Shown here: positions 1-43,206 of the stretch, piece after piece
Position numbering within the stretch: position 1 is the first letter of the stretch
Layout of the letters: every line of letters begins with the position of its first letter
DNA from: a virus
Reading direction: 5' to 3' (one strand)
IMG/VR virus record: IMGVR_UViG_3300035034_000635
Span: 1 to 43,206 of that record
Length of the DNA: 43,206 bases
Notes under the pieces: generated by a model
Told to the model about the DNA's origin: nothing
Database searches by the model: none
The model's input: the letters and a program-made list of their open reading frames with translations, nothing else
Program-made: the position numbers and the translations under genes

Positions 1-127
1 AAGTTCTTCTCCTTAAACCTTGATCCGAAGTTCTCATACCCAAAGTGCATAGCACACTTGAATGGTGCGCCCGCATCGTTGTAGCCAGTAAATAGCTCGT
101 ATGTCTCGTTCGAGTTGTTTGAGTGCC
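1..127. repeat. Terminal direct repeat, left copy (circularisation overlap)
   Basis: The first 127 bases are identical to the last 127 (43080-43206). The repeat lies inside a coding gene whose frame continues correctly across the join, so the molecule closes into a 43,079-bp circle. A length of 127 equals a common maximum assembly k-mer, so this is most likely an assembly overlap of a circular or circularly permuted genome and not a biological terminal repeat. Confidence 0.9.
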
Positions 128-1664
128 CACACAACTTGCCGTCAATGATCGCTAATCGGCGGACGGGTAGTTCTTGTGGCGGTTGCCAGTGACCGAAGCG
201 CATATTGTACTCCAGCACCAAACCTTCCCTTGGTAGAGCGATAAACACTGATCGGCGGAAGTACAGCGCGTGTACGTCGGTGATGTCGTAGTTCTCGATA
301 TCGTTACGGATATCATCTGATAGCGGTACGTTCTGGGTAGTCTCGACGTTCTCGATGTTTCCTAGTGTGTCAAAACTCTTTTCGACGTTGAGGAAGGCGA
401 TATTGTTCTTGATGTGTGCTACCGCTCCCTGTGAAGGTGCCGCCTGTCCTGGTGCGATCTTAAGCCGCTTAATGTTGATCCGTTCACCTAGCTGATCAGA
501 TGTAAGCTCGGTGAAGACGCGGAACCAATCATTGTCTCCCCCTGAAATATACATATCGTCTTCGTCGGGTACGATCGCGGTTGGTGCGCTGTCTAGCGTA
601 AGCTTAAATCCTTCTCCTGGGACCCGTAGCGGGCTGGTGAAGTCAAAGTCGGTGTAGTCTGTGGTTGAGCTGATAAATACCCGCCTGTCGCGGTTTGAGG
701 CCACGTAGAGCTGGTTATTAGATACTCCTACCAAGTCCAGTGACATACCCGCTAGCTCAGTAGCTTCCGTCTCGACAATATCTTGAAACACTAAGTCACC
801 TGCGGTTACCGAGTTAGCTGTTGGATCCACTACTAGACCTGTGAGTGTCCCTGTATTCTCTCCCCCTGTGTAGGTGTAGCGTACTCCTTCGATCAATACT
901 GCTCGATCAGTGATACCTAGTAGGAAGCGTGCCTGCGCCCACGTGCCGCTTTGTGAGCGCCTGATAACGATGTTGTTAGCGTCGGGACCAGATAGAGCTA
1001 GTACGTCTGTCTCGATCAAGGTGATAGTGTCCGCGGTTACGGTACTGATAGTGTACTCCCCGTCGTTCTCGTTTGATCCCTCGATTGTGATTTGTTCTCC
1101 TGGCTTGAAGTCGTATAGCAGGAAGTTGGCGTTCACATCGACGATCGTTCGGGTTGCAATGTCAAATGAAAAAGTGATGTCACGTAGCCAACCTGTCTTA
1201 GTGATCGTTGTGGTTGTCGCTTTTACAATCTTAGCGATCCCCCCAGTCCACATGTATAGCTTATCTGTCCCGTTAACCCCTACTAGCACGTCCAAAAGCT
1301 CTGAACCTATCCAATATGGCGTCCACTCGAATTTAGCGCTGATATAGCCGTTTTTGAAGCGTACCCATTCCTGCTCGTACCACACCTCAAGTTCTGCCCG
1401 TGTTCCTCGGTAGGTACGGATATTGCGATAGACGTTGGTGTTTGATTTCCAGTCGAATGATCCGACGATCGGGTTGTTGATATCCTTGCCTGCCCCTAGT
1501 AGTTTGTAGCGCTCACTAGTAGCTACCTTCTCCTTGTTAACGATCCGACAGTTCTTTGAACCTTTGACTAGGTAAATACCCGATAGATTTGTGATCTCTC
1601 GGTTGTTGACATAGCCTTGTGGGCTGATTGTCTGCACGTAGTCTCCTGATCGTTGAGTAGGCAT
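1..1664 (-). CDS. Nozzle-like tail protein, N-terminal part (continues at 43079)
   Basis: This is the first about 555 codons of a 677-residue protein whose remainder is at 42710-43079. It starts at ATG 1664, three bases after the adaptor-like gene, preceded by AACCT and no Shine-Dalgarno site. The translation is beta-rich with repeated short strands and surface patterns such as NNQLYVASNRDRRVFIS and DDMYISGGDNDWFRVF, like the beta-propeller nozzle (gp10/gp12-type) proteins of short-tailed phages. Position supports this: it follows the adaptor candidate and precedes the adhesin. The assignment rests on fold-like pattern and synteny, not on a diagnostic motif. Other possibilities are a tail-hub or stopper protein. 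Confidence 0.6.
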   Translation of the reverse strand, partial: MPTQRSGDYVQTISPQGYVNNREITNLSGIYLVKGSKNCRIVNKEKVATSERYKLLGAGKDINNPIVGSFDWKSNTNVYRNIRTYRGTRAELEVWYEQEWVRFKNGYISAKFEWTPYWIGSELLDVLVGVNGTDKLYMWTGGIAKIVKATTTTITKTGWLRDITFSFDIATRTIVDVNANFLLYDFKPGEQITIEGSNENDGEYTISTVTADTITLIETDVLALSGPDANNIVIRRSQSGTWAQARFLLGITDRAVLIEGVRYTYTGGENTGTLTGLVVDPTANSVTAGDLVFQDIVETEATELAGMSLDLVGVSNNQLYVASNRDRRVFISSTTDYTDFDFTSPLRVPGEGFKLTLDSAPTAIVPDEDDMYISGGDNDWFRVFTELTSDQLGERINIKRLKIAPGQAAPSQGAVAHIKNNIAFLNVEKSFDTLGNIENVETTQNVPLSDDIRNDIENYDITDVHALYFRRSVFIALPREGLVLEYNMRFGHWQPPQELPVRRLAIIDGKLCGHSNNSNETYELFTGYNDAGAPFKCAMHFGYENFGSRFKEKN

Positions 1665-1667
1665 AGG

Positions 1668-2852
1668 TTAATCGTATCCGAAGTTATGGTACGTCTGGGT
1701 GATCGGTAACACCTTGGTGGGGAAGCTCTTATTGTAGCGAGCGTACAATCCCGTCTCTTGTGGGTATAGTTGGTTGTTTAACCACTTGGCACTATAGGCC
1801 AGTGACTTCTCACCTAACTCTTGAATGATGATCAACATAAGCTCGTAGAGAAAGATGTTTTCCCCGTCGCCGCCGATGTTGATTGTGTCGTCACCGCTGG
1901 TAGGTTGCTGTAGATAGTCGCCTGTTGGTGACTTGAAGAAGCGATCCGAGTAGTACATAAGCTCATAGGCTTCACCTGTTGCAGCGGTGATGTTATCCAG
2001 TCGCACGTTAGCTAGGGCTGCTCCAGCGACGTAGTTTAGCTGCACTTCTAGGAAGTTGATATTACTCGCTACTGGTGTACCAGCCTTAAGCGCACTCACC
2101 CAGTCTGCTCGTTGCAGGGTAAAGGCACCACTCTCAAAGGTGGCTCGATCGTGTGGGGACGTAATGGTTGTATAGAAATAGTTGTTCGCGTCGGTACCCC
2201 ACTTGAATACCATGTTTGTTAGTCTCTCTGCGTTAGGGAACTGTAGCCAGTTAAATAGCGATCCGACGTTCTCTACCCGTGATAGATCAATACTCCTTGG
2301 AAGTCCGATTGATACTGCACCTACCCCAGTAGCGCCTGATAGTCCGAACTGGACCGAAGCTTGTCCCGAGATCTTCTCTAGTACGTTTGAAGTGATATTG
2401 ACCACGTCTCCACTACCAGTCACAGTCTCCACACCAGTGATCGCGTCCAAAGTTGCTAGTACTTGGTGCTGCCCTACCTGCTTTGATAGTCGTAGTGTCT
2501 TGATCCCATTGATCACCTCGACGGCAAAGGTATCGTTGGTGCGCCTAATATCGAACTCACGGTTACCCCGTGCGTTGATATCGTCTTGCCTTGATCTTTC
2601 ACTCACTGGTCGAATGTCGATCACACTGTTGTCACCCTTTACGTCTGGTGATACTGCGTAGTTGTACACGTGACTGTAGATAGCTTGCTCGATCCGTACT
2701 AACCTGATCGTTTCCAGTGGGTTAGTGCGCGCAATAACGTTACCCGCGGCTTCTCGACACTTGTCGTAGAATGTCCCCTGCAGTTTCGACAAAGACGATC
2801 CCTGCATTTTGGGAGCGATCTTGTCTTGTATTTGTGTGATTGTAAGTGGCAT
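1668..2852 (-). CDS. Head-tail adaptor / tail tubular protein candidate
   Basis: A 394-residue soluble protein immediately upstream of the nozzle-like gene, with three bases between stop and next start. The N-terminus (PLTITQIQDKIAPKMQGSSLSKLQGTF) is helical. The central part contains AVEVINGIKTLRLSKQ and a run of glycine- and valine-rich strands. The C-terminus is helical and aromatic (FLYELMLIIIQELGEKSLAYSAKWLNNQLYPQETGLYARYNKSF). No enzymatic motif is seen. An adaptor or tubular role is inferred from being the first large structural gene before the nozzle in a phage without tube or tape-measure genes. It could also be a neck or collar protein. Confidence 0.4.
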   Translation of the reverse strand: MPLTITQIQDKIAPKMQGSSLSKLQGTFYDKCREAAGNVIARTNPLETIRLVRIEQAIYSHVYNYAVSPDVKGDNSVIDIRPVSERSRQDDINARGNREFDIRRTNDTFAVEVINGIKTLRLSKQVGQHQVLATLDAITGVETVTGSGDVVNITSNVLEKISGQASVQFGLSGATGVGAVSIGLPRSIDLSRVENVGSLFNWLQFPNAERLTNMVFKWGTDANNYFYTTITSPHDRATFESGAFTLQRADWVSALKAGTPVASNINFLEVQLNYVAGAALANVRLDNITAATGEAYELMYYSDRFFKSPTGDYLQQPTSGDDTINIGGDGENIFLYELMLIIIQELGEKSLAYSAKWLNNQLYPQETGLYARYNKSFPTKVLPITQTYHNFGYD

Positions 2853-2854
2853 AG

Positions 2855-3178
2855 CTAATGTTTTTTAACTTCTTTTATGATCGCCTTGGTATCAATCTTC
2901 ATCTGCCTGCGTAGGTCGGCCACTTCGGTACTCAATTCATTCATTTTAACACGCATACCCTCGATAATAACGTCTTTGCGGGCAACTTCCGTGCGCAACT
3001 CATCGATCAACATCTTCATATCCTTGAGGACCGCACTCGAAGCGTTACTAATTTCCTCGCGTACATTGACCGTCACCCCCTTGGCGTTGAAGTAAATAGT
3101 GGCCAGGCCAACTAATACCCCACTAACTAGTGAGGAAGCGATTGCTACTATTGCCGCTGTGCTATCTAACCATTCCAT
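2855..3178 (-). CDS. Membrane-anchored coiled-coil protein
   Basis: 107 residues from ATG 3178, which has AGGAAA upstream and overlaps the end of the previous gene by 13 bases; a longer open frame to 3298 lies inside that gene and is discarded. One transmembrane segment (residues about 8-30, AAIVAIASSLVSGVLVGLATIYF) is followed by a heptad-like region rich in Leu, Glu, Lys and Arg (ELRTEVARKDVIIEGMRVKMNELSTEVADLRRQM) and a basic tail. The layout resembles an inner-membrane spanin or a small anchored assembly factor. It lies with a four-helix membrane protein and a phospholipase-like protein, so a lysis or membrane-penetration role is plausible but unproven. Confidence 0.6.
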   Translation of the reverse strand: MEWLDSTAAIVAIASSLVSGVLVGLATIYFNAKGVTVNVREEISNASSAVLKDMKMLIDELRTEVARKDVIIEGMRVKMNELSTEVADLRRQMKIDTKAIIKEVKKH

Positions 3179-3597
3179 GAGTGATTTCCTATTCTTATAG
3201 CGCACCAACCTGCCATTAGTGCGTATGTCGTGTAAACAAATGATCCTGTCGCAAACGTACCAGTCGCGGTGACTAGACACGCTACAGTAAAGATCCATAG
3301 TGCTAGTAGTCCCATGCTGGCACTAAATAACATGATCCGATTGTTCGATGCACATGCAAACAAACCGTACAGTCCGATCCCTGAATATAGCAGGAACCAG
3401 AAGATAGGATCCTGATCGAAGGCCTTAAACGTTGTATATGAATTACTAACCGCAAATATATCGGTGATGAGGATAGTGAGTATCCCCCAACCGATCGCAA
3501 AGTAAGACAACCAGAATAGATACAGCTGAACTGGTGGTTCGATTGCTACGATCTCTAATAAGCGTTTTAGTGTCATACTACTTGTATATTTTACCAT
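3166..3597 (-). CDS. Four-helix membrane protein, unknown function
   Basis: 143 residues with four hydrophobic segments near residues 24-49, 62-83, 87-111 and 114-134, connected by short polar loops (NSYTTFKAFDQDP, ASNNR). No catalytic motif. Its start overlaps the end of the phospholipase-like gene by 7 bases and its 3' end overlaps the coiled-coil membrane gene, so the three are probably co-translated. It could act as a holin-like pore or as a membrane partner for the phospholipase-like protein. Four helices is more than most holins have, so the holin label is only a possibility. Confidence 0.6.
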   Translation of the reverse strand: MVKYTSSMTLKRLLEIVAIEPPVQLYLFWLSYFAIGWGILTILITDIFAVSNSYTTFKAFDQDPIFWFLLYSGIGLYGLFACASNNRIMLFSASMGLLALWIFTVACLVTATGTFATGSFVYTTYALMAGWCAIRIGNHSWNG

Positions 3598-3929
3598 TTC
3601 CGCTCCTTACTGAGACGGTCGATCTCTAATATCTCCTCAAGCGTGCGCCAGTGCCCGTAGGTGAAGAAGAAATAGCTGATTGGTAAAAAGGTAAGCCCCA
3701 TGAAATATAGGACCGCTACAGCGTAATGCCACAGCTTGTGACTATCTGCCCACATGTACCGACACATATCCAAGTCTGATTGTAGTTTATCGAGCACGTT
3801 ACCCCCGCGGCAATAGTTAAAGTCGTGATGCTGGCATGATGCAGTGAAGATAAAGTCGGGTACAAACGTACAGCCGTTACCAAATCTCAAGCGCTGCATT
3901 GGTGTTAGTGTGTTGAATTTTTGTTTCAT
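3591..3929 (-). CDS. Phospholipase A2-like membrane protein
   Basis: 112 residues. Residues 16-56 read FGNGCTFVPDFIFTASCQHH then DFNYCRGG and KLQSDLDMCRYM. This matches the PLA2 core: a C-x-x-H-D active-site helix (Cys32, His35, Asp36), a Y-x-x-GG turn, and a second helix with Asp52/Asp54. A hydrophobic segment follows (about 69-90, YAVAVLYFMGLTFLPISYFFF), then a charged tail (RTLEEILEIDRLSKERKW). Known PLA2-fold enzymes hydrolyse the sn-2 ester of phospholipids with a His-Asp pair and calcium. Here the role could be membrane disruption at lysis or during DNA entry. It lies between fibre genes and two membrane proteins. The motif is convincing; activity is inferred. Confidence 0.65.
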   Translation of the reverse strand: MKQKFNTLTPMQRLRFGNGCTFVPDFIFTASCQHHDFNYCRGGNVLDKLQSDLDMCRYMWADSHKLWHYAVAVLYFMGLTFLPISYFFFTYGHWRTLEEILEIDRLSKERKW

Positions 3930-3937
3930 AAGTCAAA

Positions 3938-4126
3938 CTATTTTAGGGTTTGTTTACTTGTTTTTGCTTTAATCTGAGTGATCATGCCATCAATTTGGTC
4001 TTCTGTTATATGAAAAGTTTCCAATATTGGTGCACCAATTTCTCTAATGTAATCAACATTAACTCCTAGGTTTTCTACTTCTTTGATTGTGGCAAATACT
4101 ACTAAGGCTTCATCTCGTGTAAACAT
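3938..4126 (-). CDS. Small hypothetical protein
   Basis: 62 residues, mostly helical by composition (FTRDEALVVFATIKEVENLG, then HITEDQIDGMITQIKAKTSK), no membrane segment and no cysteines. It starts two bases after the C1q-like fibre gene stops and precedes the phospholipase-like gene. Its place directly after the fibre would fit a small fibre chaperone or an assembly factor, but nothing in the sequence proves that. AT content is slightly higher than in its neighbours. Confidence 0.6.
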   Translation of the reverse strand: MFTRDEALVVFATIKEVENLGVNVDYIREIGAPILETFHITEDQIDGMITQIKAKTSKQTLK

Positions 4127-4128
4127 AT

Positions 4129-5526
4129 TTAGAATAATTTATGTGCTGAAAATGCGATATTAGTCACGTCCGTGTTGGAGTTTGCACTACCGATTAAGGT
4201 TTCGATATAGTCACCTACCTCAAAAGCGTCCATAAAACTAACAGCTCGGAACTCTCCGTTACCTGAGTTACCCCCAGCGTTTCCCGCTAGGTCTATACTG
4301 CCATTTTTTCGTAAAACAATAGTTGCAGTTTTGTTGTTTGCAAACTCTGAGGTAGCGTTTATTTGATACTTCCCAGCTGTCTTGATTGTGATGCGACTAT
4401 TGTTTACTAAGTTATCGTGCATTAAATCCGTATCAAAATCAGTCGTACTGAAATCAACTACTTGCAAACTGTTGGCTGTACTACTATTTTTTGAGGCTCC
4501 TGACATTTTGCATGAAATATCTGTTGCGCCCGTACTTGTTCCACCACCTAAGCCTGCGTTGTCATCTACATATTTTTTAGTAGCAGCTTCAAAGTCCGTA
4601 GTAGGTGTGGGCACTACTGGTGAGCTAGAGAAGGTCTTAATGCCTGCTACAGTCTGATTGCCCGTCAAGCGCATGAGTAGTGACATCAAGTACCCCACTC
4701 GACGGCCTGATAGTGCCCGCGCGGTGGTAGCTGTCGCGGCTAGGATCTCGGCTTCCGTGATCTCAGCGTAGGTTGTGTTGGTGTCTGGTGTCACTAGGTT
4801 AGTATTTCCAAGCAAAGTTTGCCCGTTCACTGTGCGAATGTTTGTACCTGATACTAGAGTAGCTTGTTTAGCGTTAAGCGCGACTTGCAGGCCAGCAATA
4901 CTAGCGATCGATAGGTTATCGAGGCTATCACGGTTGATCTCGATGAAGTCTACGATCTCCTGCAGGGTATCAAGGGTAGTCTCATCAGATCCGATCAGTG
5001 TGTTGATTGTATCGATCGCATCTTTAAGGACCTTACCTTGGGCCGCCGTTAGTGGTCGATTGGTTGCAGTTGAAGTGAGGTTGTTAACTAAATCAGAAAT
5101 ACCAAGTTTAGCCGCTAGTGCGGTGTTGGTGTTGCTCGGTACGTTGGCTACTTTATTCTTCTCAGCTGTAGAGTACTCTTCACCCGTTAGCGCAAACGAT
5201 AACGTATCATCTGCATCGTTGTAGGTGATCTCGATACCAGTGTGTGTACCAGCTGCGATCACCGCCGCAACCGCATCTACCGCTTCTTCTAAGCTTATAC
5301 CGCCTGTACCCGTACCTGTCCCAGTACCAAAGGCTGCCCAGTTGCCGTCTTGATCCTTGAACTCAAGTACCCCGTCGTTATCGCGGAACCCATACCCACT
5401 AGCGCCAAAAATAGATCCGAAGTTGATATATCGGTTGATCCCACGTAGTAAGATGCTAGCGCCAAACCCACTTGGTGTGACGTAGCCTAGTGCTTTTTTG
5501 ATCCAAGTTGGTGAGCGTCTTGCCAT
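4129..5526 (-). CDS. Tail fibre with C1q-like head domain
   Basis: 465 residues. The N-terminus (ARRSPTWIKKALGYVTPSGFG) probably attaches to the virion. Near residues 67-76 there is a flexible Gly-Thr linker (GTGTGTGTGG). The middle contains fibre-like repeats common in phage receptor-binding proteins (LVSGTNIRTVNGQTLLGNTN, and helical DETTLDTLQEIVDFIEIN). The last about 138 residues carry a C1q/TNF-like jelly-roll pattern: GKYQINATSEFANNKTATIV, LRKNGS, then FEVGDYIETLIGSAN. Known C1q-like heads form trimers at fibre tips and bind receptors. It is followed by small and membrane protein genes, unlike the polyglycine adhesin elsewhere, so the phage has at least two receptor-binding candidates. 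Confidence 0.75.
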   Translation of the reverse strand: MARRSPTWIKKALGYVTPSGFGASILLRGINRYINFGSIFGASGYGFRDNDGVLEFKDQDGNWAAFGTGTGTGTGGISLEEAVDAVAAVIAAGTHTGIEITYNDADDTLSFALTGEEYSTAEKNKVANVPSNTNTALAAKLGISDLVNNLTSTATNRPLTAAQGKVLKDAIDTINTLIGSDETTLDTLQEIVDFIEINRDSLDNLSIASIAGLQVALNAKQATLVSGTNIRTVNGQTLLGNTNLVTPDTNTTYAEITEAEILAATATTARALSGRRVGYLMSLLMRLTGNQTVAGIKTFSSSPVVPTPTTDFEAATKKYVDDNAGLGGGTSTGATDISCKMSGASKNSSTANSLQVVDFSTTDFDTDLMHDNLVNNSRITIKTAGKYQINATSEFANNKTATIVLRKNGSIDLAGNAGGNSGNGEFRAVSFMDAFEVGDYIETLIGSANSNTDVTNIAFSAHKLF

Positions 5527-5538
5527 AAATTAGTGATG

Positions 5539-6432
5539 TTATTCTGGTACGAACTTCGTGTACTTCATGCCAGCTGCGGCGAACTGTTGCGTGAGATACT
5601 CCTCATACTGTTTAGCATGAGCTTCACGTCGCCCGATCGCGAGCAACTTCTTTGAGGCTTCCTCATACTCAACATCAGCTTCCCGCTTAGCCTTGATCGC
5701 TTCGGTACGCTTAGCAGTAGCTTCATCTGTCTGCGATTGTACGTTTGCCAGCGTTTCCTTTGCTGCTTCTATCTGATCACGTACCCCCTGTAGCGTCTCC
5801 TGTGCCTTTGTAGCGGCTTTTTTGGTTGTAGCCTTGTTCTGCTCCAAGTCTGCTAGTTGCGCCTGCACAGGCTCCAATTCTGCCTTCTTAGCTTTGATAG
5901 TTTCTTCTACCTTCCCTAAGTTCTCCTGCGCCTGCTCGATCTTAGTGTCTAGTGTAGCTTTCTCTTTAGTCAATTCTGATACTTCCGCTTCTTTGGCTTC
6001 CCGTTCTGTCACAGCCACATTCAAAGATGCTCGTTCTGATTTAGTCTCATTCACCAAAGCTACTTTCTGTGCGTTAACCAGATCATCAAACCCAACCTCA
6101 AAGGCTGTTGTCTTCTCAATTAAAATCTCCAAAGCTGCTTCCTGCTTCCCTAGTTGATCCTCAACTACCAGCTTCCGTTTGTTGCTAGTGTCTAGGACCG
6201 CTTCGATTGCTGCCTTCTCCCGCCCCAGGCGCTCAGTCTCAGATGCTAGGGTGTTGCGTTTATTTGTCTCGGCCGCAATCTCACTTTTAACCGCGCGCAA
6301 GTTTTCCTGCTCACTGTTAACCGTTTCAATCACCCGTTCCCGCTCGTTAGTACTATCTACAATATCCTTCTGTAGCTTCTTGAGTAGTCGTGACGCTTCC
6401 CCTTCTTGTTGGACCATAGTTTTTTTAGCCAT
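5539..6432 (-). CDS. Long coiled-coil virion or assembly protein
   Basis: 297 residues from ATG 6432; an extended frame to 6489 overlaps the preceding gene and is not preferred. Almost the entire sequence is a heptad-type coiled coil rich in Glu, Lys, Ala and Thr, for example ERVIETVNSEQENLRAVKSE and KAELEPVQAQLADLEQNKAT. A short globular tail follows (AIGRREAHAKQYEEYLTQQF). It lies between a head-region protein and the fibre. It might be a fibre shaft, whisker or internal rod. A tape measure is unlikely at this length in a short-tailed genome, and a scaffold candidate exists elsewhere. No sequence family recognised. Confidence 0.6.
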   Translation of the reverse strand: MAKKTMVQQEGEASRLLKKLQKDIVDSTNERERVIETVNSEQENLRAVKSEIAAETNKRNTLASETERLGREKAAIEAVLDTSNKRKLVVEDQLGKQEAALEILIEKTTAFEVGFDDLVNAQKVALVNETKSERASLNVAVTEREAKEAEVSELTKEKATLDTKIEQAQENLGKVEETIKAKKAELEPVQAQLADLEQNKATTKKAATKAQETLQGVRDQIEAAKETLANVQSQTDEATAKRTEAIKAKREADVEYEEASKKLLAIGRREAHAKQYEEYLTQQFAAAGMKYTKFVPE

Positions 6433-6433
6433 A

Positions 6434-6823
6434 TTATTCGTTGCTTGAGTTAACAGCATCAACAAACAATTGACCTGCGGTGTACCCACTCACGATAGCG
6501 GTGAGCCAGTTAGCCCCGTTGGTATCCATTTCTAAGTTGCGTACTGTGTTGGCTGTTAGTACCACACCGTCGTCCCCTGCGATCGTAGATCCGTCTTGTA
6601 AATCGATCACTCGGACAAAATCCCAGCGGTTAGTTGGTGAAGGTGGTAGAGCAAAGTTTGGCGCTTCTTGCTGTAGCGACATCGCAAATTTAACCGTACC
6701 AGCAAAGTTGCCAGCGGTTGCAAGTGATATAACGGTTGTCCGTACATCAGTGACTAGGATCGGTCGGCCGACGCCATTTGCGGCTTGAGCATCGAAGATC
6801 GGTTGTGGGTCTTGGTTCAACAT
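6434..6823 (-). CDS. Hypothetical virion protein following the capsid gene
   Basis: 129 residues, no membrane segment, no cysteine. It has beta-rich composition, with PILVTDVRTTVISLATAGNF and FVRVIDLQDGSTIAGDDGVV, and ends ANWLTAIVSGYTAGQLFVDA. It is the first gene after the hairpins downstream of the major capsid gene and abuts the coiled-coil gene (start 6432 overlaps near the stop at 6434). A head-completion or decoration role is suggested by position only. Confidence 0.6.
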   Translation of the reverse strand: MLNQDPQPIFDAQAANGVGRPILVTDVRTTVISLATAGNFAGTVKFAMSLQQEAPNFALPPSPTNRWDFVRVIDLQDGSTIAGDDGVVLTANTVRNLEMDTNGANWLTAIVSGYTAGQLFVDAVNSSNE

Positions 6824-6843
6824 AGAGTGAGTTGTTAATGACT

Positions 6844-6861
6844 AAAACCGAAGCTACTCGG
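6844..6861 (-). terminator. Possible rho-independent terminator after the capsid gene
   Basis: On the minus strand a short stem (CCGAG, loop TAG, CTTCGG with one bulge) is followed directly by TTTTAG. It follows a much stronger hairpin at 6862-6900. Together they could end or attenuate the capsid transcript before the lower-expressed tail genes. The stem is short, so termination is probably partial. Confidence 0.4.
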
Positions 6862-6900
6862 CTTATCCTGCCCCCCGAGCCAGTACGGGGAGCAGATAAG
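6862..6900 (-). terminator. Strong hairpin downstream of capsid gene
   Basis: Inverted repeat CTTATC...GATAAG (6 bp), continuing through TGC/GCA and CCCCG/CGGGG around an 8-base loop, with only a bulge and one mismatch. It is about 65 bases after the capsid stop codon. There is no U-tract of its own, but the following mini-hairpin supplies TTTT. Possible roles are transcript-end stabilisation, 3' protection of capsid mRNA, or part of a tandem terminator. Confidence 0.5.
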
Positions 6901-6964
6901 ACGACTAGATTGAACTAGTAGCGTACCTGTCTGAGTGAGTGACGAGCGCTACTGCTCAGCTAGA

Positions 6965-7990
6965 CTAGGAAGTTGTTGGAAGTGATCCAATACACCCTCG
7001 TCCAGTAGCAGCGCGGTGACCGTAGCCAGCACGTGTACCAAACGTCCAAACGTCTGCAGAGTAATCATGGTTTGCACCATTCTCATCGAGTGACACCGAC
7101 TTCATGTGCGGTGCTTCCCACTCTCCGTAATACGCCTGCCAGCCGTTTGTTCCTTGGCCTACCGCCATTAGGAACCACCACTTACGCTTCGTGCTGTCTG
7201 GATCACCAGTAGCAGTTGTGTTGAGGTATGGAAGTACGACTAGTTCGTACTTATTCTGGTTTACGTTAAGTACACCAGAGTTCGCTTGATCAACATCAGC
7301 GGTACTTTGCAGCACTCGCTTCACAGCGTTAGTTGTGTTTGGATCTTCTCCAGTCACGATCTTGTTAAACCGCATCACTCGCTTCTCACCGAAGTTAGAA
7401 AGAATGTTGGTTGTAGCAAGCTGTTCAGCCAGCTCAAGTCCTGCTTGACCGAATACTGGATCTCCCGTAACACGGTTTGACCAAGTCCCAGTTGAGAACT
7501 TAAGTGGGTGAGCAGTTTGGACCAGTGCGCCACCGTCTCCCACTGCGATGTTGTTGCTGTCTCCGTCCATGTCTGTATACGCTGTCGCATTACAGAAGGT
7601 TAGAAGGTGCGTACCATCGAGTTCGATACGTTGCGGACAGAAGTGTCCAAGGTTGGTAATCAATGAGCCAACTTCACTGTGTCGGTTCTCATCACGCATT
7701 TCTTGAGTAATATCGATCTCAGTCGCAATACGCTTTTTGGTCATGGTCACGTTGTAACCAATTCCAGTTGAAGCCTTTTTAGCCTTTTCACCTTCACGCT
7801 TTCGACGTCCGAAGGTTTGTACATCAACTTCATCGAAACGTTTGGTATTTCCATTACCTTTACCAATCGGTTCGTAAATGAACAGTTGCCGCGTCATCGG
7901 TACCGCCATTTGGTTGTTGTACACAAAGCTCTTGCGCACCAAGTCAACAAACTCGGGAAATGTAACTGTATGTAGAAGTGTTCCTTCCAT
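6965..7990 (-). CDS. Major capsid protein candidate
   Basis: 341 residues from ATG 7990; a TTG two codons upstream (7996) is an alternative. The composition and length suit a major capsid protein: mixed alpha/beta, no membrane segment, N-terminal helix (HTVTFPEFVDLVRKSFVYNN), a charged loop (KRFDEVDVQTFGRRKREGEK), and a long globular region ending YGHRAATGRGCIGSLPTTS. Context is the strongest evidence: it follows portal, scaffold-like and decoration-like genes, has its own long leader upstream and hairpins downstream, as expected for the most abundant product. I cannot prove the HK97 fold by eye. Confidence 0.7.
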   Translation of the reverse strand: MEGTLLHTVTFPEFVDLVRKSFVYNNQMAVPMTRQLFIYEPIGKGNGNTKRFDEVDVQTFGRRKREGEKAKKASTGIGYNVTMTKKRIATEIDITQEMRDENRHSEVGSLITNLGHFCPQRIELDGTHLLTFCNATAYTDMDGDSNNIAVGDGGALVQTAHPLKFSTGTWSNRVTGDPVFGQAGLELAEQLATTNILSNFGEKRVMRFNKIVTGEDPNTTNAVKRVLQSTADVDQANSGVLNVNQNKYELVVLPYLNTTATGDPDSTKRKWWFLMAVGQGTNGWQAYYGEWEAPHMKSVSLDENGANHDYSADVWTFGTRAGYGHRAATGRGCIGSLPTTS

Positions 7991-8031
7991 AAGCAATTTG
8001 AGTTTATCTTCTTGTTAATAATGCTATTACG

Positions 8032-8460
8032 CTAGGTAGTAGCTACGTTTGCAACTCCCTGCATGGCGTTAATCTTCACAATCGCTTTAGAAGGTGAGAT
8101 AAAGCCAACAATGGTTACTACGTTCTTAGAGGTAGCATCAGGATCGATACCAGCTCCGTTAGGCATCAGGTCACAGGTCTTCTCGACGTCCGTTACAGCT
8201 AGATCGCCGTTAGGCACATCAACTTCAAACAGGTCGTTTGGGCCAGCCACATCGACAGGCACCTTTGCTTTTGCAGCGTAGTCGGCATCAGTGGCAAGTA
8301 CGTCCCGTAGGATGATACCTGTGTGATTTCCCGATGTTGCATCAGCTGGTTGAATTCCACCTGCTCCATCAGCGTAGGTCAGACCGCCGTTAATGAAGGT
8401 TGTAGAAGCCTTTTTGTCTTTGAATTCGACATTAGGCTTGCCAGATAGTCGTTTGAACAT
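8032..8460 (-). CDS. Head decoration-like protein
   Basis: 142 residues from ATG 8460; an upstream frame to 8514 encodes an unlikely hydrophobic extension in the leader and is rejected. The sequence has N-terminal FKRLSGKPNVEFKDKKASTT then GGIQPADATSGNHTGIILRD and beta-strand-rich VPVDVAGPNDLFEVDVPNGD. Small beta-rich proteins encoded immediately before the major capsid gene are typically head-stabilising decoration proteins. It is the first gene after a 437-bp non-coding leader, so it likely shares high expression with the capsid gene, 41 bases downstream. Confidence 0.65.
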   Translation of the reverse strand: MFKRLSGKPNVEFKDKKASTTFINGGLTYADGAGGIQPADATSGNHTGIILRDVLATDADYAAKAKVPVDVAGPNDLFEVDVPNGDLAVTDVEKTCDLMPNGAGIDPDATSKNVVTIVGFISPSKAIVKINAMQGVANVATT

Positions 8461-8612
8461 AAAAAATGTAATTAGACTGTTTATAAATGATCCCAAAACG
8501 AAAAAGAACACCATTACTGGTGGTTCCTGTGGTCATTTTCTTACGAGGTGACCAACCCTGTGTGTTTAGGAGGAGTTTTGCGTGATCTCCAACAGTTGAT
8601 TGTATGTGACCA

Positions 8613-8669
8613 GTATTGAGCGAGTGTGAGAGTGCCAACCTTCGTTAGCGCCCCTCACTCACTCAATAC
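8613..8669 (-). other. Long imperfect RNA hairpin in capsid leader
   Basis: Arms GTATTGAG (8613-8620) and CTCAATAC (8662-8669) pair perfectly, extended by GAGTG/CACTC. An inner stem reads GCTAAC, loop GAAG, GTTGGC on the minus strand. It lies about 150 bases upstream of the decoration gene start, in the probable 5' UTR. It has no U-tract, so stability or translation control is more likely than termination. Confidence 0.5.
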
Positions 8670-8680
8670 ACAGGTACTCA

Positions 8681-8717
8681 CTTATAATACCGCACTATCA
8701 GGCTACAACCTAGTCAA
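8681..8717 (-). promoter_or_regulatory. Promoter-like boxes upstream of capsid genes
   Basis: Minus-strand TTGACT (8712-8717) and TTGTAG (8703-8708) lie upstream of TATTATAAG (8681-8689). TTGTAG is 16 bases from TATAAG; TTGACT is 22 bases from TATTAT, which is too far for a standard sigma-70 promoter. A promoter here would fit the terminator just upstream and the abundant products downstream, but the boxes are imperfect. Confidence 0.3.
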
Positions 8718-8836
8718 GCTGTGGACAAAAAGAAACACCCAGCCGTTACCAAACTAGGTGTCTCTTGCAAATATGCTACATGTCGTACATCAAACGGTTC
8801 TCTCTGCACCCTACGACGTAATGCAATTAAAATCAC

Positions 8837-8860
8837 AAAACCCGCCATAGCCAGACGGGT
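8837..8860 (-). terminator. Rho-independent terminator downstream of gene at 8898-9722
   Basis: On the minus strand ACCCGTC, loop, GGCGGGT form a 7-bp stem (one G-T pair) followed by TTTTG and then a T-rich stretch. It lies 38 bases after the stop codon of the 274-residue head-region gene, before the capsid leader. Confidence 0.6.
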
Positions 8861-8897
8861 CTTGCACTGCACCGTAGAGTACAAGGAGAAGTATAGC

Positions 8898-9722
8898 CTA
8901 TTCTGGCTGCTTTTCAATACACATCTGGTGGATTGCTTTAACAGTTAGATCATCAACATCATCAAGTCCCCATAGTTTAGCATCAGCGATTGCTCGTGCG
9001 CCGTTAACAGTGACATCAGATCGTTGCTTCACCGACTGGATCAGTGATTGCAGGATACCAAACACCTGCAGTACTTCGTTGTATTGCACCTTGTGCTTGT
9101 CGAAGATCGGGACCACCACATCGCGGTACATTTCCTCATACAACTTAGTCCGCTCCAGCCCCTTACTTGGCTTCTCCCCTTCACTCACGATCAACATCAG
9201 GTCGTCTACTTCCCCCATAGCGCATAAGATCTCTTGCGCTGCAGGTACTAAGCGGAACTCAGTACCACGATCGGGTGATACCGCCTGGGTCTTCAACATC
9301 TCCGTTGCCATGTTCAATAGCGAGAAGGTGTAGTTAAGATCATTGTGGCGGATCTCAGTGTCCAACACTGGACCAATGAACTTCTGCTCGTAAAACGTGT
9401 CGAAGGTGGCTTTCTCTTTCTCGATCGCTTCACTGATAGCATTACGCTGCTCAGTCATCTCAGCAATACTATCCGCTACCTGCTTTTCTTCCTCAGGCGT
9501 CCGCTTGGTATCAGTTGGTGCCATACTAAAGCGATCGATCATACGATCAAGCTCATCAACATCAGCGCGCGTCCCCCCTGCAAACACAAATTCATGTGTT
9601 CCAAGGTTCTTGATCAAGGTCTGCACAAACGGCCGTACTCGATCATCACGCTCACGAGTGTAGTCACGTTCGATCCCCATAGCTTCCTGGTCAGCTTGTG
9701 TTACTTCTACTGGCTTGCTCAT
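8898..9722 (-). CDS. Hypothetical head-region protein
   Basis: 274 residues, charged and mostly helical, no membrane segment. Residues about 60-105 (ELDRMIDRFSMAPTDTKRTP, then EMTEQRNAISEAIEKEKATF) look coiled-coil. The rest is globular (TFSLLNMATEMLKTQAV; YRDVVVPIFDKHKVQYNEVL). It ends at a terminator, so it is the last gene of the packaging/portal/scaffold unit. No family recognised. A role in head assembly is suggested only by the surrounding genes. Confidence 0.6.
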   Translation of the reverse strand: MSKPVEVTQADQEAMGIERDYTRERDDRVRPFVQTLIKNLGTHEFVFAGGTRADVDELDRMIDRFSMAPTDTKRTPEEEKQVADSIAEMTEQRNAISEAIEKEKATFDTFYEQKFIGPVLDTEIRHNDLNYTFSLLNMATEMLKTQAVSPDRGTEFRLVPAAQEILCAMGEVDDLMLIVSEGEKPSKGLERTKLYEEMYRDVVVPIFDKHKVQYNEVLQVFGILQSLIQSVKQRSDVTVNGARAIADAKLWGLDDVDDLTVKAIHQMCIEKQPE

Positions 9723-9725
9723 AGG

Positions 9726-10451
9726 TTATTTAGTTACTGCGTTCCGCATGGCGGCTAGTAAGTCTTCTTTTCCAGCTTGATACGACGCACCATTCTGGGC
9801 ATCAAGGATATACATAAGCCTTCCCGAAGCGATCTTTGGCCGTACTTGAATGATAGTCTGGTTTTCGTACACCAGTGTACCCGCCTTCACCGCGTCATTG
9901 ATAGCTAAATCGCTCACTAGGAAGCTTTCATCTTCTTCTTGGTCTTCCGCATCGTCTTTAACGTTTTCTGGGTTTACAGAGCCTTGTGCTGCGTCTGGTG
10001 TAGCTGCGGGCGCTGCTTGTTCCTTCACTTCGATGATCTCATTGATCATAGCGGCTAGTTCCTCGGTAGTAGGATCTTCCATGATCCGCTCGTTGTACAT
10101 ATCCTGTACCTTCGGATCCAAGTCTGCTAGTAGATCAGCTAGTTGTTCCAGCATCACTTCTCGGGCGCCTTCTTCTTCATTTGGCCACGGTACGATGATC
10201 ATATCACCAGCTACTAGCCCTTCTGTGGCGTACAGCTCGTTTGCAATAATCATATCTTCCGTTAGTTCCAACGGGAAGCCCCCTGTTAGTTCCGCTGCTT
10301 CCTCGATCGCTACTGCCACTTCCGACTTATTGGCATACCCCGTCACCCCTTCTGGTGGTAGTAACACGCCACTGTTCGCCTTACTGTAGTTGGTGATCAA
10401 TTGATCCAACTCGGCTCGCTTCAATTCTCCGACTGATTTTAAGTCAAACAT
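9726..10451 (-). CDS. Acidic hypothetical head-region protein
   Basis: 241 residues from ATG 10451; an extended frame to 10571 overlaps the upstream gene and is rejected. It is strongly acidic, with a low-complexity linker (EQAAPAATPDAAQGSVNPEN then DDAEDQEEDESF) separating a helical N-terminal part (MFDLKSVGELKRAELDQLIT) from a small C-terminal domain (LVYENQTIIQVRPKIASGRL). The sequence before its start is a perfect 26-bp tandem duplication. It sits among scaffold-like genes. The acidity and linker resemble assembly factors, but no family is recognised. Confidence 0.6.
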   Translation of the reverse strand: MFDLKSVGELKRAELDQLITNYSKANSGVLLPPEGVTGYANKSEVAVAIEEAAELTGGFPLELTEDMIIANELYATEGLVAGDMIIVPWPNEEEGAREVMLEQLADLLADLDPKVQDMYNERIMEDPTTEELAAMINEIIEVKEQAAPAATPDAAQGSVNPENVKDDAEDQEEDESFLVSDLAINDAVKAGTLVYENQTIIQVRPKIASGRLMYILDAQNGASYQAGKEDLLAAMRNAVTK

Positions 10452-10452
10452 A

Positions 10453-10504
10453 CTGTTTTGAATTAGATTTATAACTACCTGTTTTGAATTAGATTTATAA
10501 CTAC
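10453..10504 (-). repeat. Perfect 26-bp tandem duplication at a gene start
   Basis: Two identical 26-base units, 10453-10478 and 10479-10504, occupy the gap between the genes at 10501-11133 and 9726-10451. Each unit on the minus strand contains GTAGTTATAAATC and TTCAAAACAG. The upstream copy contains the TAG stop codon of the preceding gene, the downstream copy ends one base before ATG 10451. So the junction and initiation region was duplicated once. Confidence 0.9.
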
Positions 10505-11133
10505 TCAGCTGATCCGACGTACTCTTTCTTAGCTCGCGGTGTAGATTTCGCCATGTTGACATAGTCCTCATGCACCTCTACCCCCTTACCGTCGATATCA
10601 ACAATGAAGTATCGCTCCGTTCCTTCGATCAAGGCTGGTACCTCAACATCAAGTTCAACCATACGGTATCCCTTCACCTCTTTCTTCTGCACCATACCTT
10701 GATTGATCACCCACCGTTCGTCTCGGTTCTTAAGCACATCACACTCCCGCCGTTCCCCTTCCTGCACAAAGTCCATGAAGTCGATGTTACTGATAGTCTC
10801 AAGCTTCTCGGTCTTTGGATCACGCACGATCAGGTTCGCGCGGAAGATCCGTTTCGCCTTGTCTAGTGGGTCTGGGACCTCTACTAGCTTGACTGGGTTC
10901 AGCTCAGTACCTTGGTTTTGGATCCCGACTACTGGCTTCTCATCGATAAACATGATCGTTACCGTACTCTTAGCTACTGGCTTGGCCCGTAGTAGTCCTT
11001 TATCTTCTGATTGATCGGTACCTTGAGTGATCAAGTGTCGTACCTGAGATGCTAGTTCCGCGTTCTGGGCTAGGATCGCTGCAATCTCACTCTCAGGGAG
11101 TGTCACTGTTTTACCTTCGTTGTTTTCTGCCAT
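10501..11133 (-). CDS. Hypothetical head-region protein
   Basis: 210 residues, soluble. The N-terminal about 45 residues are helical (LPESEIAAILAQNAELASQV). The rest is beta-rich with regular strands: AKSTVTIMFIDEKPVVGIQN, IFRANLIVRDPKTEKLETIS, YRMVELDVEVPALIEGTERY, and ends in a basic tail. It is encoded between the scaffold-like coiled coil and the acidic protein. A 10-bp tandem repeat sits just upstream of the start. No family recognised. Confidence 0.6.
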   Translation of the reverse strand: MAENNEGKTVTLPESEIAAILAQNAELASQVRHLITQGTDQSEDKGLLRAKPVAKSTVTIMFIDEKPVVGIQNQGTELNPVKLVEVPDPLDKAKRIFRANLIVRDPKTEKLETISNIDFMDFVQEGERRECDVLKNRDERWVINQGMVQKKEVKGYRMVELDVEVPALIEGTERYFIVDIDGKGVEVHEDYVNMAKSTPRAKKEYVGSAE

Positions 11134-11145
11134 AAATTATATAGT

Positions 11146-11165
11146 TACTGACTGATACTGACTGA
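11146..11165. repeat. Two 10-bp tandem repeats in an intergenic gap
   Basis: TACTGACTGA is present twice in direct succession in the 35-base gap between the scaffold-like gene and the next gene. The units fall before the AT-rich ATATAATTT that precedes ATG 11133. Probably slippage in an unconstrained spacer. Confidence 0.8.
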
Positions 11166-11168
11166 TAA

Positions 11169-11804
11169 TTAAGCGGTTGGTGGTGGGCCAGTTTGAATAC
11201 CGAGCATAGTAGCAAGTCCTTTACCTGCATCACCATCGGCGAAGCCTTCCCCCTCAACCTTTGATCCTGGCTTAACTAACACTGGTGCAACTCCACCACC
11301 TTCGTTACCCGCGGCTCGGATCGGTTCGGCTGCTGGTACACCCATCATGTTGTAAGCGGTACCCATGAAGGTAGCAATCTCACCTGGTGTATACGCACTC
11401 TCTGATCCACGAATACTATCAAAGTGTTCATTGATCTTAGCGGCTACCTCTGTATCATCGCCAGCAAACTGTTTAACCGCGGCTTCCCGTCGTTCCTTGA
11501 TCTCTCGGGCACGATCATCAGCTAGTTGCTTGGCACTAGTCTCTTGCGTCTCGAATAACACGTCACTGTCGCGCTTACGTTCGATATCAGCTTCCGACAT
11601 CGCTTCCTTTTCTTCATCAGTGAGTTCATCAAGCTTGCGATACTTCCGCCGCGCGCCGACTACATCTTTAGTCTTTTGCTCGATCACCCCCTCTTGTTCC
11701 TTGTTCTTTGCTTCCAGATCAGTGATGCGTGTAGCAGCTTTATCTTTATCAGCCTTTAGTGCGGCGTTTTCCGCCTGCATTGCTTCGATTTCTTCTGTTG
11801 TCAT
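11169..11804 (-). CDS. Scaffolding protein candidate
   Basis: 211 residues. The N-terminal two-thirds is a charged coiled coil (IEAMQAENAALKADKDKAAT; ITDLEAKNKEQEGVIEQKTK; ERKRDSDVLFETQETSAKQL). The C-terminal part is Gly/Pro-rich and flexible (AAGNEGGGVAPVLVKPGSKV). This is the usual architecture of phage scaffolding proteins, and the gene sits between portal and capsid as scaffolds do. No protease domain is fused to it. Inferred from composition and position. Confidence 0.6.
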   Translation of the reverse strand: MTTEEIEAMQAENAALKADKDKAATRITDLEAKNKEQEGVIEQKTKDVVGARRKYRKLDELTDEEKEAMSEADIERKRDSDVLFETQETSAKQLADDRAREIKERREAAVKQFAGDDTEVAAKINEHFDSIRGSESAYTPGEIATFMGTAYNMMGVPAAEPIRAAGNEGGGVAPVLVKPGSKVEGEGFADGDAGKGLATMLGIQTGPPPTA

Positions 11805-11815
11805 ATGACTATATA

Positions 11816-12286
11816 TTAAACAACTGCGGTTTCATCAAAGTCTTCCTCGGGCTTGTTTGCCGCTTGGTAGTGCCCTTCAATGTTCCCTATCTCGTCTTGG
11901 AGTAGGAGTATACCGTTAACAGTCGCTCTACTAAAGTTGAGGCCAAGGACACTATCTGCGTCCATTTGACCGTGTATAACCTGTGATCGAATGAGAAAAT
12001 CGACGATGATTTGTAGAGCTGGGTTTTTATACAGCGCATGAACATTGTTCATGAGCGCTGTACGGTCTTCCTCGTCTAGCCCGTGATAGATACTAAGGAC
12101 CTCACGTCCTCGTACCACGTCCTCAGTGATTGATCGATGATCAAAGCCACTAAGCTGCTCACGTGCCAGTGATACGATGTTGACACTTTCTTCCATACTC
12201 TTTAAGGCTAGCTTCTTAGCTTTATACTCTAGTTCATCACTAGAGAATAGCCAACCACGTAGCCACGTCTTCAATGCATTTTTCAT
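11816..12286 (-). CDS. Hypothetical protein next to portal
   Basis: 156 residues, helical, no membrane segment. It opens with amphipathic MKNALKTWLRGWLFSSDELE, contains EVLSIYHGLDEEDRTALMNN and ends with an acidic tail (KPEEDFDETAVV). It starts 32 bases after the portal stop. The position next to portal suits a portal-associated or head-assembly factor, but no family is recognised. Confidence 0.6.
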   Translation of the reverse strand: MKNALKTWLRGWLFSSDELEYKAKKLALKSMEESVNIVSLAREQLSGFDHRSITEDVVRGREVLSIYHGLDEEDRTALMNNVHALYKNPALQIIVDFLIRSQVIHGQMDADSVLGLNFSRATVNGILLLQDEIGNIEGHYQAANKPEEDFDETAVV

Positions 12287-12317
12287 ACCGTTTGAGTTAA
12301 GTTGTACCTGTAACTCT

Positions 12318-14294
12318 CTAAGATACTGCTACCTTAGGCGGTTGCGTATTGGTTCGCCGCTGGGGAGTAGCGGGTGCTGCTCCACCAGGGTTACTTCCTA
12401 TTGTACCCTCTAATCCCCCTTGTAGCATGTCCATTATGTTCATTTTTGTGAAGAACTTTGTGTAGTCTTCATTGATCATGATCGCAAAGCGTTGTTTCAA
12501 GTACTCCATGTTGAGTGCTTCGGGACCAAACATCTCCATAGCAGTACGCACATTCTGAACAAACAATAGCTGAGATAGCTTGTCGTTGCTCTTTGGTGTT
12601 GGGTTAATGATGATAAACCACTTGTACTTCTTTGATCGAAGGGTAGTCGGGTTAATGTAGCGCAATCGCACTGGCTTACCCTGTTCTTCACTCATACGTT
12701 CTTCCTCGTCATATATTTCACTAGTGGTAGGGAAGGGTTCATCTTGCAGTCTAAAGGCCTTGGTGCCGCTCTTGCCGCTCTCCACGGTACTCTCAACACT
12801 GATCTTCCGATACTTGTTCTTAGTACCAAGCACCCCTTCCTGCACTTCCGTCAACTTACTATCGATCGGTGCCGTCCAGTTAACGATAATGTTATCCAGT
12901 CGCAACCAGTGTAGCCTGCGTTCAAAGTTAACCACCCCGTCGAGTGAGGATCCTAGCTTCTGCATCTGCTGCTGCTGCATGATCTCGGCCTGTCCCAAGG
13001 TATCAACTCCCCCTTGATCGTTACCTGAGTACACATCGTTGGTAGTCTTTTCGTTAATACTCTCTTTGATCAAGTTATAAAATGAAAATTCAGACGTCTT
13101 AATACCCAAAGCTTCCGCTGGTAGTAGCGAATGAAACGTGTTCTTGGTCACATTCTGGGTCATCGTTCCAGCTAGAAAGACACCTGGACTAAAGGCTTGA
13201 TCACCCGTGTAGCCCATAGGCGGCTTCCTCGATTGTCGTACACCTGTCACCATAAGGGTAGTGAGTTCATCGATCACCGCTTGATCGACCTTAGTCTTAG
13301 CAGGTTGGCTCTTTGAAATAGCAAAGCCACTGATCGGCTCCAGCTTCCCTTGCGCTAGTGGGATCTCCCCTGAAGGCCACAGTTTCGTTAGTGGGAAGTT
13401 AGACGGCAGGAATGGTACCCCGTTGAGGTAGATCTGGTAACGGTTCTGGCTCTTGATCCATAGTCGCACCTCTGAGACTGATTGTGGACCAGTATTAAAC
13501 ATTGCCCACGACTTGCTGTAGATCCCTGCAGACGTTGTAATATCTTTATCTTCGGTAGTGTCGATGCTCTGCGGTACGTTCTTCCAGCGATCGAAGTGTC
13601 CGTAGCGAGCTTTAGCAGTACCGCGCGGAAGGATACGGCAGATAGCGACAATGTCCTGATCCTCGATGTACTCGATCGACATATCCCCTAGATACACCAT
13701 GTTCCCTTGGATCATCACAGTAGAACAACCTGAGCTGATCAGTTTGTTCATTGACTTGTACTGCAGCTTGGTAGGTGCCTTGGTGACGTCCCACTGGACT
13801 TCGGTTAACGGTGTGTGGCGGTACTCCTCGATGTAGACTTCCTCGGTAAACACATCTCCTTGACTGATCAGTTCGCGATAGATGATCGGCCGCTTCTTGT
13901 GCCAGTCTTCGATCTCTCGTGACTTCTTAATTAGATCGGTCATGTTGTCACCCAACTCTGCAACCACCATATCTTCTTCATCAAAGCCAGTCACATCGCC
14001 CTCGGCGCTTAGGTTGAGTAGGGTAGATAGCAAGGTAGTGTCCTTCTCACGGGTAGTACCAGTAACAATACGGATATCTTCCTTGTTTTTCTTAGCAGGG
14101 ATATACGATAGATCGTTCTTACGGTTACTCTCGTAGTACTGGGCACGGTTCATATCGTCCAGCTCTGGGTAGGATCGGTTAAAGACCTCACGTAGATCAC
14201 ACATTGTTGCACGGTCAGCCGCCTGGGCATCAAGCTCATCTTGAGCGTATGCTGGCTTGACTATTTTCCCGTGTGTTGTTATCGCGGTTTGCAT
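12318..14294 (-). CDS. Portal protein
   Basis: 658 residues, located directly after the large terminase gene, as portal genes usually are. The sequence has the pattern of large portals of short-tailed phages: an N-terminal wing region, a mid region with EDWHKKRPIIYRELISQGDV and YIEDQDIVAICRILPRGTAK, and a long C-terminal part with helical EAEIMQQQ-type glutamine stretch (DTLGQAEIMQQQQMQKLGSS) and stem-like segments. It ends in a Pro/Thr/Ala-rich tail (GGAAPATPQRRTNTQPP). The product forms the dodecameric DNA channel at the head vertex and the docking site for terminase. AAAGGG lies five bases before the ATG, one of the better ribosome sites here. Confidence 0.75.
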   Translation of the reverse strand: MQTAITTHGKIVKPAYAQDELDAQAADRATMCDLREVFNRSYPELDDMNRAQYYESNRKNDLSYIPAKKNKEDIRIVTGTTREKDTTLLSTLLNLSAEGDVTGFDEEDMVVAELGDNMTDLIKKSREIEDWHKKRPIIYRELISQGDVFTEEVYIEEYRHTPLTEVQWDVTKAPTKLQYKSMNKLISSGCSTVMIQGNMVYLGDMSIEYIEDQDIVAICRILPRGTAKARYGHFDRWKNVPQSIDTTEDKDITTSAGIYSKSWAMFNTGPQSVSEVRLWIKSQNRYQIYLNGVPFLPSNFPLTKLWPSGEIPLAQGKLEPISGFAISKSQPAKTKVDQAVIDELTTLMVTGVRQSRKPPMGYTGDQAFSPGVFLAGTMTQNVTKNTFHSLLPAEALGIKTSEFSFYNLIKESINEKTTNDVYSGNDQGGVDTLGQAEIMQQQQMQKLGSSLDGVVNFERRLHWLRLDNIIVNWTAPIDSKLTEVQEGVLGTKNKYRKISVESTVESGKSGTKAFRLQDEPFPTTSEIYDEEERMSEEQGKPVRLRYINPTTLRSKKYKWFIIINPTPKSNDKLSQLLFVQNVRTAMEMFGPEALNMEYLKQRFAIMINEDYTKFFTKMNIMDMLQGGLEGTIGSNPGGAAPATPQRRTNTQPPKVAVS

Positions 14295-14357
14295 ATAGTC
14301 CCTTTATCTTATCACGTACAAGATACAATCAAGTGTTTGTCCAGTGGGTAGTGTGTA

Positions 14358-16109
14358 TTACAGTACGCTAAACGGATCATCATCGGCTGCATTGCCCACT
14401 TGTGCAGCTAGATTTGCTTGCCTTTCAGCTTGGGTGACGTTACTTGGGAGTACGTCGGTAAGGAATGATAGGGCCAGCGCGTCCGACTTATTCGGTGACT
14501 TAATCCCCTTCTTATTCATTTCCGCCTTAGGCATCATCTGGATCGTATTACCCTGTAGCGATCGTTTGTACAAGTTACCCGTGATCTCCTCAGCCCACTC
14601 ACACTGTTCGGTATTGTTATCGATCAGCTGTCCACCACCAAGTAACCATTGCCGCATACGCCAGTTCATCGTAGCGCGGATGTTTAAGAATAGATCCTTA
14701 TAGTCTTCATCATGCTCAGTGGGGAAGCGACGGAAGTATTGCCCGTTGATTTCTTCTTCGTACTTCGGTTGGTTACCAGGCAACACCACATAGATACTCA
14801 ACCTACCTTTACTAGTCACCGCCACCTTCTTCGCTGCATCAGCCCCCTTCCCAAACCCTTCAATGATAATATCTTGGCTCCGTAGGTCATACTGATCAGC
14901 AAACTTAACGATCCACATAGCGATCTCCGTGTCGTTGGTAGTGTTCAAAGTCTTGATCACCTTGGCTCTAAACTGATCGCGCAATACAAACTCACAGGTA
15001 TCTGTCCCTTCACCAGAAGGATCGATCGCCAGCTTCTTAGCCCCGAGGAACATATCATCAATCCCGAGTGATGGTGTCACCTGGATACGGTTGCGCGGGA
15101 TCAGCTGCATATACCCCCCTTGATCCATCATATCTTCACCTGGGAAGTCCCCGCGCACACGGATACGATACTCATCAGACGTCACCCCGTGTCGCTTAGC
15201 CTGTCTAGTTATATACTTCCGATCCACCAGTGGCGCTTCTTCACAGTTAAAATTAAACGTTTGCCAGTCGCTTGAGTTCTTGTGGTGGCTATCATAGAAG
15301 TACCCTATTGTCCGTGTCGGGTTAGAAATAAGGACCACCAGCACGTTACCTGAGGTAAGCGCACCTTCCGCCGTGTTAAACACCTGCTCTGGGACCCCTG
15401 AGGCCTCATCTACCGCAATTAAAACGTGATCAGCGTGTACACCAGCCAAAGCTTCTGTATTCTCCTTAGAAGACGTTTTAGCGCGAGCAAACCAACTCTC
15501 TGGCTCGTACTTGATACGCACATACCCCTGGGACCAGTCATAGATACTAGCTACATCTTCTGGCATACGGTGGATCCATATAGCCAACTCCTTCCACAAC
15601 ACGTCGTGCATCTGTGACGCTGTCGGCGCGGTGACGGGTACTTGGGCCATGAAGTAGCAGAACAAGAACCACAAAACGATCCATGAGGTCATAGCCGACT
15701 TCCCGATCCCGTGACCTGATCTAATACTAAAGTGACGCTTCAAGCGTGGATCCTGGATACTCTTTTCAATCCCCATAAGGGTAAGGGTTTGCTGCCATGA
15801 TAGATGCTTCCCTTTCTTAAAGTCGTACCACTCCCAAAACACTGTACCGTCGGGTTGCTCGATCGCATCACCAAACCACTCCGCGGTAACTGTATTCTTC
15901 AAGCGTAACCAGTTGTCCCCCGTAGATAGCTTAAGATCTGCCCACTGTTGTTTGTACTCGGGCTTCACTCCCTGAGGTGTCAATCCCCACATATCCTTTA
16001 CGAACAACAAGATACTCCGACGATACGCCGAAATACGTGCCGCATACTGTTGCTTCACATACTTGGGATCGCCTTGGTGTGGCTTAGCGTGTGGGTGATG
16101 ATCTTTCAT
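14358..16109 (-). CDS. terL: Terminase large subunit (packaging ATPase-nuclease)
   Basis: 583 residues. The ATPase has Walker A SGHGIGKS (131-138), a hydrophobic helix (WIVLWFLFCYFM), and Walker B VLIAVDEA (229-236, Asp234, Glu235), then coupling motif ISNPTRT (about 261-267). The C-terminal RNase H-like nuclease has KLAIDPSGEG (Asp363), a second acidic site DIIIEGFGKG (Glu417) and a late acidic residue in NKSDALALSF. It pumps DNA into the prohead and cuts it. It follows the small subunit with two small genes between. GHGIGKS in place of the more common GGRGSGKS is a known variant among podovirus-like terminases. Confident. Confidence 0.93.
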   Translation of the reverse strand: MKDHHPHAKPHQGDPKYVKQQYAARISAYRRSILLFVKDMWGLTPQGVKPEYKQQWADLKLSTGDNWLRLKNTVTAEWFGDAIEQPDGTVFWEWYDFKKGKHLSWQQTLTLMGIEKSIQDPRLKRHFSIRSGHGIGKSAMTSWIVLWFLFCYFMAQVPVTAPTASQMHDVLWKELAIWIHRMPEDVASIYDWSQGYVRIKYEPESWFARAKTSSKENTEALAGVHADHVLIAVDEASGVPEQVFNTAEGALTSGNVLVVLISNPTRTIGYFYDSHHKNSSDWQTFNFNCEEAPLVDRKYITRQAKRHGVTSDEYRIRVRGDFPGEDMMDQGGYMQLIPRNRIQVTPSLGIDDMFLGAKKLAIDPSGEGTDTCEFVLRDQFRAKVIKTLNTTNDTEIAMWIVKFADQYDLRSQDIIIEGFGKGADAAKKVAVTSKGRLSIYVVLPGNQPKYEEEINGQYFRRFPTEHDEDYKDLFLNIRATMNWRMRQWLLGGGQLIDNNTEQCEWAEEITGNLYKRSLQGNTIQMMPKAEMNKKGIKSPNKSDALALSFLTDVLPSNVTQAERQANLAAQVGNAADDDPFSVL

Positions 16110-16111
16110 AG

Positions 16112-16414
16112 CTAGTTTTGGTATATATGCACGTGATATCTACTAACACTCCGCTTCTGTGGATCCTTAAGCATCATGTTCCAGTCGTAGGGTACTAGAT
16201 AGAACAGATACCCCAAGGCTTCTCGCGACGGTTTCCTACCTGATCCAATATAAAATGCAGTCCACCATTCGCGATCGGGGAAGTGATACTTGCAGTTCTC
16301 AATAATCAACCAGTCATCGGTATTGATCAGCACCTTGTTGTTGGCTACTAGGAAAAAGATAAAGGCCTTAGAGTTGTGATCTTCGGGTGCTAGTTGTAGT
16401 AGTGGGTAGCTCAT
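16112..16414 (-). CDS. Small hypothetical protein between terminase subunits
   Basis: 100 residues, aromatic-rich and probably beta (KAFIFFLVANNKVLINTDDW; DREWWTAFYIGSGRKPSREA; YLFYLVPYDWNMMLKDPQKR). It overlaps the preceding gene by four bases (ATGA type) and ends two bases before the terminase large subunit start. No family recognised. The tight coupling suggests a joint role with terminase or a small nucleic-acid-binding factor, but that is inference. Confidence 0.65.
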   Translation of the reverse strand: MSYPLLQLAPEDHNSKAFIFFLVANNKVLINTDDWLIIENCKYHFPDREWWTAFYIGSGRKPSREALGYLFYLVPYDWNMMLKDPQKRSVSRYHVHIYQN

Positions 16415-16731
16415 ATGGCTGCATTAACAAATTCTAAGTACTTCTCCAAGCTATCAAACACGTACTCAGTACCCTCTATTTGCCCCGATAGCACCTTTTT
16501 ACCAGCATCACAGTCATACAGCCAGTAACACAGACAATCGTACTCTAGGTGTCCGTATATGATCTCCACCAACCGAGTGATCGCTTCCACCTGATCCTTC
16601 TCGATGAATGGTGGGTGACTATATGGCGACGTGATCTCAAACAACTCCTTAAGCTTACTATCAACCAACCGAGCATGGTCGTAGTACCCCATGGTGTACT
16701 GATAGATCTGTAGTCGTTTTTCTGGTGTCAT
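16411..16731 (-). CDS. Small hypothetical protein downstream of small terminase
   Basis: 106 residues, predicted soluble and helical (PEKRLQIYQYTMGYYDHARL; FIEKDQVEAITRLVEIIYGH) with three cysteines near YDCLCYWLYDCD. It begins 14 bases after the small terminase stop and overlaps the following gene by four bases. No family recognised. The C-x-C...C pattern is too sparse to call a metal site. Confidence 0.6.
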   Translation of the reverse strand: MTPEKRLQIYQYTMGYYDHARLVDSKLKELFEITSPYSHPPFIEKDQVEAITRLVEIIYGHLEYDCLCYWLYDCDAGKKVLSGQIEGTEYVFDSLEKYLEFVNAAI

Positions 16732-16745
16732 ACTGGCTAGTATTA

Positions 16746-17567
16746 TTATATAAACGTTTCTTCCTCATTCACTCCGTCCCCGAGCATACCCTCAAACGGA
16801 TCATCGAGTGCACCGTCCTGCTCATAGGCATCAGCTTGATCGTATACTTCCTTCACCATACCAAACAAGTGATTGACCGTCCGTTCCGATCGATCTCTCA
16901 TACCGTGGTTGTTCATCAACATCAGCTTTACGACGTTAGAGTTATACATACCCGTACCCCCGTAGTTGGTGAGGTAATACTCCTGGATCTGTTTAAGTAG
17001 CAACATAGCCTTGCGGAAGTCCGAGTGCTTTTGTGCCCAACTCTTAAGTGTGACCTTAGCAAACCCAAGGAAGGTAGCGTAGCCAGCGATCGCAGGGATC
17101 TGGGTGCGTTTGATCGGTACCAAGGTGTCCTCAACCTTAGCGTATTGCGGTAGGTGAGACTTCTCACACTCTTTTAGATACTCATAGAACAGCTGGTGCG
17201 CGAACTTAGGTTGGTACTTATCCATTGATTTTGCCTTCTCATGCTCACGCTTCCGATCAAAGAAGGCACAAGTTTGCGTACAGTACGCGCCGTACCCAGT
17301 CTCATCTACCAGTGATAGACAGGAAGGATACTTACACCGCGCAAGCACCTCACCTTCCAGCGCTTCACCATTCGGGCCAGTTTTAGCACCAGACTGTACC
17401 ACTAGCTTGTGCGCTTGTAGCTCCTCAGCTGGTGACAGCTTATCCTTCTTCTTACAAGTCTTGCGAGTATGTTTCTTAGATCCACACACCGAACACGTGA
17501 ATTTCCGCTTTTTCTGTTTGGAAGAAGCGGTCTTTGTCTTACTGGTTTTTGTTTTTGCAGTCGGCAT
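16746..17567 (-). CDS. terS: Terminase small subunit with N-terminal zinc knuckle
   Basis: 273 residues from ATG 17567; a longer frame to 17615 would run into a hairpin region and is not preferred. A basic Lys/Thr tail (1-22) precedes an exact C-x2-C-x4-H-x4-C zinc knuckle (Cys25, Cys28, His33, Cys38). A second cysteine set, Cys78, Cys83, Cys96, Cys100, looks like another zinc finger. The C-terminal half has the small-terminase pattern: IPAIAGYATFLGFAKVTLKS (HTH), then DFRKAMLLLKQIQEYYLTNY, and YNSNVVKLMLMNNHGMRD, matching known DNA-packaging subunits. It recognises the packaging site and loads the large subunit. Zinc modules at the N-terminus are unusual for this family. Confidence 0.85.
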   Translation of the reverse strand: MPTAKTKTSKTKTASSKQKKRKFTCSVCGSKKHTRKTCKKKDKLSPAEELQAHKLVVQSGAKTGPNGEALEGEVLARCKYPSCLSLVDETGYGAYCTQTCAFFDRKREHEKAKSMDKYQPKFAHQLFYEYLKECEKSHLPQYAKVEDTLVPIKRTQIPAIAGYATFLGFAKVTLKSWAQKHSDFRKAMLLLKQIQEYYLTNYGGTGMYNSNVVKLMLMNNHGMRDRSERTVNHLFGMVKEVYDQADAYEQDGALDDPFEGMLGDGVNEEETFI

Positions 17568-17613
17568 AGTGAGTACCGTACCTGTGTACCCTCTAGTATA
17601 CAGCATCAAAGGC

Positions 17614-17638
17614 AAAGGCCACTGTGATAGCGGCCTTT
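17614..17638. other. Hairpin at the early/packaging boundary
   Basis: AAAGGCC (17614-17620) and GGCCTTT (17632-17638) form a 7-bp stem around an 11-base loop, in the 122-base gap between the last early gene and the small terminase gene. No U-tract follows on the minus strand. TATACT lies about 15 bases further downstream. It may be an attenuator, an mRNA processing site or part of a weak promoter region. Confidence 0.45.
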
Positions 17639-17689
17639 ATAGTTGATAGTACAGTTTCTTATCGTTGAGACTAAAGATCACCTCACTTT

Positions 17690-17911
17690 CTATAGGTAAG
17701 AGTATGGCGGCCGACTATTTGCGGTCCGCCATTCGTCCCTGCAGGGAGCGCAGCAGAAGTACTCCTGAACAGTGACGCCGTTTATCGCTAAACAGCCAAC
17801 CAAAGCCTTTGACAGTGCGAAAATAGTTCCGCAGCCTACGTTGCCGCATGTTGATCTCCCCATAAGTTCATCGTCGGAAGGTGGAAGGTCGATTGGTAGT
17901 TGTTGTTGCAT
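17690..17911 (-). CDS. Small zinc-ribbon-like protein
   Basis: 73 residues from ATG 17911, chosen because the strongest ribosome site in the window, AGAAAGGAGAG, lies seven bases upstream; a longer frame to 18001 overlaps the previous gene. Four or more cysteines in pairs (TCGNVGCGTIF, then FCCAPCRDEW) fit a zinc ribbon or treble clef. It is the last gene before the packaging region. Likely a nucleic-acid-binding or protein-binding early factor; no family assigned. Confidence 0.7.
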   Translation of the reverse strand: MQQQLPIDLPPSDDELMGRSTCGNVGCGTIFALSKALVGCLAINGVTVQEYFCCAPCRDEWRTANSRPPYSYL

Positions 17912-17931
17912 TGGTACTCTCCTTTCTGTTT

Positions 17932-18396
17932 CTATTTTACCACGCGTGCGTAGTTTGGAAGATCTACTACGTTGATAATCCTTTGATCGATCATATACCA
18001 AAGCATTTTGGCCATAGCATCAGCTGCCGTGTTTGCACTTACGAAGGTTACTCGCTCATACGGCATAACCTTATAGTTAACTAGCTCAACTCCGTAGCCT
18101 GTGATCAGCTTAACAAGCTTCACGCCCCAGTTGACGCCCTCGGGCATATAGTCAAACAACTCAGCTATCGTAAAGGTCCTGCACCACTGGTCATCACTCT
18201 CTAGGGTACCTTCTTCCCAATCAAAGCGAGTTTCATAATCATTACCTAGCAACCAGCCAGTATCGTTATCATTGTGCACTAGGTGTAGATCCTTACCATA
18301 GACATACGCATAGCACCCTTCACTCACAAACTGTGGGATCCTCAGCTGCTTAAGTTCTAGTGCTAACTCGTAGCTCACTACATGTTTATCTTCCAT
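17932..18396 (-). CDS. Conserved phage hypothetical protein, paralogue of 20265-20807
   Basis: 154 residues. It matches the general layout of a family common in phages: N-terminal YELALELKQLRIPQFVSEGC, a central TFTIAELFDYMPEGVNWG, and a C-terminal ADAMAKMLWYMIDQRIINV. The gene at 20265-20807 shares the same three blocks (LELAQKLKELGAKQDSLFYY, AYTVAELGTMLPQ, ADCRATMLCYLIENKLV), so the two are diverged paralogues. Function of the family is unknown to me. The blocks suggest a compact alpha/beta domain with a conserved C-terminal helix. Confidence 0.75.
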   Translation of the reverse strand: MEDKHVVSYELALELKQLRIPQFVSEGCYAYVYGKDLHLVHNDNDTGWLLGNDYETRFDWEEGTLESDDQWCRTFTIAELFDYMPEGVNWGVKLVKLITGYGVELVNYKVMPYERVTFVSANTAADAMAKMLWYMIDQRIINVVDLPNYARVVK

Positions 18397-18778
18397 ATTT
18401 GCGGGTTAAATACTTACTAAAGGCTGTGAACTGATCAGCCGCATAGAACACACCATACTGATCAATGTACCAAAAAGCGTCTTCTACCTGCATTACCTGC
18501 AGTCCAGGAACGATTGTAAGCTGTTTGAATTGCACACCTGATACTAAACTACCCGTGTATCCATGCTCGGATACACGCAATGTATCCATGCTTGGAACTG
18601 CTAAACAGCGTTGGCTGTACTGGAAGTTGTCGTTATTGCAGCGTACAGATGCAGTCACACCAGTGGTGTAAGTTGCTCCTTCTACTGGGTTGGGCTTGAG
18701 GAAGAACAGATAGATCATCGCAACTACTAGAATAGCTACAATAACGTCTAAAATAAGGTCAAATTTAGGGTTGGGCAT
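18386..18778 (-). CDS. Single-pass membrane protein, unknown function
   Basis: 130 residues from ATG 18778; an upstream frame overlaps the preceding gene and is rejected. A transmembrane helix near residues 9-28 (LDVIVAILVVAMIYLFFL) is followed by a soluble domain (TYTTGVTASVRCNNDNFQYS; SGVQFKQLTIVPGLQVMQVE; DAFWYIDQYGVFYAADQFTA). Two cysteines near CNNDNFQYSQRC could form a disulfide outside the membrane. The 3' end overlaps the next gene by 11 bases. It could be a superinfection-exclusion or envelope-interacting early protein, but nothing proves that. Confidence 0.65.
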   Translation of the reverse strand: MPNPKFDLILDVIVAILVVAMIYLFFLKPNPVEGATYTTGVTASVRCNNDNFQYSQRCLAVPSMDTLRVSEHGYTGSLVSGVQFKQLTIVPGLQVMQVEDAFWYIDQYGVFYAADQFTAFSKYLTRKYGR

Positions 18779-18794
18779 GTAAAGAAGATATTGG

Positions 18795-19202
18795 TTAATA
18801 GCGATTAAGGCGCTTAGCTTCGTTCTTGTAGCGGGTTGGGACGGGTACGTGTTCACTGTTGCCAGTACTGTAATTGTCCTTGATCCAGTACTCGCGGCCA
18901 TGCTCATCGGTCAAGATATCTTCCTCGATCAATGATAATCGCGATAGATACTGTTTACGTGATCCATAGTCGAAGGCTGAGCCTGTGTTCATTGCCCCTC
19001 TACGCCTTGCTACGGGCTTTTCTGTGGTTTTAGGTGTCTGTGGTATATCAACACTCGCAATGAACCTTCTAGGGCGTTCTACTTCGTCGTCATCGTCTTC
19101 TTCTACTCGGTCCGTCGGTGCATAGTTCCAACCGCAGTACAGACAGTCAAACGATCCGCGGTTATTTTTCTTCATGTCTTTGTAACACTTGGCACACTTC
19201 AT
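18795..19202 (-). CDS. Zinc-ribbon protein with acidic linker
   Basis: 135 residues. The N-terminus carries a clear zinc ribbon, C-x2-C at residues 3-6 (KCAKCYKDM) and C-x2-C at about 20-23 (FDCLYCGWN). An acidic stretch follows (VEEDDDDEVERPRR), a Pro-rich linker (VDIPQTPKTTEKPVARRR) and a C-terminal domain (LSRLSLIEEDILTDEHGREY). It is the third of three consecutive zinc-ribbon-like genes. Probable nucleic-acid- or RNA-polymerase-binding early factor; inferred only from the ribbon. Confidence 0.7.
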   Translation of the reverse strand: MKCAKCYKDMKKNNRGSFDCLYCGWNYAPTDRVEEDDDDEVERPRRFIASVDIPQTPKTTEKPVARRRGAMNTGSAFDYGSRKQYLSRLSLIEEDILTDEHGREYWIKDNYSTGNSEHVPVPTRYKNEAKRLNRY

Positions 19203-19208
19203 ATGGTT

Positions 19209-19472
19209 TTAGTTTAAGAGACAAATGTCTTCCATTTTTTCGTGTTCGGGGACTGAGTTATGTTTCACTCGATAGTATCCCCAGGATCGGCTGCCGTTTT
19301 TGCCTTTGCGGTTAAATTTTGCTTCGTACTTCTCTCTCGACATCTTGAAGGTACACCCCCGTCCGCGCGTGCAGTACACGTACTCGTCGCTTAGTTTAAG
19401 GTGGTGGGTGTAGCTACAGTCTTCACACTTCGGGCACCAGCCATACATCAGAAATTGATAGTCAAATGCCAT
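19209..19472 (-). CDS. Small zinc-ribbon-like protein
   Basis: 87 residues. Cysteines occur as WCPKCEDC near residues 13-19 and YCTRGRGCTFKM near 34-40, with a basic C-terminal half (FNRKGKNGSRSWGYYRVKH). Part of it (C-x-x-x-x-x-CTFKMSREKYE) resembles the CTSCPFKIDHTRYQE segment of the neighbouring upstream gene, suggesting two ribbon domains of common descent. The family is unknown to me. Confidence 0.65.
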   Translation of the reverse strand: MAFDYQFLMYGWCPKCEDCSYTHHLKLSDEYVYCTRGRGCTFKMSREKYEAKFNRKGKNGSRSWGYYRVKHNSVPEHEKMEDICLLN

Positions 19473-19473
19473 A

Positions 19474-19782
19474 TTACTCGTTATTCCAATCGCTTAACCT
19501 TTGCTCATCGGTACGTTCACCGAAGCTGGTACCAGTCTTCCTAAAGCCAGCGATCTTGCTGGTGATCTCCTGATACCGTGTGTGATCGATCTTGAATGGG
19601 CACGAAGTGCAGGTAAATACCTGATCCTGCTCGTTGTAGTCAAGCACAGCTTCACACGCTTGGATCGGACAGATCCCGTCGTTTAGATTTGGCCAGCGCT
19701 TCTTTTGTGCGCCGTTTGCTCGTCCCGCGCTGGCGGGAGTGGTGTGTCGGGATTTCCGACGGACCAGGTTACCGTGGTACAT
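19474..19782 (-). CDS. Small zinc-ribbon-like protein
   Basis: 102 residues. A basic N-terminal tail (RRKSRHTTPASAGRANGAQK) precedes GICPIQACEAVL and FTCTSCPFKIDHTRYQEITS, i.e. C-x4-C and C-x2-C, a ribbon pair. The C-terminus is polar. It is separated by a single base from the next ribbon gene, so the two are probably co-translated. Confidence 0.65.
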   Translation of the reverse strand: MYHGNLVRRKSRHTTPASAGRANGAQKKRWPNLNDGICPIQACEAVLDYNEQDQVFTCTSCPFKIDHTRYQEITSKIAGFRKTGTSFGERTDEQRLSDWNNE

Positions 19783-19839
19783 ATGGTTATTAAGGCTAAT
19801 TTTCTGAATAATGTCAAGCGTCGCTTCCTTCTGGTTCCT

Positions 19840-20268
19840 CTACCCATAGCTTTTGAACTTAGGCTTAGGTGGTTTTGGTTTATACTCTTGTACTCGATCG
19901 GCCAGTCCCTCGAAGCGCCGTAGGATATCGGTGCCCTCGGCTAGCTTGATCAGTCTCGGGTACGCTTTCAAACACTCTGGAAATGCTAGCCAGTTGACTT
20001 GGACCATGCGGAACTTCTCTTTACGCCTGACCACAAACAATTTTGGTTTGTCGTCTGCATTGAACATACTCACCGTGTCACTCATGCGCGCCGAGGCTTC
20101 ATACCCAACAAAGTGTTTATGTTTGTTAGATAGCCGCGGCTGCATAAAGTCCCCTGCAAACCACCAGTGGCGCTCTGGGTGATCGAACATGTGCTGCACG
20201 ATCCGCTCCACCTGGGTGAGTGATGTTGTATTGTTAGGGCTGATTGTTTCTACGGGATCAAAGGTCAT
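19840..20268 (-). CDS. Winged-helix-like hypothetical protein
   Basis: 142 residues. The N-terminal half has LTQVERIVQHMFDHPERHWW, then HFVGYEASARMSDTVSMFN, and KLFVVRRKEKFRMVQVNWLA. This order (helix, helix, recognition-like helix, two-strand wing with basic residues) resembles a winged helix-turn-helix DNA-binding domain. The basic Pro/Lys tail (EYKPKPPKPKFKSYG) could add nucleic-acid affinity. It might be an early transcription regulator, the only candidate of this kind in the genome. Confidence in the fold is moderate, in the role low. Confidence 0.6.
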   Translation of the reverse strand: MTFDPVETISPNNTTSLTQVERIVQHMFDHPERHWWFAGDFMQPRLSNKHKHFVGYEASARMSDTVSMFNADDKPKLFVVRRKEKFRMVQVNWLAFPECLKAYPRLIKLAEGTDILRRFEGLADRVQEYKPKPPKPKFKSYG

Positions 20269-20807
20269 ATGGTAACTAGCTTATTTTCTATAAGGTAACA
20301 AAGCATAGTGGCTCGACAATCCGCTTCTGTGTCACCACTGACTTCAAAGACTGACCAGTTGCACTCCCAGTCGTCTGTCTCTTGCCAGTATCGGATTGTA
20401 GTTCCAGTCTGGTAGTCGAGCTTTATGTCGTATTTCATACCATCGTCGAAATCATCAAGCTCTTGGTACTCTATGTCTTTGAACAGCGAACTCATTTGGT
20501 CTCTGTATTCGTCGAGAATGTACTCAAACTCTTCATCGTCTCTGTCTTCTTGGGTTGGTGGTGGATATGCCTTAGTGATTGTCTCTGCGGTGATTGTCTG
20601 AGGAAGCATTGTACCTAACTCTGCTACTGTGTAGGCACTAAAGACAAGGCTTTTTTCTGCTGATGATTGCCGAGCTTCAGCGTACAATTGAATTGTATAC
20701 CCCAAAACATCGCTTGGGACGTAATAGAACAAACTATCCTGCTTTGCTCCCAACTCTTTTAGCTTCTGTGCCAGCTCTAGTGAGCACACTTGATCTTGAA
20801 ACTTCAT
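20265..20807 (-). CDS. Conserved phage hypothetical protein, paralogue of 17932-18396
   Basis: 180 residues from ATG 20807; a TTG three codons upstream is possible. Blocks LELAQKLKELGAKQDSLFYY, AYTVAELGTMLPQTITAETI and EADCRATMLCYLIENKLV match a family common in phages and shared with the gene at 17932-18396. A long acidic insert (TQEDRDDEEFEYILDEYRDQ) is absent from the paralogue. The 3' end overlaps the next gene by four bases. Function unknown. Confidence 0.75.
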   Translation of the reverse strand: MKFQDQVCSLELAQKLKELGAKQDSLFYYVPSDVLGYTIQLYAEARQSSAEKSLVFSAYTVAELGTMLPQTITAETITKAYPPPTQEDRDDEEFEYILDEYRDQMSSLFKDIEYQELDDFDDGMKYDIKLDYQTGTTIRYWQETDDWECNWSVFEVSGDTEADCRATMLCYLIENKLVTI

Positions 20808-20809
20808 AC

Positions 20810-21004
20810 CTAGCAATCTAAGGTTAATTCTCTACTAACGGTTGTGTACTGGAGTGTGATATCGTCGCATACCACATTGACTTTGAACTCTGCTTGCTCT
20901 CTTTTTGCTGAGACAAACCCAAGTCCGAAGGTTAGCGCTAGGGCGATAAACGTGACAGTTATTTCTTTCCATTCTCCAGTCGGTTGTGATTTTTTTACTG
21001 GCAT
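20810..21004 (-). CDS. Small membrane protein
   Basis: 64 residues from ATG 21004; a longer frame to 21046 overlaps the upstream gene. One transmembrane helix (about 15-33, ITVTFIALALTFGLGFVSA) follows a short basic N-terminus, with a small outer domain carrying two cysteines (VNVVCDDITLQY, LTLDC). This could be a periplasmic or extracellular mini-domain. Function not recognised. Confidence 0.6.
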   Translation of the reverse strand: MPVKKSQPTGEWKEITVTFIALALTFGLGFVSAKREQAEFKVNVVCDDITLQYTTVSRELTLDC

Positions 21005-21005
21005 A

Positions 21006-21236
21006 TTAGTTAAGAAATATATAGCTTTTTTTAACAAACGATCCACCAGTGACCTTCTTGATCATGTCATCACTTTCTTCTGTGTGGTGTACGAGTATCT
21101 CTACAAGATCTTCGACCATGTGATCAACAACAAACGTACCTGCTTTATTTTTACTAGTGATCACCTCGTCTTTAGGGACCACCACGTTGAAGGTGATTGT
21201 TACTGAACACGGGACTACATAGGTTTGTTTACTCAT
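21006..21236 (-). CDS. Small hypothetical protein
   Basis: 76 residues, soluble, mixed strands and helix (YVVPCSVTITFNVVVPKDEV; FVVDHMVEDLVEILVHHTEE). One base separates its stop from the following membrane gene. No family recognised. The alternating hydrophobic strand at residues 6-21 followed by a helix could be a small alpha/beta fold. Confidence 0.6.
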   Translation of the reverse strand: MSKQTYVVPCSVTITFNVVVPKDEVITSKNKAGTFVVDHMVEDLVEILVHHTEESDDMIKKVTGGSFVKKSYIFLN

Positions 21237-21239
21237 AGG

Positions 21240-21731
21240 CTATCTGGTTGCTGCCGTTTTGGCATGTGCTTGTAATGCGTGCTTCTTCGCTCGGTACTGG
21301 GCACCATGTTTGAAGTGCCAACCTGCTAGGACCCTCTGCAGCTCGGCGTACTGAGCTGTCATATGCGGTTTAATGAAGATATTTGCGTCGCTGAGCGTCT
21401 TTGGGACCTCTACCCGTCTTTCCACTCGTATCAGTCCAATACTCTCCATGTAGCGCAATTCTGAGGCCCAAGGCAAGTTACCCTTCTCGTCCAAATAGTT
21501 CACCAGCTTCGAGTGTAGTGTGGTGACCTCATTGTCGGATACTGCATCTTGCCTGCTGGTGTCCTTCACATACTCGATCCCCGCGATCTTCCCCTTGGGG
21601 ATTGTGAAGTTCCTGATCTCTACTCTCTCTGGTAGTTCCCCTGACTTGTAGTCCTCGTACAGCATCTTCCCTGGGCCGTCTGGGAGCACTTCTGGCTTCC
21701 GATCTCCGTAAAAGTCTATTTTGTAGGGCAT
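21240..21731 (-). CDS. Hypothetical early protein
   Basis: 163 residues, soluble and basic at the C-terminus (HFKHGAQYRAKKHALQAHAK). The middle carries a small wing-like segment (ASELRYMESIGLIRVERRVE) that could be a winged helix, but the fold is not clear. The start overlaps the 3' end of the small zinc protein gene. No family recognised. Confidence 0.55.
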   Translation of the reverse strand: MPYKIDFYGDRKPEVLPDGPGKMLYEDYKSGELPERVEIRNFTIPKGKIAGIEYVKDTSRQDAVSDNEVTTLHSKLVNYLDEKGNLPWASELRYMESIGLIRVERRVEVPKTLSDANIFIKPHMTAQYAELQRVLAGWHFKHGAQYRAKKHALQAHAKTAATR

Positions 21732-21871
21732 AGTCCTTGGATTAGTCCGATAACGTGGCGTTCAGTGGTATCAAGTGCCTTTACTTTCCTGCCACACCCC
21801 GCGCACCTGATACTCTCGTGTGTGCAGTAGTGGAACTTCTTTGGGTGATTACAGTTGCTCACAGTAGACAT
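21716..21871 (-). CDS. Very small zinc-binding-like protein
   Basis: 51 residues, shorter than usual gene-calling limits. Cysteines and histidines are arranged as CNHPKKFHYC, then C-x2-C in RCAGCGRKVKAL, the pattern of a rubredoxin-like or zinc-ribbon knuckle. It starts at ATG 21871 inside the end of the previous small membrane gene and ends inside the start of the next gene (16-base overlap), a gapless arrangement that supports a real gene. Confidence 0.55.
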   Translation of the reverse strand: MSTVSNCNHPKKFHYCTHESIRCAGCGRKVKALDTTERHVIGLIQGLCPTK

Positions 21872-22025
21872 GCGGTAACGTTGAGTTAGCAGTGGTTGGT
21901 GGGCACTCTACGGTCACTGTAGCAGGGACCATGGATAGTAATGCGCTGATGTATACCAAGAAGATGATCACTAGGATTAATGCCCCTATGGCGATATACG
22001 TGGTTTGTTTGATTATATTAGTCAT
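21849..22025 (-). CDS. Very small single-pass membrane protein
   Basis: 58 residues from ATG 22025, overlapping the preceding stop by eight bases. A strong transmembrane helix covers residues about 10-31 (YIAIGALILVIIFLVYISAL). The remainder is short with two cysteines (VECPPTTANS; VYCEQL). Probably a small envelope-targeted early protein. Confidence 0.6.
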   Translation of the reverse strand: MTNIIKQTTYIAIGALILVIIFLVYISALLSMVPATVTVECPPTTANSTLPHVYCEQL

Positions 22026-22212
22026 TTTTAAGGCGGTTAGTGCGGTTAATTTCGTCTCTCATTGCGTGTAGGATCTCTTGCCAGCGCTCGATCGTGTCTG
22101 CCTTTGCTGTCCCGTCCATTTCTTCCCATAGTTTCGCTAGGGCTGGGCGATCGGTGAGATCTTGTACCAGGGCTATTAGCGTTACCTCGGCAATGTCTAG
22201 GTGATAAGGCAT
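22018..22212 (-). CDS. Small hypothetical helical protein
   Basis: 64 residues, helical and charged (YHLDIAEVTLIALVQDLTDR; TIERWQEILHAMRDEINRTN). The start lies four bases after the previous stop and the 3' end overlaps the next small gene. No family recognised. It could be a small regulatory or inhibitor protein of the early region, on size and position only. Confidence 0.55.
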   Translation of the reverse strand: MPYHLDIAEVTLIALVQDLTDRPALAKLWEEMDGTAKADTIERWQEILHAMRDEINRTNRLKND

Positions 22213-22215
22213 ATG

Positions 22216-22401
22216 CTAGCTGGTTAGTGATAACTTCTTCGATTCAGTGACCCTTGATTGTATTTGGTGGCACAGTATCGGGATCTTACTGATCAGTGTC
22301 ACTGGCGTTGCTATATCAATCATGAGCGGTACGGCTGTATCTATCATCGTTGTGCGGCCTGTGATATTGCACTTGATACGGTGGCGGTGGTAACCCCTCA
22401 T
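22216..22401 (-). CDS. Small hypothetical protein
   Basis: 61 residues: basic N-terminus (RGYHRHRIKCNITGRTT), a short hydrophobic stretch (VPLMIDIATPVTLISKIPIL) that might be membrane associated, and a polar end. The ATG overlaps the stop of the preceding gene by four bases (ATGA), a coupling sign. No family recognised and coding status only moderately supported. Confidence 0.45.
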   Translation of the reverse strand: MRGYHRHRIKCNITGRTTMIDTAVPLMIDIATPVTLISKIPILCHQIQSRVTESKKLSLTS

Positions 22402-22583
22402 GATGATCTTAGAGTTAACTGGTTGATAATGTGGACCCAGCGCTTGTGATGTCCGTGCTTCTCTACTGCGTCTGATAGCTCTTTATCGCTCGGTAGTGGC
22501 TCCCTAGTGGCAAACGTAACGGTATGGTAGGCCATTGTCTCTACGTCTAGGATTGTGACTATGTGTGTGTACTCTTGGTGCAT
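22398..22583 (-). CDS. Small hypothetical protein
   Basis: 61 residues with a strand-rich start (YTHIVTILDVETMAYHTVTF) followed by a helix (SDKELSDAVEKHGHHKRWVH). It starts three bases after the replication initiator gene ends. No family recognised. The small alpha/beta pattern with a His/Lys-rich helix could be a nucleic-acid-binding mini-domain, a weak guess. Confidence 0.55.
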   Translation of the reverse strand: MHQEYTHIVTILDVETMAYHTVTFATREPLPSDKELSDAVEKHGHHKRWVHIINQLTLRSS

Positions 22584-22586
22584 AAA

Positions 22587-23300
22587 TTATTTGTAAGATT
22601 TATATTCAGCGGTTTTATTAGTAACTTCTACTTCATCTTCATAGCGGCCTTGGTTGAGGAAGGTTTGTGGGTTAGGTACAAATCCTTTGCGCCAAGTTTC
22701 GCTCTGCTTGTGCTGCTCGATCGATACGATGATCTGTTGAGCCACTTCTTTGGTGATGTTCTTTCTGATCCACCAGTTCAGGCAAGGCTTCTTCCCAACC
22801 TTCTTCGGATACTGGGACCAGAACTCCTCAAACTGAGCTGTAAGTGCTTCGATCTCCTTTGGAGATCGACGTTTAGTAGTCTTACCTAACCTATCCTTAC
22901 CTAACCTTACCTGTGGATACAGCATGGATACAACAACATCATTCATTGGGATACCCTCATCGAGACTGTAAACCCCGTTGTCTTTGACCTTCACCGATTC
23001 ACGTTCATCAGTGAATGTAGTAGGCGTATAGCGGTCATTTTGGATATAGTTGTGGACGCGCCAGTGTTTTATTAGCATCAATCCGTTGGTAAAGGGCATC
23101 ACAAATCGCTTCGTTAAAAGTAACTGGAAATCATCACTTGAAGAACCAAGCATCTTCATCAATTGCATCATATTTGATACAAAACCGTCATCATCTGCTT
23201 CCATGCAGGCGTGCCAGTACAAGTTCTGTGCGGACTGTGGCATTTGTGAGAACCAATCCGACCGCACTACCTTCTTCGAGAACATTCTTCTTTCGGCCAT
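22587..23300 (-). CDS. Phage replication initiator (DnaD/O-like)
   Basis: 237 residues. The N-terminus shows the winged-helix pattern of phage replisome organisers (FSQMPQSAQNLYWHACMEAD, DDGFVSNMMQLMKMLGSSSD, LLLTKRFVMPFTNGLMLIKH, WRVHNYIQNDRYTPTTF). The C-terminus carries the module EFWSQYPKKVGKKPCLNWWI and WRKGFVPNPQTFLNQGRYED, also common in these proteins. They bind the phage origin and help load the host replicative helicase. No DNA polymerase or helicase loader is encoded, so this protein probably recruits the host replisome. An origin might lie in or near this gene, but I saw no clear iterons. Confidence 0.8.
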   Translation of the reverse strand: MAERRMFSKKVVRSDWFSQMPQSAQNLYWHACMEADDDGFVSNMMQLMKMLGSSSDDFQLLLTKRFVMPFTNGLMLIKHWRVHNYIQNDRYTPTTFTDERESVKVKDNGVYSLDEGIPMNDVVVSMLYPQVRLGKDRLGKTTKRRSPKEIEALTAQFEEFWSQYPKKVGKKPCLNWWIRKNITKEVAQQIIVSIEQHKQSETWRKGFVPNPQTFLNQGRYEDEVEVTNKTAEYKSYK

Positions 23301-23341
23301 GTGGTTGCTGTTACTTGATAAATTGATCGGATTTTTATCGT

Positions 23342-23551
23342 TTATAACACTCCTCTACGGGTGAACATGTTGAAGGTCTTGCGCTTCTCGCGGCCCTTCT
23401 TGATCCTCTCCTGCTTGCGCGTCATCGATTCAGACTTGTCACGCTTCTGATCCTCGTACCGTGCTGATCGTCTCATCTTCCCGTCTGGGTGTCCGTGGTT
23501 GATCATCTCGCGGCGATTTTGGTTTCGTTTACTTCGTTTTGATACTGGCAT
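23342..23551 (-). CDS. Small, very basic hypothetical protein
   Basis: 69 residues, about a third Lys/Arg (SKRSKRNQNRREMINHGHPD; MTRKQERIKKGREKRKTFNM). It could bind DNA or RNA without a fold. It lies directly upstream of the replication initiator. No family recognised; composition of this kind can also arise in spurious frames, but the close packing with neighbours favours a gene. Confidence 0.55.
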   Translation of the reverse strand: MPVSKRSKRNQNRREMINHGHPDGKMRRSARYEDQKRDKSESMTRKQERIKKGREKRKTFNMFTRRGVL

Positions 23552-23557
23552 TTTTCT

Positions 23558-23782
23558 TTAATTTAAGTTGTTTAAGTTGTCAATTCCTCTAATTAGTCCG
23601 CGGACTACTTCTTCTTTCCCTAAGCTTCTCCAGTATTCGCGCTCGGCTTCTAGCCATTTAGCTGCATACTGTGTTGTGTCTGCTATTTCAAACCCTACCT
23701 TTTCTGGGTGTGGGAACTCTTGAAACGATACTGGTAAGCTTTTATCTGGGTAGATCGTGAGTATTACTCTTACTGGCTTCAT
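23558..23782 (-). CDS. Small hypothetical protein
   Basis: 74 residues: a strand pair (VRVILTIYPDKSLPVSFQEF) and a helix (QYAAKWLEAEREYWRSLGKE) with an Asn/Leu-rich end. The ATG overlaps the preceding stop (TAATG type), indicating translational coupling. No family recognised. Confidence 0.6.
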   Translation of the reverse strand: MKPVRVILTIYPDKSLPVSFQEFPHPEKVGFEIADTTQYAAKWLEAEREYWRSLGKEEVVRGLIRGIDNLNNLN

Positions 23783-23913
23783 TAGCTTTGGTATTTAGTG
23801 CACGGGCATACTGTGTTCATGCAGCCGTCCTTCTCGTTGGTGTGGACGTAGCGTATATGGCCACAGTTTGTGCAGGGATCTTTTAATGTCTCTGGCTCGG
23901 TGTACCTATTCAT
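23782..23913 (-). CDS. Very small Cys-rich (zinc-binding-like) protein
   Basis: 43 residues from ATG 23913; a longer frame to 24006 runs through the previous gene and is rejected. It contains DPCTNCGHIRYVHTNEKDGC and NTVCPCTKY, with C-x2-C-x-H and a later C...C-x-C, which resemble the small CxxCGH zinc proteins often found in phages and bacteria. The ATG overlaps the upstream stop by eight bases (ATGAATAG). Confidence 0.65.
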   Translation of the reverse strand: MNRYTEPETLKDPCTNCGHIRYVHTNEKDGCMNTVCPCTKYQS

Positions 23914-24052
23914 CGGCTTTGTTCTTACTCCAGCGCTTCTTGCTGATATTGCTAAAGTGATCCTTGCCGTACTTCTTGGCGGTGGCGGCTCCACCCTTCT
24001 TCCCAATCGCCATGTAGTGCTTCTGGATCGCTGTTTTCTTTTCTTTGGGCAT
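23906..24052 (-). CDS. KGG-motif basic mini-protein
   Basis: 48 residues, missed by length cut-offs. It reads PKEKKTAIQKHYMAIGKKGG then ATAKKYGKDHFSNISKKRW. The GKKGG...YGxDHFxxI pattern matches the KGG / YciG-like small basic proteins of bacteria, whose role is unclear (stress-associated, possibly nucleic-acid binding). It starts three bases before the lysozyme-like gene ends and is coupled to the Cys-rich gene that follows. Confidence 0.7.
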   Translation of the reverse strand: MPKEKKTAIQKHYMAIGKKGGAATAKKYGKDHFSNISKKRWSKNKADE

Positions 24053-24055
24053 AGG

Positions 24056-24394
24056 TTAGTAGGTTAAGTTGCTCAATACTCTACGGGCGTGTTCTCCTGA
24101 GTTGTAGTATTGGCCATACTCGTTGATACCCTCTACTTCGTATGGTTGACCGTGGTTCCAAATTAAGGCTATTTGGTATGCGGTGTATCCTCGATTCAAC
24201 CACCTATCCACCATCTTAGTTGCTACATACAACTCGTTTACTTCTGTGCGTGGTGGTATGTAGCCTAGGATTATTTTGGAGTGTAGGTGGAAGGTTGGCT
24301 CCTGGTACTGTAAGCACCCCATCTCGGCTGATTTGCCTGCTACGCTGTGGCAACTATCTCCGCCCCCTGTCTCAGTTAAGATCATTGCTCGCAC
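24056..24394 (-). CDS. Lysozyme-like (SLT-type) protein
   Basis: 112 residues from GTG 24394 (TAAGG five bases upstream). Pattern: AMILTETGGGD (catalytic Glu8), then AEMGCLQYQEPTF, which is the G-x-x-Q-x-x-P-T block of soluble lytic transglycosylases, and IALIWNHGQPYEVEGINEYG near the C-terminus. It would cleave peptidoglycan. The first helix is short, and the same frame stays open upstream into the preceding gene (IARYRAFSISPYAKAIVRAM), which would restore the missing helix. So the true product could start with a rare codon or arise by fusion with the anchored coiled-coil gene. Confidence 0.65.
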   Translation of the reverse strand: MRAMILTETGGGDSCHSVAGKSAEMGCLQYQEPTFHLHSKIILGYIPPRTEVNELYVATKMVDRWLNRGYTAYQIALIWNHGQPYEVEGINEYGQYYNSGEHARRVLSNLTY

Positions 24395-24414
24395 AATGGC
24401 CTTAGCGTAAGGGC

Positions 24415-24834
24415 TTATAGAAAAAGCTCGGTACCGCGCAATTTCTCCTTCTCTACTTCCAAGTCTGCTTCCAGTCGTTCGATCGCACTGGTACGGGCTG
24501 CCGCTTCTAGGGCTGCGTCGTACTTGGGTGATAGGACTTCTAGTTCCTCTTGGTAATAGATCTCTAGTTGCTCCTTCTGCTGCGTCACTTCGACTGCTTC
24601 TGCTTGTACGTTCTCTGCAATGATCGGCGGATTCAGTCTCTCTGCTAGTTCCGTGTACTGGGCTTGGACCGTTGGTACTAGGAAATAAATTGATCCGATT
24701 GTTACTGCGATACCGAATACAAAACTGTTGCGCGGTGTGATGAACTTTCGGGCTAGGTACTTGTATAGGTTATTTAGGGCTGATTTCATATAGAATGTTA
24801 GGTTGATTAAACTGGCTTCGACCTCCAAAGACAT
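24415..24834 (-). CDS. Membrane-anchored coiled-coil protein
   Basis: 140 residues from ATG 24834, chosen because AGGTGGGAG lies eight bases upstream; an ATG at 24852 would itself contain that site. One transmembrane helix (SFVFGIAVTIGSIYFLVPTV) is followed by a long coiled coil (AVEVTQQKEQLEIYYQEELE; AIERLEADLEVEKEKLRGTE). It is the first minus-strand gene after the divergent control region. The lysozyme-like frame follows in the -1 frame across GAGCTTTTTCTATAA. It may tether that enzyme or act as a spanin-like protein. Confidence 0.7.
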   Translation of the reverse strand: MSLEVEASLINLTFYMKSALNNLYKYLARKFITPRNSFVFGIAVTIGSIYFLVPTVQAQYTELAERLNPPIIAENVQAEAVEVTQQKEQLEIYYQEELEVLSPKYDAALEAAARTSAIERLEADLEVEKEKLRGTELFL

Positions 24835-24854
24835 TGCTGTCTCCCACCTCACTT

Positions 24855-24883
24855 AGTATGCAAGCTAGTTGCTGTTTGTGCAA
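24855..24883 (-). promoter_or_regulatory. Promoter-like boxes for the minus-strand early unit
   Basis: Minus-strand TTGCAC (24878-24883), a 17-base spacer, then CATACT (24855-24860), 20 bases before the Shine-Dalgarno site of the first minus gene. Spacing is ideal for a sigma-70 promoter; the boxes match moderately. It would launch transcription of the whole early region and perhaps further. GCAA/TTGC palindromes overlap it. Confidence 0.45.
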
Positions 24884-24896
24884 GCAAGTAACTTGC
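24860..24896. promoter_or_regulatory. Paired GCAA/TTGC palindromes, operator candidates
   Basis: GCAAGCTAGTTGC (24860-24872) and GCAAGTAACTTGC (24884-24896) are 13-base inverted repeats with centres 24 bases apart, inside the only divergent intergenic region. They overlap promoter-like boxes on both strands. Such spacing suits two dimers of one repressor on nearly the same face of the helix. No classical repressor gene is recognised. Confidence 0.5.
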
Positions 24897-24921
24897 ATAA
24901 ACTGTTAGTAACTGAGACAAT
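24893..24921 (+). promoter_or_regulatory. Promoter-like boxes for the plus-strand gene
   Basis: TTGCAT (24893-24898), a 17-base spacer, GACAAT (24916-24921). If real, transcription starts near 24928, so the protein would begin at ATG 24929 or 24935 with almost no leader. Matches to consensus are modest. Confidence 0.35.
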
Positions 24922-25303
24922 GCTTTTTATGAGAATGTCTATCAGTGCCTACAATGGGATCATAAAAGCTAAGGGACCGAAACGATCCAAGTACGGGAAC
25001 AAAATTACCGAGTATAACGGGACCAAGTTTGATAGTGCTAAAGAAGCTAAGTATGCGCGCGAGCTAGACCTGCTCAGAAAGGCTCAGGAAGCGTCACAGC
25101 GCGTCGTAGACTGGCAAGGCCAAGTTCGGTACCCACTAGCCATAAATGATGCTCATATCTGCACCTACGTGCTCGACTTCCTTGTGCAATACGCCGACGG
25201 CCGCCAAGAACATGTGGACGTCAAAGGTGTGAAGACTTCGGTATATCAGATCAAGAAGAAAATGATGAAGGCTGTATACGATATCGATATCATTGAGGTG
25301 TAA
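24920..25303 (+). CDS. DUF1064 family nuclease-like protein
   Basis: 127 residues from ATG 24920; ATGs at 24929 and 24935 are alternatives. The pattern SKYGNKITEYNGTKFDSAKE, AKYARELDLLRKAQE, VDWQGQVRYPLAINDAHICT, YVLDFLVQYADGRQEHVDVK, GVKTSVYQIKKKMMKAVYDI is typical of DUF1064, a phage family with a small restriction-endonuclease-like fold: Glu in the first helix (DSAKEAKYARE), Asp in YVLDF, and D-V-K after a strand. Such proteins may cut branched or phage DNA. It is the only plus-strand gene and faces the minus unit at a shared terminator. Confidence 0.85.
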   Translation: MLFMRMSISAYNGIIKAKGPKRSKYGNKITEYNGTKFDSAKEAKYARELDLLRKAQEASQRVVDWQGQVRYPLAINDAHICTYVLDFLVQYADGRQEHVDVKGVKTSVYQIKKKMMKAVYDIDIIEV

Positions 25304-25345
25304 CTAAGTCTGTAGTTAGTTTGCTTTCAGTACTCAATGCCAACT

Positions 25346-25381
25346 AAAAAAACTACCAGCTTTCACGCTGGTAGTTTTTTT
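25346..25381. terminator. Bidirectional rho-independent terminator
   Basis: AACTACCAGC (25351-25360), loop TTTCAC, GCTGGTAGTT (25367-25376): a perfect 10-bp stem flanked by AAAAA and TTTTT, so it works on both strands. It ends the plus-strand DUF1064 gene and, in the other direction, the minus-strand transcript that finishes with the Tad2 homologue. Confidence 0.9.
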
Positions 25382-25384
25382 ATT

Positions 25385-25630
25385 TTAGTTGACCTCGATC
25401 ACTTGCCAATCCTGGGCTAGCATATCTGTCTGGCTTGCAAGCCAAGGCACTAGCTTCCCGTCAACTGGTATCATGTAGATATAAGGCTGCTGCATTTTGG
25501 AGTGCTCGTCTGGTACCTGTAGTTGTAGGAACATATTAGCTTCATTCCAACCTGCTCGGGTTACCCGCTGTCCTTCTTGTAAGGCAATTAGTGCAGCTCC
25601 GAAACTGAGATCATTTACTGGTGGCGTCAT
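25385..25630 (-). CDS. tad2: DUF2829 protein, Thoeris anti-defence 2 (Tad2) homologue
   Basis: 81 residues, the usual length. It shows the DUF2829 signature: LSFGAALIALQEGQRVTRAG with W-N (AGWNEANMFLQL), then QPYIYMIPVDGKLVPW, and LASQTDMLAQDWQVIE at the end. Characterised Tad2 proteins form tetramers that bind and sequester the cyclic signal (gcADPR type) made by the Thoeris TIR protein, blocking the abortive defence. It is the last minus gene before the terminator, beside lysis genes. The family assignment is strong; binding of a particular signal is inferred. Confidence 0.9.
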   Translation of the reverse strand: MTPPVNDLSFGAALIALQEGQRVTRAGWNEANMFLQLQVPDEHSKMQQPYIYMIPVDGKLVPWLASQTDMLAQDWQVIEVN

Positions 25631-25659
25631 ACTGGCTTTAGTTATTGGTTAATCACTGG

Positions 25660-25935
25660 CTACTTCTTAGCCAAGTGGAAGATCGCTTGTGAGAAGGCAA
25701 AGGTTTGTAGGATATCAAACAATGATGTGACCGATGCTTCGATTGTTGATGCATCTAGTGGCTCTCCTACTGCCCAAGCTCCCATAACGGTCAGGACTGC
25801 ACCGACTACCAAGTTGACTGCGCGGACCAGCGTTTTGCGGGCTGCGATGTCTTCCTCAGTGAAGGTAAGCTCCTTTGGTGGTTTAATGAACTTTGTGAGT
25901 GCGTTGGCTATAAAAGCCGAGATAATTTCAATCAT
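25660..25935 (-). CDS. Small membrane protein, holin candidate
   Basis: 91 residues. A short hydrophobic N-terminus (IEIISAFIANALTKFI), a clear transmembrane helix near 38-56 (LVRAVNLVVGAVLTVMGAWAV), and a weaker hydrophobic C-terminus (VTSLFDILQTFAFSQAIFHL) with a Lys-Lys end. Size, membrane segments, basic tail and its place next to the peptidase gene fit a holin. No family-specific motif is recognised. Confidence 0.6.
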   Translation of the reverse strand: MIEIISAFIANALTKFIKPPKELTFTEEDIAARKTLVRAVNLVVGAVLTVMGAWAVGEPLDASTIEASVTSLFDILQTFAFSQAIFHLAKK

Positions 25936-25959
25936 AGATCTTATGCTATTTACTAAATA

Positions 25960-27096
25960 CTACAGCCGCTTCAAGCGGAAGAAGCGGATCGGGAAGCCGC
26001 CTTTATCTTTGTAGCGCTTTTCCCACGACTTCATGGTGAAGTTCTCTAGGAAGTGCCCGTCTTGGAAGCTGTCGTTTGACATGATGATGTCATTCTCTCC
26101 GACGATACCGACGTGTCCGACGATTGATCCGTTACCTGTTGCGGTTGGTGAAATGATGATGTCACCTGGTAGTGGTGAGGTCACCAGTTCAAACCGTTTG
26201 TCAGTGCGGAAGCGTTCGTCTAGCGTCCATGTCCCTGTAATGATCGGGAAGGGTATAACCTTCCGTAAGATATTGCTCACTGTGTCCGCGCAACCAAGCT
26301 CATCGGGTGCTGCGTCGTTTGGTGATGCATCTGATCCTAGCGCGGCTCGTGCGGCCTTGTGGAGCTTCTCACGGTTAGTCTCTACGTTCTGTGCTGCGAT
26401 GTTTCGCTTGAGTAGTCCAATTACTTGGGTTGCTAGTGAGATCACATACTTCTGCAGGGACCAGTTCTCAAAGCTCACCACCTGGAAGACTTTGCCGACG
26501 TCCTTCTCGACGTAGTCCATATGGTGTGTGATCAGTGTGTCGTCTTTGATCCCTAGTTGGACCGCCAGCTCCTTGCGGCGCCCTGAGAAGTGGGTAACCG
26601 CGTGCCCTGCTTCATGCAGGAAGATCCGTACCCGTTCTGTGATCCGTACCTTGCGCCCTACCATGGGATCGTAAACCATTCGAGTGCGGTGTCGTGACGG
26701 CATTTCGTCTACATCTGCTTCCAACCAACACTCCATGATCGTGTTCTTATCAACAAAGTACGCGCCACCAAAGGTTGGTGTCACACCCCAAGCGATCTTC
26801 TCATCTTCCTGCATGTGCCACGCGATCATATTCTTCGACGGGAACAATCGGATCACGTTGTTGGTGATGTTGTTGGTAAACCAACTCCACGAGAACATAC
26901 GTTTGCCGTCTGGGCGGGTGTATGTCTGTGGGTGTTCGCGGCGGATCAACTCGTAGTCGATCACGATCGGTTCGATCACGTCGCAAAACTTTGCTTGGTT
27001 CATCACCCTATGGATCAGCGCCAGCTCGTCCTTTGTCCAGTCGATAGGTGAGGTCGAGACGATGATCGGTTTTAGTTTGAAGTTTTCTTGTGCCAT
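25960..27096 (-). CDS. Peptidase with HEAGH metallo-motif and C-terminal cysteine-peptidase-like domain (endolysin candidate)
   Basis: 378 residues. The N-terminal about 250 residues contain FLHEAGHAVTHFSGR (His161-Glu-Ala-Gly-His165), the zinc site of gluzincin metallopeptidases, in a context like a lumped toxin-type or gp-type protease. The C-terminal about 115 residues look like NlpC/P60 or CHAP peptidases: ELGCADTVSNILR (Cys269), PLPGDIIISPT, then GSIVGHVGIVGE (His328) and IIMSNDSF (Asn341). Cys-peptidases of this type cut peptidoglycan stem peptides. Position beside holin candidates supports an endolysin; the metallo domain could instead process virion proteins. The fusion is uncommon. 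Confidence 0.7.
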   Translation of the reverse strand: MAQENFKLKPIIVSTSPIDWTKDELALIHRVMNQAKFCDVIEPIVIDYELIRREHPQTYTRPDGKRMFSWSWFTNNITNNVIRLFPSKNMIAWHMQEDEKIAWGVTPTFGGAYFVDKNTIMECWLEADVDEMPSRHRTRMVYDPMVGRKVRITERVRIFLHEAGHAVTHFSGRRKELAVQLGIKDDTLITHHMDYVEKDVGKVFQVVSFENWSLQKYVISLATQVIGLLKRNIAAQNVETNREKLHKAARAALGSDASPNDAAPDELGCADTVSNILRKVIPFPIITGTWTLDERFRTDKRFELVTSPLPGDIIISPTATGNGSIVGHVGIVGENDIIMSNDSFQDGHFLENFTMKSWEKRYKDKGGFPIRFFRLKRL

Positions 27097-27106
27097 AAGC
27101 TATAGA

Positions 27107-27259
27107 TTAAGCGGGAGCGTTCCCGTCAATACCGTATGCCGATAGTATGATCCAGCCCACAAAGATGAAGCCTGCGACTAGCCACAGATCCTCACTATCG
27201 TAGCCATAGAATAGGCGAGCGGTGTGAATAACGATTGTATCTTTAATTTTGTTGAGCAT
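27107..27259 (-). CDS. Small single-pass membrane protein
   Basis: 50 residues if ATG 27259 is used; a frame extension to 27289 overlaps the giant gene more deeply. It overlaps the stop of the giant gene by 17 bases. One transmembrane helix (LWLVAGFIFVGWIILSAYGI) and a short basic cytoplasmic part (LNKIKDTIVIHTARLFYGYD). It might be a holin or holin regulator before the peptidase gene, 10 bases downstream. Confidence 0.6.
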   Translation of the reverse strand: MLNKIKDTIVIHTARLFYGYDSEDLWLVAGFIFVGWIILSAYGIDGNAPA

Positions 27260-30200
27260 TTGCTTGTTTGATTGCGTCTTCCAAGTCATCGGTAAGACTG
27301 TTGCTAAAGAACACTGGGACCCTGGTTCCTGCTTGTGTAGTGATTTTCGTACGTCCTGGTTTGTAGAATTCGAGGAAGGCTTCCTCTCCTATCTCCGCAC
27401 GCAACTCCATGAGGTAAGTGACCTTCTCGGCGTTGGTGTTAATTTTCATTATGTCATTTATGTACTCATTGTCCATACCGTACTGTCGGAAAGTGGCCAA
27501 TTCTTTGCGTACATTGTTGCGTTGGATATCACTTGCAGTCCCGTTGTATAGATCCTGAATAAGCTGGTTTTCTATAGTCTTTATGGCTCCAGCGTTCTTT
27601 GCGCTCGCGTCCCAGGCGGTGATCGCATCTTGGTACATTTTATCCCCACCGTATGTCCTGATGTAGTCTGTTGTCTCGGCGATGATCCCTTGTGCGCGCA
27701 TTTCTTCTTGTTTTACTCGGGCGGCTTCGATGTCTCCCCGATTCACCATTCCACGGATCGTACGTGACCCCTCAAGGCGTTCTGCTGAGGTTTGATCGTC
27801 TAGTCGCCACTCCTTACTCTTTTGCTCCCATAAGGTGCTCTCACGGGTAGGTACGAAGCCTGTAGCGCGGATGATCGCTTCCCAGTTGTTGTACTTGTAC
27901 GTGTTCCCGTCGAAGTCTTGTAGTGGTGTACCGCTGATTGAGTGCACCCCGTGCTGCCAGCCGTTGTATGCCTTGATTGGGTTCGCGAACATGTCGGGTA
28001 GTCCGCGGCCTAGCGCTTCCATGTATCGCTCTTGACCTGCCAGTGCAATTGCGGACGGTAGTCGGTTAAACAATAGTCCACCAACCGCTCCAAGGTACGT
28101 CCGCACGTCGGCTGGATTTTCTGCAATACTTGATACTGCCAGTAGTTCGATACCCACTCGGCTCGATAGATCGATCCCGACGGTTGCAGGGATCCCGCGC
28201 TTGATCGCAATTTCCCATAGTGCCATTTCTTCCTTCAAGATGTCGTCTTCTTCCAGTCCAGCGATCTCTTGAAAGATCATGATCAGTAGCTTGGCAAACG
28301 GTAGCGCTGTTACTCCCCCGAGAAGGGTTGTGTACATCATCTTCCGAGACAATGATACAAACTCTCCTTGCTTTGCATCGCGATATAGCTGGTACAACAA
28401 TGATCTGATGTAATGCTGGAAGACAAACAATACGTTGATCTTTCCGCGCAACATTCTTGGTCGGTGGTGTCGGCCGTAGCGGAAGTGTACGTCGTTTGAT
28501 ACCTCTAGTGCCTTAGTGTTGGCCACTTCTGGTGACAGTCCTTGCTCCATAAAGATCCGTCTGGCGGCTAGGAACATCGGTACACGGTTGATGTTTTGCT
28601 CGATGATCCCTGTACTCTTGTACATCACCTGGTTGAACTTAGAACTGATCTCACTGTATAGCGGGTTGTTTTGGAAGCCCATAAGCTCGGCTGTCATTTC
28701 CGCTCCCAGTTGACCCTTCTCTAGTAGCCCTTCGATCGCTGCCCGTTCTTCTGGCTTTAGTCCTCTACTCTTAATCGCCCAGTCGTTTGTGGCTTTGATG
28801 AGGTACGCTTCTGGCTTCCACGCTTTGTCTGATCCGTCCACATACTTTGATAGCTCACCCATACCCACTGTCCAGTTCTGTGTGGCGTTAGTGGCTAGAT
28901 ATGAGATATCGTTTGCTAGGTACCAAGCAAAGGCTAGGGTTCGAGCGGCTTGCCATTCTGGTTTGTTGTTGAGCTTGTACGCGACTAGATCACGGACCCA
29001 AGCAAAGAATTGTGGCTGTCGGCGCGCGTCGATGTTAGCCATAGCGTTAAAGTACTCGGTTGACCAGCGCATCTTAGTGACATACCCACTAAACCCACTG
29101 AAGTACTGCGCTAGGATCTGTTCGGTGTTCTCTGTGTCGTACCCGCGGACCCCTGATCGTCGTAGATAGTGACGCCCAAAGCCTTTTTCTTTGAACATGT
29201 CCGATAGGTTGTCTCGGAGTAGTTGTGCGACCTCGTCCTTCACGTAGCCGTTCTCCTTCATGTTCTCGATAACAGCACCCATTTTTTCTTGGGTTAGTTC
29301 ACTACCTGAGAAGAAGTCCACCTCAAGCGATGTTAGTTTGTCTACCGCGTACCGTACTGTGCTATCTTCGTTGGCGTCCATCATTTCCTTCTGGTACTTC
29401 AAAGCTTCCTTCTCTGAGGCAAACGGCTGCATGTCCCACGTCTCGTAGCTGGCCGACATTTCCGTCTTGCGCTGTGACTTCACAACAAACGTTTCTGGGT
29501 TCATGTTCACCCCTGGTAGTTTGTTGAGGAACTTGCGTACACCCTTCTGCGGTGCAACCCACTTGTGTGGCATGTATCCAGTGCGCTCCTGTCGGTACGC
29601 TTCGATCTCCACTGGATCGATCCCCTTGGCCGCCATTTCTCGTAGCAACATTTCGTGCGCTGTCTCCATTCCGTCTCGGACCGCCTTGTACGCCGCGATC
29701 TGTTCGGTATCAAGTGCGCTCACCAGTTGTGCTTCGGTGAAGTTTTTACCCATATCGTCACCTTCCCATAGCATTTTAGATACCTGATCGCGTTTCGCGG
29801 TGGGTAGTTTCATGTACGGCGATAGCTTTGCGGCGAAGAAGTCGTCCATTTTGTTCTTGTCTCCGTCGTGAAGCTCCCCGATATCCTCGATAGTTTTAGC
29901 TACTTCAAACTGCTTTGGATCCTTAAGGTATAGATCTCGTGCCTGGGCGGTCACATTCTCTAGCGTGTTGATGTCCTTCATGATGAAGTTCAACTTGTTT
30001 TCGTTTTGGAACACAGCGTTGGTCACAACCTCATCTTTCGGGATCACCGCCTGTAGGTAGGCTGCACGCGCGGCTCGATCGTAGTCTGCCTTATCTGCTT
30101 TTAGTTGCCCGAAGTCCACGTACTCCAGCCCTTCTGTGGTTTGGAACATCACGTTGGCTTGTCGCACTGGGTTTGCCCACAGTGAAATAACTGGTCGATC

Positions 30201-33200
30201 GGGGGTTGCTCCACCTTCTGCCAGTACATCGTAGAAGTCGGCTACCTGAGCCTTTAGGTCTGGGTTATTGCCAAATAGATTGCGGATCCCCATTACTACG
30301 TCCTTAAGCTTACGATAGAAGCGCTCCATGATGCTGTTCTCGTATAGGTTGTTGTATGCTTTCTCGGCTAGGTATCGCTCGAAGCCATACGCTACCAGTT
30401 CTTCCAGTGCGCGATCCTGATCCGCGAGTGCTTTCTTGCGTGCATCTGTCTCTGTCATACCTTCCGCCACGTACTCCTTGTACAACTTCAAGTGCTTAGC
30501 GTTTAGTTTCAGTGGTGATTGCCCCTCATTCATAGCGGTGAGGATCGATCGGCGTGTCATTCCTTCAAACTCGGGGATATTCTCGATGTTCTTGATCACC
30601 TCGTGCACAAACTCATGATCCGACGTTGTACGCCCGACTTCATCTGTCATGTAAATACTGTTTTCGTACTGTGCGGCGTACGCATCAGTCTCGGCTAGCA
30701 TTTTGTTGCGGATCTTCTCAGCTTGTATAAAGATCCGATCCACTGGGACCACGGCAAAATCAAGTTTGAAACGTTCTTTGTATTCCTCTAGCTTCTTGAT
30801 AGCGTCCTTCTGGCTCGTTGCTTGCGCGGTGTACTTCTGAATAAACAGTTCTTTTTTAGCCTGCTGCATCGTCATATCTCCTGCCTTCACTTCTTCCAGC
30901 AGCTTCTTCTTCACGTTGAGGACCCGTGATCCTTTAACCAAACCACTTTTAGTGTTGTATTCCCCTTCACTGATCCAGCGTACAAACTTTCCTTGTTTAT
31001 CGCGGACTGGGAAGGCTGATAGGGCATAGATTGGGCGGTTTGCGATCTCGTTACTGATATGCATCTGCCACCACGTCACACCTTTCTCGTCGGTTACCTT
31101 CTGAGCGCCGTAGTTAGTCGCTAGATGCTTACCTACCTGCCGTTCGTAGAACTTGTAGATTGGGTTTTCAGTGTCAACTGAGCCTGAGATATCAAAGCTC
31201 TCTACAAAACTAGCAAATGGTGTTACATCTAGTTCGGTTTGATTTGCTGGTGGTAGTTTATCAAACTTTACCTTTGGTATTGCCTTAAACTTACCGTTAC
31301 CTGTCACTTCTGTAACGATCCAGCGAGTATCCCGATCGTCAAATACGTCTTGATCTGTTAACTCTAGGCCTGGCTTAAGATCCCTAACTTTAAGTGGAAG
31401 TCCAGTGTTCATACTTGACCAGTTGGCTGTAGCTCCCAAGCCCTCGATCTTCATCGCTGTTTCACCTACTGGGAACTGTAGTGTGTGCATACCTGCTTCT
31501 GATGCGTCTTTGATCTCCTTGCGGATTACATACTCCCACCACGTGTTGCGGTATGTCTGCATCTTCTCAATCGCTGGTGCGCGCTCTGCGATCCGTCGAT
31601 CTAACTCAGCTTGCCCGATATCAGCTACACTCTCATTCCCTTGTAGTACACCCCACTGTCCAGCTTCCTCGGTTAGTCTTCCTTTCTGCATAAGATCCGA
31701 CTGCATTTCAATGATCCGTCGTGTACCTGATGTTGCGTACCCTGGGTTTACTCCGTCGGCGGCGTACCCGTCGGCCATATCTTCATAGCGGGTGTGCGCA
31801 AAGTATCGATCTGATTGTGGTAACCCTGTGTGTACCTTACCTGCACTGTTCATGAAGTCACTTTGGTACACTCGCTCGTTGTAGTTATATACGGGACCGC
31901 GCACTTCATCTGGCAATACCACGTTGATATATGATCCCCCTGGACCGTCACCGATCTCATCTGGCTCATGCTCGATGTAGTCAAGCAATACCAGCTCGTC
32001 ATTAACCAGCTCATTGAGCTTTTCAATGATGATGTTGCCGTCGGCGTCAATTGCTAGTGGGTTCTCGGCTGCCGATCGGATAGTATCCTTCTCGATCTGC
32101 TTGATCCCTGCACGATTCAGTAAATTAGTGAGTGTTTCGGGTTTGATCGTCTTGCCTTTCACTTCATCATTGATCGCTTCTAGGGTTGCGAGCGTCACGG
32201 TGTCGGCTTCTACCATTTGGAACATTGGATCGTCCCCTAAGAATAGCTTGTTGTCGTCCTCTGTACGCTCTTTGATGTAACTTCCGTAGTCAGTGGGCCT
32301 AAACGTCGCAAAAGATGCTTCACGCTCCTTGCGTGCCCTCTCAAGCGCTGTTTTCTCTGTCTCTGTCATGGCGTCAAGCTCAGCTTTCATCGCTTCGATG
32401 CGCGCTTCACTCTCCACTTGGGAAGAATTGATCTCGGTTACGTCAATTCCCTTGTCTGCTAGTTCTTTCTTAAGCTTCACCAGCTCCTCTTGGTATCGCC
32501 TAGCGTTATCCAGCACCCACTTATCGCGGTACTCTGATACACTGTCCTCAGCTGCCCGTTGTGTCCACTCTCTCGCCTTTGATACCGCTTCGACGTATTT
32601 CTTATTCTTCCTGTGCTTCATGGCAAAGTCCGCTTCCTCACGCTTGATCTCAGCCTGCAGTCGTTGCGTCTTCTCCTTGTACAATACCCGCACCTTCATT
32701 TCGGGATCGGTCATAAGATCAGCCACCATGTCGCCATACTCAATATCACCTGCATCGATGTAGTCTGTCCCGACGCGCTGGCTCTCCTGGTATCGCACTC
32801 GCTTCTTCTCAATAGTCTGCGATAGGAAGATGTCAAACGTATTTTCGGTAAAGTACTGGCTGATACGCACGTTCTTCCACTGGTTACCCTGCCGCCATGC
32901 GCGCCCGATCACCTGTCGTACCGCGGTGAAGTTCCACGGGTTACTCAAAATTGATAGGTCGGTGGTCTTCTCCTGCAGGTTGATCCCTTCCTCGATCGCT
33001 TCGTTACCGATAATCACGCGCACCTTCCCAGCGTTAAAGTCGTTTTGGATTGTAGATCGCTGTGGTTTCCCTGTTGATCCTGTGATCAGCTGCACCTCGT
33101 CTGCCTTAAAGCCCTTCTCCTCAACCAAATACTGTTTGATCAGTGGTAGATACTCTTTCCCACGACTTGAATACAAGATGTGGTTACTGTCGGGTACATT

Positions 33201-36200
33201 GCGGTACGTTTCTGCAGTCATTTCTAGGGCCAGCTTGATCTTTGGTGAACCTTCGACAAACTCCTTAGCACTTGGTACGGGACCAGTGTAGAACTGTGAA
33301 ATGTAGGGAGAAAAAGCGATCTTCTGTAGCTCCGTCATAGCCTGTAGCGTCCCTGCTTCTGGTAGTTCAAATAGATCCTGAGCTTGTTGCTTGAACTTGT
33401 ACGACATTTCATTTTCTGGGACCACGTATTCCCGTGACTGCCTGGTTGGGCGCACGATCCCTGCTTCTTCTCCGTCTCGGAAGTCAATAAACTCTCGTAG
33501 TAGTGACTGGAACTGGCGGGCGTTAGTGAAGCCGCGGACGTCCAGCTTCGAGTCAAGTGTCCCGTCGGCTTTTACTTCATCACGCGCTACCACGTCCATG
33601 TACATTGTCATGAAGTCGTTAACGTTTCGGATCCCCATTTGGGTCATACGTTCCCGCGCGAATAGCGATAGGATTGAGTAGTACTCCAGTGGGTGATTAG
33701 TAAACGGTGTAGCAGATAGCCCGATCACGTTACGCCCGTTGTTGTTCTTCATGATGTACTGAGCCGCCAGCCATAGCTTGATCCCTGAAATAGACGGTGT
33801 CTGTGAGAAGCCGCGGAACTCTGATACTTTTTTATTGTCGGCGGTCTTTGCACTCGCGATGATGTGGTTGTAGTTGTGGATCTCATCGACGGTAATAGCA
33901 TCGAAGCCAAGATCCTCGAATGATCGCTCACCACTAGTACCAGCTTTACCTTTACCGATTGTCTCCTGGGTACCAGCTTTATCCTTCTCTTGCTGGCGCT
34001 TTGTCTTACGATCGTTAGGATTTTGGATCACGTCGTTCAGCTCACTAGTGAGATCCGTGTAGGTTTCATCGGTGAAGCCAAGCTTTTTGAAGCCGTCCTC
34101 GGTAATAACACTCAATGATCCGTCGGGGATTGATAGGGTAGATAGATTGCCCTTAAAGTCTCCGCCTAGGTTGGCTAGCTCGTTGATCTTAATATCTGGT
34201 TTCAAGTGTTTGATCTCACTCAACCACTGTCGGTATACCGATACACTCGGTAGTACGATCAATGGTTTCTTGGACCAGCCACGCTCTAGCAGTTCGATGT
34301 TAGCGACGATCCCCTGCATAGTTTTACCTAGTCCCACGTCGTGCGCGAGTAACCCTACTCCCTTGTTTAGCAGGAAGCCTAGCCCTTGGCGTTGCACCTC
34401 ACGGATCTCTAGTGGTCGGCCTTTGAAGGTGGCGTTTAGTTTACTTACCAGCGGCACTTGGCGGTAGTCTGGTCGGGCGTATGAGTTGAACTGTTCGTTA
34501 AAAGCATCTTCTACGATCGCTCGATCAGTACTTGATAGTTCTTCGGTTAGGTATAGGTTGAACAATTTATTACCCTCTGTGCGCCGTGTACGCCTGTCTC
34601 GCTCGTTTTGTAGCTTGTCCCCACCTCTGACTGCATTTCCTCTAGTGTAGCCCGTAACGTTGAATTTTGAGCTTTCCCCGAATGCTGCCATCGGAAGGGT
34701 GTCGAGCCACTTCACAAAGTTCTCCTGCAATGATGTGCCGTTTGTTAGCTTGGTGGTGTCGGTAAAGTTAGCGTTGGGTGCTACTCGCATCCGCTCTGCT
34801 GTCATACGATCGGGTAGGACCGCTTCCAACATAGCCTTTTGGACCTGATACTTCTCATCACCAATAGTAGCTTTGTCTTCCTCTAGCGCCTGCATCTTCT
34901 CGTAGATGTTCCCTTGAGCATAGTTGAACTCGTTGTAGTACTTACCCTTCATGTAGAAGGCTTTGGTTTCGTCAAAGTTACCAGCCAGCTCTCCTGTTGG
35001 TGATACATACTGCCACTGTCCTTCTTCGATCATGGCTTTATCGACGGTTGCCATATCGACAATCGCATCGGTTGGGACCGTGTCTACATCATCTGCCCGC
35101 GCGTACCAGTTCTCATTCCATAACTCGGTACCTGTTGGTGACTTCACGTACAGCAAAGATGATCCGTCTTGTGTAACGATCTCACCTGTTTCTAGGGTTG
35201 TGCCCATTTCTCCGTCGTGTACGTGCCGTTGGACTGGATCCCCGACTGATAGGCCAGCGGCTTTAGCCTTTGCAGCTTGATCTCTAGCTTCGGCCAGCAC
35301 TCGTTCAGTCACCCGCCGTGCGCGCTCGGTTTCTGTTGCTTCGGTGGTGGTCATATCGGCTAGATCTTTGTCACTCACTCTTTGTAGATCTGATACGGGT
35401 GTTTCTACTTCGGTGGTAGTCTCGACTGTCTCTGCTACCTCAGTTGCGACGATCGCTGGAAGATCTTTATATAAATCAGTGTCTTGAAATAGCTTGTAGG
35501 CTTCCTCTAGGGTACCTGATACTTGCTGCTCCTCTCCATAGCGGCCGTTTACTGTGCGCGTTTCCCCTAGTACGTGCTCTGGGTTACTGATGAAGTACCC
35601 GTCGGCGCTCATCTGCATTAGTCGCTCCTTCACAATACTCTCTGTCTTAGCGGCTGATCGTTTGAATACCACAATATCTGTTCCGATCCCTGTTGTATCG
35701 AATGATCCGTTGGGTAGTCGAGCAGCGGCTACTAGTTCACCTAGCCGTGCGATCGCTTCCTTGCCGCCTTCCTTCTCTGATGTCCGCAAAAAGCCTGACG
35801 GGACCACCATTGCTACGTGTCCGCCGTCGTTGGTGATGTCCAGTGAGCGCTTAATAAAGTAATTCTCGTAGCGGTTGATGCTCTTTTCTTCTCCAAGGCC
35901 TTTATACAGTCCGCGGTGCGCGCCGTATGGTGGATTGCCGATCACTACGTCGAAGCGTTCAGCTGTCATCTGCTTATTCCCTCGATCATCGACAAATAGC
36001 TGCTCGAATGGTTTAGCGAACATTCTAGCTTCTGGGTGATTGAGCTTAGCGATCTTGGCTGAGATCGGGTTGATCTCGTAACCTGTGATCTTTTGATCAG
36101 TTGGTACGCTGTATAGGAAGTTACCTGTACCGACGGTTGGCTCTAGTACTCGGCTCGATCCTGAGTAGGCGTTGAGGCCGCTTAGGATCGACGCTACCAT

Positions 36201-39200
36201 GTTTACCGCTTCACTTGGCGTGTAGTACTCATCTAGCAATCCGCGCCCTTCTGCACCTGCATTTTCTCTCCCCCCTGCTGGCTGCCATTGGTTAGCGATC
36301 TTCTTAGTCTCGGCGGTTGGCTTACGGTTGTTAGTAAGCAATACTTCCCCCTCGGCTGAGATAAAGGCTGCATCGTTGATCAGTTGCTCTACTTCTTCTT
36401 GGCTTCGTCCGCTGCGGCTTTCCGTTGACCCCTGCTCTCCTGCATTGCCATTTTCATATGCTTCTGTAAGTTCTTGATCGCTGGTGTTGGTTTCTTCATA
36501 TAGTGAAATGATTTGTTTTCTTATAAGTGATGTATCCACCTTGAGTGTGAGATCAAGCTGCTCAAATAAGGCGTCGGCTAGATCCCGTCGTTTGGTTTCA
36601 ATTGGTTTGTTTGGATACGCAAAGCCGCGGACGTCTGCGAAGGCGTCGATCGCGTAGTCGAGATCTTCTCGCTCTCGGGCGTTGTCGGGGATCCAGTCTG
36701 GGAAGGTACTAGATACACCACTGACGTTACCGCGCGCACTGGTTGCATCGTGATCGTAGTACACCTTGTAGCCTGCTTCCGCGATCTCTAGCTCTACCAA
36801 GATGTTACTGAGGACCTCATCTGCCTGGTTGTAGCCGTCCATTCCCTCGATTGGTGGTGTAGCAAGGTAGATTGCCCGCATATCCGCTTCTAGGGATCGG
36901 ATCTGATCTCGGTTACGTTCACCTGGAGTTGGTTGTTTTTTAGTTTTAGTTAAAAAGCCTTGAGACTTCAAGTTACTCGCCCACATAGTGAGGAAGCTAT
37001 CGGTTGGTGATAGATCCTTCTGCCCGTATGGTGCTGTCTCGATTGAGACTGGGACCAGTTGTCCGTCGGCTTCAATCCGCATAACTACTTCGGGATCAAA
37101 CATAACGTCACCATTTTGCAGGTAGTGGTGTCGGATTGTGAGTGTGTCCTTGCCCGCCTGCCAGCCTGGGATCCGTTCTACGGTTAGTGGCATGTACCCC
37201 TCTACCTTCTTAGTGATATGCAAGGATAGATCGGCTAGTGATCCACCTTCTTGTTTCACAAAACTAGCCACTGTCTGTGAGAACTTGTTAGTTTGTTTAG
37301 CGGCGATCTCTACACTCTTTGTGTCTGCTGTCTTTGCGGTTATCACTCCGTCCTTAGCGGTGATTGTAGTAGCTTCATCGGTTGAGAAGTTCTCGACGTT
37401 GTCACTTGGTGCTGCGGTTGGTGTGCTCTCCACCGCTTTACCAGTTACGGGATCAAATACATCGGCTTCAAAACTGCGCACAAACTCGGCTTGCGTTACC
37501 TGCCCGCCGTCTTTTACAAACTGTTCGTAGGCTTTATCTTGCGCTGCTGGTGGTAGATCGGCTAGTGGTGCCGCTACATTGTCGCCAGATCCACTTCGAG
37601 CGCTACTATCGCTGGGCTGATCCTTCCCTCGTGCCACTCTCTCGCTATCGACGCTATCTGGTTTTCCGCCATTATCCTGTCCGCCACGATCTTCATCGTC
37701 ACGTTTGGTATCTCCTTCTTGTCGAAGATCTCCCCGAGTATCGTTATCTTTCGGCTTTGTGGGATTGCTGGTGTCATTGTCTTTATTATTACTATTTGTA
37801 GCTGTTTTGTCAACATCTTTTCTCGTTAGTACTGGGCGCTCGTTAGCTCCACCCTTATCGGCGTATGAAAAGTTAAGGTTCTGGCGCTGGGCATAGTCAA
37901 GTACCGACTTGAGCGCGTCGTCTGTGTTGGTGTCGTTATTGATCGATGCTGCTAGCTTGTTCATAGCAGCGGCTACTCCCCGCGGTAGGGTTTCCACTGG
38001 GACCGTCGGACTAGTTGCAGCTAGATCTTCTACTTCTTTCAGTTGGTTGGTTACCTTTGTTACATCTTCATTGATTTTAACCTTTAGATCATTGGTCTTT
38101 TTCGCCCTAGCTTCGGTAGTTATCTCCGCTTTGATCCGTTCCTCTTGTAACAAAAGATCATCGCGCTGTTGTTGTAGCGCTGATGCTTCGGTATTCTTTG
38201 CTGTTTCTAGCTGGGTGTTGATCGTCTCCACTTGGGTGCTGATCTCAGTGAGCTGTGCGGTTTGGGCTGGTGTAGCGGTTTCTACCTGTGCATTTGGTGC
38301 ACTTATGGGTGCCACCTGTTCAGAAACAGCTGATTTTGAACTTGAGACTATGTCAGCCGCCGCCATGATGTCGGCCATGATGTCGTTTGGTGGTTTTGCG
38401 TTGGCCATTTCCTCTGCCTTGCCCGCTTCTCTAGCTTGTGAGATCTCGGTTTGATACTCCGTGTTGATCACACGCGCTGCTTCGGTGATCACTTCTGGGT
38501 TCTGCTCGGCCATTTCTTCAAACTGCGCCATTTCCTGCTCCAGTGTCATGCCTTCTTCAAACTGCGCTTGTTGCTCTGGTGGTAGCTTCTCGATCATCTT
38601 CTCGACGTAGTCTTGGGTAGCTTCCTCACGCTCTGCTGGTGTCATTGCCTTACCTGCCGCCTGGAATACCAAACCACCAACCATACCAAGAATGAATGAT
38701 TGTTGACTTTCCGTACCAAACGGATCGAACTCCTCGCCGAGTGCCTTCTTTTGAATGTAGCTCTGGTACACTTCTTCTCCACCTTCGGTTACTCCCGCCG
38801 CTCCCATTTCCATGATCTCCATGAGCATACGTGACAGTGGTGTCTTAGCACCTGATACCAGCTTCCCGAGCGGTGTGATCGCCAGGGCTAGCTGGGCTGC
38901 GTCTAGTCCTACTAGCGCCATGTTCCCGCGCAATACCTCACTACCAGCTGTTACCGCTTCTTCTTCGGTCATACCTTTGGCTAGAGCTGCGTCATAGGTT
39001 GCACCAGCTTCCGACATACCTTCAATTGGCCGCATAACCATTGCACCTGCCATAGATGATCCGACTGCGTTCCAAAATGGTGTAGCGCGCGCCATCATCG
39101 CTGTTTTAGATACAGCACCCGCGGTTCCTGCTCCTGGGATCAACATGGCTAGTGAAGGGACCAGCTGTTCTGGTGCCTTAGTTAACCAAAAATCACCGTA

Positions 39201-39716
39201 AGCTAGGGCTGCTACGGGATCTTCGTTAAAAAGACGGTTGATTTCACGTGATCGATCAGTCTCAAGGGCGTAAGCCATGTTCTGCCCTGCATCATCTAGC
39301 CACTCTCCAGCTTTAGTGTAGGCGCCCCACAGTCCTTTGCTTTCATTACGCACTCCTAGCCACTTCACCGCTGATCCAAACATCGATGCAGTGTTACCGA
39401 TACCACGGTTTGCTGATGCCATTACTTCGTTAGCACCCGCTGAGTATGCACTCCAACCGCGCGCAAGGCGGCTCCGTTCTTTATCTGTTTCTGCCTTCTG
39501 ATCGTCAAGGATTGATTGACCAAACGATGCACCCGCTTGTGCAGCTGAACTACCAAGTGCCGAAGACGCTGAATTAACAGTCTCTTGTTGAGCCTTTCGA
39601 TCATATGCTGCCGCGTATTTCTCTGTCGGTGCAGCTTTTTTCTTAGAAATAAAATCTAACGGATTACCAGCAGGTGTAGAATTTACTGGTTTTCTTATGA
39701 ATGAAGGGTCTATCAT
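27243..39716 (-). CDS. Giant polyvalent virion protein: methyltransferase, SNF2 helicase, LPD, metallopeptidase
   Basis: 4157 residues, 29% of the genome. Residues about 180-350 are hydrophobic/Gly-Ala-rich, resembling membrane-active ejection proteins. About 440-950: acidic low-complexity linker. About 1150-1400: DNA methyltransferase (VLEPTVGTGNFL near 1190, NPPY at 1261). About 1760-2350: DarB/SNF2-like helicase (VGLGKT 1794-1799, DEIH 1944-1947, GRAWRQG from 2271). About 2590-2900: large-polyvalent-protein-associated domain (RRIIEMQSDLMQKGR). HEFVH zinc site at 3034-3038. C-terminus (3790-4157): membrane-like helices and a PLxRFG-like end (ATGFVPTRESTLWE). Related proteins (P1 DarB type) are packed into the head and injected to protect DNA. 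Domain borders are approximate. Confidence 0.85.
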   Translation of the reverse strand: MIDPSFIRKPVNSTPAGNPLDFISKKKAAPTEKYAAAYDRKAQQETVNSASSALGSSAAQAGASFGQSILDDQKAETDKERSRLARGWSAYSAGANEVMASANRGIGNTASMFGSAVKWLGVRNESKGLWGAYTKAGEWLDDAGQNMAYALETDRSREINRLFNEDPVAALAYGDFWLTKAPEQLVPSLAMLIPGAGTAGAVSKTAMMARATPFWNAVGSSMAGAMVMRPIEGMSEAGATYDAALAKGMTEEEAVTAGSEVLRGNMALVGLDAAQLALAITPLGKLVSGAKTPLSRMLMEIMEMGAAGVTEGGEEVYQSYIQKKALGEEFDPFGTESQQSFILGMVGGLVFQAAGKAMTPAEREEATQDYVEKMIEKLPPEQQAQFEEGMTLEQEMAQFEEMAEQNPEVITEAARVINTEYQTEISQAREAGKAEEMANAKPPNDIMADIMAAADIVSSSKSAVSEQVAPISAPNAQVETATPAQTAQLTEISTQVETINTQLETAKNTEASALQQQRDDLLLQEERIKAEITTEARAKKTNDLKVKINEDVTKVTNQLKEVEDLAATSPTVPVETLPRGVAAAMNKLAASINNDTNTDDALKSVLDYAQRQNLNFSYADKGGANERPVLTRKDVDKTATNSNNKDNDTSNPTKPKDNDTRGDLRQEGDTKRDDEDRGGQDNGGKPDSVDSERVARGKDQPSDSSARSGSGDNVAAPLADLPPAAQDKAYEQFVKDGGQVTQAEFVRSFEADVFDPVTGKAVESTPTAAPSDNVENFSTDEATTITAKDGVITAKTADTKSVEIAAKQTNKFSQTVASFVKQEGGSLADLSLHITKKVEGYMPLTVERIPGWQAGKDTLTIRHHYLQNGDVMFDPEVVMRIEADGQLVPVSIETAPYGQKDLSPTDSFLTMWASNLKSQGFLTKTKKQPTPGERNRDQIRSLEADMRAIYLATPPIEGMDGYNQADEVLSNILVELEIAEAGYKVYYDHDATSARGNVSGVSSTFPDWIPDNAREREDLDYAIDAFADVRGFAYPNKPIETKRRDLADALFEQLDLTLKVDTSLIRKQIISLYEETNTSDQELTEAYENGNAGEQGSTESRSGRSQEEVEQLINDAAFISAEGEVLLTNNRKPTAETKKIANQWQPAGGRENAGAEGRGLLDEYYTPSEAVNMVASILSGLNAYSGSSRVLEPTVGTGNFLYSVPTDQKITGYEINPISAKIAKLNHPEARMFAKPFEQLFVDDRGNKQMTAERFDVVIGNPPYGAHRGLYKGLGEEKSINRYENYFIKRSLDITNDGGHVAMVVPSGFLRTSEKEGGKEAIARLGELVAAARLPNGSFDTTGIGTDIVVFKRSAAKTESIVKERLMQMSADGYFISNPEHVLGETRTVNGRYGEEQQVSGTLEEAYKLFQDTDLYKDLPAIVATEVAETVETTTEVETPVSDLQRVSDKDLADMTTTEATETERARRVTERVLAEARDQAAKAKAAGLSVGDPVQRHVHDGEMGTTLETGEIVTQDGSSLLYVKSPTGTELWNENWYARADDVDTVPTDAIVDMATVDKAMIEEGQWQYVSPTGELAGNFDETKAFYMKGKYYNEFNYAQGNIYEKMQALEEDKATIGDEKYQVQKAMLEAVLPDRMTAERMRVAPNANFTDTTKLTNGTSLQENFVKWLDTLPMAAFGESSKFNVTGYTRGNAVRGGDKLQNERDRRTRRTEGNKLFNLYLTEELSSTDRAIVEDAFNEQFNSYARPDYRQVPLVSKLNATFKGRPLEIREVQRQGLGFLLNKGVGLLAHDVGLGKTMQGIVANIELLERGWSKKPLIVLPSVSVYRQWLSEIKHLKPDIKINELANLGGDFKGNLSTLSIPDGSLSVITEDGFKKLGFTDETYTDLTSELNDVIQNPNDRKTKRQQEKDKAGTQETIGKGKAGTSGERSFEDLGFDAITVDEIHNYNHIIASAKTADNKKVSEFRGFSQTPSISGIKLWLAAQYIMKNNNGRNVIGLSATPFTNHPLEYYSILSLFARERMTQMGIRNVNDFMTMYMDVVARDEVKADGTLDSKLDVRGFTNARQFQSLLREFIDFRDGEEAGIVRPTRQSREYVVPENEMSYKFKQQAQDLFELPEAGTLQAMTELQKIAFSPYISQFYTGPVPSAKEFVEGSPKIKLALEMTAETYRNVPDSNHILYSSRGKEYLPLIKQYLVEEKGFKADEVQLITGSTGKPQRSTIQNDFNAGKVRVIIGNEAIEEGINLQEKTTDLSILSNPWNFTAVRQVIGRAWRQGNQWKNVRISQYFTENTFDIFLSQTIEKKRVRYQESQRVGTDYIDAGDIEYGDMVADLMTDPEMKVRVLYKEKTQRLQAEIKREEADFAMKHRKNKKYVEAVSKAREWTQRAAEDSVSEYRDKWVLDNARRYQEELVKLKKELADKGIDVTEINSSQVESEARIEAMKAELDAMTETEKTALERARKEREASFATFRPTDYGSYIKERTEDDNKLFLGDDPMFQMVEADTVTLATLEAINDEVKGKTIKPETLTNLLNRAGIKQIEKDTIRSAAENPLAIDADGNIIIEKLNELVNDELVLLDYIEHEPDEIGDGPGGSYINVVLPDEVRGPVYNYNERVYQSDFMNSAGKVHTGLPQSDRYFAHTRYEDMADGYAADGVNPGYATSGTRRIIEMQSDLMQKGRLTEEAGQWGVLQGNESVADIGQAELDRRIAERAPAIEKMQTYRNTWWEYVIRKEIKDASEAGMHTLQFPVGETAMKIEGLGATANWSSMNTGLPLKVRDLKPGLELTDQDVFDDRDTRWIVTEVTGNGKFKAIPKVKFDKLPPANQTELDVTPFASFVESFDISGSVDTENPIYKFYERQVGKHLATNYGAQKVTDEKGVTWWQMHISNEIANRPIYALSAFPVRDKQGKFVRWISEGEYNTKSGLVKGSRVLNVKKKLLEEVKAGDMTMQQAKKELFIQKYTAQATSQKDAIKKLEEYKERFKLDFAVVPVDRIFIQAEKIRNKMLAETDAYAAQYENSIYMTDEVGRTTSDHEFVHEVIKNIENIPEFEGMTRRSILTAMNEGQSPLKLNAKHLKLYKEYVAEGMTETDARKKALADQDRALEELVAYGFERYLAEKAYNNLYENSIMERFYRKLKDVVMGIRNLFGNNPDLKAQVADFYDVLAEGGATPDRPVISLWANPVRQANVMFQTTEGLEYVDFGQLKADKADYDRAARAAYLQAVIPKDEVVTNAVFQNENKLNFIMKDINTLENVTAQARDLYLKDPKQFEVAKTIEDIGELHDGDKNKMDDFFAAKLSPYMKLPTAKRDQVSKMLWEGDDMGKNFTEAQLVSALDTEQIAAYKAVRDGMETAHEMLLREMAAKGIDPVEIEAYRQERTGYMPHKWVAPQKGVRKFLNKLPGVNMNPETFVVKSQRKTEMSASYETWDMQPFASEKEALKYQKEMMDANEDSTVRYAVDKLTSLEVDFFSGSELTQEKMGAVIENMKENGYVKDEVAQLLRDNLSDMFKEKGFGRHYLRRSGVRGYDTENTEQILAQYFSGFSGYVTKMRWSTEYFNAMANIDARRQPQFFAWVRDLVAYKLNNKPEWQAARTLAFAWYLANDISYLATNATQNWTVGMGELSKYVDGSDKAWKPEAYLIKATNDWAIKSRGLKPEERAAIEGLLEKGQLGAEMTAELMGFQNNPLYSEISSKFNQVMYKSTGIIEQNINRVPMFLAARRIFMEQGLSPEVANTKALEVSNDVHFRYGRHHRPRMLRGKINVLFVFQHYIRSLLYQLYRDAKQGEFVSLSRKMMYTTLLGGVTALPFAKLLIMIFQEIAGLEEDDILKEEMALWEIAIKRGIPATVGIDLSSRVGIELLAVSSIAENPADVRTYLGAVGGLLFNRLPSAIALAGQERYMEALGRGLPDMFANPIKAYNGWQHGVHSISGTPLQDFDGNTYKYNNWEAIIRATGFVPTRESTLWEQKSKEWRLDDQTSAERLEGSRTIRGMVNRGDIEAARVKQEEMRAQGIIAETTDYIRTYGGDKMYQDAITAWDASAKNAGAIKTIENQLIQDLYNGTASDIQRNNVRKELATFRQYGMDNEYINDIMKINTNAEKVTYLMELRAEIGEEAFLEFYKPGRTKITTQAGTRVPVFFSNSLTDDLEDAIKQANAQQN

Positions 39717-39724
39717 GTGTTTTA

Positions 39725-41122
39725 TTATAACCCACCGCCGATGATACCTTGTCTATGTTCTTCCCACCTTTCTGACATTGCCGCTGTTGGGACCGATGAG
39801 CGGGTGGTTTGGTTCGTCATTTCGATAAACCAACCTGGTGGCGTTTCGGTGTAATAGCCAAGTTCTCGGAGATCGGTAGTTACCTTAGATCGTTCAGCGC
39901 CATTAAGCTCATCGATAGTCTGCGCGCCTTGGATCACGTTTTTAGTAATAGGATCTACGTCGTCTTCTTCTTCTTCACTCTCATCTTTAGCGGCCTTAGC
40001 TGCTGCTCGGTTCTCGGCTGCCCATTGTCGAGCGTTTGAGCTGTCACGGTTCTTAATCGTGTTGCGCAAATTCTCTGACTGTAGATCCTTGTAGTCTTTA
40101 TCCTGGGCTGCCTTAGTGACTTCACCCATAAGAATATCAATATCGACGCCAGTTTGCTTACTGTACGCCTGCAGGAACTCCATACGCTCCTCATCTGTTT
40201 CGTATGAGTTGAGTTGATCGGCGATCGCTGGTGCGGCTACTGATGCTCGATCCATAGACATGTCGAAATCTTGCTTTTGTGCATCACGCTGCGCCTTACG
40301 TTCATCACGGATCGCTTTGTCTCTCGCAACCGCGTTGTCGTAACTATCCTGCACTTGTTTCTCCATTGCAGATTTAACCTGCTGTACTTTATCAAAGGCT
40401 GAGTTAAACCGTGTGAAGTCGTTATCTACCTTAGCCTGATCCGCTTCGGCGATCGCCTTAAGCATCTCCGCTTCAATCGCGATCAAGCGTTCTTGGCCTG
40501 ATAGTTCTTCATCTGTGAGGATACCACTAGCAAACTCATTGGCGTACCTAGTGACACCGTCTCGATCGTTGGCTACTCCCTTAGTAGCTAGCAAGCGTTT
40601 GTTGGCGTCTTCCATGTTGGTGATACGCGCGCCGTAGATCTTTTTAGTAGCATCGATCAAGTCTCGGTGTGCTCGATCAGCAAACTTGGTGATGCTGTCG
40701 TAGGTAGACATGAGATCGTTGATCTGTCGCTCACTCGATTCACGGATATCCCTTTGTTGGTCGTCGAGGCCTTCAAATGGATCGTAAACGCCTTGATTGT
40801 CTTTATTGGTAGTAGCAGGCGGATTTGCGTTTGGATCGGTACCTTGGCCACTTCCTGTGCCTGCAGCGTCACGTGTAGCAGTAGTCTGCTCGTCGTATTT
40901 AGACATATTCTTCTCTGTCTCATTACGAAGCGCGGTAGTTGAGCGTTGTAAGTTGTTATCTGGGACCACCAAAGATCCACCAGCCTGAATAACGTTTGGG
41001 TTATTGATGTTATTAGCCTTGGCTAACTCCTTAACTGATGTTCCGTACTCTCGCGCGTAAAACGACAAGGTTCCTTTACCTGTCTTGCTGTCAAACGGAT
41101 CGATTGTGATGGTTTTTTCCAT
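39725..41122 (-). CDS. LysM-containing coiled-coil virion protein
   Basis: 465 residues. The N-terminus has a LysM-like module (residues about 17-55: GTLSFYAREYGTSVKELAKA, NNINNPNVIQAGGSLVVPDN), which binds peptidoglycan. The rest is charged and helical with an extended coiled coil (LDDQQRDIRESSERQINDLM; FNSAFDKVQQVKSAMEKQVQ; RDERKAQRDAQKQDFDMSMD). A disordered Gly/Thr/Asn linker separates them (AAGTGSGQGTDPNANPPATT). Encoded directly before the giant protein gene (nine-base gap), it is probably an internal or ejected virion protein that contacts the cell wall. Confidence 0.65.
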   Translation of the reverse strand: MEKTITIDPFDSKTGKGTLSFYAREYGTSVKELAKANNINNPNVIQAGGSLVVPDNNLQRSTTALRNETEKNMSKYDEQTTATRDAAGTGSGQGTDPNANPPATTNKDNQGVYDPFEGLDDQQRDIRESSERQINDLMSTYDSITKFADRAHRDLIDATKKIYGARITNMEDANKRLLATKGVANDRDGVTRYANEFASGILTDEELSGQERLIAIEAEMLKAIAEADQAKVDNDFTRFNSAFDKVQQVKSAMEKQVQDSYDNAVARDKAIRDERKAQRDAQKQDFDMSMDRASVAAPAIADQLNSYETDEERMEFLQAYSKQTGVDIDILMGEVTKAAQDKDYKDLQSENLRNTIKNRDSSNARQWAAENRAAAKAAKDESEEEEDDVDPITKNVIQGAQTIDELNGAERSKVTTDLRELGYYTETPPGWFIEMTNQTTRSSVPTAAMSERWEEHRQGIIGGGL

Positions 41123-41123
41123 A

Positions 41124-42692
41124 TTAACTTGCTTGTTTAGCTACGAATACACACCCGCGGGCACCGACACCCCCGTCTCCCCCTGTTTTTCTCACAGTAC
41201 TCCCAGAAGCTTCAATACCATTTTGGCCATTACCCCCATTCTCAAGTGGTGTAGCTCCACCCCCACCACCGCCGCCGCCGGCCGAACGAGCGAATGATCC
41301 ACCACCTGCTGTACTAATGTTGTTAGTAAATCCGCCTGGACCTGCTAACCCACCGTTAGCTGAAATAGTACCTGTGTTTACATACAAACCAAGATATTTA
41401 ATGAGAAGTGATCCACCGCCACCGCCGCCGCCACCGGCACCGCCGCCCGAACCAGCACTGGTGCTTCCATTGCCAAATCCAAGCTCGCCGGTTAGGCCTG
41501 GACGACCATTAAATAAGATACTTCCCGAGTTTGTGAAGTTCCCAACCACTTCTAGGAATAGACCAAGTGATCCGTCGCCGCCTTTACCGCCTTTACCTGG
41601 ATCGCCAGAGCCTGTCCACTTACCCCCACCACCACCGCCGCCGCCTGGTGCACCGTTAAAGAAGGCTGGTGTAAAGTATATTGAATTTTTAAGTCCCCCA
41701 AGTGACCCTGGGCCGAACTCACCTGTAGTAGGACCAGATCCATTAGCTGATCGTGCGCCGACACCGCCGATCCCACCAGTCGCCTTGGTTGTATCTGCAA
41801 ATGATAAGGCTACTGCTACACCTGTTGCGCCTGCATCAGCTCGTTCAAAGTTTGATAGTAGGTTTGCATTACCGCCAAGCCCGCCTGGTAACCCCTTCCC
41901 AACCGTCGTGATTGTACCTGCGTTATTGAAATTACCCTTACACTTGAGTACGGGGATCTTCAAGCCGTCTTCCCCACCTGAGAAGGTTAGAGTTGCCCCT
42001 GCAGCGATCGTGATACTGCTGTACTGGTATACCGTCTTGACTGATAGATCAAGCGTTACGGTACCTGAGGTGATGTTTAGTGCGCCGTCTTCCCCTGTAC
42101 CCCCAAAGAATGATAGATCCACAATCTCTACTAGTTTTGCCTTCTCTGCGGCGGTTGGGAGCTGTAGGCCATACTTTGATAGTACTAACTGTGCAGGCGA
42201 CATGAACAATCGTCTACCAGTAGATCCTGACCCTTCGTTACTGTTGATCTCGGCGGCCGTCGCTTCTTCTACCAAACCAGCTGAGGTAAATGAAGCATCG
42301 GCGGCACCAGCGTTAGCGATACTCTCTAGGTATTCTAGTAGCGTTTCGTAGAACTGTGGGTTGTTTGATGCTACTACGATCGTACCCGCTCCATGTGGGT
42401 TAGAGTTTGTGCCTGCACCATAGGCTGATACCGCTGATAGTCCACGCACAATACCAGTATTGAGTAATACCGTACCGTCGCTGTTGACCGTGAAGTTTGT
42501 GGCTTTGATGATTTCCTCATTAGCGGTACCTGGTGCAATGGTGAGAAACATCTGGGTACCAAAGTCACTCATGCTCAGTGGCACGCCATATGCATCGACC
42601 AGCTTCTTAAGCTTGATCTCACTATTTTGGGACGCTGAAATACCTACACTTAGGGTTGTTGTCTGCGCTTGTACAAATTTAGGACGTGCCAT
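41124..42692 (-). CDS. Polyglycine-rich tail adhesin
   Basis: 522 residues. Residues 1-200 attach and trimerise (SVGISASQNSEIKLKKLVDA; SAGLVEEATAAEINSNEGSG). Residues about 200-265 carry regular strands (SITIAAGATLTFSGGEDGLK). From about 265 the sequence is dominated by glycine runs (GGGGGGGGKWTGSG; GAGGGGGGGGSLL; RSAGGGGGGGGATPLENGGN) separated by short variable loops. This matches polyglycine-II-type receptor-binding tips such as T4-like gp38, where loops on a glycine-helix bundle choose the receptor. The gene holds the only CCGG sites I found in the window. It follows the nozzle gene by 17 bases. Confidence 0.75.
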   Translation of the reverse strand: MARPKFVQAQTTTLSVGISASQNSEIKLKKLVDAYGVPLSMSDFGTQMFLTIAPGTANEEIIKATNFTVNSDGTVLLNTGIVRGLSAVSAYGAGTNSNPHGAGTIVVASNNPQFYETLLEYLESIANAGAADASFTSAGLVEEATAAEINSNEGSGSTGRRLFMSPAQLVLSKYGLQLPTAAEKAKLVEIVDLSFFGGTGEDGALNITSGTVTLDLSVKTVYQYSSITIAAGATLTFSGGEDGLKIPVLKCKGNFNNAGTITTVGKGLPGGLGGNANLLSNFERADAGATGVAVALSFADTTKATGGIGGVGARSANGSGPTTGEFGPGSLGGLKNSIYFTPAFFNGAPGGGGGGGGKWTGSGDPGKGGKGGDGSLGLFLEVVGNFTNSGSILFNGRPGLTGELGFGNGSTSAGSGGGAGGGGGGGGSLLIKYLGLYVNTGTISANGGLAGPGGFTNNISTAGGGSFARSAGGGGGGGGATPLENGGNGQNGIEASGSTVRKTGGDGGVGARGCVFVAKQAS

Positions 42693-42709
42693 ATTGACTT
42701 TATTATATC

Positions 42710-43206
42710 TTATCTTTTAAGGTAGATCGGCTCGTTATCCGAAGTTCTGACATTTTCACCAAATGCTAGGACCTCAAACCGTATATCTGTTCCCTCGGCT
42801 TCAAAGATGCGTTGACGCTCGAAGAAGTCCAAGACTGACGTTGTATCAATCGGTTTTAGCTTGACCAACTGATCCAGTGGCTCCAGTGTTCCCCCTAGTG
42901 GATCGTTACCTAGCTTGTCCTTCCCGATCCCTGATAGTTCCGCTGGGACAAACGATATCTTTTCATCGCTACCGTCGATCTCAAACCGTCGCACATCAGC
43001 TGCACCGCGGTAGTCGTAGTTGATGATGTTCTGGATCACGGTATTACGGGTTGCGTATAGTTCAGTGGCCGCTTCGTCGAAGTTCTTCTCCTTAAACCTT
43101 GATCCGAAGTTCTCATACCCAAAGTGCATAGCACACTTGAATGGTGCGCCCGCATCGTTGTAGCCAGTAAATAGCTCGTATGTCTCGTTCGAGTTGTTTG
43201 AGTGCC
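42710..43206 (-). CDS. Nozzle-like tail protein, C-terminal part (partial; wraps from position 1)
   Basis: C-terminal part of the protein beginning at 1664; the unique coding segment is 42710-43079 and the rest of this span is the duplicated 127 bases. The internal methionine at 43129 is not the true start. The C-terminus contains LSGIGKDKLGNDPLGG and ends LDFFERQRIFEAEGTDIRFE...IYLKR before TAA. The next gene, the glycine-rich adhesin, starts 17 bases downstream, consistent with a nozzle followed by its receptor-binding partner. Confidence 0.65.
   Translation of the reverse strand, partial: HSNNSNETYELFTGYNDAGAPFKCAMHFGYENFGSRFKEKNFDEAATELYATRNTVIQNIINYDYRGAADVRRFEIDGSDEKISFVPAELSGIGKDKLGNDPLGGTLEPLDQLVKLKPIDTTSVLDFFERQRIFEAEGTDIRFEVLAFGENVRTSDNEPIYLKR
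43080..43206. repeat. Terminal direct repeat, right copy (circularisation overlap)
   Basis: Exact second copy of bases 1-127. It should be trimmed when the genome is closed. The coding frame of the nozzle-like gene reads through position 43079 into position 1 without a break, which supports a true circle or a terminally redundant, permuted linear molecule. Confidence 0.9.

Follow-up and report, generated by a model that had tools for sequence, protein, structure and literature searches.

The DarB protein of phage P1, a methyltransferase-helicase fusion of about 250 kDa, resides in the phage head, carries a capsid-targeting signal at its N-terminus and shields DNA (PMC9024508; PMC5512222), the protection being against EcoB/EcoK-type restriction. 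The P1 MPTase domain is reported in a separate protein, DdrB. Giant "polyvalent" virion proteins were described as a class in 2017, and processing of the polyvalent chain by an internal peptidase was proposed at that time (Iyer et al. 2017, PMC5512222). The DarB-like giants (Bcep22, BcepMigl, VvAW1, Parlo and others) can exceed 5,000 residues. In the Bcep22-like phages, with genomes of 61-63 kb, one gene (BcepMigl, 4658 aa; JC1 gp69, 4515 aa) encodes a methyltransferase followed by an SNF2-type helicase, and the lysis genes come next; the BcepMigl giant has an HExxH between the helicase and the C-terminal region. The N4 virion RNA polymerase, gp50 (3500 aa), is an ejected giant of similar plan, with a cargo enzyme, an HExxH (HELVH at 2228) and more than 1,100 mostly helical C-terminal residues, but its cargo is an RNA polymerase.

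The whole 43,206-nt virus record was analysed and is referred to here as the window. It carries a 127-nt direct terminal repeat and therefore looks like a complete genome. The minus strand contains an uninterrupted open reading frame of 4157 codons, from ATG to stop, which occupies 12,474 nt or 28.9% of the record; length and share are those of the original prediction. A share of that size was at one stage regarded as unprecedented, a view dropped because gp01 of Vibrio phage VvAW1 (3640 aa, 38.7-kb genome) has the same domain order and a similar share (28%). The five motifs named beforehand (NPPY, GLGKT, DEIH, GRAWRQG at 2271 and HEFVH) occur once each, at the residues predicted. The terminase genes lie on the same strand as the giant gene, a phage morphogenesis context which is syntenic with the closest relative, L087 (IMG/VR contig IMGVR_UViG_3300028364_000057, 44.4 kb), a member of the same phage group. 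The order of the chain is N-terminal region, DUF6908, methyltransferase, helicase, cargo slot, zincin-like domain and a C-terminal region of about 1,000 residues which contains the tail domain (Table 1).

Table 1. Features of the giant gene and its neighbours, with positions in the window.
Feature	Residues	Position	Strand	Evidence or remarks
Downstream neighbour, endolysin-like protein		25960..27096	-	lysis genes likewise placed behind known DarB-like giants
Giant polyvalent DarB-like gene	4157 aa	27243..39716	-	PHROG DarB-like antirestriction phrog_10089 E 7.5e-85, phrog_11801 E 1.4e-105
PLxRFG-type helical tail domain	3431-3982	27771..29426	-	NCBIfam NF032893 (PLxRFG tail-700), 144.3 bits, E 4.8e-42
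Zincin-like domain	~2952-3175	30192..30863	-	HEFVH 3034-3038, EE 3105-3106, putative third ligand E3106
Apparent exchangeable cargo slot, EMQSD module	~2500-2895	31032..32219	-	EMQSD at 2670; comparison with L087
SNF2-like SF2 helicase/translocase	~1716-2320	32757..34571	-	GLGKT 1795, DEIH 1944, SATP 2001, QVIGRAWRQG 2268
Gamma-class adenine methyltransferase	~1134-1405	35502..36317	-	Pfam Eco57I E 1.4e-12; YYTP 1164, EPTVGTGNF 1192, NPPY 1261
DUF6908 domain	814-922	36951..37277	-	Pfam PF21849 E 1.3e-19; also in L087, E 9e-16
Very polar linker	630-735	37512..37829	-	81% D/E/K/R/S/T/N/Q/G/P
N-terminal region, weakly hydrophobic Ala/Gly-rich stretches	1-450	38367..39716	-	conserved with L087 from residue 32
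Upstream neighbour, LysM/transglycosylase-like protein	465 aa	39725..41122	-	syntenic in L087

By sequence comparison the protein belongs to the DarB-like giants, a known class of which it is a new and divergent representative. The assignment, made in the original prediction, is backed by PHROG, NCBIfam, gene order and tblastn, which matched the DarB-like giant of VvAW1 and those encoded by Bcep22-like, Parlo-, Lasta- and Pavtok-type phages. The enzymes are about 24-28% identical to those of the Bcep22-like giants, from which the present chain differs in its DUF6908 and EMQSD module; identity with VvAW1 gp01 is about 31% in the methyltransferase and 23% in the helicase. Its placement in the virion is deduced from synteny and from relatives, packaging having been measured for the homologue JC1 gp69 (CsCl virions yielded 51 unique peptides; PMC9144972) and not for this protein. 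The protein is probably packed, ejected and protective of the incoming DNA, although no antirestriction assay of any PLxRFG-type giant was found in the literature.

The two enzyme modules have Pfam matches above the curated cut-offs and intact motifs. The methyltransferase has the N-terminal TP motif and the NPP(Y/F) of the EcoKI/TaqI-like N6-adenine enzymes, its motifs are retained in relatives, and it matches HsdM-type structures in the PDB (5ybb, 3ufb). Fused C-terminal to it is a SWI2/SNF2-type ATPase, which matches Helicase_C (1.6e-10), ResIII and SNF2-rel in Pfam and, at the top of the PDB matches, SNF2h and ISWI-type remodellers. Its motifs I, II, III and VI are all intact. LPD36 with GXG(G/A/S), usual before such methyltransferases, gave no match in the Pfam scans, where a model for it may not exist. 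No family match, no phage match and nothing showing a packaging signal was found for residues 1-450, and the linker at 630-735 is, from its composition, probably disordered. Two further modules of the original prediction were not confirmed as such. For the "LPD block", the scans gave no match to any LPD family at E ≤ 1, though an EMQSD-type module is present at about 2500-2895. As to the "membrane modules", a single segment, 3797-3815, attains a mean hydropathy of 1.6.

The L087 giant is 45-46% identical to the present one over residues 32-2499 and 2895-4148. Between these stretches the two differ, as the slot which holds the EMQSD module here is filled in L087 by an ADP-ribosyltransferase (ART-PolyVal). 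They are thus a close pair separated by one clean swap, and the interval between helicase and zincin appears to be an exchangeable cargo slot, which appears to be a new result.

The tail was assigned by its domain model, for which the curated cut-off is 100 bits and the literal PLxRFG is not required; the motif itself is absent, with YMPHKW at the equivalent position in the alignment. No sequence match was detected between the N4 polymerase C-terminus and the PLxRFG tail. Each of the 66 PLxRFG-tailed giants examined has exactly one metal-site motif at the junction ahead of the tail, either HE(x2-3)H (36) or a JAB/RadC-like HNHP..S..D (30), and never both. The corresponding rates in shuffled sequences are 3.6% and 0.2%. 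This regularity among the giants examined appears to be new. The zincin clades have diverged widely from one another (9 groups at 30%), and it is thus the position which is conserved and not the sequence. The 30 JAB-like cases form one clade and possibly reflect a single replacement event; since Pfam at E ≤ 0.1 gives no call on this stretch, their assignment rests on the conserved motif. Rhizobiales-type giants were at one point thought to have no junction domain, which was dropped once the JAB-like motif was seen in them. The zincin is absent from four tail-less methyltransferase-helicases (L096, L098, L102 and L107) and from LE1, and is present in the tailed MelJY34, which has neither methyltransferase nor helicase motifs. 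In this distribution the zincin accompanies the tail and not the enzymes.

What the domain does at the junction may be read in several ways. It is possible, if rather doubtful, that it is, in line with the original prediction, an active peptidase which cuts the chain between cargo and delivery region, either in assembly or after entry, to free the methyltransferase-helicase and the slot effector. The conservation of HExxH...EExxA at 35-46% identity is consistent with this, as are the presence of one metal-site motif in every tailed giant, well above the shuffle rates, the fixed position of so divergent a domain, and the reported processing of P1 DdrB (PMC5512222). However, the N4 polymerase, with the same domain order, is packaged unprocessed (PMC5512222) and has been studied as a single chain of 383 kDa (PMC12633501), ArdC and TraC1 are transferred at full length (PMC5512222), and protease-dead ArdC E229A still functions (PMC7213743). 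RadC-type JAB domains are not believed to act as peptidases, and the 30 JAB-like junctions may represent only one event. By analogy with N4, an intact chain is the more likely state and should be taken as the default over cutting.

The domain may instead, and again only tentatively, be structural or regulatory with no need for proteolysis, as may hold for the C1 domain of the N4 polymerase. The C-terminal region of that enzyme works as an allosteric unit within the same molecule (PMC12633501), and the activity of the ArdC mutant (PMC7213743) and replacement of the domain by an unrelated JAB-type fold point the same way. Against this, the catalytic residues (two histidines and the general base) and the EE pair are kept between the present protein and L087, while the remainder falls to 35% identity. 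An injected effector which cleaves a host protein, such as a restriction or defence component, is unlikely. Such a role has been put forward for the polyvalent class (PMC5512222), the neighbouring slot in L087 carries an effector type, and host-directed or regulatory proteases are among the nearest folds at low Z; but no target is known, and since the zincin stays fixed beside the tail despite very different cargo, an internal role fits better.

The metallopeptidase module of the original prediction is supported as a zinc-peptidase-like domain by its conserved signature and its position in relatives; a zincin fold is supported, with modest confidence in the model, but not proven. The HExxH helix and a conserved Glu in the next helix are found here, and both the motif (HEMIH in place of HEFVH) and E3105/E3106 are retained in L087. 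A structure model built from 24 sequences (pLDDT 65, pTM 0.59) has strands ahead of the motif helix and the Glu helix behind it. Its structural matches reach a VIA Z of 4.7 at most and are mostly zincins (about 37 of the 50 listed, judged from titles); Foldseek against the PDB and viral models gave none at E ≤ 0.001. A model from the present protein and L087 only was uninformative (pLDDT 50, no sheet), and an HMM of 32 zincins with hhalign profile-profile comparison found no significant match to the present domain, whose own profile holds just two sequences. A search of INPHARED for close relatives of the region returned none even at E 10, a match to a short non-virion Aeromonas protein (E 3) was taken as chance, and the DNA pattern search for DHEFVHEV retrieved a single ORF of 293 aa, which is unrelated. 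That HEFVH arose by chance and lies outside any zincin fold would agree with the failed profile searches and the sheetless two-sequence model, but is very unlikely given its conservation in L087, an HExxH rate of just 2.6% in shuffles of this chain, the strands and Glu helix of the larger model, and the preponderance of zincins among the matches listed.

With an intact chain as the default, the giant protein would be co-expressed with the late genes, taken up into the head and then ejected along with the DNA into a new cell, where the SNF2-type translocase and the N6-adenine methyltransferase would act on the incoming DNA and block type I restriction by the host. The methyltransferase-helicase and slot module would be the cargo, and the zincin and C-terminal region a packaging and delivery unit; the zincin would mark the junction between the two, where it may be cutting, regulatory or structural. 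A broader and somewhat improbable proposal is that ejected phage giants share one plan, ie exchangeable enzyme cargo, one obligatory metal-dependent hydrolase (zincin or unrelated JAB-type) and a long helical delivery region, with the hydrolase as the switch for releasing or activating the cargo once inside the new cell. What is added here to the known class is comparative, namely the slot swap with L087 and the survey of junction metal sites, which make processing by an internal peptidase directly testable in the culturable relatives Parlo, VvAW1 and JC1.

The giant gene is an open frame of 4157 codons that runs uninterrupted from its ATG to the stop codon. It takes up 28.9% of the 43,206-nt record, which carries a 127-nt direct terminal repeat and probably represents a whole genome assembled as a circle. 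The original prediction read the sequence correctly, and the five motifs that it quoted (NPPY at residue 1261, GLGKT at 1795-1799, DEIH at 1944, GRAWRQG at 2271 and HEFVH at 3034) are each present once, at those residues. Its 'LPD block', for which no position was offered, gave no LPD family match at E ≤ 1, and its 'membrane modules' are not well supported because a single segment reaches a mean hydropathy of 1.6.

Coordinates of features in the window and in related loci (aa = residues of the giant protein)
Feature	Position	Remark
Terminal repeat	1-127, 43080-43206	direct
Giant ORF	27243-39716	minus strand
Polar linker	37512-37829	106 residues, highly polar; separates N-terminal region from enzyme part
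DUF6908	aa 814-922	Pfam
Slot module	31032-32219 (aa ~2500-2895)	contains RIIEMQSDLMQ
PLxRFG tail-700	aa 3431-3982	NCBIfam, 144 bits (cut-off 100)
Hydrophobic segment	aa 3797-3815	
658-aa protein	12318-14294	at portal-gene position; no PHROG match, tblastn negative across 50,697 phage records
316-aa protein	5539-6489	beside tail-fibre-type gene; weak methyltransferase PHROG match, E 3e-4
L087 slot	L087 giant aa ~2570-3060	second ART-like stretch besides ART-PolyVal
L167, 971-aa phage protein	3171-6083	another HExxH, HEAQH, ahead of EMQSD module
L017 JAB/RadC-like domain	12408-13415	HNHP..S..D; with 29 similar giants, replaces zincin of other PLxRFG giants

Besides DUF6908, Pfam detected Eco57I methyltransferase, ResIII/SNF2 and Helicase_C domains, and among PHROGs the protein matched DarB-like antirestriction (E 7.5e-85) as well as a methyltransferase family (E 1.4e-105). 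YYTP, EPTVGTGNF and NPPY are all present in the methyltransferase, which matched HsdM-type structures. When aligned with LE1, L002 and L018, the helicase keeps GLGKT, DEIH, SATP and QVIGRAWRQG, and SNF2h and ISWI-type remodellers came up as matches to its profile; nothing suggests that either domain is degenerate. By tblastn, 121 phage records matched the enzyme part and 33 the tail. Most giants retrieved from known phages have 3640-5145 aa, many being annotated as DarB-like or PLxRFG, and lysis genes usually come next, as in the window; in VvAW1 such a gene takes 28% of the genome. The giant is a divergent, newly seen member of an already known class. Its presence in the virion would follow by analogy with JC1 gp69 (PMC9144972) and P1 DarB (PMC9024508).

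A profile of the helicase region was used to find relatives in IMG/VR. The closest, L087, is a 44.4-kb contig that encodes a giant of 4281 aa and shares synteny in the neighbouring genes; identity is 45% over window residues 32-2499 and 46% over 2895-4148, compared with about 40% in the enzymes for L088-L091. Between helicase and zincin, the two slots have no detectable similarity. That of L087 contains ART-PolyVal (PF18760, E 1.4e-14), and the EMQSD module of the window recurs in the L167 protein (pairwise E 4e-07). Between giants 45% identical, this is a clean module exchange. From helicase motif VI to HExxH there are 763 (window) and 864 (L087) residues, and 316-356 in L088-L091, L094, L100 and L002; from HExxH to the C-terminus all of them have about 900-1,335.

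HEFVH corresponds to HEMIH in L087, with the downstream EE and GFE residues kept at about 35% local identity. In sequence terms, HExxH plus EE is the pattern one would expect in a gluzincin, whose third ligand is a Glu of the next helix (PMC7213743). A model from 24 aligned zincin segments, window first (mean pLDDT 65, pTM 0.59), placed strands before the HExxH helix and added a long Glu helix. About 37 of 50 VIA-align rows were zincins, counted from titles (Z ≤ 4.7), including anthrax lethal factor, PPEP-1/2, selecase, IrrE/PprI, Spartan and MATCAP. Foldseek gave no match at E ≤ 0.001, and sequence tests against other zincin clades were negative. The model from window and L087 alone was poor, so the fold depends partly on the other aligned segments. 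The predicted domain is therefore called zincin-like, without a clade.

With the tail profile, 54 viral and 12 genomic loci were picked up. Among 66 giants, isolates included, in which 900 or more residues precede a PLxRFG motif, the junction before the tail held HE(x2-3)H in 36 and HNHP(x5)S(x2)D, a motif usual in JAB/RadC domains, in the remaining 30; none had both or neither, one case lying just beyond the initial 950-residue limit. Chance rates in shuffled stretches were 3.6% and 0.2%, respectively. Pfam made no call at E ≤ 0.1 on the JAB/RadC-like stretch. A few chains may have an additional zincin further upstream, to which the HExxH found first would belong. The junctions formed 16 clusters at 50% identity; the zincins fell into nine groups at 30%, and the JAB-like domains are one clade, so the exchange may have been a single event. 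It is seen directly between Mwe-JY07 and Atu_ph08, with flanks 54% and 58% identical and the middle unrelated. Tail-less methyltransferase-helicases (LE1, L096, L098, L102, L107) have no HExxH, and MelJY34 has zincin and tail without enzyme motifs, which argues that the metal-site domain travels with the tail.

The suggestion that the internal peptidase releases functional units is an already published proposal. Iyer et al. 2017 (PMC5512222) describe the methyltransferase-SNF2 dyad, name the zincin as the commonest polyvalent domain and propose processing before packaging or after injection. Precedents conflict: P1 DdrB is cut, whereas N4 vRNAP is uncut (PMC5512222) and ArdC with a dead protease still works (PMC7213743). 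N4 gp50 has HELVH at 2228, then about 1,270 residues, and its C-terminal region, with the C1 domain that carries HExxH, controls the polymerase inside a single chain (PMC12633501). Self-cleavage of the giant seems rather unlikely; since N4 vRNAP stays whole, ArdC needs no live protease and the gp50 region acts within one chain, the default would be an intact, ejected chain. The slot exchange and junction survey, neither found in the main text of PMC5512222, are the parts of this work worth following. The N4 virion RNA polymerase has the order of the window giant, ie cargo, HExxH, then more than 1,100 C-terminal residues, despite no detectable sequence similarity in its C-terminus.
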